From Cytophagales bacterium (GTDB taxonomy: Bacteria; Bacteroidota; Bacteroidia; Cytophagales; Cyclobacteriaceae): a stretch of DNA of 46,007 nt. The DNA is taken from NCBI GenBank assembly GCA_022360055.1, contig JAKSDO010000177.1:1-46007 (forward strand). Reading direction: 5' to 3'. The position numbers were made by a program, and so were the translations under genes. Within the stretch, counting starts at the first letter, position 1. Each line of letters begins with the position of its first letter. Below are positions 1-46,007 of this stretch, one piece after another. Under the pieces are notes generated by a model that had not been told where the DNA came from, searched no databases, and saw only the letters and a program-made list of their open reading frames with translations.

Positions 1-906
1 AGAATCCTCATATAAGAAAGTGTTGCTGAATGCCTCCAATTTCACATAGTCCGTATCAAAAGCTGAAACAGTTGCGGAAATATAATCCCCGGCGACCAGA
101 CAGGTATCAGGAGGAACAGTTATCTTCGGAGGATTACTCAGGTTGTCAACAACGATGATTTGCATATCGCGGGTCATCCGGCTGATGATTACACTGCTGT
201 CACCGACAATACGTCTCTCAATGATTTCAAAGGCGATGTTATATTCTCCAATGATCTTTGGGGTTTCCCAATATATTTTTCCGCTTGCCGAATCCAGGAC
301 CAGGTTTTCCGGGAAATAATATTCGGCAACTTCCTGCGCGAGCGATAGCCTGGGGACCACCAACTTGTAAGAAATACTGTCTCCTTCTTCATCGTATGCC
401 CCGGGGTTGTGAACAAAGAGTTTCCCGGCAGCCGCATAATCTATTGGAGGGATTAATAGTGACGGGGTATTGTTTATCCCACAGGGAGTCTCAACAAGTA
501 CCGTAGTTTCAATATAAAATGGCGTATTTGCAGAATTCGGCATATTGATTATATTGGGATTGCGATTCAATTCCAGGTATCCAATAGTATAGCTGGAATG
601 CGCACCGGCAAACGTATGATCGATACTAAAAACGTTCTTGACAATGTGATTGTCCAGAAGAACAACTTGTTTGGTACTCGCAGCAGCCAAATCCGGAATA
701 ATCGCTCCATCCCCAAGATCCAGGGTGCCGTAACCGGGTTTCGTATCTGATTTTCTGTCGGAATACAAAATTACTATGATCGTAAAACGGTTATTGCCAG
801 GAGACTTTTTTTTTACGACGATCTCACCTGCTCGTAAATGTGTTGCTTTGGATATACTAAAGAAAAAAGTGAAAAAGATTTGAAAAATCAAAAATACGCG
901 AACCAC
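1..906 (-). CDS. Exported surface protein, gliding-type, N-terminal part (cut by left edge)
   Basis: Reading the minus strand from a GTG at 906-904 gives 302 codons without a stop, running off the left edge. The N-terminus is a signal peptide: M-V-R, then a hydrophobic stretch (VFLIFQIFFTFFFSIS) and a likely cut after SKA. The mature protein begins THLRAGEI, a start I associate with large Bacteroidota surface proteins that often end in a gliding/T9SS sorting domain; that end is outside the window. Later segments (near DYAAAGKLFVHNPGAYDEEGDSISY and SASGKIYWETPKIIGEYNI, each quoted in part from memory of cadherin/PKD-like folds) look like extracellular beta-sandwich repeats. An in-frame TAA lies six codons before the GTG, so no earlier start is possible. 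Exact function is unknown; adhesion or motility is inference. Confidence 0.75.
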   Translation of the reverse strand, partial: MVRVFLIFQIFFTFFFSISKATHLRAGEIVVKKKSPGNNRFTIIVILYSDRKSDTKPGYGTLDLGDGAIIPDLAAASTKQVVLLDNHIVKNVFSIDHTFAGAHSSYTIGYLELNRNPNIINMPNSANTPFYIETTVLVETPCGINNTPSLLIPPIDYAAAGKLFVHNPGAYDEEGDSISYKLVVPRLSLAQEVAEYYFPENLVLDSASGKIYWETPKIIGEYNIAFEIIERRIVGDSSVIISRMTRDMQIIVVDNLSNPPKITVPPDTCLVAGDYISATVSAFDTDYVKLEAFSNTFLYEDS

Positions 907-1066
907 GATCTTCTTGTCTGGTTAAGTTCCGAAACCCATAATTACCAGCCCTCACTTTGATAAATTCAACGTTCGAATTTGAGCGGTATTGTTGGTTGCG
1001 ATCGTTTTTTGTGATATTGAAGCCGGTTCAATCCGCGGATCACAACTCTAAGATAAATTCCGACCC

Positions 1067-1082
1067 ATTCCAAATTTGGAAT
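1067..1082. promoter_or_regulatory. 16-bp perfect palindrome
   Basis: ATTCCAAATTTGGAAT reads the same on both strands. It sits between the divergent surface-protein gene and the GH29 gene, about 60 bp upstream of the LacI-type operator. It could bind a dimeric regulator, but no second copy was seen, so a role is only a possibility. Confidence 0.3.
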
Positions 1083-1132
1083 TCGGACGACGTCAGGGAA
1101 ATCCGCATTGAAAGGGAGTGAAACCGCATCCT

Positions 1133-1157
1133 AAATCTGAGCAAACGTTTGACTGGA
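1133..1157 (+). promoter_or_regulatory. LacI-type operator upstream of GH29 gene
   Basis: The core CAAACGTTTG (1142-1151) is a perfect palindrome with a central CpG, the usual form of LacI-family operators. Its flanks (AAATCTG before, ACTGGA after) match the site at 4246-4270 at 24 of 25 positions. A promoter-like octamer TAACTTTA (1177-1184; Bacteroidota -7 consensus TAnnTTTG) follows 25 bp after the core, the same spacing as at the second site. The local LacI proteins (2954-3955 or 16531-17532) are the natural candidates to bind it; which one is not shown by sequence. Confidence 0.7.
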
Positions 1158-1259
1158 TTGGTGATCATTTATATTCTAACTTTATCTGGCAAACCAATGG
1201 ATCCTGTGTATCGATACTTTTTTTGATTTTAAAACAATTCTGAAACCCATACATTCATT

Positions 1260-2798
1260 ATGAAAAGTCTATTCCCGATTATTGTGCTGTTGTCTTGCAC
1301 GATTAGCTGCCGTACGGAAAAAAAGAAAGATGAACCGGAACATCGCTATGCGCCTGATTATGCCTCACTTGCCCATCATAATCAGCAACCCGATTGGTTT
1401 CAGGATGCTAAGTTAGGCATCTATTTTCACTGGGGAGTGTATTCTGTTCCTGCCTTTGGAAATGAGTGGTACCCAAGCAGGATGCATCATGAAGACGACA
1501 TTATTTATAAACATCATCTTGAAAAATACGGACATCCTTCGGAATTTGGCTACCATGACTTTGTACCGATGTTCAAGGCAGCACATTTCGATGCGAAAGA
1601 ATGGGCCGTATTGTTCAAAAGAGCAGGCGCACGCTTTGCCGGGCCGGTTGCCGAACACCATGACGGGTACTCCATGTGGGCGAGTAAAATAACCCCCTGG
1701 AACACGCTCGACACAGGCCCCAAAAGAGATATAACCGGGGAGCTTGAAAAGGCCATCAGAAGCCAGGGCATGAAATTAATCACCACATTTCACCACGCTA
1801 AACACCTGCAGAGATTCGATTCAATTCCCGAAGAAGGTCGAAAACGGGCATATCGAAACAGCCACTACCCATACTATGCCGGTATGCCGACTCGGTCTGA
1901 TGATGAAAGATTAAAATATCTTTATGGCAATATCCCGGAAGAGCAATGGCTTGAAGAGGTCTGGTTGGGAAAATTAAAGGAGGTCATTGACAATTATCAA
2001 CCGGACATCATATGGTTTGACTCCTGGCTTGACAGAATTCCGGAATCAAAAAGAAAAGAGTTCGCCGCTTATTATCTCAATGAAGCTGATAAATGGGGGA
2101 AAGAGGTAGTAATCATCAGAAAGCAGGACGACCTTCCTCTGGATTTTAGCTTAAATGACCTGGAAAAATCCAGGATGAATAAATTGGGAGAGCAATCGTG
2201 GATGACCGATGAAACCATAAGCTACGGCAGTTGGTGCTATACTGAAAATCTGAGGATTAAGCCGACAAAGGATGTATTGCATGTGCTGATCGATATTGTG
2301 AGTAAAAATGGAGTGCTGTTGTTAAATATTTCGCCGATGGCCGATGGTACGATTCCGGAAAATCAAAGAGAAGTTTTACTCGAGCTTGGCGCATGGTTGG
2401 ATGCTTATGGAGAAGCTGTTTACGAAACCAGGCCCTGGATTACATATGGAGAAGGACCCACCAAAGAACCGGAAGGACATTTTAAAAATCACAATGCTTT
2501 CAGCAAGCTGGTTTATTCCAACAAAGACTTGAGATATACCACCAGAGGGAATATCATTTACGCTACCATCTTCGGTTGGCCGGATGAAAAAAAGGTGGTC
2601 TTAGAATCATTCGGAAAGGACAGGCTGGCCGGAGATTTGAAAGTACATGCGGTTTCCCTGGTCGGATATGAAGGTGACCTCAACTGGGAAGTGAAGGATA
2701 ACGGTCTCGAAATTTCCATGCCGGATAAGGTCGTGAATGAAATGGCCATTGTATTCAAATTGGATACCGAAGGATCGGCCAGTCTGGTAAAAAAATAA
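1260..2798 (+). CDS. GH29 alpha-L-fucosidase-like lipoprotein
   Basis: The 512-residue protein hydrolyses, by family, terminal alpha-L-fucosyl (or alpha-L-galactosyl) bonds with retention of configuration. The first 17 residues form a lipoprotein signal; Cys13 (LLSC) or Cys17 could be the lipidated residue, placing it on the cell envelope. The GH29 barrel is clear: QDAKLGIYFHWGVYS near residue 50, FAGPVAEHHDGYSMW near 130, and the nucleophile motif IIWFDSW with Asp254. A C-terminal beta domain follows (about 400-505). Length is normal for the family. It is a separate transcription unit behind a CAAACGTTTG operator and followed by its likely regulator. The FucP-type symporter and mutarotase downstream fit release of a fucose-like sugar. 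Exact linkage is not predictable. Confidence 0.9.
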   Translation: MKSLFPIIVLLSCTISCRTEKKKDEPEHRYAPDYASLAHHNQQPDWFQDAKLGIYFHWGVYSVPAFGNEWYPSRMHHEDDIIYKHHLEKYGHPSEFGYHDFVPMFKAAHFDAKEWAVLFKRAGARFAGPVAEHHDGYSMWASKITPWNTLDTGPKRDITGELEKAIRSQGMKLITTFHHAKHLQRFDSIPEEGRKRAYRNSHYPYYAGMPTRSDDERLKYLYGNIPEEQWLEEVWLGKLKEVIDNYQPDIIWFDSWLDRIPESKRKEFAAYYLNEADKWGKEVVIIRKQDDLPLDFSLNDLEKSRMNKLGEQSWMTDETISYGSWCYTENLRIKPTKDVLHVLIDIVSKNGVLLLNISPMADGTIPENQREVLLELGAWLDAYGEAVYETRPWITYGEGPTKEPEGHFKNHNAFSKLVYSNKDLRYTTRGNIIYATIFGWPDEKKVVLESFGKDRLAGDLKVHAVSLVGYEGDLNWEVKDNGLEISMPDKVVNEMAIVFKLDTEGSASLVKK

Positions 2799-2833
2799 TT
2801 CTATATTTTTGACTTGTAATTGAAAAAGGTCCG

Positions 2834-2885
2834 GCCAGCGGGTTTGAATCCTTTGTGTTTTACTTTAGATCCAACAACCGCTGGC
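2834..2885. repeat. Inverted repeat in the GH29-lacI gap
   Basis: GCCAGCGG (2834-2841) is repeated inverted as CCGCTGGC (2878-2885), with GTT/AAC continuing the match after a one-base slip. The 36-nt spacer and lack of a T-run argue against a simple terminator. A possible -7 element TATTTTTG lies just upstream at 2804-2811 and could drive the regulator gene. Confidence 0.35.
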
Positions 2886-2953
2886 TAAAATTTCGAATCC
2901 GTTAGGAGCATCGTCAAATAATTCCTAATATTCAGTATCGGAATTACCTTTCA

Positions 2954-3955
2954 ATGAGGAAAGTCACAATTATTGATATAGCCAAAGAACTGGATCTTTC
3001 TCCAAGCACGATCTCACGGGCTTTGAATGGCATAGGAAGGATGAATCCGAAAACCAGGCAGCAAATCCTGGACCTGGCCGAAAGATGGGATTACCACCCC
3101 AATCCCCACGCCCAACGCCTGAAAAAGTCAAAGACATTTACGATCGGAGTAATCGTGCCTGAACTCACACATCATTTTTATTCCAGGATAATTAAAGGCG
3201 TTGACTGCGTGCTCGACGAAGCCGGATACCAACAGATCATCTGCGTTTCGGACGAGGAATATGAAAAAGAAAAAAAAGCTGCGGAAGCTCTGCTCAATGC
3301 ACGTGTCGACGGGCTTTTGGTAGCGCTTTCGAATGAGACCAGGGAATATGGCCATATTCAACAGTTAATCAATGAAGAAATTCCGGTGGTCTTCCTGGAC
3401 AGAATGTGTGAAGACATTCAGGCACCTTATGTGATGACAGATGATTTTGAAGGAGCAATGCAAGCCACTCAGTACCTTATTGACATGGGTTGTAAAAAGA
3501 TTGTATTTGTCAAGGGGCCGGAGGTCATTTCAACCACATTTAGCCGGTTGATGGGCTATAAAGAATCCATGAAGAGAAATGAGATCGGCATATCTGAGAA
3601 GCAAATAATTGACCACGGCGATCAGGAACATTTGAAAGCGTGTCTGAAGCGATTAATCTACAATCATCAAATTGACGGCTTACTGGCACATAGTGATTAT
3701 CACGCATTTAAAGCCATGGAAATTATTCATGAATCGGGGCTCAACGTACCCGGTGATATAAGCATTATCGGTTACGCCGACGAACCTTTGGCAAACTATA
3801 CCACCCCAAAAATTACCACCGTGAAGCAGCCCGCGTTTGAGATTGGAAAAACAGGCATGGAATTACTTATGAACCTGATTGAAACAGGCGATGCGGGAGA
3901 ACCAAAGGTCTTAACTACTGAGTTGATCATAAGAGATAGCACAAAGAACAAATGA
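2954..3955 (+). CDS. LacI/GalR-family transcriptional regulator (first)
   Basis: The 333-residue protein has the N-terminal LacI helix-turn-helix (VTIIDIAKELDLSPSTISRA) and hinge helix, then a periplasmic-binding-protein-like sensor domain (IGVIVPELTHHFYSRIIKG; DGLLVALS; SIIGYADEPLANYTTP) that should bind a sugar or sugar phosphate effector. The gene lies between the GH29 gene and the dehydrogenase operon, each preceded by the same operator, so it is the likely repressor of both. The LacI family usually represses until effector binds, though some Bacteroidota members activate. Effector unknown; a GH29 product or a catabolic intermediate is inference. Confidence 0.92.
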   Translation: MRKVTIIDIAKELDLSPSTISRALNGIGRMNPKTRQQILDLAERWDYHPNPHAQRLKKSKTFTIGVIVPELTHHFYSRIIKGVDCVLDEAGYQQIICVSDEEYEKEKKAAEALLNARVDGLLVALSNETREYGHIQQLINEEIPVVFLDRMCEDIQAPYVMTDDFEGAMQATQYLIDMGCKKIVFVKGPEVISTTFSRLMGYKESMKRNEIGISEKQIIDHGDQEHLKACLKRLIYNHQIDGLLAHSDYHAFKAMEIIHESGLNVPGDISIIGYADEPLANYTTPKITTVKQPAFEIGKTGMELLMNLIETGDAGEPKVLTTELIIRDSTKNK

Positions 3956-4162
3956 ATTGGCCAAAATCTTTCACCATTGAGTTGAAATACAAGGAATACC
4001 TGAGAAACAAATTTCCCGCCCTCAATAGGATGAATGGTTTGCAGTTCGCCGAATACCGGCAACGATTCTGAAATCGCTCGGCAGCCATTTCTCAGATAAA
4101 TTGGAATCTTAGCTGATCCCTGGAGAAAAATGATAATTCTGAGACCATTGACTTAAATAAAT

Positions 4163-4187
4163 GTAAAGTAACCTTTACAAAAGGTTA
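4163..4187. repeat. Two overlapping inverted repeats
   Basis: GTAAAG (4163-4168) pairs with CTTTAC (4173-4178), while TAACCTTT (4169-4176) pairs with AAAGGTTA (4180-4187). The two hairpins share bases, so only one can form at a time. They lie 200 bp after the regulator gene, whose transcript could end here, and about 60 bp before the second operator. Weak terminator or protein site are both possible. The rest of the 427-bp gap shows no gene. Confidence 0.35.
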
Positions 4188-4245
4188 AAAATAATTAAGC
4201 AATATACTGTTCGTTTTCTTCTCTTTGATGAACTGCTTTTGAGCA

Positions 4246-4270
4246 AAATCTGCGCAAACGTTTGACTGGA
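4246..4270 (+). promoter_or_regulatory. LacI-type operator upstream of dehydrogenase operon
   Basis: Second copy of the operator: core CAAACGTTTG at 4255-4264, with one mismatch over 25 nt to the site at 1133-1157. A promoter-like octamer TATGTTTA (4290-4297) starts exactly 25 bp after the core, as at the first site. The core ends 118 bp before the start codon of the zinc dehydrogenase. It ties the dehydrogenase operon and the GH29 gene into one regulon. Confidence 0.7.
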
Positions 4271-4382
4271 AATCCTGTCTAAAAACAGATATGTTTACAC
4301 AAGTGTTCTGCCAAAAGGTCAGAGTGAAATGAATCTATTAATGAATCACCTGTGGATATTTAAAATATTAAACACCAAGTAA

Positions 4383-5441
4383 ATGAAAACAATGAAAGGA
4401 GCATTCCTGCCCGGTAATAGTACGGTAGTGATGAAAGAGGTTGAAATTCCTGAACCAGGTCACGGACAAGTACTCATCAAAACAAAATCTTCGACAATTT
4501 GCGGAAGTGATATCAGAGCCATTTATCGTGAGCATTTGGGTAAAGGGCCTGAGGCTTACCAAAATAAGGTAGCCGGACATGAGCCGGCCGGGCAGATCAT
4601 CAAAGAAGGGCCCGGGCTAAAGAGATTTAAAAAAGGAGACCGGGTAGTGCTCTATCACATTTCAGGTTGTGGATGCTGTAATGATTGCCGGCGAGGATAT
4701 ATGATCAGTTGTACAAGTGATTACAGGGCAGCTTATGGCTGGCAGAGAGACGGAGGTATGGCCGAGTACATTATAGCTGATGAAAAAGACTGTGTTTTAC
4801 TTCCGGAGGAACTTACGTACACCGACGGAGCTCAAATAGCTTGTGGATTCGGAACAGTATACGAAGGATTGGAAAAGGTCGGAATTTGTGGCAATGACGC
4901 CGTTTTGGTAGTAGGATTGGGACCGGTCGGGTTAGCGACACTGATGTTGGCCAAAGCTATGGGAGCCAATGAACTAATTGGTGTTGATGTAGTTCCGGAA
5001 CGGTGCCAGATTGCCGTTGACAAGGGATTGGCTGACCATGTATTTATTTCCGGAGAAGATACCCTTGATAAAATATTGGAAGTTACCGAAGGAAATGGTT
5101 GTGAAAGAACTTGTGATACTTCGGGAAATACTCAAGGACGCCAATTAGCCATACGCGGTACCAGAAAGTGGGGGAAATGTGTATTCATCGGAGAAGGTGG
5201 TACGGTAGAATTCAATCCAAGTCCGGATATTATTCATGACCAGATCACTATTTTTGGTTCCTGGGTCACCAGTATTTGGAAGATGGAAGAATTGGTAGAG
5301 CGAATCAGAAGATGGGGAATTCATCCCGAAGATTTGGTGACCCACAGATTTACGCTCGACGATGTGAATAAAGCTTACGAATTGATGGATGAAGGAAAGT
5401 GTGGTAAGGTAGCTGTTGTCTTCGATGAGGAGATAAAATAA
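4383..5441 (+). CDS. Zinc-dependent alcohol/polyol dehydrogenase (MDR family)
   Basis: A 352-residue medium-chain dehydrogenase expected to oxidise a sugar, polyol or sugar acid alcohol with NAD(P)+ in the cytoplasm. Visible features: catalytic zinc ligands Cys40 (CGSD) and His66-Glu67 (GHE); four structural-zinc cysteines at 96, 99, 102 and 110; Rossmann glycine motif VVGLGPVG near 175. Length is typical of sorbitol and threonine dehydrogenase relatives. It opens the second operon, 118 bp after the shared operator, and is followed 8 bp later by the DUF6786-like gene. The substrate cannot be read from sequence; context suggests a hydroxyl of the sugar released by the GH29 enzyme. Confidence 0.88.
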
Positions 5442-5449
5442 ATCGCAAG

Positions 5450-6571
5450 GTGGCTGACAAAAATTTCAATGCGGATAAAACGTTTCTCGAAAAGCATCAG
5501 GATATTATAGTTCTCGAAGACGGGGACGCCAAAGCGCTGGTGTGTCCGTCCCTTCAGGGGCGGGTATTTACCAGCACGGCAGCGGGTGACGATGGTTTTA
5601 GCTTCGGCTGGATCAACTACAACCTGATAGAATCCGGCGAAATTCTCAAACATTGTAACAACTGGGGGGGCGAGGATCGTTATTGGATTGGCCCTGAAGG
5701 AGGACAATATTCCATTTTCTTCAAGCCGGGAGCGACCTTTGGTTTGCAGGATTGGCAAACCCCTGCACCCATCGATACCGAGTCATGGGCATTGGTTGCC
5801 TCTTCAGATAAAGAGGTTTCTTTGGTTAAGCATATGTCGTTGACAAATGCCTCTGACAGGCAATTGAAAGTGAAGGCAGAGCGCGATATCCTGTTATTCA
5901 ACCGGGAAGAAGTAGGATTGGAATTGGGAGTCGAAATGGCTGAAAATGTAAGATCGGTTGGTTTTAAGTCAATTAACAGGATGACAAATGAAAATGATTT
6001 TACGTGGACAAAAGCAACAGGCATGCTCTCCATCTGGATTCTGGGGCAATTGATTTCGACAGATAAAAATACCGTCATCATTCCCTATAAAAGCAATGCA
6101 AAGGGACCGATCCTCAACGATTCGTATTTTGGTAAGATCGAAGAGGACAGGTTAAAAGTGTTGGAAGGGGCGATTCTTTTTAAAGGCGATGGCAAAAAGA
6201 GAGGGAAAATCGGAATTGGTCCGGCCAGAACAAAACCTGTCATCGGAAGCTACGATGCTGAAAATGGAATCCTTACGATTGCAAAGTTTTCATTTGATCC
6301 TGCTAAGGAGGATTATGTGAACTCGATGTGGGAATATCAGGAAGATCCTTTTAGTGGCGACGTGGTAAATTCATACAATGACGGGCCTCTTCCGGACGGA
6401 TCTCAAATGGGACCGTTTTATGAATTAGAGACATCGTCGACCGCTGCAAATCTTGCTCCCGGAGAAATTCTTGCTCATGAACACGCTACTTTCCATTTTC
6501 AGGGCGATAAGCAAGTATTGGAAGGAATTGCAAAGGAATTATTGGGAGTTGGGTTTGATGCGTGTTTTTGA
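5450..6571 (+). CDS. DUF6786-like protein of unknown function
   Basis: A 373-residue cytoplasmic protein with a GTG start, 8 bp behind the dehydrogenase, so translated from the same transcript. No signal peptide or membrane segment. It resembles the DUF6786 group seen in Bacteroidota sugar clusters; the beta-rich pattern (ALVCPSLQGRVFTSTA near residue 28, FGWINYNLIESGE near 50, NWGGEDRYWIGPEGGQYS near 68) recalls aldose-1-epimerase folds, but I recognise no catalytic residues with confidence. Tight coupling to the dehydrogenase suggests that it acts on the same sugar, perhaps as mutarotase, lactonase or epimerase. That is inference from position. Confidence 0.75.
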   Translation: MADKNFNADKTFLEKHQDIIVLEDGDAKALVCPSLQGRVFTSTAAGDDGFSFGWINYNLIESGEILKHCNNWGGEDRYWIGPEGGQYSIFFKPGATFGLQDWQTPAPIDTESWALVASSDKEVSLVKHMSLTNASDRQLKVKAERDILLFNREEVGLELGVEMAENVRSVGFKSINRMTNENDFTWTKATGMLSIWILGQLISTDKNTVIIPYKSNAKGPILNDSYFGKIEEDRLKVLEGAILFKGDGKKRGKIGIGPARTKPVIGSYDAENGILTIAKFSFDPAKEDYVNSMWEYQEDPFSGDVVNSYNDGPLPDGSQMGPFYELETSSTAANLAPGEILAHEHATFHFQGDKQVLEGIAKELLGVGFDACF

Positions 6572-6624
6572 TCTGAGCCGTTCATCAAATCAACAAATCA
6601 GAGATTCAATTAGTTAAAAAAGTT

Positions 6625-7629
6625 ATGGAAAAGATTGATCCGGCATTAGTGCCCATGCGAAAATTGTACAACGGCGCAGAGATACCTGCCGTAGGACTGG
6701 GAACATTCGGTTCCGACAGGTTTGGCCATGAAGAGATCGCCAATGCAGTAAAAGAGGCGATCCGCTCGGGATACCGGCATATTGACTGCGCCGCAGTTTA
6801 TATGAATGAAAAATACATCGGAAAAGCGATTGCAGAGGTCATCGAAGAGGGGACTGTAAAACGGGAGGAACTCTGGATCACCGGAAAAGTCTGGAATGAT
6901 CGCCATGACGAGGTCGAAGAGGCCTGCCGGGAGTCATTGGATGATCTGCGATTAGATTATCTGGATCTGTACCTTGTACACTGGCCATTCCCAAATTATC
7001 ACGCCCCGGGCTGTGATGTGGATTCCCGCAGTCCGAATGCTGTTCCTTTCAAAATTGAAAACTTCATGAAAACATGGAGGCAAATGGAAACCCTGGTCGA
7101 GAAGGGAATGGTAAAAAATATCGGGACCTCCAACATGACACAGGCCAAAATGGAACTTCTCCTGAAAGACGCCAGGATCAAGCCTGTCGTAAATGAGATG
7201 GAGCTCCATCCTTGTTTTCAACAGCAGGAACTGTTTGATTTCATGATCGAAAACAAAATCCAACCCATTGGTTTCTGTCCGATCGGTTCACCTACACGGC
7301 CGGACAGGGATAAGACGGAAAACGATGCGGTAGATATCGAAGATCCGGCAGTTCAGAAAATTGCTGAAAGGCTCAATATTCATCCAGCGGTGGTTTGTGT
7401 CAAGTGGGCTGTCCAGCGGGGACAGATTCCGATACCATTCTCCGTTCATAAAAACGAGTATATGAGTAACCTGGAGGCCGCAATTAAAGATCCGATTACG
7501 GAGGAGGAAATGGAGGAATTAAAATCGGCTGAGCAAAATTCAAGGCTTATCAAAGGACAGGTGTTTTTGTGGGAAGGCGCAAAAGGATGGAAAGATCTTT
7601 GGGATCTTGACGGTAAAATTGCCCGGTAG
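6625..7629 (+). CDS. Aldo/keto reductase
   Basis: A 334-residue NADPH-type oxidoreductase of the AKR superfamily. The full catalytic tetrad is present at normal spacing: Asp54, Tyr59, Lys88 and His119 (DCAAVY, GKVW, LVHWP). Other AKR marks are VGLGTFG near residue 23 and KNIGTSN around 170. It lies 53 bp after the DUF6786-like gene and ahead of the symporter gene, so it probably belongs to the same induced locus. With the zinc dehydrogenase it could form an oxidation-reduction pair on a sugar aldehyde or ketose; the substrate is unknown. Confidence 0.9.
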   Translation: MEKIDPALVPMRKLYNGAEIPAVGLGTFGSDRFGHEEIANAVKEAIRSGYRHIDCAAVYMNEKYIGKAIAEVIEEGTVKREELWITGKVWNDRHDEVEEACRESLDDLRLDYLDLYLVHWPFPNYHAPGCDVDSRSPNAVPFKIENFMKTWRQMETLVEKGMVKNIGTSNMTQAKMELLLKDARIKPVVNEMELHPCFQQQELFDFMIENKIQPIGFCPIGSPTRPDRDKTENDAVDIEDPAVQKIAERLNIHPAVVCVKWAVQRGQIPIPFSVHKNEYMSNLEAAIKDPITEEEMEELKSAEQNSRLIKGQVFLWEGAKGWKDLWDLDGKIAR

Positions 7630-7823
7630 TAAAATTAGTTCATATTCGTGTATTCGTATTCCAAAAGTCTTACTTGATGCCTGGAATACCATTTTTTGAT
7701 GAGCGCGGAATCGTTTTATGGAAAAATAAAGCATCTGTTTAAAAAAATATTTGCTAGATTCACGAGATTTTTTTGATGAATGCATAATCTGCCTGCGCAG
7801 GGTATTTAAGAAACACCAAAAAT

Positions 7824-9116
7824 ATGAACAAAGTCAAAGGGGTACTGCTTGAAAAAAGATACATAGTTCCGTTCATTCTCATCACATGTTTATTTTCCAT
7901 GTGGGGTTTTGCCAATGATATTACCAATCCGATGGTAGCTGCCTTTAAAACCGTTATGGAAATTTCTACTGCCAAGGCCGCCATGGTACAGTTGGCATTC
8001 TACGGGGGATATGGCACTATGGCGATACCGGCAGCCTTATTTGCTATGAAGTATTCGTACAAAAAGGGGATTCTCCTGGGATTAATTCTATACGCTATCG
8101 GCGCGTTGCTCTTTTTTCCCGCCGCACAGTATGAGATGTTTGGTTTCTTCCTGGTCTCTCTTTACATCCTTACTTTTGGCCTTGCTTTTCTCGAAACCAT
8201 TGCCAATCCGTACATTCTGTCGATGGGCGAAGAATCTACGGCTACACGCAGGCTGAATTTAGCTCAGTCTTTTAATCCGATGGGTTCCATATTGGGGATG
8301 TTTGTAGCTTCAAACGTAATATTGTCGGCACTGGAATCGGACAAAAGGGATGCCGCCGGCGAATTGATTTTCCCGACCTTAAGCGCCGCTGAAAAAGCGG
8401 CAATACGAACGAATGATCTGGCTGTAATCAGGGACCCCTACGTAATCCTGGGTCTTGTGGTGCTGGTTATGTTTTTTATAATCTTGTTTGCAAAATTACC
8501 CAAGACTGAGCATACCGGTAAGGCGCGTGCCGGTGATTCCTTTAAGCGTCTGTTCAAAAACAAACTGTATATGGAGGGGGTAGCCGCTCAGGTGTTTTAT
8601 GTAGGCGTGCAAATCATGTGCTGGACGTTTATAATTCAGTATGCCGAAAATCTCGGAATCACCAAGGCCGCAGCCCAACGATACAACATCATTGCTATGG
8701 CCATATTTATTTCAAGCAGGTTCATCAGCACGCTCTTGATGAAATACATGAATTCGGCAAGACTGTTGATGTACTTCGCAATTGGAGGAATGATCACCAT
8801 AACCGGAGTGATATTTATAGAAGGCATGTTGGGCTTGTACTGTCTGATCGCCACTTCGGCCTTCATGTCCTTAATGTTCCCGACAATTTATGGTATAGCG
8901 CTCGATGGTATCGGCGAGGACGCAAAGCTGGGAGCCGCAGGATTAGTAATGGCAATTGTCGGAGGAGCGTTGATGCCTCCCTTGCAGGGAGCAATTATCG
9001 ATCTGGAAACTGTCGGATTTTTACCTGCAGTGAACTTCTCCTTTATCTTGCCGTTTATATGCTTTATTGTAATCGCTAGATATGGATATCGCGCATTCAA
9101 AAAAGTCCATGGATAA
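7824..9116 (+). CDS. fucP: FucP-type sugar:H+ symporter (MFS)
   Basis: The 430-residue membrane protein has about 12 hydrophobic segments and the pattern of the fucose:proton symporter family: SMWGFANDITNPM in helix 1 with the acidic residue equivalent to the proton-linked Asp of E. coli FucP, and AFLETIANPYI with the conserved Glu. The family imports L-fucose, and relatives take L-galactose, D-arabinose, glucose or galactose. It lies 194 bp after the reductase gene and 15 bp ahead of the mutarotase gene. Next to a GH29 enzyme, L-fucose or L-galactose is the best guess for its cargo, but FucP relatives vary widely in Bacteroidota. Confidence 0.88.
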   Translation: MNKVKGVLLEKRYIVPFILITCLFSMWGFANDITNPMVAAFKTVMEISTAKAAMVQLAFYGGYGTMAIPAALFAMKYSYKKGILLGLILYAIGALLFFPAAQYEMFGFFLVSLYILTFGLAFLETIANPYILSMGEESTATRRLNLAQSFNPMGSILGMFVASNVILSALESDKRDAAGELIFPTLSAAEKAAIRTNDLAVIRDPYVILGLVVLVMFFIILFAKLPKTEHTGKARAGDSFKRLFKNKLYMEGVAAQVFYVGVQIMCWTFIIQYAENLGITKAAAQRYNIIAMAIFISSRFISTLLMKYMNSARLLMYFAIGGMITITGVIFIEGMLGLYCLIATSAFMSLMFPTIYGIALDGIGEDAKLGAAGLVMAIVGGALMPPLQGAIIDLETVGFLPAVNFSFILPFICFIVIARYGYRAFKKVHG

Positions 9117-9131
9117 AAAATCCGAGTGTGT

Positions 9132-9521
9132 ATGAAATTTAAAAGATACTGTAAAACGCTGAAACTCGTTGACGATCCCGTATTGATCGAGCAATATAAA
9201 AAGGCCCATGGAATCGGCCGGGTATGGCCCGAGATCCGGGAAGGGATGAAGGAGGTCGGAATCCTCGACATGGAGATCTATATCCATGGTACCTCACTGT
9301 TTATGATCATGGATACTGTTGCGGACTTTGATCACGAAAAGGCCTTTGCCGAGTTGGCCCAAAAACCCAGACAGGCGGAATGGGAAGCTCATATGGCGCA
9401 ATTTCAACAATCTTCGGAAACTGCTTCGGCAGATGAGAAATGGCAGCTCATGGAGCGCATCTATGAGCTCGACCAGAAAATGGCATATCCGGCTTCCGAT
9501 GGCCAGCTCAAAGAGATTTAA
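9132..9521 (+). CDS. rhaM: L-rhamnose/L-fucose mutarotase-like protein
   Basis: A 129-residue protein of the RhaM (DUF718) family, which interconverts alpha and beta anomers of L-rhamnose or related sugars. The family signature AHGIGRVWPEI, with the conserved His, and IYIHGTSLFMIMDT are visible, and the protein is only slightly longer than the usual 104-115 residues. ATG at 9132 is preferred over the GTG six bases earlier because the family begins with an M-x-R/K-x type start (MKFKRYC). It is 15 bp downstream of the symporter and ends the first half of the locus. It fits fast conversion of the imported sugar anomer for the dehydrogenase. Confidence 0.85.
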   Translation: MKFKRYCKTLKLVDDPVLIEQYKKAHGIGRVWPEIREGMKEVGILDMEIYIHGTSLFMIMDTVADFDHEKAFAELAQKPRQAEWEAHMAQFQQSSETASADEKWQLMERIYELDQKMAYPASDGQLKEI

Positions 9522-9558
9522 GCTTTATCCGGGAGATGCTTTAGTAAAGATTTACCGG

Positions 9559-9577
9559 AATTGTTATTACAACAATT
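9559..9577. terminator. Hairpin at the end of nagB
   Basis: AATTGTT (9559-9565) and AACAATT (9571-9577) form a 7-bp stem that overlaps the nagB stop codon in the gap between two convergent genes. The tail after the stem is only TTG on the plus strand, so it is a weak terminator candidate. Confidence 0.35.
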
Positions 9578-10301
9578 TTGCGGATTCCTTATCGAGGTAG
9601 ATCGTACAATCCCCGTGGTTCTGGAGGATTGATGCCGGATGCATATTGCTAATTTCGCCAAGGACGCAATCTTTGACTGCCCGGGCTTTCCGTTCATCCG
9701 GAACTGAACAAATGATGCTTTTACTCTTCATAATCTGCTTAACGGTCATGCTAATCGCCTGAGTCGGCACATCCTCCAAACCGTCAAACCACCCCTCTCC
9801 AACTTGCTGCAGCCTGCATTTTTTATCCAGGTCAGCGATAATATATGGATCTTCAACTTCAAAATCTGCCGGAGGATCATTAAACGCCAGGTGTCCGTTC
9901 TCACCGATACCTACCAAAGCTACCTGAATCTCAAGCGGAGCAACCAGATCGTTCAACCTTTTGCATTCATCCCGAGGATTTTCAGCCGTGCCATCAATAA
10001 AATGAAATTCTCTTACACTGCCTACGTGTTCGAGAAAGCGCTGCTTCAGATACAACCGAAAACTTGCGGGATGATGCTCATCAATCCCCAAATACTCGTC
10101 CAGATGGAATACCGTTACCTTTGACCAGTCGATAATACCGTAACCAACCAGGGTCTTTAGCGTGTGAAACTGGCTGGCGCCCGTGGCCAGAATGATATTC
10201 GCCTCGCCGTATTCGCTAATTGCCGATTCGATTTTCAATGCGGCATGATTTCCTGCTGCTTCTCCCATTAAGGCCGGAGTATCAAAAGTCTTCGTATTCA
10301 T
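9567..10301 (-). CDS. nagB: Glucosamine-6-phosphate deaminase
   Basis: The 244-residue enzyme converts glucosamine 6-phosphate to fructose 6-phosphate and ammonia. The phosphate-binding start (ILATGASQFHTL), the FHLDEYLG motif with the general-base Asp68 and the GIGENGHLAFNDP motif with His137 are all present. Length matches the short Bacillus type rather than the 266-residue E. coli enzyme. It is the only minus-strand gene in the catabolic locus, divergent from uxuB, with its own promoter candidate at 10342-10349. It may be an independent gene placed between two operons, or serve amino-sugar parts of the same polysaccharide. A 6-phosphogluconolactonase relative is less likely given the motifs. 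Confidence 0.88.
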   Translation of the reverse strand: MNTKTFDTPALMGEAAGNHAALKIESAISEYGEANIILATGASQFHTLKTLVGYGIIDWSKVTVFHLDEYLGIDEHHPASFRLYLKQRFLEHVGSVREFHFIDGTAENPRDECKRLNDLVAPLEIQVALVGIGENGHLAFNDPPADFEVEDPYIIADLDKKCRLQQVGEGWFDGLEDVPTQAISMTVKQIMKSKSIICSVPDERKARAVKDCVLGEISNMHPASILQNHGDCTIYLDKESAKLL

Positions 10302-10341
10302 TTGTAAAATGGTTTGTCCAACAAATCAAAAAGTCTATGTC

Positions 10342-10349
10342 CAAATTTA
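10342..10349 (-). promoter_or_regulatory. Promoter -7 element of nagB
   Basis: On the minus strand this reads TAAATTTG, a match to the Bacteroidota TAnnTTTG element, 40 bp before the nagB start. A partial -33 element (ATTG) lies 18 bp further upstream at 10368-10371. Confidence 0.45.
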
Positions 10350-10455
10350 TCGTAAATATTTTTAAATCAATGTTTCGAATGATCGGATTTTCAAAATTAA
10401 TAGTCGATCCGTCCAAATATTCTTCAAATTAATGTTCACGTGTGCATAAATTTAT

Positions 10456-10463
10456 TATATTTG
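10456..10463 (+). promoter_or_regulatory. Promoter -7 element of the uxuB operon
   Basis: TATATTTG is an exact TAnnTTTG match, 33 bp before the preferred uxuB start at 10497. No clear TTTG is seen at -33. Together with the minus-strand element it makes 10302-10496 a divergent promoter region. Confidence 0.45.
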
Positions 10464-10496
10464 GTTCAAAGACTACAATTCCAAACAAATACAAGC

Positions 10497-11345
10497 ATGA
10501 CAAAAATATCATTTGGCGATTTGAATAATAAAATCTGTGCGATCACGGGAGGAGGAGGTGTGATCGGTAAAGCGCTGGCCCTGGGGCTTGGATCGGCGGG
10601 AGTAAAAACCGCTTTGCTGGATTTGAACAAAGAAATGGCCGACAAAGTCGCCACGGAGGTGAAAGCTGAAACAGGAAGTGAATCAATCGGTGTGGAAACC
10701 AATGTGCTGGATAAAGCTTCATTGGAAACTGCTAAGGCAGAAGTAAATACAAAACTTGGAAAGATCAATATGCTGATCAACGGAGCAGGTGGCAATTCAC
10801 CAAAAGCCACTTCAACAGCCGAAGTAATGACCGATGATCTTAAAAATGATTTGGGCAAAACGTTTTTCGGGCTGGATATGTCCGGATTTGAATTTGTTTT
10901 TAACCTCAACTTTATGGGCACCATACTGCCGACGATGATTCTCTCAAAAGATATGCTCGATGCGGGCGGCGTGGTATTAAATGTGTCTTCCATGAGTGCG
11001 TACCGCCCTTTAACCAAAGTGCCTGCCTATTCTGCTGCCAAGGCCTCGATCAATAGTATTACGGAATGGTTGTCCGTACATCTTGCCCCGGTAGGCATCA
11101 GGGTAAATGCCATTGCCCCCGGATTTTTCATTACCAACCAAAACCGCTTTTTGCTCACGGACGAAAAAACGGGAGACCTCACCGCCCGCGGAGAGAAAAT
11201 TATTAATAACACACCAATGAGAAGATTTGGCGAAGTCGAAGAGTTACAGGGTACTGTAAATTACCTGATGTCCGATCTGTCCAAATTTGTGACGGGTATT
11301 GTACTTCCTGTTGATGGAGGATTCAACGCGTTTAGTGGGGTCTAA
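10497..11345 (+). CDS. uxuB: D-mannonate oxidoreductase (fructuronate reductase), SDR type
   Basis: A 282-residue short-chain dehydrogenase, expected to interconvert D-fructuronate and D-mannonate with NAD(P)H. It has the glycine motif TGGGGVIG (17-24), the Rossmann acidic end LLDLN, NGAGGNS and the catalytic Tyr178-x3-Lys182 (YSAAK). The longer frame opening at 10440 would add 19 residues with no family resemblance, and the promoter element lies inside it, so ATG 10497 is preferred. It is the first gene of a tight plus-strand set with uxuA 19 bp downstream; this pairing supports the assignment over other SDRs. It is the SDR type as in Bacillus, not the longer E. coli UxuB. Confidence 0.87.
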   Translation: MTKISFGDLNNKICAITGGGGVIGKALALGLGSAGVKTALLDLNKEMADKVATEVKAETGSESIGVETNVLDKASLETAKAEVNTKLGKINMLINGAGGNSPKATSTAEVMTDDLKNDLGKTFFGLDMSGFEFVFNLNFMGTILPTMILSKDMLDAGGVVLNVSSMSAYRPLTKVPAYSAAKASINSITEWLSVHLAPVGIRVNAIAPGFFITNQNRFLLTDEKTGDLTARGEKIINNTPMRRFGEVEELQGTVNYLMSDLSKFVTGIVLPVDGGFNAFSGV

Positions 11346-11364
11346 CTTTTAAAATACGAGAGCG

Positions 11365-12585
11365 ATGAGCATGGAGCAAACATGGCGATGGTACGGACCA
11401 AATGATCCCGTTACACTTGCCGATATCAGACAAGCCGGTGCAACTGGAATTGTCACCGCGTTACATGAGATTCCTATCGGTGAAGTCTGGCCGATTGAAG
11501 TCTTAAGGGCCAGAAAGAGGTTGATCGAGTGGGACGATAGTAAGACACCCGCAAAAGAGCGCGGGCTTACCTGGTCGGTTGTCGAGAGCATACCTGTGCA
11601 TGAGCACATAAAATTAGGGAAACCGGACCGGGATGCATGGATCGGAAAGTATAAGCAAAGCATAAGAAATGTCGGAGAAATCGGAGTAAAAACAGTTTGT
11701 TACAACTTCATGCCGGTCGTCGACTGGACAAGGACCAATCTCGAGTTTGAACTGGAGGACGGTGCCAGAGCTTTGGCCTTTGATATGCTGGAATTTGCCG
11801 CATTTGATATTTATATACTGAACCGGCCAAATGCCGAAGCAAGCTATTCCGAAGAAATCCTGAAATTGGCGAAGTCAAAATTTGAATCCCTCTCTTCCGA
11901 ACAGAGATATGTCTTGCAAAAAAACGTTATTGCGGGATTGCCGGGAGCTCAGGAGGGATACACCATCGAGCAATTCCTGGAAAAACTTGACGAATATAAA
12001 GACATCGACGACCAGGTTTACCGTGAGAATCTCGCCTACTTTCTCAAGGAGATCATTCCGGTGGCAATCGAAGCCGGAGTAAAGATGGCCATTCATCCGG
12101 ATGATCCTCCAATTCCCTTGTTTGGCTTGCCGCGGGTAGTAAGCACCGAATCTGATCTGGCGGCCCTGCTTGATGTTATTGATTCTCCTTACAACGGTTT
12201 TACCATGTGTACCGGATCTTATGGCGTACGCCCGGACAACGACCTGACAGGTATGATCGAGCGGTTTGGCGCAAAATTAAACTTTGCCCATCTCAGAAGT
12301 ACTCAACGCGACGGCATGGGAAGCTTTCACGAAGCAGGCCATTTAAGGGGCGATGTCGATATGTATGCCGTTATACTCGAGATCCTGAAAGAACAAAAAC
12401 GGCGGGAAGCCGTTTATCGCCCCGATGTCCAAATCCCGATGAGAGCAGACCATGGGCATACCATATTGGACGATTTGAACAAAAAGACCAATCCGGGCTA
12501 CTCCGCAATAGGACTGTTGAGAGGAATGGCAGAACTGAGAGGCCTTGAACTTGGTATCGAGAAAAGCAGTGTTGTTTATAAATAA
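11365..12585 (+). CDS. uxuA: Mannonate dehydratase
   Basis: The 406-residue enzyme removes water from D-mannonate to give 2-keto-3-deoxy-D-gluconate (KDG), using Fe2+ or Mn2+ in a xylose-isomerase-like barrel. Recognisable segments are the start [50 protein letters not shown], the metal-site stretch [10 protein letters not shown] and the end motifs FAHLRST and RADHGHTI. Length is normal. It sits between uxuB and kdgK with gaps of 19 and 6 bp, so the three consecutive steps of the uronate/mannonate pathway are encoded in order. The incoming sugar acid could be glucuronate-derived or, as proposed here, gluconate-derived through the LarA homologue. Confidence 0.95.
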
Positions 12586-12591
12586 TAGATC

Positions 12592-13671
12592 ATGAGCATA
12601 AAACTTAAAGACAATTGCAAATATGCCATACTGGTACCTACCAGCATGGGCGTGAGAATTACACCCGTAAACGGGCAACCGGTACACAGCAGCGATACTT
12701 TTATAATGCAAGCCACGAGCGCTGAAACAAATGTTGCCACAATATCTTCAATGTTGGGCCTGCCCGCTAAAGTATTGACAACTTTTGTCAAAGACAGCCC
12801 GGTTGCGAAATTCATCAAAAGCAATCTTAAAAGCAGAAATATAGATTACGAAGGCCCGGATGTGGAACAGGGAGGTCCTTGGGGGTACAGACATCAATTC
12901 AATATTGCAGACAGTGGATTTGCAACGCGAGGGCCAAGAGTTCACAACGATCGGGCAGGAGAAGTAGGCCGAACGTTAAATGTAAAGGATTTTGATCTCG
13001 ACCGGATTTTTGGGGCAGACGGCGTTCAAATTGTCCATTTATCGGGACTTATTGGTGCATTATCACCTGAAACAAGCGAGTTCTGCCTGGAAATAGCCAG
13101 AGCGGCCAAAAAATTTGGCACGCGTATTTCCTTTGACTTAAATCACCGGGCAACATTCTGGAAAGGAAGGGAAAAGGAGCTTCGAGATGCGTTTACGGAA
13201 ATTGCCTCGGTTGCCGATATTTTGGTCGGGAATGAAGAGGATTTTCAACTGTGCCTGGGCATTGAAGGACCGGAAGCCGGAGGTCAGGGTCTGGAAGCCA
13301 AGATCGAAAGTTTCAAAGGAATGATCGCAAGAGTAAAAGAGACTTTCCCGAATGCATCTGCCTTCGCAACCACCTTACGTGAGGTGGTTCATGTAAACCA
13401 CCACAAATGGGGAGCTATTATGCTTGAAGAAGATAACTGGCATGTCGTTAACCCAAGAGACATTCATGTGCTGGATCGCATTGGCGGAGGCGATGGATTT
13501 GTCGGAGGTTTACTTTACGGAGTTTTGCGGAATTGGGAACCTGAAAAGTGGATCCAATTCGGGTGGGCGACAGGAGCCATGGCCACCACATTCCTGACCG
13601 ATTACGCTCAGCCGGCCGACGAAGATATGGTCTGGAGCGTTTGGGCAGGGAATGCTCGGGTGAAAAGATAA
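12592..13671 (+). CDS. kdgK: 2-keto-3-deoxygluconate kinase (PfkB family)
   Basis: A 359-residue sugar kinase that should phosphorylate KDG to KDPG with ATP. The PfkB signature DRIGGGDGF carries the catalytic base Asp301, and SFDLNHRATFW and ILVGNEEDF are typical of KDG kinases. It starts 6 bp after uxuA and ends 11 bp before the LarA homologue. A KDPG aldolase, the next step, is not in the window and must be encoded elsewhere. A fructokinase-like role is possible from sequence alone, but the neighbours make KDG much more likely. Confidence 0.88.
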   Translation: MSIKLKDNCKYAILVPTSMGVRITPVNGQPVHSSDTFIMQATSAETNVATISSMLGLPAKVLTTFVKDSPVAKFIKSNLKSRNIDYEGPDVEQGGPWGYRHQFNIADSGFATRGPRVHNDRAGEVGRTLNVKDFDLDRIFGADGVQIVHLSGLIGALSPETSEFCLEIARAAKKFGTRISFDLNHRATFWKGREKELRDAFTEIASVADILVGNEEDFQLCLGIEGPEAGGQGLEAKIESFKGMIARVKETFPNASAFATTLREVVHVNHHKWGAIMLEEDNWHVVNPRDIHVLDRIGGGDGFVGGLLYGVLRNWEPEKWIQFGWATGAMATTFLTDYAQPADEDMVWSVWAGNARVKR

Positions 13672-13682
13672 TCGGAAAAACC

Positions 13683-14954
13683 ATGTTATATTTTAAAAGA
13701 GGTTCCGCCAAAGATTCATTGTCCATAGAGGATTTGTGGGATGGACTAACAATTGCACTGGACAAAATCGGTCCGCGAAAAAAGGTATTGGCCCTGCCTC
13801 CGGATTTCACCCGGTTTCATTCGTTTGCCGGTGAGCTGACACGGTTGAGCTACCGGTATTATGGCGATAAACTTATTGATATCCTGCCTGCGCTGGGAAC
13901 CCATACAAGTATGACCGATGAACAGATTGAAAAAATGTTTTCGGGTGTTCCAAAGGATTTGTTCAGGGTCCATGACTGGAGGAATGATGTGATCACGCTC
14001 GGGGAGGTCCCCGCCGAATTTGTAAAAAAAGTCTCTGAAGGCAGAGTGGATTATCCCTGGCCGGCCCAGGTAAATAAACTGTTGGTTGAAGGAGGGCATG
14101 ATCTCATTCTTTCGATTGGCCAGGTGGTGCCACATGAAGTAATTGGCATGGCCAATTACAATAAAAACATTTTTGTGGGCACGGGTGGAGTCGAGGGCAT
14201 AAACAAAAGCCACTTTATCGGTGCCGCCTATGGAATGGAACGGATAATGGGGCGGGCTGTAAATCCGGTACGAGAGATCATGAATTATGCTTCGGAGCAT
14301 TTTGCGCAGGACTTGCCCATTGTCTATATTCAGACGGTTGTCGGAAAAGACGAGCATGGAAAGCTTGCAGTCAAAGGGCTTTACATCGGTGATGATATGG
14401 AGTGTTTCGAAAAAGCTGCAGTATTATCTCTTGAAGTGAATTTCAAAATGTTGGATAAACCGTTAAAAAAAGTGGTCGTTTATCTGGATCCGTCCGAATT
14501 TAAAAGTACATGGCTGGGCAACAAAAGCATTTACAGGACGAGAATGGCTCTTGACGACGGGGGAGAACTGATTGTTTTGGCTCCCGGCCTAAAAGAATTC
14601 GGTGAAGATAAAGAAATCGACAGGCTCATTCGCAAATATGGATATTTGACGACCCCAGAGATTTTAAAGCTAACCAAAACAAATGAAGATCTTCAAAATA
14701 ATCTCAGCGCAACGGCCCATCTAATACATGGTACTTCCGAAGGCAGGTTCGACATCACTTATTGTCCGGGGCATTTAACAAAAGAAGAAATTGAAAAGGT
14801 ACATTATAAATATGCCGATCTGAATGAGATGCTTCAAATCTATAATCCAGAAAATCTGAGGGATGGCTTTAACACCTTACCAGGCGGGGAAGAGATCTAT
14901 TATATTTCAAATCCGGCTCTTGGTTTGTGGGCATTTAAAGATCGATTTCAGTAG
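13683..14954 (+). CDS. LarA-family nickel-pincer racemase/epimerase homologue
   Basis: A 423-residue homologue of lactate racemase LarA (DUF2088 plus C-terminal domain). LarA uses a nickel-pincer nucleotide bound covalently to a lysine to shuttle hydride at the alpha carbon of a 2-hydroxy acid. The key residues are in place: Asp41-x-x-Arg44 (DFTR), His74 (LGTH), His151, Lys161 and His177. The His151-Lys161-His177 spacing of 10 and 16 equals that of His174, Lys184 and His200 in Lactiplantibacillus LarA. The usual SGGxK near the lysine reads MANYNK instead, so the substrate is probably not lactate. ATG 13683 is chosen; the open frame before it overlaps kdgK. Position 11 bp after kdgK and before gnd suggests a sugar-acid substrate such as gluconate/mannonate. 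LarB, LarC and LarE are not in the window. Confidence 0.85.
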   Translation: MLYFKRGSAKDSLSIEDLWDGLTIALDKIGPRKKVLALPPDFTRFHSFAGELTRLSYRYYGDKLIDILPALGTHTSMTDEQIEKMFSGVPKDLFRVHDWRNDVITLGEVPAEFVKKVSEGRVDYPWPAQVNKLLVEGGHDLILSIGQVVPHEVIGMANYNKNIFVGTGGVEGINKSHFIGAAYGMERIMGRAVNPVREIMNYASEHFAQDLPIVYIQTVVGKDEHGKLAVKGLYIGDDMECFEKAAVLSLEVNFKMLDKPLKKVVVYLDPSEFKSTWLGNKSIYRTRMALDDGGELIVLAPGLKEFGEDKEIDRLIRKYGYLTTPEILKLTKTNEDLQNNLSATAHLIHGTSEGRFDITYCPGHLTKEEIEKVHYKYADLNEMLQIYNPENLRDGFNTLPGGEEIYYISNPALGLWAFKDRFQ

Positions 14955-15016
14955 CAATCAAATAGGCAATAATTGGAAACAAACTTTTATAAATCACATA
15001 AACTGTACATACTAAG

Positions 15017-16471
15017 ATGAAAGAATTAGCAGATATTGGTCTTATTGGTCTTGCCGTTATGGGTGAGAACCTGGTATTGAATATGGAAAGTAAGGGCTTC
15101 CGGGTTGCGGTATTTAACCGTACGGTCGCCAAGGTCGATAAATTCATGAACGGAAGGGGAGCCGGAAAAAATTTTATCGGGACTCATTCCATTGAAGAAC
15201 TGGTGAAATCGCTGAAACGGCCCAGAAAAGTCATGCTTTTGGTCAAAGCAGGCAGCGCCGTGGATGATTTTATCGAACAGATAATTCCTCATCTGGAGCC
15301 CGGCGATATTATCATTGACGGGGGAAACACCCATTATCCCGATACCGATCGAAGAACAAAGTATGTTGAGGACAAAGGCTTTTTATACATCGGCACCGGA
15401 GTTTCCGGAGGAGAAGAAGGAGCCTTATTAGGCCCTTCGATCATGCCGGGAGGATCAAAAGCAGCATGGGAACACGTAAAACCAATTTTCCAGTCGATTT
15501 CAGCAAAGGTCGAGGACGGCAGTCCGTGCTGCGACTGGGTGGGTGAAAGCGGCGCCGGACATTTTGTAAAGATGGTTCACAATGGAATCGAATATGGCGA
15601 TATGCAACTGATATGCGAAGCTTATCAGATCATGAAAGAATATTTGGGTATGTCGTACGACGAAATGCACCGGGTATTTAAGGAGTGGAACGAAGGCGAA
15701 TTGGATAGTTATTTAATCGAGATTACCAGAGATATTCTCGGCTTCAAAGATGAAAACGGTGAACCAATGGCTGAAAAAATTCTGGACACTGCGGGTCAAA
15801 AAGGGACCGGAAAATGGACCGGGGTCGCAGCGCTCGACCTGGGCATTCCCCTAACCTTGATCGGCGAAGCTGTTTTTGCAAGATGTCTTTCAGCAATCAA
15901 GGAGGAACGCGTTGAAGCTTCTAAGATACTTTCCGGCCCCACTCCAAAATTTGAAGGAGATAAAGACGTCTTTATCGAGGATCTTAAAAATGCCTTGTAC
16001 GCATCAAAAATCGTTTCTTACGCCCAAGGCTACGCTTTGATGGGTGAAGCTGCCAAAGAATATGGATGGAATCTGAATTACGGGGGCATCGCTTTAATGT
16101 GGCGGGGCGGATGCATCATTCGGTCCGTATTCCTCGGCAAAATCAAGGAAGCTTTCGATCATAATCCGGGATTGAAAAACCTGTTGTTAGATCCATTTTT
16201 CAAAGAAAAGATTGAGGCGGCCCAGGCATCCTGGAGAAGGGTTATCTCGGGAGCTGTCGCTAATGGCATTCCCGTACCCGCGCTAACTACCGCTCTCGCC
16301 TACTTTGACGGCTATCGGTCCGAACGGTTACCCGCAAATCTGCTTCAGGCGCAGCGGGACTATTTCGGAGCCCATATGTACGAACGGGTTGATAAACCAC
16401 GGGGAGAATTTTTTCACACAAACTGGACCGGAAGAGGAGGTGAAACCGCCTCATCGACATATGTAGTTTAA
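15017..16471 (+). CDS. gnd: 6-phosphogluconate dehydrogenase, decarboxylating
   Basis: The 484-residue enzyme oxidises and decarboxylates 6-phosphogluconate to ribulose 5-phosphate, making NADPH. Features: nucleotide-binding GLIGLAVMGENL at the N-terminus, NRT after strand beta-2 (NADP preference), IIDGGNTHYPDT, GVSGGEEGALLGPSIMPGG, the catalytic Lys185 and Glu192 in GHFVKMVHNGIEYGDMQ, and the C-terminal tail domain. Full length. It lies 62 bp after the LarA homologue and is followed by a strong terminator, so it ends the uxuB operon. Its presence puts gluconate-type metabolites next to mannonate ones in the same unit. Confidence 0.97.
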   Translation: MKELADIGLIGLAVMGENLVLNMESKGFRVAVFNRTVAKVDKFMNGRGAGKNFIGTHSIEELVKSLKRPRKVMLLVKAGSAVDDFIEQIIPHLEPGDIIIDGGNTHYPDTDRRTKYVEDKGFLYIGTGVSGGEEGALLGPSIMPGGSKAAWEHVKPIFQSISAKVEDGSPCCDWVGESGAGHFVKMVHNGIEYGDMQLICEAYQIMKEYLGMSYDEMHRVFKEWNEGELDSYLIEITRDILGFKDENGEPMAEKILDTAGQKGTGKWTGVAALDLGIPLTLIGEAVFARCLSAIKEERVEASKILSGPTPKFEGDKDVFIEDLKNALYASKIVSYAQGYALMGEAAKEYGWNLNYGGIALMWRGGCIIRSVFLGKIKEAFDHNPGLKNLLLDPFFKEKIEAAQASWRRVISGAVANGIPVPALTTALAYFDGYRSERLPANLLQAQRDYFGAHMYERVDKPRGEFFHTNWTGRGGETASSTYVV

Positions 16472-16488
16472 GTATCTAGGTGAACCTA

Positions 16489-16525
16489 CGGGATCACTCT
16501 TGTACGGGTGGTCCCGCTTATTTTT
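16489..16525 (+). terminator. Intrinsic terminator after gnd
   Basis: An 11-bp stem (16489-16499 with 16506-16516, two G-T pairs), 6-nt loop and a CTTATTTTT tail form a canonical rho-independent terminator. It ends six bases before the start codon of the second LacI gene. Confidence 0.85.
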
Positions 16526-16530
16526 AACTC

Positions 16531-17532
16531 GTGAGTATTACAATAAAGGATATAGCCAAAATGCTCAATGTATCTCATACCACCGTATCGAGATCATTAA
16601 ACGATAGCCCACTCATAAGTGAGGAAACCAAAGAGCGCGTCAAAGAGATCGCTGAAAAGTATAATTATCGCCCGAATGTAAGTGCCCGAAGCCTTGTATT
16701 GTCAAAATCCTACAACATCGGCCTGTTCTTTTCAACGTTAAAAACAGGAACAACTGCCAATTTCTTTCTCAATTCCGTGCGCGGTGTAAATAGCATCGTC
16801 AAAGGGAAATATAACTTACCCGTTGAAGCAATTGACGACCTGGAAAGTTTTCAACAGATAAATCCCCGAACATTTGACGGAATCATTGTCATGAGCCAAA
16901 GCCCGAACGACGATGAATTTATTGCACATGTGTTGAAAGAAAAAATTCCCATGGTTGTTTTAAACCGGGAAGTTATAGGACAAAAAGTGACTACCGTTTT
17001 GTCCGACGATTATACCGGTGCCTACAATCTCACAAAATACATATTGGATCAAGGGCACAGGGACGTGGCCATCATCGAAGGTAAGCCTGAATTTAAAACT
17101 ACTTACAAAAGAAAGCAGGGATTTATAAATGCTCACATAGATGCCGGCCTGGAATTCAATGAAAGATATGCCTTCCCCGGAAACTATGACCTGGTAAGCG
17201 GATACAATGCCATGCAGAAAATTCTCGATCTGGACAAAAGACCCACCGCTGTATTTTGTTCTAACGACGAAATGGCACTTGGTGCGATGAAGGCAATTAA
17301 ACAGCAGGAAATTGCCATGCCCGATGAAATATCGATTTCCGGTTTCGATGACATGGGGTTTACAGCTTACCTAACTCCGACCCTGACAACTATATTGAGA
17401 CCGGTCGAAGAAATGAGTAAAGAAGGTGCGAAGATACTTCTAAACAAGATTGAAACCGAAGACGTTATTGAAACCGGCATCATTAACCTCGATACGGAAT
17501 TAATTATCCGGGATTCGATAAAAAAGCTCTGA
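16531..17532 (+). CDS. LacI/GalR-family transcriptional regulator (second)
   Basis: A 333-residue regulator with a GTG start. The helix-turn-helix begins at once (ITIKDIAKMLNVSHTTVSRS), so no later start is possible. The sensor domain includes IGLFFSTLKTGTTANFF, DGIIVMSQ, VFCSNDEMALGAMKAI and the closing ELIIRDS typical of the family. It is only distantly similar to the first LacI in its sensor half, so a different effector is likely, probably a sugar acid of the uxuB operon. It starts six bases after the T-run of the gnd terminator, so its mRNA must come from read-through or from a promoter inside gnd or the terminator region. Confidence 0.92.
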   Translation: MSITIKDIAKMLNVSHTTVSRSLNDSPLISEETKERVKEIAEKYNYRPNVSARSLVLSKSYNIGLFFSTLKTGTTANFFLNSVRGVNSIVKGKYNLPVEAIDDLESFQQINPRTFDGIIVMSQSPNDDEFIAHVLKEKIPMVVLNREVIGQKVTTVLSDDYTGAYNLTKYILDQGHRDVAIIEGKPEFKTTYKRKQGFINAHIDAGLEFNERYAFPGNYDLVSGYNAMQKILDLDKRPTAVFCSNDEMALGAMKAIKQQEIAMPDEISISGFDDMGFTAYLTPTLTTILRPVEEMSKEGAKILLNKIETEDVIETGIINLDTELIIRDSIKKL

Positions 17533-17635
17533 AAAGGCACATAATCATCGGAAAAATTAATTTTTAATGCAATTATATCGGCAATTTTCAGAGACATTTG
17601 CCGACTTTCTGCTAATATTGCGCAAAAAATACAAG

Positions 17636-18220
17636 GTGAAAAAATTAACTGTCGATCCTCGGGCCAGAGCCCTGATTTTTGATTTGGATGGAACCCTGGT
17701 GGATTCCATGCCGCTGCATTACGAAGCATGGAAAGAGGTCTGCCTCATGAAGGGTTTGAATTTCTCAGAGGAAGAATTTTATTCCCTGGCAGGCGTACCA
17801 TCTGACCGGATATTCGAAATTATCAATCAACGCCATGGCACCGACTTCGAACCTAAGACCGCCAGCCTACTCAAGGAGGAGACATATTTAAGGAAAATCG
17901 ATAAGCTGAAACCGGTAGAACCGGTTTTTGCTTTAGCCCGTGAATACCACGGGAAACTACCCATGGCCATAGGTACCGGCAGTCCGGGAGATCACTCCTG
18001 GGAGGCTGTTAAAGTGCTTGGCTTAGATAAATACTTTGATATTCTCGTTTCTAAAAACGATGTGACGGAAGGAAAACCAAATCCTGAAACATTTTTGAAA
18101 TGTGCCGAAGCCATGAATGTCGAACCGCAGTATTGCCAGGTTTTCGAAGATGGCGATCCGGGATTGCAAGCAGCCAAAACCGCCGGTATGATACCTACCG
18201 ATATCAGGGACTATATTTAA
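17636..18220 (+). CDS. HAD phosphatase/beta-phosphoglucomutase-like
   Basis: A 194-residue haloacid-dehalogenase enzyme acting on a small sugar phosphate. Motif I FDLDGTLVDS with the nucleophile Asp, the cap segment, motif II GTGSPGDHS, and the KPNPETF and FEDGDPGLQAAKTAGM motifs are all seen. GTG 17636 puts the start 12 residues before motif I, as is usual; an ATG at 17567 would add 23 residues of no family resemblance and cannot be excluded. It follows the second LacI gene by 34 to 103 bp. In beta-phosphoglucomutase subfamilies it may isomerise or dephosphorylate hexose phosphates; YqaB-like fructose-1-phosphatase activity is equally possible. Confidence 0.85.
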   Translation: MKKLTVDPRARALIFDLDGTLVDSMPLHYEAWKEVCLMKGLNFSEEEFYSLAGVPSDRIFEIINQRHGTDFEPKTASLLKEETYLRKIDKLKPVEPVFALAREYHGKLPMAIGTGSPGDHSWEAVKVLGLDKYFDILVSKNDVTEGKPNPETFLKCAEAMNVEPQYCQVFEDGDPGLQAAKTAGMIPTDIRDYI

Positions 18221-18501
18221 GGCCGTAAAAGCTTCAAAGCAACCCGCTAATTTCATCGACCTGGCTGTTCCGTTGTCGCTGATCGTAACGTCCCGCATTT
18301 ACTGGTTTTAGTCTCTCGCTGAGACATCACACTTTATTGAAATGCCCGCTTAAGACATCCGTAATAAATCATCGCCGATCGACTACACGCCATACCCCCT
18401 AACCAAGCAGGCTTTCAAAAAACGCCTCCAAAAATCACAATATCTTTACAATCTTAAAATTTTATTCATTAATATAGGTTTTCATAACATACAATTGTCT
18501 T

Positions 18502-19464
18502 ATGTTCGTAAAAACTCCACTCTCCTCAATTTTTTTATTTACGGCAATCTTTGGATATCCTCAATACAACCAGGATGTAAGTACTATGGTTGCATCCTTT
18601 GAAAAGTTGAATACCAATCCAATCAAGATCCATTTTACAAATTCCTTGGAAATAGATAATACGGGAGGCCACCTGCAAGGGATCCAGCGGCTAACTCACA
18701 ATTTTGAAGAATACTATGTGGTTTCCGGAAGTTCTTCTACCTACTCTTACTATTCTATTATAAAAACCGGTGAAAGGAATTTGGTCATTTCAGTGAATAA
18801 AATTCTGGAAAAACCCTTCAAACACGCCGGAGGATTTCAGATTTACGAAAATTTGATGGCGATTGGTGTCGAAGATAATGATGCCAAAAACAAATCAAAG
18901 GTCTTCGTATTCCGTATAGATAATCCGGAAAAGCCTCCGACAAATCCGATTGCAATCATCGATCGGATGGGCACCTATAAGCGAGCCACGTCAGGTTGCG
19001 TCGGGATAACGGCCAAAAATAAAAAGGTGGTGGTAGTTGTTGGCGATTGGGACGCACGGCACCTGGACTTTTACCGGATAGATGAGGAAAAGCTGCACGA
19101 AGAAGGCGCTTCGCTGGAGCTTGAATACTCAATAAACTGTATAAAACAAGATAAATCCGATTGGATAAATGAAAGTTGGTTGAGCTACCAAAATATTAAT
19201 TTTGCCAAGGACTCGGAAGAAAGGCTCTTTCTTGCCGCCATGGCCTGCGATGAAAACGATGAAAACGTAGTTGACCTGTATTTGGTTGAATCCGAAGATC
19301 TTTCTTCTTTTCGACTCCGGAAAGTTTTTACAAAGCGCTTTCCTCCCAACAGTAACACCAAATTTCGTTGGGGATCCGGAATAGCACTGGATCGTACCAT
19401 GGGGATCGAGATTGTATCCTGCGGTGAAAATATTAAACATGAAAACCTGATCGACATATACTGA
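18502..19464 (+). CDS. Secreted protein of unknown function
   Basis: A 320-residue protein with a short hydrophobic start (SSIFLFTAIFGYPQ) that looks like a signal peptide with a cut near residue 20. I do not recognise the family. The rest is beta-rich with repeated short strand pairs (EEYYVVSGSS, NKKVVVVVGDWDARHLDFY, EDLSSFRLRKVF), consistent with a propeller-type fold of about five blades. Two cysteine-containing spots, SGCVGIT and AACDENDENV-like, may be structural. It stands alone between the catabolic locus and a minus-strand permease. It has no T9SS sorting tail, so periplasmic or outer-membrane location is more likely than cell-surface export. Confidence 0.65.
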   Translation: MFVKTPLSSIFLFTAIFGYPQYNQDVSTMVASFEKLNTNPIKIHFTNSLEIDNTGGHLQGIQRLTHNFEEYYVVSGSSSTYSYYSIIKTGERNLVISVNKILEKPFKHAGGFQIYENLMAIGVEDNDAKNKSKVFVFRIDNPEKPPTNPIAIIDRMGTYKRATSGCVGITAKNKKVVVVVGDWDARHLDFYRIDEEKLHEEGASLELEYSINCIKQDKSDWINESWLSYQNINFAKDSEERLFLAAMACDENDENVVDLYLVESEDLSSFRLRKVFTKRFPPNSNTKFRWGSGIALDRTMGIEIVSCGENIKHENLIDIY

Positions 19465-19781
19465 ATACCGGATGTTACATCTCATATTTAGCAAAGCGTT
19501 ATGCAGCAATCCGGAAGATGATGGTGTTGCACATTATTTACATGGAATCCATGAGATAATTACACAAATTGTTTCGCTCAAGTGACCTAAACCAAGGTTT
19601 TAATGCCATTCCCAAATTAGACTCTATATAAAACGTATGAGTAAATCGGTTTAACGGGCAGATGAGACCTCGCAGCACCAATAAAGCATATTTTCCGGCA
19701 TAAAGATTCTGTAAATAGTCAAAATCATGCTAAGTCCGACATTGGAACGCGGAACGGGCTTCTGCAACAACCTTTAGATCT
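19465..19781. other. Convergent gap without recognisable feature
   Basis: 317 bp between convergent genes. No convincing open frame, hairpin with T-run or repeat is seen. Confidence 0.6.
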
Positions 19782-21143
19782 CTAATTTTTAGGCTGAGTC
19801 CTTCCTTTTTCTTCCTTGCCGAATAAATAGTAGGCAGGAAATCCAATCAGGATGGTTAAAATCGCAATAGATGATTCAAGAGGTCGCTCGAGGTAGGACA
19901 ATACCAGCATTGTGACACCCGCTACAATATAGATGATCGGGGTAACAGGATATCCGGGCAACTTAAGGGCGCTTCTATTATTCATTCTCAATTTGAATAA
20001 CCCTATAATTGTAATGAGTGGAAAAATCCCAAGCGAGAATCCCATATATGTAAGGATCTGATCGAAAGTCCCTGAAAGTATAATGATGACACTAATCAAT
20101 CCCTGAAAAACAATGGAAAAAGTCGGCACGTGATATCTGGGATGGACTTGCTGCGCAAATTTGAAAAAATGACCGTCTCTTGACATGGCAAAGTATACCC
20201 GTGGGCCCAATATAATAAATGCACTGATGGATGAAAACAAGGCAAATGCTACTAATAAAGAAAACAATGATTCGTAGTTTGCTATAAATAAATTACCGAT
20301 GGCAAGGCTTCCGATAGCAATTACACCTTCCATTTCACCCGGAGGCACTGCATAAATAAATAATAGGTTGAGCAATAAATACAAGAGAGATACGATCCCG
20401 GTTCCGATCAATAAAGACAAGGGAATGTTTCTTTTTGGATTTTTGATTTCAGACCCGATATATACGGATGCATTCCAGCCGCTATAAGCAAACATAATCC
20501 ACATCAGCGAAAGACCGATCGTCTTCCAATCTGCTTTCATTATTGGTTTGGCCTCCACGGACTTCAGATTGCCGAAGTCTCCGGTTCCGGCGGAGAATCC
20601 AAATAAGATCAATCCGACAACGAGCAACACTTTTAATAAGGTGAGATAGTTTTGAACTTTGGCGCCAAAGTCAACACCTCTCATATGTACGAGTGTAAAT
20701 ATCAGAATTATGAATATGGAGTAAACTTTTTTCATACCTTCAATTCCCAACCAGGAGACCTCAAAAACAGAAGGAATCGCTCTGTACAGGTATTCGCTGA
20801 AACCGATTGAAGAGGCGGCGATTGGAGCCGAGAAGCCAACAACAAACGATACCCATCCGCTTAAAAAACCTAACTTATTGCTAAATAATTCGGATAAAAA
20901 AGCATATTCACCCCCTGCCTTCGGGATTGACGCACCAATTTCACCGTAGCACATGGCTCCGGCAAACGCAATAATCCCTCCTGCCAGCCAAAGTAGCAGC
21001 ATGAGCTTTGGATCTCTTAAATCAGCCATTAACAGTCCTGAAGTCGTAAAGATCCCGGCACCGATCATATTGGCAATTACGATATTTGTAATTGGGAACA
21101 GACCTAATCGTCTTGTCAAAAATTCCCTCGCTTTATCTTCCAA
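19782..21143 (-). CDS. APC-family amino acid permease
   Basis: A 453-residue membrane transporter with about 12 helices. The unwound helix-1 motif GAGIFTTSG, which binds the amino-acid backbone in this superfamily, is intact, and the helix-6 to helix-8 segments (SLMWIMFAYSGWNASVYIGSEI, quoted in part) match LAT/y+LAT-like bacterial members. It imports or exchanges amino acids at the inner membrane. It begins 8 bp after the stop of the exported methyltransferase-like gene, so the two form an operon with the methyltransferase first. Substrate is not predictable. Confidence 0.9.
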   Translation of the reverse strand: MEDKAREFLTRRLGLFPITNIVIANMIGAGIFTTSGLLMADLRDPKLMLLLWLAGGIIAFAGAMCYGEIGASIPKAGGEYAFLSELFSNKLGFLSGWVSFVVGFSAPIAASSIGFSEYLYRAIPSVFEVSWLGIEGMKKVYSIFIILIFTLVHMRGVDFGAKVQNYLTLLKVLLVVGLILFGFSAGTGDFGNLKSVEAKPIMKADWKTIGLSLMWIMFAYSGWNASVYIGSEIKNPKRNIPLSLLIGTGIVSLLYLLLNLLFIYAVPPGEMEGVIAIGSLAIGNLFIANYESLFSLLVAFALFSSISAFIILGPRVYFAMSRDGHFFKFAQQVHPRYHVPTFSIVFQGLISVIIILSGTFDQILTYMGFSLGIFPLITIIGLFKLRMNNRSALKLPGYPVTPIIYIVAGVTMLVLSYLERPLESSIAILTILIGFPAYYLFGKEEKGRTQPKN

Positions 21144-21151
21144 AAAATATA

Positions 21152-21787
21152 CTATTCAGATTTCTTATAACTAATTGATATCCCGGACCGGCTTGAATTA
21201 TCGATTGTAGTCGTGTAGTTGGATTTGCTCTTTATGTACTCAACAAATTCGCTCGCGCCGCCAAATGAATTACTAACATTGTGCGCTGTAAAGCATCCTC
21301 CTACCTTCAATTTCGGATCTATGTCTTTGAAATATTGTGTGTACCAACTTTTATCGGCATCCGAAAAAACAAAATCAAATGGCCCCTGAATTTCCTTCAC
21401 CAGTTCATGGGCGTCTGCCTGTCTTGCGTCAACATATTCTTCAAGCCCGGCTTTTTTGATGTTATCCACAGCGGTCTTATGCCTTCCTTCATCTATCTCG
21501 ATGGTAATTACCTTTCCCCCTGTTTTACTCATGGCCCATGCCATCCATATTGTAGAATGTCCGGTCGATGTCCCAATTTCCAATCCGGAAGTATATCCGT
21601 TTTTTACAATAATCTCATAAAGCACCTGCCCATCCTGGTAAGGCACGTTCCAATATCGCCACTCCCCTTTTTTACTTTCCAAGAACTCCCTTACCTGTTT
21701 ATCTATCTCTGTCTGGCTTCTCTGAGCATTTGACTGTACCGCAAAGAAAAAAAAAGTAATCGCCGGTATGATATATTGCGCTTTCAT
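21152..21787 (-). CDS. Class I O-methyltransferase-like protein with signal peptide
   Basis: The 211-residue protein has the catechol-type O-methyltransferase core: SAM loop GLEIGTSTGHST (68-79), the acidic ribose-binding strand VITIEID, the DADAHELV-type third motif (RQADAHELV) and FVFSDADKSWY. The first 21 residues (MKAQYIIPAITFFFFAVQSNA) form a textbook signal peptide with a cut before Gln22. That would send a SAM-dependent fold to the periplasm, where SAM is not expected. Either the hydrophobic start is retained as an anchor facing in, or the fold has been reused. It is followed 8 bp later by an APC permease gene. Confidence 0.8.
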   Translation of the reverse strand: MKAQYIIPAITFFFFAVQSNAQRSQTEIDKQVREFLESKKGEWRYWNVPYQDGQVLYEIIVKNGYTSGLEIGTSTGHSTIWMAWAMSKTGGKVITIEIDEGRHKTAVDNIKKAGLEEYVDARQADAHELVKEIQGPFDFVFSDADKSWYTQYFKDIDPKLKVGGCFTAHNVSNSFGGASEFVEYIKSKSNYTTTIDNSSRSGISISYKKSE

Positions 21788-21917
21788 CGAGTTGAAGGTT
21801 TGTTTCCTGTTCTATTAAGTATAGTTTAAAGAGTTATCTACTGAACGTCCCAAGATGAAATTGATTTTACATATTGAAATCTAAAATGGGAATAAACGGA
21901 TATTTTTTTAAGCCGGG

Positions 21918-22547
21918 TCAGTTGTTTGGATTTGGTCGGAATATAATGGGTAGTCCATACACCGAACTTACGATCTTACCCTGCTGCATACCGGGATCCC
22001 ATATTGGCATGTTTTTGATCAGTCGAAGTGCCTCTTTATCGCAACTTTCATTTATCCCTTTTACAACCCTTGTGTCTCTGATTTTCCCTTCTTTAGTCAC
22101 AACAAAGGCGATGTAAACATTTCCCCGTTTCACATCTTCGGGATACTTGATGTTTGAATTGATGTACTCAAATAAAGCATCTTTTCCACCAACGAACTCC
22201 GGGGGGACTTCGGTTCTTTTATAGATGGTTTCGCCGTCTTCGTCTACCCATGAATTTGTGAGATTGGATCCACCCAGTTCCTCCGCAAATGCGTCCTCCG
22301 CCCAGGTATTGCTCAGCTCTCCCTTATCTTCTTCATCTACCCAGGTATTGCTGAGGTGAGCTGCTTCCGACTCGTCAATCCAGTGATCCTGTGCGGTGGA
22401 TTTTTCTTCCTTTTTTGACCCTTCCGCCTTCTCGGCCTTTTTTTCAGATGAGGATTTACTTTCGGTATTTTTATTCGATTCGCAGGAAAACAAAAATAAT
22501 ACACATACAAATAGTATACGGCAGATATGTTGGTATGACTTTTCCAT
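21918..22547 (-). CDS. TonB-C-domain lipoprotein with Trp repeats
   Basis: A 209-residue protein with a lipoprotein signal (LFLFSC, Cys22), a charged Ser/Glu/Lys-rich linker (25-50), a repeat region and a C-terminal TonB domain (about 115-205: VGGKDALFEYINSNIKYP, VYIAFVVTKEGKI, GLPIIFRP). The repeat region carries four imperfect copies of a motif like L-S-N-T-W-V-D-E (DHWIDESEAAH, LSNTWVDEEDKGE, LSNTWAEDAF, LTNSWVDEDGE). TonB-C lipoproteins are common in Bacteroidota and may link outer-membrane receptors or the wall. The start codon is supplied by the 90-bp repeat copy at 22541-22632. Confidence 0.8.
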   Translation of the reverse strand: MEKSYQHICRILFVCVLFLFSCESNKNTESKSSSEKKAEKAEGSKKEEKSTAQDHWIDESEAAHLSNTWVDEEDKGELSNTWAEDAFAEELGGSNLTNSWVDEDGETIYKRTEVPPEFVGGKDALFEYINSNIKYPEDVKRGNVYIAFVVTKEGKIRDTRVVKGINESCDKEALRLIKNMPIWDPGMQQGKIVSSVYGLPIIFRPNPNN

Positions 22548-22632
22548 CCATTTATATTTTTTTAGGTTGCTGACACTCGGAGCAATGTAGTCATGCTCGT
22601 GGGTGTCCAGAATTTGCTCCGATCCTACCTGA
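22541..22632 (-). repeat. 90-bp repeat, copy A
   Basis: Most diverged full-length copy of the family also found at 26957-27200 and 28059-28156. Read on the minus strand it ends AAATATAAATGGATGG, and this ATG is the start codon of the TonB-C lipoprotein gene. The central hairpin arms are GACAC/GTGTC and GAGCA/TGCTC; the CCGG hairpin is degraded. Confidence 0.8.
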
Positions 22633-22751
22633 AGTTAATACCACTTTAAAATTAACCATTACTTATTATACATGCTAATCTTGGCCATTTTTTCATGATG
22701 TGGTGTTCGGTGTCAACATTAATATTTAAATCCGTTATCTTCGGGCTTTAA

Positions 22752-24107
22752 TTGGAAAAGAAATTGAAATCCATGCTTAGGAAAATCGGTTGGAGCATCA
22801 TAGTATTTGTTACCGTTGTTGCTCTTCTTGCAATCGCCACCCTTGCCCCCATCAATTATAATTCGGAGCCGCCTGTTGAGGAAACGTTGACAATTGCCGG
22901 ATTCGATAAGACCGAAAACGGGAATGGATTGGAAGTCGGATGGTCCGCCGTGAATATAACTCCTGAAAAACCTACGGATATGGCCGGATACGGTCCGCGC
23001 GGGCCGTATTGCTCAATTGCCGATTCACTGTTTTCAAGAACACTGGTATTCGATAATGGCCTGAAAGAGGTTGTGATCATCAGCCTGGATTTGATTATGT
23101 TTCCAAGAGAGATCAGAAAAAGACTGGAATTTGCTTTGGGCCGGAAAGGTTTTTCAAAGGATGAGATTTTTCTATCGGCAACACATACACATAACGGTTT
23201 TGGAAATTTTGATACTTCAATCGGCGGCCAGTTTGCCTTTGGCGAATTTAACACTGAGCACGTAAATGCTGTCGTTAAAAACGTTTTACAAAGCATTGAA
23301 CAAGCCCGGCAAAACAAATCACCTGCTACCATCGGATTTCAAAAAATCGATGCGGGTGAACTGGTAATCAACAGACTTATGCCGAAAACAGGTAAAAAGG
23401 ATCCGTTTTTACGCATTTTGCATATTCAAAAAACCAATGGTGAAAGGGGAATGTTGATTTCATTTTCCGGACATGCCACCAATCTGGACGCAGACGTTTG
23501 GGAGGTGAGCAGAGACTACCCCGGAGTTTTGATCGATAACCTTGAAGATGAACCTGCCATTGATTTTGCAATATTTTGCGCCGGTATGGTAGGTAGTCAT
23601 AATATTGATATTGACCTTCCAAAAGGTCCGGAGCGAATAAAAACCGTCGGGGATGTATTGACGGATAAGATTATGAACGAATTAGATGGTATTTCGTACG
23701 ATTCCGCTTATGTAATCGGAAGCATGGATCTGAATGTCGAACTGGGACCTTCACAGTTAAGGATTTCAAGGTATACCCGTCTTAGGAATTGGGTATTTGA
23801 AATGCTGTTCGATCCGCTAGAAGCGAATATCAAGGTACTTCAGATCGATGAGATTCTTTTTTTGGGCATGCCCTGTGATTATTCGGGAGAATTATCCATA
23901 AATAATAACCTGGATAAGCTTGCCGAAAGCTATGGCAAAAAACTCTTTATCACCAGCTTCAATGGAAATTATGTTGGGTACATAACTGAGGATAAGCACT
24001 ATAATTCCTGTAAGCACGACGAAGTCATGGCTATGAATTGGGTCGGCCCAAATCATGGAAAATACTTTACCGGTATTATCAAACGGATCATCAAGCAGAC
24101 GAAATAA
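22752..24107 (+). CDS. Neutral/alkaline ceramidase-like membrane-anchored protein
   Basis: A 451-residue protein with one N-terminal membrane segment (about 12-32) and an exported body. The body matches the N-terminal catalytic domain of neutral ceramidases: VGWSAVNITPEKPTDMAGYG near residue 62, the zinc-ligand motif SATHTHNGFG (His145, His147) and ISFSGHATNLDAD with a further His. The C-terminal Ig-like domain of classical ceramidases is missing, so it is shorter than the 650-residue enzymes. The substrate could be a ceramide, another N-acyl lipid or a different amide. TTG 22752 gives a basic K-rich start; ATG 22773 is the alternative. It stands alone, divergent from the TonB-C lipoprotein. 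Confidence 0.78.
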   Translation: MEKKLKSMLRKIGWSIIVFVTVVALLAIATLAPINYNSEPPVEETLTIAGFDKTENGNGLEVGWSAVNITPEKPTDMAGYGPRGPYCSIADSLFSRTLVFDNGLKEVVIISLDLIMFPREIRKRLEFALGRKGFSKDEIFLSATHTHNGFGNFDTSIGGQFAFGEFNTEHVNAVVKNVLQSIEQARQNKSPATIGFQKIDAGELVINRLMPKTGKKDPFLRILHIQKTNGERGMLISFSGHATNLDADVWEVSRDYPGVLIDNLEDEPAIDFAIFCAGMVGSHNIDIDLPKGPERIKTVGDVLTDKIMNELDGISYDSAYVIGSMDLNVELGPSQLRISRYTRLRNWVFEMLFDPLEANIKVLQIDEILFLGMPCDYSGELSINNNLDKLAESYGKKLFITSFNGNYVGYITEDKHYNSCKHDEVMAMNWVGPNHGKYFTGIIKRIIKQTK

Positions 24108-24272
24108 GATTTAATTACTTTGAACATATTTTTTGCAGGCCTAAAAGCCGATGGTGTTGAGTAAACTTCATGGCATAACTATGGAATCGTCACCCCATCT
24201 TAGCGGGTTGATATGTTGATCGGTTATTCATCCTGAAGTATTTCCAATTACGGAAATTGAATAGAGGAAGTA

Positions 24273-24311
24273 TGCATTCCGCTATTTAATATTGATCGAT
24301 AGTGGAATGCA
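24273..24311. terminator. Long inverted repeat after the SnoaL-like gene
   Basis: TGCATTCCGCTAT (24273-24285) pairs with ATAGTGGAATGCA (24299-24311), 13 bp with one G-T pair and a 13-nt loop. It begins 12 bp past the minus-strand stop codon and lies between convergent genes, so it may stop or stabilise both transcripts. No clear T-run. Confidence 0.5.
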
Positions 24312-24322
24312 AGGATTGAATT

Positions 24323-24685
24323 CTAAGACGGCATGTTATAGTAAAACCGCTCATGAATAATTTTTTCGCCCTGCCATTTCTGAACTGCGACTTCTTCCAT
24401 TTTTACCCTGTTTCCATCCTGGAAAGTCGCTTCCATCCAGGACTCAACCATGGTTATTCCGGCATCTTCGTCCGAAGTAATGGCGGTAACTCCTCCGCCG
24501 TGCATCTCCTTAACTGTGGAGAGCCACTGTTTTTCAAATTCACGGCTTACGTCTTTCCCATCCCTGACTTCGCCGGTGGCTTCCACCATTACGACATCAT
24601 CGTGATAATACTTTTCGAAGGCTTCTAACATCTGACCCTGACCGGTCATTGCATACAGGTTTTTAGCTTGTTGTAAATAGCTCAT
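24323..24685 (-). CDS. SnoaL-like/NTF2-fold protein
   Basis: A 120-residue soluble protein with the NTF2-like cone fold pattern: N-terminal helix (QAKNLYAMTGQGQMLEAFEK), YYHDDVVMVEATG, a second helix and three long strands ending KIIHERFYYN. Polyketide-cyclase and ketosteroid-isomerase relatives have such folds, but most bacterial stand-alone members have unknown substrates. It is monocistronic. An inverted repeat, GTTAAGTT with AACTTAAC (24690-24697 and 24709-24716), sits just before the start and could be an operator. Confidence 0.8.
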   Translation of the reverse strand: MSYLQQAKNLYAMTGQGQMLEAFEKYYHDDVVMVEATGEVRDGKDVSREFEKQWLSTVKEMHGGGVTAITSDEDAGITMVESWMEATFQDGNRVKMEEVAVQKWQGEKIIHERFYYNMPS

Positions 24686-25006
24686 AGTTGTTAAGTTTTT
24701 TGTGTGTTAACTTAACTAATTACGCATGGATGGGTTTGACGTACAGAAGACAAAAATTGTCAATTTTACGACGAAAGATATCTTAACTACAGACCAGTCG
24801 CCTTTGCACTTCATACACAATAAAAAAATAATTCAGCCCGAACCCAAATGGCGGGTCCGCTGGCCTTCGTTATTCGACAAATAAAACGACAGGGGCAGCA
24901 CCAGGTATGTCAAACAAAATCTCGATTGTTAAGTTTTTATTACTTAGCAAGCTGAATTTTAATTTATTATTAATATTTATTTATTTTAGCGACGCATATT
25001 ATCAAT
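24686..25006. other. Divergent promoter region, 321 bp
   Basis: Besides the inverted repeat at 24690-24716, the stretch is AT-rich toward 25000 and holds no convincing open frame. It must contain the promoters of the SnoaL-like gene and of the small gene at 25007; TATTTTAG near 24980 is the nearest weak match to a -7 element. Confidence 0.4.
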
Positions 25007-25294
25007 ATGGAGCTAGCAATAAAAATTCATAAATGCCTCACAAATGGAGCGAATTCCCATGAGCTGCTGGATATTTTTAATGAAATTCACGACAAGAATA
25101 TATTGGCGCAGATCAATGAATTCTTTATGGAGGAATACAATCACACACCCCATGAATTCATTTCGGAGAAATTTCAAGTAGATGAGGTTTACGCAATTGA
25201 CAGTACGTTAAAATGCATCAGAGATCCCATTGATAAAAATATAAAGTCTAGAAATAAGTTTTACCGGAAAATTGGCTATTCATTTCCGTCCTGA
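25007..25294 (+). CDS. Small hypothetical protein
   Basis: A 95-residue soluble protein that I do not recognise. It is rich in helices and charged residues (ELLDIFNEIHDKNILAQINEF; quoted in part) with no signal peptide or membrane segment, and ends in a basic stretch (KNIKSRNKFYRK). The reading frame has an ATG start, ordinary codon use and an AT-rich upstream region suited to a promoter. It ends 18 bp before the convergent metZ stop. Real coding is likely but not certain. Confidence 0.5.
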   Translation: MELAIKIHKCLTNGANSHELLDIFNEIHDKNILAQINEFFMEEYNHTPHEFISEKFQVDEVYAIDSTLKCIRDPIDKNIKSRNKFYRKIGYSFPS

Positions 25295-25312
25295 TTAGCG
25301 ACATTCGATCTA

Positions 25313-26494
25313 TCATTTCCGGCTGCATCTGATTGCCTGTTCGATGTCGGCTATTATATCGTCCATATGCTCCAATCCAACTGAAACACGGATCAGGCCA
25401 TCGGTTATCCCCACAATCGCCCGTTCTTCAACCGATAGTTTGGAGTGCGTAGTTGATGCGGGGTGCGTAGCAATACTCCGGGTATCTCCCAGGTTTGCTG
25501 AAAAAGATATCATCTTTAAACTGTTTAAAAACTGCTTACCCTGTTCCATGCCTCCTTGCAATTCAAAAGAAACCATGGCGCCACCAAGCCTCATTTGCTT
25601 CTTGGCAATTTTATAATTCGGGTGTGTCGGTAAAAAAGGATAGCGAACAGAACACACTTCTTGGTGGCTTTCAAGATGCTTGGCCAGTTGCAAGGCATTT
25701 TCACAATGCTTTTCCATACGTACAGCCAGTGTTTCCAGACTTTTCGAAAGTACCCAACTGTTAAAGGGCGACATTGCGGGCCCGGTATGTCGCGCAAAAA
25801 ATCTTACTTTCTCGATGCATTGCCTAGACCCTAAAACTGCTCCTCCGATTACTCTGCCCTGCCCATCTATAAACTTGGTCGCCGAATGAGTAATGATATC
25901 CGCTCCGTATTTTGCCGGATTTTGAATATATGGCGTCGCAAAACAATTATCAACATTAAAGATCAAATTGTGTTTTTCGGCCAGTTTACCAACAAATTCA
26001 AGGTCAATGATATCGAGTCCGGGATTGGATGGGGTCTCCAAGAAAATCATCTTGGTGCTTTCTTTTATTTCACTCTCCCATTTACCGGGCTCGTGAATAT
26101 CAATATAAGTGTATGAAATCCCCCACCGGGGTAATAGCTGGGTAGTAATCTGATGTGTCGATCCAAATACGGAACGACAAATCAATAAATGATCGCCCTG
26201 GTTGAGAAAAGAGGCCATGCTTACAAACATAGCCGCCATTCCGGAAGCCATGGCCATACCGTCTTCAACTCCCTCCAGCAAACAAAGTTTCTCTATGAAT
26301 TCGTCGTTATTGGGATTGGAAAACCTGGTATAGATATTTCCTTTGACCTCATTTGCGAAAAGGGTTCGGGCTTGCTCCGCATCATCAAATACGAAACTTG
26401 AGGTAGCATAAATGGGAACGGAATGCTCCCTTTGGGCCGAACGTTCTGTTTGCGTTCTTATCGCGTTGGTTTCAAAATTCTTCCACTTTGCCAT
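25313..26494 (-). CDS. metZ: O-succinylhomoserine sulfhydrylase (Cys/Met PLP enzyme)
   Basis: The 393-residue cytoplasmic enzyme belongs to the Cys/Met metabolism PLP family and should make homocysteine from activated homoserine and sulfide. Lys207 in ITHSATKFIDG is the PLP lysine; the segments NIYTRFSNPNNDEFIEKL, MASGMAAMF and FNVDNCFATPY are typical of the MetZ branch. The FIDGQGRVIGGAVLG stretch matches O-succinylhomoserine sulfhydrylases rather than cystathionine synthases. It follows osmC by 17 bp, so the two are co-transcribed. Cystathionine gamma-synthase or lyase activity cannot be fully excluded. Confidence 0.88.
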   Translation of the reverse strand: MAKWKNFETNAIRTQTERSAQREHSVPIYATSSFVFDDAEQARTLFANEVKGNIYTRFSNPNNDEFIEKLCLLEGVEDGMAMASGMAAMFVSMASFLNQGDHLLICRSVFGSTHQITTQLLPRWGISYTYIDIHEPGKWESEIKESTKMIFLETPSNPGLDIIDLEFVGKLAEKHNLIFNVDNCFATPYIQNPAKYGADIITHSATKFIDGQGRVIGGAVLGSRQCIEKVRFFARHTGPAMSPFNSWVLSKSLETLAVRMEKHCENALQLAKHLESHQEVCSVRYPFLPTHPNYKIAKKQMRLGGAMVSFELQGGMEQGKQFLNSLKMISFSANLGDTRSIATHPASTTHSKLSVEERAIVGITDGLIRVSVGLEHMDDIIADIEQAIRCSRK

Positions 26495-26511
26495 TGACTA
26501 CTTGCAGTTTA

Positions 26512-26931
26512 TCAGGATTCGATGATTTGGTAACTTGATGTTACGTTTGCTGTCTTTTCCAATATTTTAACCACGGAACAATACTTTTCAATAGAAAGGT
26601 CCACAGCGCGTTTTGCCTTTGCTTCCGATATTTTTCCATAAAGCTTAAAATGTATGTGAATATCGGTAAACAGGGCAGGCGCCTTGTCTTTCTCGCGTTC
26701 CCCGGTAACTTCGACTTCAAGATCTTTAAGATTTTGCTTCTGCTTTTTCAGTATCGAAATGATATCGATGCTACTGCAGCTCCCTGCTGCAGCCAAAATT
26801 AACTGCATGGGGCGCATTCCTTTGTTTCTGCCTCCGATGCTTACGGCCCCGTCCGTCTCGATCTTTTGACCTTCTTCATTCTCAGCTTCGAGGTGATATG
26901 CATTATCTAACCGATTCAGTGTAATTTTCAT
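26512..26931 (-). CDS. OsmC-family peroxiredoxin-like protein
   Basis: A 139-residue OsmC/Ohr-fold protein that reduces organic or persulfide-type peroxides using two cysteines. Cys52 (AAAGSCSSID) and Cys118 (KYCSVVKIL) are the expected pair. Length and the first strands (ENEEGQKIETDGAVSIGG) fit the YhfA-like OsmC branch. It is the first gene of an operon with metZ, a link seen elsewhere between OsmC proteins and sulfur metabolism. Its upstream region is filled by the tandem 90-bp repeats at 26957-27200. Confidence 0.85.
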   Translation of the reverse strand: MKITLNRLDNAYHLEAENEEGQKIETDGAVSIGGRNKGMRPMQLILAAAGSCSSIDIISILKKQKQNLKDLEVEVTGEREKDKAPALFTDIHIHFKLYGKISEAKAKRAVDLSIEKYCSVVKILEKTANVTSSYQIIES

Positions 26932-26956
26932 GTGTTTAAAATTTGCAGAAACCTCA

Positions 26957-27200
26957 CCATGTGCCGTTGATCATCATGATCTCGTGTATCTCAATAATTA
27001 GCTCAGGCATGGCCGGTTTCATCCGTTTATACTTTTTTAGTTTGCTGGCGCACAGAGCAATATAATCATGCCCGTGTGCGTCCTGAATTCGCTCCGGTCG
27101 CACCGGTTTCATCTGTTTATATTTTTTAGTAGCTGACGCACAGAGATAGATTGTCATACTCGTGTGTATCCTGAATTTGCTCCGGCCCTGCCGGTTTCAT
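26957..27200 (-). repeat. 90-bp repeat array, copies B0, B1, B2
   Basis: Two good tandem copies (27013-27112 and 27103-27200; period 90 then 88 bp) and one degraded copy (26957-27022), upstream of osmC. Each full unit has an ACACAC-GAGCA type hairpin and a CCGG hairpin. The CCGG arms read CCGGT/ACCGG in B1 (27094-27106) and CCGGC/GCCGG in B2 (27182-27194), a compensatory change. A short open frame through the array is not taken as a gene, because the 88-bp unit breaks the frame. Confidence 0.85.
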
Positions 27201-27294
27201 TTATAAGCAATTACAAAACCGGAATATTGAAAATTATTGCTCGGTACTGCGCATTAAATTATTATTTTCGTTATTCCAAAATGAAATTAGGGCT

Positions 27295-27302
27295 CAAATT
27301 TA
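27295..27302 (-). promoter_or_regulatory. Possible -7 element upstream of osmC repeats
   Basis: On the minus strand this reads TAAATTTG, the same octamer as before nagB and amtB. It lies 95 bp upstream of the repeat array and could start the osmC-metZ transcript. No good -33 element; chance in AT-rich DNA is possible. Confidence 0.25.
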
Positions 27303-27327
27303 TAATTAATACTCAAATAAAATTGAA

Positions 27328-27645
27328 ATGAAAGAAATAACTGTTCAGGAACTCAAAACTAAACTGGATAATGAGGAGGATTTTCAACTCATCGATGTCA
27401 GAGAGCAAAACGAAAGAGAATTTACAAATATAGGTGGAGATCATATTTCAATGGGTTCCGTAATGCAAAACCTGGACAAAATTAATAAGGATAAAGATGT
27501 CGTGATATATTGTAGAAGCGGGAGTCGAAGCGGTCAGGTGATCAACTTCCTTGAAGTGAATCATGGCTTTGAAAACCTGTACAACCTCAAGGGCGGCATC
27601 CTTGCCTGGGCCGACGAGATCGATAGTTCAATTAAAAAGTACTGA
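27328..27645 (+). CDS. Rhodanese-domain protein
   Basis: A 105-residue single rhodanese domain, a sulfur-transfer fold acting in the cytoplasm. The active loop YCRSGSRSGQ carries the persulfide cysteine Cys62, and LIDVREQNEREF and LKGGILAWADEI are classic family motifs. Length is typical of PspE/GlpE-like stand-alone forms. It is transcribed alone and ends in a strong shared terminator facing glnB. The neighbouring metZ and osmC are also sulfur-linked, though on the other strand. Confidence 0.92.
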   Translation: MKEITVQELKTKLDNEEDFQLIDVREQNEREFTNIGGDHISMGSVMQNLDKINKDKDVVIYCRSGSRSGQVINFLEVNHGFENLYNLKGGILAWADEIDSSIKKY

Positions 27646-27658
27646 AAAAACTAAAAAA

Positions 27659-27687
27659 GGAAAAGGCGGCAATTGGCCGCCTTTTCC
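27659..27687. terminator. Bidirectional terminator between rhodanese gene and glnB
   Basis: A perfect 12-bp stem (27659-27670 with 27676-27687) with a 5-nt loop. On the minus strand it is followed by TTTTTT (the CTAAAAAAGG tract at 27651-27660), so it is a strong terminator for glnB. It also stands 14 bp after the rhodanese stop. Confidence 0.85.
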
Positions 27688-27709
27688 TCATAGCGAATTC
27701 CTGTTATCA

Positions 27710-28066
27710 TCAGATGGCAGCAGGACCTCGCTCGTCTGTCCTGATCCGTATGCACTCTTCCAGGGCCGTAATAAAGATTTTTCCATCTCCAATAGTACCA
27801 TCACCCATCTCATCGCTGGAAGATCTCGCCGCTTTAATAATAGTATCTACCGTAATATCAACAAATTCATCATTTACGGCAATTTCCAATCTCGTTTTGG
27901 GGATCAGATCCGGGACGACCTTCATACCCCGGTATATCTCCACACTTTGCTGCTGACCGTGCCCTGAAACGCGACTTACCGTTAATCTGGTGATATCCGC
28001 TTCAATCAATGCTTCCCGAACCGCATCCAACTGAGTTTCCCGTATTATTGCTGTTATAAGTTTCAT
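27710..28066 (-). CDS. glnB: P-II nitrogen regulatory protein without the usual T-loop tyrosine
   Basis: A 118-residue P-II protein, a trimeric sensor of ATP/ADP and 2-oxoglutarate that blocks AmtB. The C-terminal signature GDGKIFI and RIRTDERGPAAI and the start MKLITAIIRE are clear. In the T-loop the stretch YRGMKVVPDLIPK aligns with YRGAEYMVDFLPK of E. coli; Tyr51 is replaced by Val50, and the loop is one residue shorter before it. Uridylylation at that tyrosine is therefore impossible. It follows amtB on the same strand with a 98-bp gap made of repeat copy C, whose last ATG is its start codon. Confidence 0.92.
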   Translation of the reverse strand: MKLITAIIRETQLDAVREALIEADITRLTVSRVSGHGQQQSVEIYRGMKVVPDLIPKTRLEIAVNDEFVDITVDTIIKAARSSSDEMGDGTIGDGKIFITALEECIRIRTDERGPAAI

Positions 28067-28156
28067 CCGTTTATATTTTTTAAGGTTGGTGACACACAGA
28101 GAAATATAACCATGCTCGTGTGTGTCCTGAATTTGCTCCGGTCCTGCCGGTTTTAT
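28059..28156 (-). repeat. 90-bp repeat, copy C
   Basis: A complete copy between amtB and glnB. On the minus strand it ends TATAAACGGATGAAAC, giving the glnB start codon, and is open in frame with glnB. The CCGG hairpin is CCGGT/GCCGG (28138-28150), closing with a G-U pair. The central hairpin has an 11-bp type stem with a bulge. Confidence 0.85.
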
Positions 28157-28164
28157 TGTGTTTT

Positions 28165-29502
28165 CTAGTTAGGATTTAACATCCCGTATCCGTGTTCGCC
28201 GTGATATGAACTGTCGAGGCCTGCCATTTCACTTGCTTTAGAAGATCTCAGTCCTACAGTTTTGCTGACGATTATCAGAAGGACATAAGTTACGATTGCT
28301 GCGTAGGTCACGGCGATTAAAACCGCAGCTACCTGAACACCCAGTTGCTGCATTAATGTCCAACTGCCATCTGCCAGGGCAGCCGCCTCTTCCATCCAGC
28401 TTTTTCTTATAAAGAAAGTTAAGAAAATTGCTCCTATTATTCCGCCGATGCCATGCACGCCAAAAGCGTCAAGACTATCGTCATATCCAAACTTGTTTTT
28501 CAATATGATGAATATGTAACACACTCCCGAAGCTAAAAATCCAAGAATCAACGCCCCGAATGGTTGCACAACACCCGCCGCCGGAGTTACGGCGACCAAA
28601 CCGGCCAGGATTCCGCTGATAAAACCCAAGGCTGTAGCTTTCCCCTGATGAATTCCTTCAATAACAATCCACCCCATGGCGCCTGCTGCGGCCGCAACCT
28701 GGGTGGCGGTAAGTGCCTGAGCCGTACTTAACCCCGAAGAAATACTACTTCCGGCATTAAACCCAAACCATCCAACCCATAGTAATCCACCGCCAATCAT
28801 GGTCATGACGAGGTTATTTGGCTCAATAGCGGTTTTAGGATATCCGCGCCGAGCGCCAAGGTAAAGAGCAGCTACAAGCCCGCTGATACCTGCCGAAATA
28901 TGCACAACCGTTCCACCGGCAAAATCAATTGCTCCGTTTGCGCCCAGATTGAACAAAAATCCATCTTCTGCCCAAACCCAGTGACACAGTGGATTATAGA
29001 CCAAAATCCCCCAGAGAGCGATGAAAAACATATAACCTTTAAATTTAACCCTTTCGGCAAACGCTCCCGCTATCAGAGCCGGAGTAATTATTGCGAATTT
29101 CCCCTGAAACATTGAAAACACATATTCCGGAACACCACCATCCATGATCACTGTATCGATCCCCGCAAGAAATACGTAATCGGAATTCCAACCAAACCAG
29201 CCTCCCAATACATTTGGACCAAAGCACATGCTGTATCCCACGATTATCCAAAGTACGCTCATTATGCCCATGGCTGCAAAACTGTGCATCATCGTGCCCA
29301 AAACATTTTTTGTACGCACCAGGCCACCATAAAACATAGCGAGCCCAGGCACCATTAAAAGTACCAAAGCCGTAGATGTGATCATCCAGGCAGTTGCTCC
29401 GGAATCAATATCAGACGCTCCATGGGCAAATACATTGCTCGACATGAAAAAAATAAAAACTCCGAATAGTAAAATTCTACGCCGATTTTGTTTTTTCATC
29501 AT
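28165..29502 (-). CDS. amtB: Ammonium transporter
   Basis: A 445-residue Amt/MEP channel for ammonium. A signal peptide (cut after SSNVFA, residue 26) precedes 11 membrane helices. The pore histidines are present: His174 in NPLCHWVWAEDG and the second in DAFGVHGIGG. FAITPALIAGAFAERVKFK-type and NLVMTMIGGGLLWVGWFGF-type segments are typical. It is transcribed ahead of glnB, the reverse of the common glnK-amtB order. A -7 candidate TAAATTTG lies 111 bp upstream at 29613-29620 on the minus strand. Confidence 0.95.
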   Translation of the reverse strand: MMKKQNRRRILLFGVFIFFMSSNVFAHGASDIDSGATAWMITSTALVLLMVPGLAMFYGGLVRTKNVLGTMMHSFAAMGIMSVLWIIVGYSMCFGPNVLGGWFGWNSDYVFLAGIDTVIMDGGVPEYVFSMFQGKFAIITPALIAGAFAERVKFKGYMFFIALWGILVYNPLCHWVWAEDGFLFNLGANGAIDFAGGTVVHISAGISGLVAALYLGARRGYPKTAIEPNNLVMTMIGGGLLWVGWFGFNAGSSISSGLSTAQALTATQVAAAAGAMGWIVIEGIHQGKATALGFISGILAGLVAVTPAAGVVQPFGALILGFLASGVCYIFIILKNKFGYDDSLDAFGVHGIGGIIGAIFLTFFIRKSWMEEAAALADGSWTLMQQLGVQVAAVLIAVTYAAIVTYVLLIIVSKTVGLRSSKASEMAGLDSSYHGEHGYGMLNPN

Positions 29503-30140
29503 ATAAACTGCATTAATAAGTTGATAAAAATTAAATACTGTGAAATCAAACTCAAGGACTTCAATTTGAAGCCCAAAACTACATTTTTTTCACTTTTTTA
29601 CACCTAATTAGACAAATTTATATGCAGATAACATATTTTTTTTGTTCTTAAACTCATTTTGCCCCAAAAACAGAACCAAATTGCATTATTATCACGAAAT
29701 CAATTCGAGTGATTTCGCCATTACAAATTTCCTAATCAATACAGACGTTACATGAAATAATTTCATCACTTCATACCATTCAAGTGCATGCTTATCTCCA
29801 AAGTAAAGTTTTTGCAACTAATTCGTAATCATCACGTTCATCGCTTCGTAGCGTGATAAGAAACTGCGAATGTTATATTGGCAGGACAGTTATGATTGCA
29901 GAACACGTAAAAACATCATCGTTCGATCCGTAAAATAACCGGGGATACGCAAAGGATGCGTTCAACGCGGGACGCTGTGCAAAAGTATCTGAAACACATA
30001 TCACGATGGCAACATGTACCAAATGCTTTTATACAGTAGATATAAATGGCAAACCTGAATCGGTATTTGACCTCGCTCTATCCTAAAAGACGATTCCATT
30101 TCACATGACCCGGCTCTGGTTAGGGGTCAAGTATGTACAA
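29503..30140. other. 638-bp gap upstream of amtB
   Basis: No coding frame is convincing. It holds a minus-strand TAAATTTG octamer (29613-29620) and a perfect 8-bp inverted repeat CGAAATCA/TGATTTCG (29695-29702 and 29710-29717). A second, smaller structure, ATCACG with CGTGAT around an inner CGCT/AGCG, lies near 29831-29857. Regulation of amtB by nitrogen through one of these is a possibility. Confidence 0.4.
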
Positions 30141-31034
30141 TTAAACCATCCGTTTTGATTTTTCATTCTGCAGAGCTATGAATATACCGCTTAGAATCAG
30201 CAAAATACCTACAAAACCATAGATTGTCCATTGGTAGCCTTCCAACAGTGTGGAGAGTAAAAGTGCTATGACCGGCATTACCAGGGAAATGTAACCCGAC
30301 TTGTCCGGCCCGATTTTTCCAAGCAAGTTCAGATAGGTCGTGAAGGCGATTATTGACCCAAATACGGCCAAATAAAGGAGTGAAGACAAGTATGAAAAAT
30401 TCAAATCAATGCTAACATTTTTGCCGGACAACAACGCGATTGCAAGAACTATGAAGGCCCCATAAATCATTCCATACGCATTGGATTGAATTACGGGAAT
30501 TCTCATCCGCTGATTATATGCAGATAAAATATTTCCTGTCGAAGCCAGGGTTACGGAACCCAATGCCATAAGAAAGGCCACAAAATTCCGGTCTGAAAGG
30601 TTAAAGGACGTTAGTTCATCGCGGAAAATCAGAAATATCCCAACAATTCCAAAGCCTCCGCCAACAACTACATTCCTTCTGATTGGAGCTTTAAGGATTA
30701 TTGCATTGAGAAAAACATTCATAAAAATCAAACCGGAAAAAATTACGGCAACCAATCCGCTGGTCAACTGTTCTTCAGACATATACACCAGCCAGTAGTT
30801 GATCCCAAATAAACATGCGCCCTGCAGCGCAATAAAAAAGTGATTTCTTAGTGGAAATATCAGGTTTAGTTTTAAAAGTCTACTGTAAATCATTAAGATT
30901 CCTCCGGCCAAAATAAACCTGTAGCCGACAGAAAACAGGGGATCTGTATCACCAATCTGAAATTTGATGACATACCATGTAGAACCCCAGATCAATGCCG
31001 GGATTAGAAATAGTACTCCGTTTGGTAACTGCAT
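30141..31034 (-). CDS. EamA/DMT-family transporter
   Basis: A 297-residue inner-membrane protein with ten hydrophobic helices in two EamA repeats, the fold of drug/metabolite exporters. The first repeat opens with LIPALIWGSTWYVIKFQ, and the second repeat ends with YGFVGILLILSGIFIAL, both typical. Members export amino acids, sugars or drugs; the cargo here is unknown. It is monocistronic with its own 60-bp upstream region. Confidence 0.88.
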   Translation of the reverse strand: MQLPNGVLFLIPALIWGSTWYVIKFQIGDTDPLFSVGYRFILAGGILMIYSRLLKLNLIFPLRNHFFIALQGACLFGINYWLVYMSEEQLTSGLVAVIFSGLIFMNVFLNAIILKAPIRRNVVVGGGFGIVGIFLIFRDELTSFNLSDRNFVAFLMALGSVTLASTGNILSAYNQRMRIPVIQSNAYGMIYGAFIVLAIALLSGKNVSIDLNFSYLSSLLYLAVFGSIIAFTTYLNLLGKIGPDKSGYISLVMPVIALLLSTLLEGYQWTIYGFVGILLILSGIFIALQNEKSKRMV

Positions 31035-31096
31035 AAAAAAATATTCGGCCGAAAATACAAGGTCGCACTTAGATTAGCTAAAGTAGGTCTGATTAT

Positions 31097-31576
31097 TTAT
31101 GTATTTAAGGACTTAGGTAATTTGCCCGTAAATTGTAAAACCCATTTAATGCATTTATGTGGAAAATCGACAGGCCTGCAAAACATCATGGGACAGCCCG
31201 CCGGGATAAGATTTATCCGATGCTCGATGCAATATTCTTCAACATCCGGAGAATAACTCCCTTGATCCATAGCTCTATGAATCCATACATGTTTTACTTT
31301 TAGCTCAGCGCATTGTTTCACAATTGAAAGCGTTACCTTCGGATGTGTACAAACCACCACTCCTTCTAATTTGGCAGGGATCTCAGACAGGTTATGGTAG
31401 CATGGATTCCCATCAATTTCGGTTGTCTTGGGATTAACGGCAAACACTTCATACCCGGAACTTTTCAACTTTTCAAAGATATAGTTTGCCGCTTCCTTTT
31501 TTGTCGAGGAAACCCCGGCCACGGCAATACGCTTAAGTTTGAGAAATTTCTCGGCAGCTTCCTTTAATGTGGGCAT
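31097..31576 (-). CDS. CoA-binding-domain protein
   Basis: A 159-residue protein of the CoA-binding (YccU-like) family, a Rossmann fold. The nucleotide loop KRIAVAGVSSTKKEAANY is near residue 15, followed by VFAVNPKTTEIDG, VVVCTHPKVTLSIV and the closing GCPMMFCRP motif. The role is unknown in most bacteria; binding of acyl-CoA has been proposed for the family. It stands alone. Confidence 0.85.
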   Translation of the reverse strand: MPTLKEAAEKFLKLKRIAVAGVSSTKKEAANYIFEKLKSSGYEVFAVNPKTTEIDGNPCYHNLSEIPAKLEGVVVCTHPKVTLSIVKQCAELKVKHVWIHRAMDQGSYSPDVEEYCIEHRINLIPAGCPMMFCRPVDFPHKCIKWVLQFTGKLPKSLNT

Positions 31577-31683
31577 AAGTAAATGATTTATCTCATATGA
31601 AGAACAATACAGTTCATTAAAAAATTCGGCTATATGGAAGATATTTCTGAATTAAATCTTTAATAATAAACAGCGTTGCCCTT

Positions 31684-32094
31684 CTAAGATCCAAGCAAAC
31701 CATCAATTACATTCAACTTCTCATACCAGTCAAATGAAAACGTCGAATCGTTTTCCATCAGATGATTTATAAGGATTTTAGCTTTCTCCAATACATTTCT
31801 GGCACTTATAGGATCGCCATGTTCCGTATAGATCTGCCCCTCTTCAAACAACAACTCGACAATCATCTTTAAGTAGGTGTTGGAAAATTTTTTTTCATCT
31901 TGTAAAAAAACCAGCAATTCTCCGGGATTTAGGGATTTAAGAACGATCGGATCCAGGTCAATCATCCCCCGATATACACCATCAATTTTCTGAAGCGCTT
32001 CTTGAAACTTACCCTCCCGCTTCAACCCTATAATTTCAGCCAGAAATTTTGCAAATTCCTCTACCATTCGAAGTATGTAATCCTTGCGAATCAT
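31684..32094 (-). CDS. Small helical protein, possibly DUF6483-like
   Basis: A 136-residue all-helical cytoplasmic protein. The start MIRKDYILRMVEEFAKFLAEI recalls the DUF6483 family (a loose match from memory; quoted in part). The middle (ISARNVLEKAKILINHLME) looks like a TPR-type helix pair. It is last in a three-gene minus-strand unit, 3 bp after the next gene and coupled to it in translation. No function is inferred. Confidence 0.65.
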   Translation of the reverse strand: MIRKDYILRMVEEFAKFLAEIIGLKREGKFQEALQKIDGVYRGMIDLDPIVLKSLNPGELLVFLQDEKKFSNTYLKMIVELLFEEGQIYTEHGDPISARNVLEKAKILINHLMENDSTFSFDWYEKLNVIDGLLGS

Positions 32095-32097
32095 GGC

Positions 32098-32613
32098 TCA
32101 TAGATATTTTTTGGTTTGATCTGAAAGCAAAATAGATGTCAATATGTTTTCGATTATGTCATGTCCGTAGTCATTGAGTGTTTCAATGAGTTCTTTTCTT
32201 TTTTCAGTATTTTTTTTGTCCGAATCAATAATTCTAATTACTTCACGATATTCCGATATTTTTAATTCGTTTTCCAGGGCCTGAACTATGGTGCTTTTAA
32301 AAGGCGCTGCCTGTGCTTCCTCAATTTCTTCCGGTAATCCGAAATGTTCTAATTCGTCTATTGCAATCCCAAGTATTTCTCGTCCTTGTTTTTTACAGGT
32401 TTCCATCATATTCTTTGATCCCTTTGCCTCTCTGAGCGCCCAACTGCTCTGATCATATTTGATCTTCTCAATCTGGCTTATCTTCTGATTGCCCGGACCA
32501 AATATCCGCTCCAGTATAATTGTGGCTCCGGTTTTCCAGGCTTCAAGATCAAAGTCGGAAGTGTCCAATTTATTCATTTGCTTCTTGAGGAGCTTTATCT
32601 CTTGTAATCTCAT
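32098..32613 (-). CDS. Hypothetical helical protein
   Basis: A 171-residue charged, all-helical protein, not recognised. The central part (LEAWKTGATIILERIFG) is amphipathic and the C-terminal half has long helices (TEKRKELIETLNDYGHDII). No signal peptide. It begins 17 bp after the DUF418 gene and ends 3 bp before the next, so all three are one operon. A soluble partner or effector of the membrane protein is a guess from position only. Confidence 0.7.
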   Translation of the reverse strand: MRLQEIKLLKKQMNKLDTSDFDLEAWKTGATIILERIFGPGNQKISQIEKIKYDQSSWALREAKGSKNMMETCKKQGREILGIAIDELEHFGLPEEIEEAQAAPFKSTIVQALENELKISEYREVIRIIDSDKKNTEKRKELIETLNDYGHDIIENILTSILLSDQTKKYL

Positions 32614-32630
32614 AATTGCATTGATTATCC

Positions 32631-33839
32631 TTAATTTCTTTTACGTACAAATGCCGGTTTGTTTCCATATGTGAGATATCTCCAAAGCCATTCGATCGGA
32701 CCAAAATAAAAATACTTAAGCCAACTCCAGCTAAATATGAGGACCAGGGTCCAAACGACAAATACAATTACCAACTGCCCCAGCCTGTCTACGTTTCCAA
32801 AATTGCCAAATCCATAAAATACAACGGTACAAACAATAGTCATCAATAAATAATTGGAAAAAGCCATTTTCCCTACTTTTGACAACAGACTCATTTTAAA
32901 GTATTTTGTGAGCAACATCAACAATGCCAGGTAGCCGATAGCGACAAACAAGCTCCCAAAGTAATTCCATTGCGATCCAAAAAACATCGAATATTCTACC
33001 GACCAATTGGCTTCAAAATTTTTATTGACACCATGAATGATCAGGGAGTACCCAACCGGCAATACCATCAATGAAATGATGCCGTAAAACTTTTTACTAA
33101 ATCCGATGCTGAATATCCCAATCTTGAATAATGCCATTCCAATCAACATCATTGCAAAAGCTCTCCAGCCGAGCCAGATAAAAAAGATGTAGGTCTGCAT
33201 TTTAAATGTTTCCGGGATTCGCCATTTAAGCTGAGCGGCCAACCCACCGGTGAGTGCAGTAATTTCGTTCTCAATAACCTCTTCCGTAGGGGCCCAGGTA
33301 AGATTGAGACGATCAACTGCCTCTGGCGGCCACATTTCCATAGAACTGCCAAAAAGCCAGTAATTGAAAGAAGGTATCGTAAATATGATCAAGCCCAGGA
33401 CCAACAATATCATGGGGGAAAGCTTTCGAAACAAAAATGCCAATGCGCCGCAAACGGCATACGCAACAAGAATATCGCCATGCCAAAATAAATACCCATG
33501 GATGAGACCAAAAGTAAACAGCCAGAATAATCTTCGATAGTAAAAACGCGTTGGCCGGTATCCTCTCTTTTCCACACTATCGCAAAACAGTATTATCCCC
33601 ACACCAAATAGCATCGAAAATACGGACATAAACTTTTGATCTGCCAGAACATGGCTAATTGTCCACACAGCTTTGTTGAAGCCGGTTAAATCTCCGTAGG
33701 CTGTCGGGTTTAAGTAGGCGGCAGAGATCATGGCAAAGCTTTGAATGTTCATGACAAGTATGCACAATACGGCAATACCCCGGATGATGTCAATGGATAG
33801 AATACGATTTATTTGAGGTGAAAGTGAGGTTTTATTCAT
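32631..33839 (-). CDS. DUF418-family membrane protein
   Basis: A 402-residue inner-membrane protein with about ten helices, of the DUF418 (YeiB-like) family. Family marks are IRGIAVLCILVMNIQSF near the N-terminus, FRKLSPMILLVLG, and the C-terminal FGPIEWLWRYLTYG motif. It is related to acyltransferase-3 type membrane proteins, and a transport or acyl-transfer role is often proposed but not shown. It is the first gene of a three-gene unit with two small soluble helical proteins. Confidence 0.85.
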   Translation of the reverse strand: MNKTSLSPQINRILSIDIIRGIAVLCILVMNIQSFAMISAAYLNPTAYGDLTGFNKAVWTISHVLADQKFMSVFSMLFGVGIILFCDSVEKRGYRPTRFYYRRLFWLFTFGLIHGYLFWHGDILVAYAVCGALAFLFRKLSPMILLVLGLIIFTIPSFNYWLFGSSMEMWPPEAVDRLNLTWAPTEEVIENEITALTGGLAAQLKWRIPETFKMQTYIFFIWLGWRAFAMMLIGMALFKIGIFSIGFSKKFYGIISLMVLPVGYSLIIHGVNKNFEANWSVEYSMFFGSQWNYFGSLFVAIGYLALLMLLTKYFKMSLLSKVGKMAFSNYLLMTIVCTVVFYGFGNFGNVDRLGQLVIVFVVWTLVLIFSWSWLKYFYFGPIEWLWRYLTYGNKPAFVRKRN

Positions 33840-33901
33840 GCCAGGTTGAAAAAGATCGAATACTGCTTCAAAGGTAAAAAACCTTTATTTATCCATAACC
33901 T

Positions 33902-34579
33902 CTATTTACGATTAAAAATCAATTTGTTGCCGCTGTCGGCAGACAACACCAGCTTGCCGTCATCAAAAATTGCTCGAAGCTCCAATTCAAGAATCTTCAT
34001 AAACACTTCTTCCATTTCCATCCCGCTTTCACACATCATTCTGGTTGAGCCAACTTCGGCCATATTTATAGTCCTTCCGTCAAGCGTAAATGAGCTGAAT
34101 AGGTTGTTACATCCGCCGTTACCACTAACTTTTCCATCTTTCTCAAACTTCAATACAGGCGGTTGCTCTTCTACCCTATATTGGGTATGGTTCCAAATCA
34201 AATATTCCAATTGCCAATCCTTGTCGAGCAGATCGCTCACTGCAATGTTTTCAGCGACATCTTTTTGCTCGAGTACTTCAACTAGAATATACCTGAATGT
34301 GGAACCATCGGAAGGAGCTTTTTTAATGTTTTCCTTTCTCACTTTTATTTTGTAGCTGAACCCAAGCTCGTAGTCAAATCCCTGAATGTCCTGATAGTGC
34401 ATGATCCAGTTACCAGTCGAAGTACTTCTGATCAAATAACACTTTTGAGCCGTTGCGCCGGTACAATCTACTTGCTTAGGCGCAACATACAAATTGTACG
34501 TGCAAGAATACGTGAAAAGGCAGCTCAAGGTCAGCAAAATACCTTGCGCTGACTTTCTTCCTGTTTTGTTCGGAGACAT
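33902..34579 (-). CDS. Lipoprotein with DUF4377 and META domains
   Basis: A 225-residue exported protein. A lipoprotein-like signal has Cys20 or Cys26 as candidate lipid site. Residues about 35-110 match DUF4377 (VDCTGATAQKCYLI, IQGFDYELGFSYKIKV). Residues 115-225 match the META/HslJ domain with GNGGCNNLFSSFTLDG and STRMMCESGMEMEE. META proteins are linked to heat shock and drug resistance, and the DUF4377-META pair is common in Bacteroidota and gammaproteobacteria. It is monocistronic; the repeat cluster at 34682-34898 lies in its upstream region. Confidence 0.85.
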   Translation of the reverse strand: MSPNKTGRKSAQGILLTLSCLFTYSCTYNLYVAPKQVDCTGATAQKCYLIRSTSTGNWIMHYQDIQGFDYELGFSYKIKVRKENIKKAPSDGSTFRYILVEVLEQKDVAENIAVSDLLDKDWQLEYLIWNHTQYRVEEQPPVLKFEKDGKVSGNGGCNNLFSSFTLDGRTINMAEVGSTRMMCESGMEMEEVFMKILELELRAIFDDGKLVLSADSGNKLIFNRK

Positions 34580-34681
34580 CGGTTAAAAGTTAAATATTCC
34601 TTCTATAATCCATAACCAATAAAATTGCCCAAATCCATTGATTTTTAAAAACAGGTATTCATATTTTTTACACATTTCCTT

Positions 34682-34703
34682 CGTCAGGTATTTCTACCTG
34701 ACG
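34682..34703. repeat. REP-like hairpin, copy 1
   Basis: Perfect 9-bp stem CGTCAGGTA/TACCTGACG with loop TTTC. The right arm continues into the 15-bp tandem repeats. Its exact reverse complement is the hairpin at 34877-34898. Confidence 0.85.
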
Positions 34704-34771
34704 ATACACGACCTGATGATACACGACCTGATGATACACGACCTGACGATACACGACCTGACGATACACGA
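34697..34771. repeat. 15-bp tandem repeat, five copies
   Basis: Five head-to-tail copies of CCTGACGATACACGA, two with T for C at position 6. The CCTGACG part equals the right arm of the hairpin copy 1, so the array grew from the hairpin edge. A frame through it (T-I-H-D-L repeats) is not taken as a gene. Confidence 0.9.
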
Positions 34772-34805
34772 TCCGGCGGGACCGCACCGAGCTTCGATAG
34801 CCCTG

Positions 34806-34829
34806 GTGTCAGGTATTTCTATCTGACAC
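34806..34829. repeat. REP-like hairpin, copy 2
   Basis: GTGTCAGGTA/TATCTGACAC, a 10-bp stem with one G-T pair and loop TTTC, the same loop and arm core as copy 1 in the same direction. Confidence 0.8.
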
Positions 34830-34876
34830 GCTCAGAGGACTCAGCACTGTGGAGTTCTACAGGACTCCGGAGTCTC

Positions 34877-34898
34877 CGTCAGGTAGAAATACCTGACG
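34877..34898. repeat. REP-like hairpin, copy 3 (inverted), in gene 3' end
   Basis: CGTCAGGTA/TACCTGACG with loop GAAA, the exact reverse complement of copy 1. It encodes the last six residues and the TGA stop of the oxidoreductase gene at 34879-35916. A separate 12-bp palindrome GACTCCGGAGTC lies beside it at 34863-34874. Confidence 0.85.
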
Positions 34899-35916
34899 AA
34901 ACCTTCACCACCACCTTACCTGCGGTATTTCCCGTCTGGAATAGCTTGACGGCCTCCTTTAGCTGCCGAAACTCAAATGTATGACCAACGTACGGTTTCC
35001 CGAGATCCATCTTGTTAAGCACTCCCAGAATTTCGTGCAACAGCTTTGCATTATCATAAAGATAGATGAGGTTAAAACCCATCACAGATTTATTTTGCTC
35101 GATCATCTTTTGAGGATCGAGCATAGGCCGTTTATAAAATTGCCAAAATAATTTCAAATAATTGGGTTTATCACCGGGTTGTGCATACCTGGCAGAACCA
35201 TAGACAATCATTCTTCCTTCGGGCGCCATAGCCAAATAGCTGCCCATAAAAACCTCCCCTCCAATACACTCCATAACTATATTCAGATCACGACCATTCA
35301 GAGCATGTTTTAGATCCTCCCGAAAATTTTTGCCCCGCACAAAACCATAATCATATCCTTCTTTTTCCAGGAATTCGAGCTTGGACGGACTGCCTACGCA
35401 TCCAATGGTATAGGCATTAAATCTTTTTGCTATGCGGTTTGCCCAAATTCCCACACCTCCGGCAGCGCTGTGAATCAAAACGGTTTGTGCCTCCTTAATA
35501 TTTCCAAGCTCAATCAAACCATAATAGGCTGTCAATACCTGTACGAGGTAGGCAGCACCTTCTTCAAAATTCCAGGTTTCAGGCAAAGGCATTACATATC
35601 TTGGGTCAATATTTAGGTGCGTGGTATATCCTCCAAACCGGGTAACACCCATAACCGATTGTCCAATCGTATGAGTTTTTACCTCGCCCCCTATTTTGAC
35701 TACCTTCCCGGAAAATTCCAGGCCGGGAATAAATGTACCTTCCGGAGTAGCTCCATATAATCCAAACATGGCAAAAATATCGGCAAAATTGAACCCGATT
35801 GCCCTGACCTCGATTTGTACCTCGTTCGGTTGCGGATCGTTTAACTCCTCATCTGTGAACTTTAGATTGTCTATGGTACCAGCTTTAGGCGTCATTCGCC
35901 ACGATTGTCTTTGCAT
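34879..35916 (-). CDS. Quinone-oxidoreductase-like MDR protein
   Basis: A 345-residue zinc-free medium-chain reductase (quinone oxidoreductase/VAT-1 branch). It has GFNFADIFAMFGLYG near residue 41, the VLIHSAAGGVG cofactor motif near 146, and no catalytic or structural zinc cysteines. It would reduce quinones or enones with NADPH. Full length and monocistronic. The final residues SSGIST and the TGA come from a REP-like hairpin, which suggests that the original 3' end was replaced or that the repeat landed there without harm. Confidence 0.88.
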   Translation of the reverse strand: MQRQSWRMTPKAGTIDNLKFTDEELNDPQPNEVQIEVRAIGFNFADIFAMFGLYGATPEGTFIPGLEFSGKVVKIGGEVKTHTIGQSVMGVTRFGGYTTHLNIDPRYVMPLPETWNFEEGAAYLVQVLTAYYGLIELGNIKEAQTVLIHSAAGGVGIWANRIAKRFNAYTIGCVGSPSKLEFLEKEGYDYGFVRGKNFREDLKHALNGRDLNIVMECIGGEVFMGSYLAMAPEGRMIVYGSARYAQPGDKPNYLKLFWQFYKRPMLDPQKMIEQNKSVMGFNLIYLYDNAKLLHEILGVLNKMDLGKPYVGHTFEFRQLKEAVKLFQTGNTAGKVVVKVSSGIST

Positions 35917-36224
35917 TCCGTAGGTTTAATTATTAAAGTAATTCTATGAGTGAACAACTCCTGCATTCCTCCAGATCGGCAATATACTATTTGTATCAAA
36001 TCTAAAAAAGCCACGCTTCTTCAATCAAAAATTTTTAAATGAATTATATCATTTTTTTAACATTCAAAATAAAAGTGTTATATTTCGTTAATACTCAGAA
36101 CGACTTTCAATAAACTATTATTTAAAAATGCAAACCATCATTCTTGGGCGAAGCAATTTACATTAAACAAAAAAATATCAATATTAAACCAATTATTAAC
36201 ATTAAATAAGTCAGTCATTAACCG
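35917..36224. other. 308-bp AT-rich gap
   Basis: Between the divergent starts at 35916 (minus) and 36225 (plus). It is AT-rich with no convincing gene or hairpin; promoters of one or both neighbours should lie here but none is clear. Confidence 0.4.
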
Positions 36225-36596
36225 ATGAACCATCCGTTTGAAAAGACCGAATTTGATGCCAATTCCGGCGTGACGTGTAATTTAAAACACCTTATTTTCA
36301 ATAAACCTACCAGATATCCAATACCCCTCGCGCATAACATTGTTTTTTCTGCATTAACGTCGTCAAACACCGGAATAAACCTTTTCAACAAAACCAAAGC
36401 CAACTTATACATCAGAGGCCGCGCAACGGTCTCTTTATCTGAAGATCTGGACACTCCTTTTTCTGCTATGTTGATGCCTCAGGCCAACGGAATGCGTAAA
36501 GATCGCCTCGACTGTTGCCCTGCCGGGATAAACCTTCGGAGGAAATGTCCGGCGAATTTGAAACAGCGTCCCACCTGGAATCCACTGAGCGCCTGA
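36225..36596 (+). CDS. Hypothetical protein, coding uncertain
   Basis: A 123-codon frame with ATG start; the product is basic, Cys-containing (LDCCPAGINLRRKCP) and matches no family I know. There is no signal peptide. In favour of expression is a perfect 17-bp-stem terminator 33 bp after its stop. Against it is an overlapping minus-strand frame of 78 codons over the same DNA and an odd composition. It may be a remnant or a structured RNA gene rather than protein. Confidence 0.35.
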   Translation: MNHPFEKTEFDANSGVTCNLKHLIFNKPTRYPIPLAHNIVFSALTSSNTGINLFNKTKANLYIRGRATVSLSEDLDTPFSAMLMPQANGMRKDRLDCCPAGINLRRKCPANLKQRPTWNPLSA

Positions 36597-36629
36597 CCAG
36601 GGCTGTTGCATTTTAAATTAATGGTGCTT

Positions 36630-36663
36630 AAACACCGGATATTTTCGAAAATATCCGGTGTTT
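36630..36663. terminator. Perfect palindromic terminator
   Basis: A 17-bp perfect inverted repeat (AAACACCGGATATTTTC at 36630-36646 with its complement to 36663) folds with a TTCG-type loop and ends in a T-tract. It can act on both strands. It follows the uncertain gene at 36225. The remaining bases to 36873 show nothing else. Confidence 0.85.
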
Positions 36664-36873
36664 TCGTTATAAAAAACCCCTCAATAAGATTTTTTGAACA
36701 CGTACGAATGCAGCAACCCTTCCTCATAGATTGGACGCCTTCTTCACACCGAATCCGGTATTAAGTAAGGCATCGCTCCGGAACAGGATGAAAAATAACG
36801 ATGTCTGAAGGATCATTATGACCCTGCAATGAATTGATACGATGTCTTTATCGTTTCAAAGCCGGATGCAGGA

Positions 36874-38475
36874 TTATTCTCCCTCTTTCTTGTCTTTGGG
36901 TTCAACGGAACCCTTATCAATATTTTTTTGTGCGTCCATTGCATCAGCTTTTAATTCCTTTGCACCCTGCAATAGAGAAGGAAGCTCCATCCCTGCATTC
37001 TTCAATAATTCGTCAATTGGAGGCAATGATTTTGCCAGCCCCGCCAGGAAGTCTGAGGTGGCATTTGATCCGTTACCGTTTCCCGAACCGCTGTCCCAAA
37101 CCGTAACTTTATCGATCTTAATGCCCTTAATTGCTTCTACCTGGGACTTCACAATCTCCGGAAGCTTATCCGCAATCATAAGTAATACAGCATCTTTGGA
37201 ATCGGACCCAGCGGCGGAAACGATCTTTTGAAATCCTTCTGCCTGCTTACTCAAAATCTCCAATATACCATTTGCTTCCGCCTGCATTTTGTAATATATC
37301 GCATCAGCTTCACCTTTAGCCTGTCGTCGAATTCGTTCGGCTTCCGCTTCCGCATCAATTTCTACCTTTTCCTTATCGATCTGTGATGGAATTACGATGT
37401 CTGCCACCTGAGATGCTTTATCCCGTTCGGCCCGGGCCACTTCCGCCTGCTGTTCGGATTTATAAGCTTCCTCCAACGCCTTGGCCTGACTGACTTTCTC
37501 AGCAGCTATGGCTTTCCTATGTGCTTCAGCCTCTTTTTCTCTTCGCTCCGCCTCCGAATTTGCGATATCAATTTTCGCCCTATTCTCTCCTTCCACGGCC
37601 CGGGCATTGGCTTCGGATACTGAGATGCGCTCACTTTTCTTTGCTTCGGATTCCCCAACATTGGCATTTGCATCGGCTTCGGATTCTCCGATCTTAGCCA
37701 TGGAATCTGCCGCGGCAACTTTAATCCGTTCTTCCTGAAGCGCTTCTGCTTCGCCAATCTTGGCCTGCGCAGTCAGCGCCGCCACTTTGGTTCGTTCATC
37801 CTGGACTGCTTCCGCTTCTCCAATAGATCCATCGCGATTCTTTTCCGCCACACTCTTTCGCGCATCATTTACAGCCTTGGCTGCGGCTTCTTTACCTAAA
37901 GCTTCAATATATCCCGATTCATCCTTAATGTCCGTAACATTTACGTTGATGAGCTTTAAGCCGATTTTCTTCAATTCGGCCTCCACATTGCTTGCTACGT
38001 TGGCAAGAAACTTGTCCCGGTTACTGTTAATCTCTTCGATATCCATGGTGGCGACCACCAACCGCAACTGACCAAAAATTATATCCTTTGCCAAATCGTA
38101 TATTTCCTGCTGGCTCAATCCCAGCAATCGCTCAGCCGCATTATTCATGATGCCCGGTTCGGTAGATATACCTACTGTGAATCTCGATGGCACATCCACA
38201 CGAATGTTTTGTCTGCTCAGGGCATTGGTCAGGTTTACTTCAATGGAAATGGGCGTCAGGTCCATAAACTGGAAATCCTGAATGATCGGCCATATAAATG
38301 CGGCCCCGCCATGAATACATTTCGCTGTCCTTGTGCCGTCCGGGCTGCTTCCCACCTTACCGAATACAACCAAAATACGATCGGACGGGCACCGCTTGTA
38401 CCTCTTGAAAATAGAAGAAAGAATGATGATCAGGAATATAATTCCTGCCACCAATCCAATTAATATATAACTCAT
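36874..38475 (-). CDS. Flotillin-like protein with 22-residue coiled repeats
   Basis: A 533-residue membrane-microdomain scaffold of the flotillin (YuaG/FloT) branch of SPFH proteins. One N-terminal membrane segment (3-22) is followed by the SPFH domain (about 30-190, with VVFGKVG and GGAAFIWPIIQDF). A long EA-rich coiled coil follows; in it two 22-residue units (218-239 and 240-261), an 11-residue half unit (262-272) and a 21-residue unit (273-293) recur, each starting I/V-G-E-A/S-E-A. The tail is hydrophobic helix plus an acidic end. It starts 10 bp after the NfeD-like gene, its usual partner. Confidence 0.95.
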   Translation of the reverse strand: MSYILIGLVAGIIFLIIILSSIFKRYKRCPSDRILVVFGKVGSSPDGTRTAKCIHGGAAFIWPIIQDFQFMDLTPISIEVNLTNALSRQNIRVDVPSRFTVGISTEPGIMNNAAERLLGLSQQEIYDLAKDIIFGQLRLVVATMDIEEINSNRDKFLANVASNVEAELKKIGLKLINVNVTDIKDESGYIEALGKEAAAKAVNDARKSVAEKNRDGSIGEAEAVQDERTKVAALTAQAKIGEAEALQEERIKVAAADSMAKIGESEADANANVGESEAKKSERISVSEANARAVEGENRAKIDIANSEAERREKEAEAHRKAIAAEKVSQAKALEEAYKSEQQAEVARAERDKASQVADIVIPSQIDKEKVEIDAEAEAERIRRQAKGEADAIYYKMQAEANGILEILSKQAEGFQKIVSAAGSDSKDAVLLMIADKLPEIVKSQVEAIKGIKIDKVTVWDSGSGNGNGSNATSDFLAGLAKSLPPIDELLKNAGMELPSLLQGAKELKADAMDAQKNIDKGSVEPKDKKEGE

Positions 38476-38485
38476 ATCTAAAAAA

Positions 38486-39124
38486 TTAATATAACATTTG
38501 CGTTACCAATAGTATCTGATTATTGACGATCTCCAATACCTGGGCCACACTGCCCGTAGGTAATTCCTTTTCATCATCGGTAATGGCATCCATGGTTTGA
38601 AATGTTCCCTGAATTTCCACCTGTACTTTGCCATGTCCTTCCCGGTTTGGAGGCACCCTTAAATAAACTTCGCCGGTCCGCCCTATCGCATTTTCCATAA
38701 CCAAGGTGCCGCTTTGGTGTAACTTGCCGATGTAGTAAAAAAGCGCTGCCATAATTACCATCATAATAAGTCCGGCTATCATGGAAAACAAAACCGCAAT
38801 AAGCAACCCCAAACCCATTTGAAGAAAACCAAGCCCTGTCCATCCAAAAAGTGTGAAAAAACCAAGCACGTTTTTATAGGTGAAAAATTGCCATCCCACA
38901 CCATTGTCCATATCTGCGTCAAAGGCAACCGTATCCCCGTCAAAATCGACATCCACTTCATCCGCACCGCCGCCGGCCAGCGTCATGATGATCTGCACAA
39001 TCAATAAAATAGTCGATGGGATTGCGATGACCCAGTATACCTTTTCCGGAAGCAAAAGCGAGGACCACCAAGTTGAAATATCGAGTAACATCATTAAAAA
39101 ATTAATCGAACGAAACAGCAGCAT
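38486..39124 (-). CDS. NfeD/YuaF-like membrane protein
   Basis: A 212-residue membrane partner of flotillin. There are about three to four membrane helices (25-50, 85-100, 105-135) and a C-terminal OB-fold (about 140-210: GRTGEVYLRVPPN, GSVAQVLEIVNNQILLV). An acidic loop (EVDVDFDGDTVAFDADMDNG) lies outside the helices and might bind metal. ATG at 39124 or the in-frame ATG ten codons later are both possible. YuaF-YuaG pairs form membrane microdomains in Bacillus; the gene order here is the same. Confidence 0.88.
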   Translation of the reverse strand: MLLFRSINFLMMLLDISTWWSSLLLPEKVYWVIAIPSTILLIVQIIMTLAGGGADEVDVDFDGDTVAFDADMDNGVGWQFFTYKNVLGFFTLFGWTGLGFLQMGLGLLIAVLFSMIAGLIMMVIMAALFYYIGKLHQSGTLVMENAIGRTGEVYLRVPPNREGHGKVQVEIQGTFQTMDAITDDEKELPTGSVAQVLEIVNNQILLVTQMLY

Positions 39125-39247
39125 TCAACTGCTTTAAAGCAGAATAAGTTTAGCCATTTATTGTGATATTGCAATGCTTTTTTTGAAGAAGTTGATATAA
39201 TTGTAAATAAGTGGTTTTTTTTGAATATTACCGATCGGTCAAGGTCT

Positions 39248-39499
39248 ATGCTATCGGACAACTTCATCCACCTGCCCTTCGTATATGGGCTTTTACGCCG
39301 GGAGATTCCGCATGAGGTGGCCAGGTACCTTCGCGAGAATTCGACGTTTGTCGATAAAGGGTTTATAATCGGACAACTCTACCTGATTGAAGATTATCCG
39401 GGTGCAATTTGCACCACTACTCATCAAAAAGTTTACGGAGACATCGTAGGCGCTAAGGACTCGCAGACCTGTCAACAGTCACAGGCGTTCCTCTGCTAA
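39248..39499 (+). pseudogene. Truncated gamma-glutamylcyclotransferase-like gene
   Basis: From ATG 39248 the frame gives LPFVYGLLRREIPHEVARYL and GFIIGQLYLIEDYPGAI, which match the N-terminal half of AIG2/GGCT-fold proteins (FVYGTLR and YPG motifs). The match stops at VYGDIV (about 39448), and the following residues and the early stop at 39499 share nothing with the family. The C-terminal half with the catalytic Glu region is missing in all frames that I read nearby. The remnant faces the giant T9SS gene. A small active protein is unlikely. Confidence 0.6.
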
Positions 39500-39538
39500 T
39501 AGAACATAAAACGCACCAAAACTTGACCGAGCCTCCAG

Positions 39539-39578
39539 CGGTCCACGAGGAATCCAGGATTGGATTCCTCATGGACCG
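39539..39578. terminator. Long inverted repeat downstream of the giant gene
   Basis: A 17-bp stem with a single mismatch (39539-39555 with 39562-39578; arms GGTCCACGAGGAATCC and complement) and a 6-nt loop. A third CGGTCCA-type arm lies at 39602-39608. It stands 58 bp after the stop of the giant surface gene, between convergent units, with an AT-rich stretch after it. Confidence 0.6.
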
Positions 39579-39635
39579 GGGAATTATATTTTATATCCTG
39601 CTGGACCGTCTTCTACGTATTGAATGCGCTCGAAA

Positions 39636-42600
39636 CTACTTTAACATCAAGCGTCTAAAAGTGGTACCACTTTCCTGAATTAATTTAACGATATACACAC
39701 CTCTTGTTGCTCCATACCCGAAGCTCAGTTCGATATCCCCGTACAGATCGATGGAATCGTATCGCTTGGTAAAGATGTGCGTACCGTTCATATTTACTAC
39801 TTCGATCACCAACGGTTGTGCGTGATCAATGCTATTCAAACGGATGTTCACGGAATTTCCACTTGTCGGATTCGGGTAAAGTACAAAATCAAGTTCTTTC
39901 ACTTCGTTCAGGACTTTATTAAGACGAACCACAATAATATCCGAATATTCATATGCTCCGTCAAAATCGACCTGCTTCAAGCGATAATAATTATTCGGGT
40001 AAACCGGCCTTCGGTGCAGGAAGAAGTAGGTCTGTTTTTCCTGTGTTGTTCCGGCTCCTTCCTCCTTTCCTACTTCGACAAAATTCGATCCATCCGTGGA
40101 ATGCTCAATCACAAAATAATCGTTGTTAAGCTCGGAGGCGGTTTCCCAGGTAAGCTTTACGATGCCATTCTGTTCCTTTCCTGTAAAGGATACCAACTCC
40201 ACAGGCAGCGGATTGGACAGATCGGTAGAACCGAGTGTGATTATTTTTTCACTGAATGAAACCGAAGAAGAGGAATTGAAAGATCCTTGAGACTGGCTAT
40301 GACCGCTGCTGAAGTTGGCCCCTCCATAATCGTCCCAGTTCGTTCCGTTCCAGACCATCACTTCCAACTGCTCGCGTTCTGCCATGGCAGAAGAAACATC
40401 GCTCTCAGCTCCCCAGCTCAAGCCAACAGTTGCCGTGACCCCGGACGGACCTGAATTGCCGTCCGAGATCTTCCAGTACTCCTGGGAGCTCATGGTAAGA
40501 ATGGATGGATCGGCAGGCGACAAATTGGTGACCGATGCTTCGTTAACAGCAGATGCACCAAAGTATTCAGCTTCCCAAGCCAGACCTCCCGTTGACACAT
40601 CCTGTACATAGGCTGGTCTGTAGCGAGTGGCACTTCCTATAGGAAAGGTAAAATCATCTCCGGCATTGGATAAAGTCTTTACTACACGGCCATTAACATA
40701 AGAATCTTCACTAGGACTGGTAACTGCCGCTGACGATCCCAATATTAATTTGTTGCCATTAGTATTGATAATTCCTTTCCTGAATTCCAATTCCTTTGTT
40801 ATCTCAATATCTCCATTTAAGACTAAACTTGTTCCAGTAACCTGTTTATTAATATGTAATATATTGAATGAATTTACTCCAATAAAGTTGCCGGTAATAA
40901 CAGACGATGTAGATTGAATACCAGCAACAGAATTAAACCAGATATCCGCATTTCCGGTCCCGCCGGAGAAACTGCCACTAATAAAATTGAAATCCGCCCA
41001 CAATCTGAAACTATGTGTATTTGATCCTATATCCAAGGCACCTCCATCCAAAACTAGAGACCCCAAAATAATTGTTCTCCCGCTTGTACTACCATAATAT
41101 TGTCCTCCAGTTATTTGAAAACTACCACTGACGAAAAAAAAGCTATTTGTGCCTGCTGGTGCATTTATAGTTCCACTTAATAAATTTGCGTCATTATTGA
41201 CAGTTACAAGCCTGTCATTTCGCATGTTTACAGTAGCCCCATCCACCACCAAATCCTCACAAACGGTCACATTTGCATTCGGTAAATTCCGATCTCCGGA
41301 TCCACTCAAAGTCAGGTTTCTTATATCCGGAATACCTCCAAGAATATCATAACTCCCCGTTCCTCCGTATTCCAGGCCACCGCCGGAGCACGAGAAAAAG
41401 GTGCCGAAGTCTCCTGCCGGTAACGACGGATTGCCGGCCCCATTATGCACGAACTTGAGCGTGCCTATCCCTTCTACGATGCCCAAGCGATGAAATTCCG
41501 TATCATTCACTTCGAGTACTCCCCCATCCTGGATCTCTGTCTTGTACAATTTCACATTGTCAATATCGAAATCCAGGGTATATCCGTTCGGGATCACTAC
41601 AACCGCACCACTCGGAGCGCCTCCGCCAGGCACATCGATATCGTAGCTGTTCCCGGCTACTGACCCACCGTTCACATCCACGGTGTAGGTCGCCACGTTA
41701 TCCGGTATGGCCTCATCGATGCCCGCAAAATAGTCTCCGCTCACTCCGTTTTCATCCACGCCGTTAAATACTGAAGCGGCTGAAAATGAAATGATATTAT
41801 TGGTTTCATCCAGATCCGATGCGTCATACTTATTCACAAGATTGGTCGGATTGCTGAAGGCCAGGATCCTGGCCGGGATGTAATCCGCCTCGCTGTAACC
41901 CGATTCTGTCACTGAAACGTCCGTCTGATCGTAGTAAAACTTGATATCTGCTGCAAATCCGGTGAAATTATTCGCCCGAAGCGTCCAGTAATATTGCAAT
42001 ACATTATTTACGTCCGGCTGGGAAGGCATTCCCTGTATCCCGTCATCGACCGTGGGATGATATTCATTGGCCGGCCTCACCGCTATACTGCCGACTGTCG
42101 AACCGCTGGTCCCTCCGGACACGCTGAAATCCACAGTCACCGGGGTATATTTTACTTCGCCGATCGGATAAGTAAACATGCCCGTATATCCGGCCGGAAA
42201 TATTTTGCCCAACCCATTATCGGTAAAGGAACTGTTGGTTTTCACCATGTTGGTCAGAGAGTATGTCGAAGTGGTACTTATCCATGCATTTTCGCCAAGG
42301 GTCACCGCTGAGCTGCCGATATTAAATACCCCATCGTTGAGTTTTAATCCGCCATCAATGTCAAAATCGTATCCATTGCCCTCGGGGATCACCAATCCGT
42401 TGGAATTCTGTAATGTGAGCATACCGATAGTTCCCGTACCGGAAGAAGACCGGGTAAGCTGCTGCTCTGCCGAACCGGAAAAACGCAGTCCGTCTCCGGC
42501 GCCTCCCGTACTCTGATGAGTGGCATCAATTTCAGCATTTCCTAAAACATCGATCGTATTGCCGTTGTCATCGAATATTCCTTCCGAAATGGTCAGATCA

Positions 42601-45600
42601 TTGTTTATTGTAAAAGCAATACTTGAATTGAGCGTTCCGGCACCCGTCTTATTGAAATCGTAAAACGCGGTCGTTCCTGTCCCGGATATGCTCTGCGCCG
42701 AAGAGCCTGAAAAAGTAGTTTTGTTTGCGCTGGGCGTATACGTTCCATCATTCACAAAATCGCCCTCCAGAATCAATTCCAGAGCATTCCCATCCAGCTC
42801 AGCGCCGGCATCAATCGTAAGCGTATTCGTCAGATTCAGAGGATTCACCTGAATTATTCCTGTCGGGTAGTTTGGCCCTCCGGTAATGGTCAGGCCCGCC
42901 AAAGGTATATTGGCATTGATGCCAAATGAAGTTTGACCGGCAGGTGTATCCGAATTTCCAATAACTATCGTTTGAGTTACGTCGCTGAAAGTCGGCAGGA
43001 TTCTTAATGCCGCGACACCCGGACTGGCGGTATTTTGTCTCACTAATGTTAAAGAACCTCCTGTATACGTAAAATTACTGCCTGTGTTCAGGATCTCAAA
43101 TACACTTCTGGAAGCTTCCGGAGCTGCATTTTTCCCCACTACTACCGTACCCCCTGTTTGGGTATAATCCAATACGCTTTTTGTGGTGATGGGATTTCCC
43201 CGAACCTGAGAGCCGACGACCAGAGTACCAGAGCTTATGTCAATGCGGGCACTTTCGGATGAAGAATACTCGATGTAATTATTGCCATTTCCCGAGCCAT
43301 CATCCATATCCACCGTGCCGCCGTCAATAATCAGCGAGCCGTCAAGAAATATCCCTGAGTCATCGCCGCTTACATTGACCTGCCCATCGCTTACCTGTAA
43401 ACCGGCAGTAGCGGGAATGTTGAAATCGTCATCACCTGTACTCAGATCGATATTGATGGATGAATTGTTGATCACCGCGATCCCATTTTCGAGTGTCAGC
43501 GCCTTATCCACACCCACACCGCTGGTGGGGCCATCCAGTGTAAAATTACCATCAAAAGAGAACGAAGAAGATTGATCCGTTCCCTTGTTTACCGTAACGG
43601 AGTACAGACTGGCGTCTGCTCCACTGGTTTGCTCAAAGTTGTGTGTTCCTTCTCCGCTCAACGTCAGATGCACATAATCCAATCCGGCCCCTGAGCTCAG
43701 TTGAAGACCTCCTCCGCTCGTATTGTCCTGTATAATATTGCAGTGCACAATAAGATTGCTTACTTGCACAGGAGCATTGGCGCTTCTTATATTTACCAGG
43801 GCATTCTGATTGACCAGCTCCAGATCACCCAATACTTCAATTGTTCGGGAGGCATCGTTCGGGAAGGCGATTTCGCCATCGCCCTGACTATCATTGCCAT
43901 TAATATCCAATCGAATAATTCTTAAGTCTCCTTCCACGTAAAAGTCACCCGAACCCCCACTGCTCAACACAAGATTCACATCCCCCAACAACTCAAAGTC
44001 TTCCTTGACCGTTACATCGGACGATATCTCAAAATCTCTGTCTATACTGCCCCAACCATTGCCCGCAATCATCAAGTTGGGCACTTCCGAAGGAATATGA
44101 TCATACACAAAAGAACTGTTGGTGCTCTCGTAGATCATATAAGCCGAATCCTCGAGCGCAAACGCTCCCATATCTACTGAACTGAAATCCGGATCAACCT
44201 GACTACCACCTGTAGACCTCATCCAGAATGCGCCCTCTCCTTTTACAGCTTGAGCATTCATGGCGCCTCCCGGATTGATGCATACAGTAGGTCGGAACTG
44301 AAAATTATATTCATAATTTCTCGCCGTCGGATTGTCGCTCATGTCGAGCATTTGAGTAAATCGCAATTCGGCAAAAGTTTCCGTACCGTCAATCTCGATA
44401 CCGTGAGGCTTCCCATCGTCATATGCCGGATCGCCATATGGTACCCAGCCGACGTAAGCGATATCTCCTGCCTTCGGATAATCTGCGGCTGCCGGCTGCC
44501 GGCTGTCGTGTGGCTCCAGGCTACCGTTAGGCGCCAGGGTCCAATTTGTTATTGTGCGCCAGTTGGTCATCGCGGCGTCGCCCAGCACCCGGGTATAATA
44601 TACTTCCACGTTTCCGGTAAACCTTGCGGGTGCTCCGGCGGTATAGTTGGCCAACTCCAGCGTAAAAGGAGAAGCCCCGCTACCTGTATCGCCGTTAAAT
44701 GTTATGCTATTCGTTGAGGTATTTATATTGGATGCAATTTCACTCGACCTGGTAAAAGGCGTATCGTCAAGGACTTTCCCGGGCACATAACCCGCTTCAT
44801 TTCCGCCGTCCACATCATCGTCATAATAGGTAAATTGATAGGTCACTGTAGGCAGGGTGGAAAAATCCGAATAATCGACCCGCCAATAGTACGACAAAAT
44901 ATCCCCCGATGGATTTGTTGTGGCCAACTGGTCGTCGACCGTTCGAATGGTAATATAGCCATCGTCGGAATAGTTGCTTATCGTCACCTGAGCAGGTGTA
45001 TATTTTGAATTTCCGGTTCCGGGCCCGACATCCACATCCGCATCCAGGCCATCCGTACCTATTCCAATAGGAAACGTCAGGGTTTGATCGGCATTTACAT
45101 AGAGCGATAATCCGCCGTCGGAAGTATTCCCATCCAGGATGAGCATATCCTCCACGGAATTACACCCCCCGCAACTATTCCAGTCTGCCTCGCTTACATT
45201 TAAGTTTATAAACAATTTATCGATTTTAAGATTTTGATTCTTCAGATCAATTCTGCCATGCTTGTATTCCATACGTTCCATATAGACATCACTGACCAGG
45301 GTTACGATATTGCTTCCATTGTTCAAACGCACGTTCCCAAATTTGGAGGTATCTGCTGTGATCAAAACAAACGGGTCCGGTCTGAATTTGATCAAATCGT
45401 TATCGCTGTTGCTGTTTGCGTCGGTTGTCGCACCCGTAGGTTCGTATAATGTAAGATCGTCGTAGTTCAACAAGGTATCCGTGTAAACCCGTATGCTGTA
45501 GTGCGTTTGATCAAGCGTTCCGCTAAGCAATTTAAGAGCGTCTCCATTTATCCTCAATAGATTGTTTGCATTCCCCTCCCTGTTGGTACCGGTTTTCCCG

Positions 45601-46007
45601 GATAACAAAGTCACGGTTTTTCCGGATGGCTTGTCGATAATTAAGTTCCAAAATTGCTGTTCATCGCTGGTTCCTCCCGTACGATTATAAAATGCCATCA
45701 GGCTATTATCCACTCCATTGATGGTTGTGGTATTTTGCTTGGCTCCGTCATACAGATAGTCCGCTCCGTTTTCTATGACAAAGTCACTGCCAATTTCAAC
45801 ATCATTGCCGTTGTGGTCAAAGGTTACTCCATTTTTAATGGTGAGGTTATTCAATACGATAAGGTCGGGATCAAGTATGGTTTCTCCCTGAATCGTATTT
45901 GTGATCAATTCGATTTGACTGGCGCTGCCTCCATTTTTATCTAAGGTCAGATTCCAGAAAGGAACGGTCGAAGCAATTTCGGCGTTTGTATTGTTTCTGT
46001 TCTCAAC
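39636..46007 (-). CDS. Giant T9SS-sorted surface protein (cut by right edge)
   Basis: The frame is open from the right edge to a stop at 39636, giving 2123 residues without the N-terminus; the TTG at 45908 is not a real start because the frame continues beyond it. The body is rich in Gly, Asn, Asp, Ser and Thr, with beta-helix-like strands (DLTISEGIFDDNGNTIDVLG). A module with [F/L]T[F/Y]PIG...Y-x-P and a YYW/YW segment occurs three times, near 44760-45080, 41715-42205 and 40380-40660. A fibronectin-like segment precedes the C-terminal T9SS sorting domain (about last 75 residues; LYPNPTSG ... GVYIVKLIQ). It should be exported through the T9SS and attached to or released from the cell surface, probably for adhesion. 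Confidence 0.93.
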   Translation of the reverse strand, partial: VENRNNTNAEIASTVPFWNLTLDKNGGSASQIELITNTIQGETILDPDLIVLNNLTIKNGVTFDHNGNDVEIGSDFVIENGADYLYDGAKQNTTTINGVDNSLMAFYNRTGGTSDEQQFWNLIIDKPSGKTVTLLSGKTGTNREGNANNLLRINGDALKLLSGTLDQTHYSIRVYTDTLLNYDDLTLYEPTGATTDANSNSDNDLIKFRPDPFVLITADTSKFGNVRLNNGSNIVTLVSDVYMERMEYKHGRIDLKNQNLKIDKLFINLNVSEADWNSCGGCNSVEDMLILDGNTSDGGLSLYVNADQTLTFPIGIGTDGLDADVDVGPGTGNSKYTPAQVTISNYSDDGYITIRTVDDQLATTNPSGDILSYYWRVDYSDFSTLPTVTYQFTYYDDDVDGGNEAGYVPGKVLDDTPFTRSSEIASNINTSTNSITFNGDTGSGASPFTLELANYTAGAPARFTGNVEVYYTRVLGDAAMTNWRTITNWTLAPNGSLEPHDSRQPAAADYPKAGDIAYVGWVPYGDPAYDDGKPHGIEIDGTETFAELRFTQMLDMSDNPTARNYEYNFQFRPTVCINPGGAMNAQAVKGEGAFWMRSTGGSQVDPDFSSVDMGAFALEDSAYMIYESTNSSFVYDHIPSEVPNLMIAGNGWGSIDRDFEISSDVTVKEDFELLGDVNLVLSSGGSGDFYVEGDLRIIRLDINGNDSQGDGEIAFPNDASRTIEVLGDLELVNQNALVNIRSANAPVQVSNLIVHCNIIQDNTSGGGLQLSSGAGLDYVHLTLSGEGTHNFEQTSGADASLYSVTVNKGTDQSSSFSFDGNFTLDGPTSGVGVDKALTLENGIAVINNSSINIDLSTGDDDFNIPATAGLQVSDGQVNVSGDDSGIFLDGSLIIDGGTVDMDDGSGNGNNYIEYSSSESARIDISSGTLVVGSQVRGNPITTKSVLDYTQTGGTVVVGKNAAPEASRSVFEILNTGSNFTYTGGSLTLVRQNTASPGVAALRILPTFSDVTQTIVIGNSDTPAGQTSFGINANIPLAGLTITGGPNYPTGIIQVNPLNLTNTLTIDAGAELDGNALELILEGDFVNDGTYTPSANKTTFSGSSAQSISGTGTTAFYDFNKTGAGTLNSSIAFTINNDLTISEGIFDDNGNTIDVLGNAEIDATHQSTGGAGDGLRFSGSAEQQLTRSSSGTGTIGMLTLQNSNGLVIPEGNGYDFDIDGGLKLNDGVFNIGSSAVTLGENAWISTTSTYSLTNMVKTNSSFTDNGLGKIFPAGYTGMFTYPIGEVKYTPVTVDFSVSGGTSGSTVGSIAVRPANEYHPTVDDGIQGMPSQPDVNNVLQYYWTLRANNFTGFAADIKFYYDQTDVSVTESGYSEADYIPARILAFSNPTNLVNKYDASDLDETNNIISFSAASVFNGVDENGVSGDYFAGIDEAIPDNVATYTVDVNGGSVAGNSYDIDVPGGGAPSGAVVVIPNGYTLDFDIDNVKLYKTEIQDGGVLEVNDTEFHRLGIVEGIGTLKFVHNGAGNPSLPAGDFGTFFSCSGGGLEYGGTGSYDILGGIPDIRNLTLSGSGDRNLPNANVTVCEDLVVDGATVNMRNDRLVTVNNDANLLSGTINAPAGTNSFFFVSGSFQITGGQYYGSTSGRTIILGSLVLDGGALDIGSNTHSFRLWADFNFISGSFSGGTGNADIWFNSVAGIQSTSSVITGNFIGVNSFNILHINKQVTGTSLVLNGDIEITKELEFRKGIINTNGNKLILGSSAAVTSPSEDSYVNGRVVKTLSNAGDDFTFPIGSATRYRPAYVQDVSTGGLAWEAEYFGASAVNEASVTNLSPADPSILTMSSQEYWKISDGNSGPSGVTATVGLSWGAESDVSSAMAEREQLEVMVWNGTNWDDYGGANFSSGHSQSQGSFNSSSSVSFSEKIITLGSTDLSNPLPVELVSFTGKEQNGIVKLTWETASELNNDYFVIEHSTDGSNFVEVGKEEGAGTTQEKQTYFFLHRRPVYPNNYYRLKQVDFDGAYEYSDIIVVRLNKVLNEVKELDFVLYPNPTSGNSVNIRLNSIDHAQPLVIEVVNMNGTHIFTKRYDSIDLYGDIELSFGYGATRGVYIVKLIQESGTTFRRLMLK

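Follow-up and report, generated by a model that had tools for sequence, protein, structure and literature searches.

A probable hexonate 2-epimerase of the LarA superfamily beside a predicted PfkB-family gluconokinase in a Cytophagales genome

Genes at the locus

The window is the whole stretch of DNA analysed here, 46,007 nucleotides from a Cytophagales bacterium (contig JAKSDO010000177.1 of assembly GCA_022360055.1). Its forward strand carries uxuB, uxuA, a kinase gene of the PfkB family, a gene for a homologue of the lactate racemase LarA, here called LarAH, and gnd (Table 1). The gaps between these five genes measure 19, 6, 11 and 62 bp, in agreement with the 6 to 62 bp given in an earlier note on this DNA. 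The listed start of uxuB is a GTG at 10440, and there is an in-frame ATG at 10497.

For comparison, the related loci used throughout are the best 80 of at least 570 confirmed matches to LarAH. They are close relatives, 69-82% identical, and the window's own locus stands outside the 80. They span Bacteroidota, Ignavibacteriota, Calditrichota, Verrucomicrobiota, Planctomycetota and others. Searches of entire genomes covered 25 genomes: the window's own plus 24 from among the 80, chosen mainly for long flanks. Papers are cited by PMC number.

The LacI-family gene behind gnd likely regulates the operon. The HAD-like ORF that follows it recurs in 4 of the 80 related loci (best 80 of at least 570), so its membership of the operon is doubtful.

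Upstream on the same strand, at 4383-9521, lie genes for a Zn-dependent dehydrogenase, a DUF6786 protein, an aldo/keto reductase, a FucP-type permease (TIGR00885, 600 bits) and an L-rhamnose mutarotase (by Pfam rhaM). As a set, these look like a deoxysugar cluster. On the reverse strand, at 39636-45908, there is an ORF of 2090 aa that resembles a large surface protein, judging by its translation alone.

Table 1 Positions of the features in the window and of PfkA-like kinases in three related loci.
Feature	Position	Strand	Evidence
uxuB, SDR-type D-mannonate oxidoreductase (fructuronate reductase)	10440..11345	+	NF006132 366.7 bits, cut-off 281
uxuA, mannonate dehydratase	11365..12585	+	TIGR00695 557.7 bits, cut-off 199.55
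PfkB-family kinase, class A, predicted gluconokinase	12592..13671	+	Pfam PfkB 76.4 bits; tree
LarA homologue, group 18 (LarAH)	13683..14954	+	NF052594 675.4 bits; residues; 4nar E 6e-39
Codons H151-E152-V153...MANYNK161...H177 of LarAH	14133..14213	+	alignment to LarA and GntE2
gnd, decarboxylating NADP-dependent 6-phosphogluconate dehydrogenase	15017..16471	+	TIGR00873 780 bits, cut-off 426.7
LacI-family regulator	16531..17532	+	Pfam LacI 59.8 bits; 59 bp after gnd
HAD-like ORF	17567..18220	+	label from translation reading; 34 bp after regulator
PfkA-like kinase, locus L026	143-1423		PRK14072 over cut-off (scanned)
PfkA-like kinase, locus L028	4908-6212		
PfkA-like kinase, locus L081	7736-9016		PRK14072 over cut-off (scanned)

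Family and residues of LarAH

The LarAH gene is an intact frame of 423 aa, with an ATG start and a TAG stop. Compared to its relative in locus L007, it differs at 70, 39 and 245 first, second and third codon positions over 422 codons, a pattern as would be seen under protein constraint.

The best-scoring NCBIfam model is NF052594, described as 'nickel-dependent putative hexonate epimerase', at 675.4 bits, where the cut-off is 500. A malate racemase model comes next, at 37.6 bits. The Pfam domain Lar_N (PF09861) scores 30.5 bits, with a cut-off of 23.3. NF052594 corresponds to LarAH group 18, NPN_18_hexonate, of Desguin 2020. That paper put forward a hexonate substrate as a hypothesis, and its Table 1 lists no enzyme of group 18 (PMC7583248). 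The best relative in the PDB is 4nar, the GntE2 of Thermotoga maritima, at 137 bits over 347 residues (E 6e-39), while the lactate racemase 2yjg scores 15.6 bits.

In a tree of the LarA superfamily, LarAH does not group with the lactate racemases: three lactate-type sequences separate from the remainder with support of 100/100. The tree is built on the N-terminal domain only, from 19 of the 80 loci and 17 sequences of the phylum. The stem leading to group 18 is long, several rows have long-branch warnings, and the exact sister of the group is unsure.

The LarA residues and spacings listed in the earlier note are all present. LarAH has D41-x2-R44, H74, and H151-K161-H177 with the spacing of 10 and 16 that LarA has, and K281 can be added to these. 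By alignment, the NPN-binding R75, K184 and H200 of LarA are R44, K161 and H177 here, and the catalytic D72, H108, H174 and K298 are D41, H74, H151 and K281. The predicted roles are then catalytic histidine for H151, substrate loop for E152-V153, NPN-linking lysine for K161 and nickel histidine for H177. The alignment also has MANYNK in place of the SGGRK loop of LarA-type enzymes, so the change away from SGGxK that the note had remarked on is real. All key residues are invariant in 45 of 45 aligned group-18 sequences, which are the window protein (P0001) and 44 of the 80 related loci.

The usual GntE residues are E, V, A and H, and the loop signature of lactate racemases is F-F (PMC11770544). 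The first two, E-V after the second catalytic histidine (E-S in GntE2), are found as E152-V153, again in 45 of 45. The A-H pair, which is part of the GntE signature, was sought at the positions of W358 and T359 of LarA. A345-H346 is invariant in the aligned group 18; HMMER pairs it with the A-H of 4nar, and MAFFT does not.

Going by its sequence, the gene very probably encodes an enzyme that uses a nickel cofactor to invert the configuration at one carbon of a sugar acid. More specifically, LarAH is probably a LarA-type NPN enzyme with hexonate (mannonate/gluconate) 2-epimerase activity. Here the earlier note's main proposal, a mannonate/gluconate 2-epimerase, stands as probable, on the family model, E152-V153, the hexuronate-type operon, the larE-larB-larC genes described below and the tree; its substrate is deduced. 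Because group 18 carries MANYNK where others have SGGxK, and N280 in place of a G, its substrate may differ from that of GntE2. The protein itself has no feature that distinguishes it within group 18; the recurring operon and the kinase are what this analysis adds.

Group 18 is found over the cut-off in 16 of the 296 genomes of a phylum sample, including the window's own. The other genomes share only the phylum with it; none is of the same class, order or family. This patchy distribution may point to horizontal transfer.

Cofactor genes

The genome of the window measures 7.55 Mb in 300 contigs, is 98% complete, and has one LarA homologue matched by the LarAH query. The genes that the earlier note had tied to such an enzyme, larB, larC and larE, are there: larE, larB and larC are contiguous on contig C224, each over its cut-off. 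None of the three was found within the 80 related loci (best 80 of at least 570).

Across the 25 group-18 genomes searched, LarC has a match in 17, of which 8 are over the cut-off. In the other 8, all titled MAG, LarC has no match. Each of the 8 genomes without MAG in the title has a match, in 7 of them under the cut-off. Strict co-occurrence of LarC and group 18 was not seen in these 25. The missing LarC in eight MAGs may be due to incompleteness, or to another source of the cofactor.

Recurring neighbours

Within 6 kb of LarAH, UxuB is found in 62 of the 80 related loci, a PfkB kinase in 59, Gnd in 52, UxaC in 23, UxaE in 19 and UxuA in 2 (best 80 of at least 570). In the 36 of these 80 loci whose flanks reach 6 kb or more on each side, UxuB is present in 31, PfkB in 31, Gnd in 28 and UxuA in 1, and 23 of the 36 have UxuB, PfkB and Gnd together.

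There are exceptions. Five of the 36 long-flank loci (L011, L066, L074, L079 and L081) lack a PfkB kinase within 6 kb, and the only kinase near LarAH in L045 and L073 is of the KdgK type. A PfkA-like kinase (PRK14072) stands directly before LarAH in L026 and L028, and one gene away in L081. In L038 and L056, both Verrucomicrobiota-type, a PfkB kinase of class B (see below) comes directly before LarAH, with no UxuB or Gnd near.

Some loci also have a PdxB-like D-2-hydroxy acid dehydrogenase between LarAH and Gnd, for example L011 (11281-12423), L035 (12258-13535) and similar ones. It is over the PRK00257 cut-off in L011 and L035, and lies within 6 kb in 18 of the 80 (best 80 of at least 570).

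The neighbouring kinase

The gene at 12592-13671 had been labelled kdgK in the earlier note, which turns out to be incorrect. The KDG kinase 2afb is also of the PfkB family by sequence, but it scores 111 bits to the window kinase versus 332 bits to a second kinase, on contig C123. That one adjoins an aldolase over the PRK07114 cut-off (Eda-type), as well as UxaC- and UxaE-like genes. A tree of the kinases, which carries the program's long-branch warning, places the window kinase with 37 others in class A (100/100), which has a long stem; the sister group is class B (99/94). The C123 kinase groups with 2afb and 17 kinases from the loci, 12 of which come directly before an Eda-like gene; the fork joining the group of 2afb has 93/70. 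Bit scores, clade and the separate kdgK-eda pair together rule out that the window kinase is an orthologue of KdgK.

Classes A and B share residues at 13 positions where they depart from the KdgK clade, in a comparison that omitted five divergent rows, namely 4gm6 and four kinases from the loci. Shared descent alone could be the source of this.

Both types of kinase, A or B and KdgK-type, occur together in at least 13 of the 80 loci (best 80 of at least 570). Genome-wide, class A (at least 72% identity) is present in 22 of the 25 genomes and class B (33-34%) in the other 3. All 25 thus have one or the other, also where it is distant from LarAH.

Other gluconokinases were sought as well. No TIGR01313-type GntK was found in the genome of the window, and none of the 25 genomes has a TIGR01313 match over the cut-off; 6 have weak matches of at most 22.9 bits. 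TIGR01314, the FGGY gluconokinase, is not over its cut-off in any of the 25, a cut-off that only 2 of 14 controls passed, and 23 of the 25 have matches at E 0.001. There are 8 FGGY matches in the genome of the window. The two that were scanned are best described as xylulokinase, at 308 and 357 bits, under the cut-off of 380. FGGY gluconokinases may exist elsewhere, a point against a gluconokinase role for the PfkB kinase.

On the strength of its sequence and neighbours, the PfkB kinase is predicted to be a gluconokinase that is not orthologous to KdgK. A search of titles and abstracts in the open-licence PMC literature found no paper that describes a PfkB kinase as the partner of a LarA homologue.

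Distribution of UxuA

UxuA has a match in 14 of the 25 genomes, one of them a fragment. The remaining 11 searched, including Marinilabilia rubra and Mariniphaga sediminis, have no match. Besides the window's own, 12 genomes have a strong match. In one of these (L023), UxuA is inside the LarAH locus; the surroundings were inspected in the 11 others. In each of these, the UxuB that accompanies UxuA is a different one, sharing 36-47% identity with that of the window, and no LarAH or PfkB match was found within about 19 kb. Since UxuA is there with another UxuB and away from LarAH, the LarAH operon does not need it.

A conserved link between UxuA and LarAH was rejected, given UxuA in 2 of 80 loci (best 80 of at least 570) and no UxuA match in 11 of 25 genomes. 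uxuA is an optional member of the operon.

The genome of the window also has two further matches to the UxuA model (131 and 48 bits) on contig C5, at 11361-12176, in an open frame of 365 aa; this is a second UxuA-like gene.

Known systems and a proposed route

In T. maritima, GntE2 is a demonstrated D-gluconate 2-epimerase, acting on D-mannonate and D-gluconate (PMC7583248), and the gnd-uxaRED-gntEK operon is apart from the kdgAK-uxuBA operon (PMC3750489). The first of these resembles the one in the window in having an SDR of the UxuB type (UxaD), an epimerase, a kinase and Gnd together. It has GntK, which we take to be of the FGGY type, where the window has a PfkB kinase. GntE2 has an SGG loop instead of MANYNK and matches LarAH with 137 bits, over only 347 residues. 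Two further enzymes are alike in activity, being D-mannonate/D-gluconate epimerases: GntE1 (group 19) of C. glutamicum (PMC7583248) and LarAH15 of P. nicotianae (PMC11770544).

The route suggested here is modelled on the one proposed for the Thermotoga gnd-uxaRED-gntEK operon. It builds on computed results, namely the family, the residues, the operon, the cofactor genes, the recurring neighbours and the non-orthology of the kinase to KdgK. From these we infer what LarAH acts on, in which direction, and what the kinase phosphorylates. We consider it somewhat probable that LarAH interconverts D-mannonate and D-gluconate at C2, in the conserved operon mainly from mannonate to gluconate, feeding the PfkB kinase and Gnd, with uxuA as a second branch in the genome of the window.

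UxuB would turn fructuronate into mannonate, LarAH mannonate into gluconate, and the adjacent kinase gluconate into 6-phosphogluconate. The last of these is the substrate of Gnd, which would produce ribulose-5-phosphate and CO2. The presence of uxuA in the operon means that KDG formation is also expected in the window's genome, where UxuA would take mannonate to KDG and on to the separate kdgK-eda pair. UxuB consumes a reduced cofactor and Gnd yields one, so the route could be redox-balanced, as has been argued for the route in Lactobacillus suebicus (PMC6978723).

LarA-type chemistry is a proton-coupled hydride transfer (PMC11770544). By analogy to LarA, H74 or H151 would take the proton of the C2 hydroxyl, and a hydride would move onto the NPN cofactor, which K161, R44 and H177 hold, and then return. 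In between, a 2-keto intermediate would form.

Alternative readings

The main rival is the order in which the kinase acts first, as in L. suebicus. The PfkB kinase would then phosphorylate mannonate, and LarAH would epimerise 6-phosphomannonate to 6-phosphogluconate. Extracts of L. suebicus have activities of a mannonate kinase and a 6-phosphomannonate 2-epimerase, in a pathway that, like ours, leads from mannonate to 6-phosphogluconate and Gnd; its proteome contains a homologue of T. maritima GntE, although the genes were not established (PMC6978723). The MANYNK change leaves room for another substrate, and this order keeps the same gene set. However, GntE1, GntE2 and LarAH15 all work on free mannonate (PMC7583248, PMC11770544), and we regard this order as unlikely.

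The earlier note had proposed the same chemistry in reverse: gluconate becomes mannonate and enters through UxuA and KdgK without a gluconate kinase. Followed to its end, this route would go on to Eda. In its favour are uxuA in the operon, the kdgK-eda pair in the genome, the fact that no TIGR01313-type GntK was found there, and the reversibility of epimerases. This entry does not sit well with the scarcity of UxuA, which is in 2 of the best 80 of at least 570 loci and has no match in 11 of 25 genomes. The adjacent kinase, furthermore, is not KdgK, a KdgK-type kinase and Eda are on another contig, and Gnd recurs downstream. The opposite direction, mannonate to gluconate, fits the evidence better. 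The reversed route is improbable, though it may still operate in the genome of the window, which does have UxuA.

LarAH could also epimerise another aldonate or an aldarate, with only an indirect link to mannonate. The KM of GntE1 for mannonate is 120 mM, and its authors suspect a different native substrate (PMC7583248). Group 18 and GntE2 differ at the SGG loop and at N280, and in the Verrucomicrobiota loci L038 and L056 the pair of kinase and LarAH has neither UxuB nor Gnd near it. Against this, UxuB, named for mannonate, and Gnd, which uses 6-phosphogluconate, link exactly mannonate and gluconate, and another substrate appears about as improbable as the reversed route.

That LarAH is a racemase of lactate or another short-chain 2-hydroxy acid, in this operon by chance, is very improbable: it has the superfamily and the cofactor-binding and catalytic residues in common with LarA, but lactate racemase identity was rejected on the family score, on 15.6 bits to 2yjg versus 137 to GntE2, and on its separate place in the tree, and its substrate loop is E-V, not F-F.

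Implications

Returning to the route from mannonate to gluconate, there is perhaps an even chance that the kinase is a gluconokinase or mannonate kinase of a new, non-orthologous kind. With the epimerase it would form a two-gene module through which hexuronates reach the pentose-phosphate pathway, with no need of mannonate dehydratase, KDG kinase or KDPG aldolase. Its range would take in Bacteroidota, Ignavibacteriota, Verrucomicrobiota, Planctomycetota and further groups. Kinases of two PfkB classes would occupy the kinase position, and three loci have a PfkA-like kinase in or near it.

If the proposed route is true, group 18, for which the cited papers name no assayed member, would gain a substrate. 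The Thermotoga-type bypass from mannonate to gluconate would be spread over several other phyla. It would also predict a gluconokinase of the PfkB family, one that is easily mistaken for a KDG kinase.
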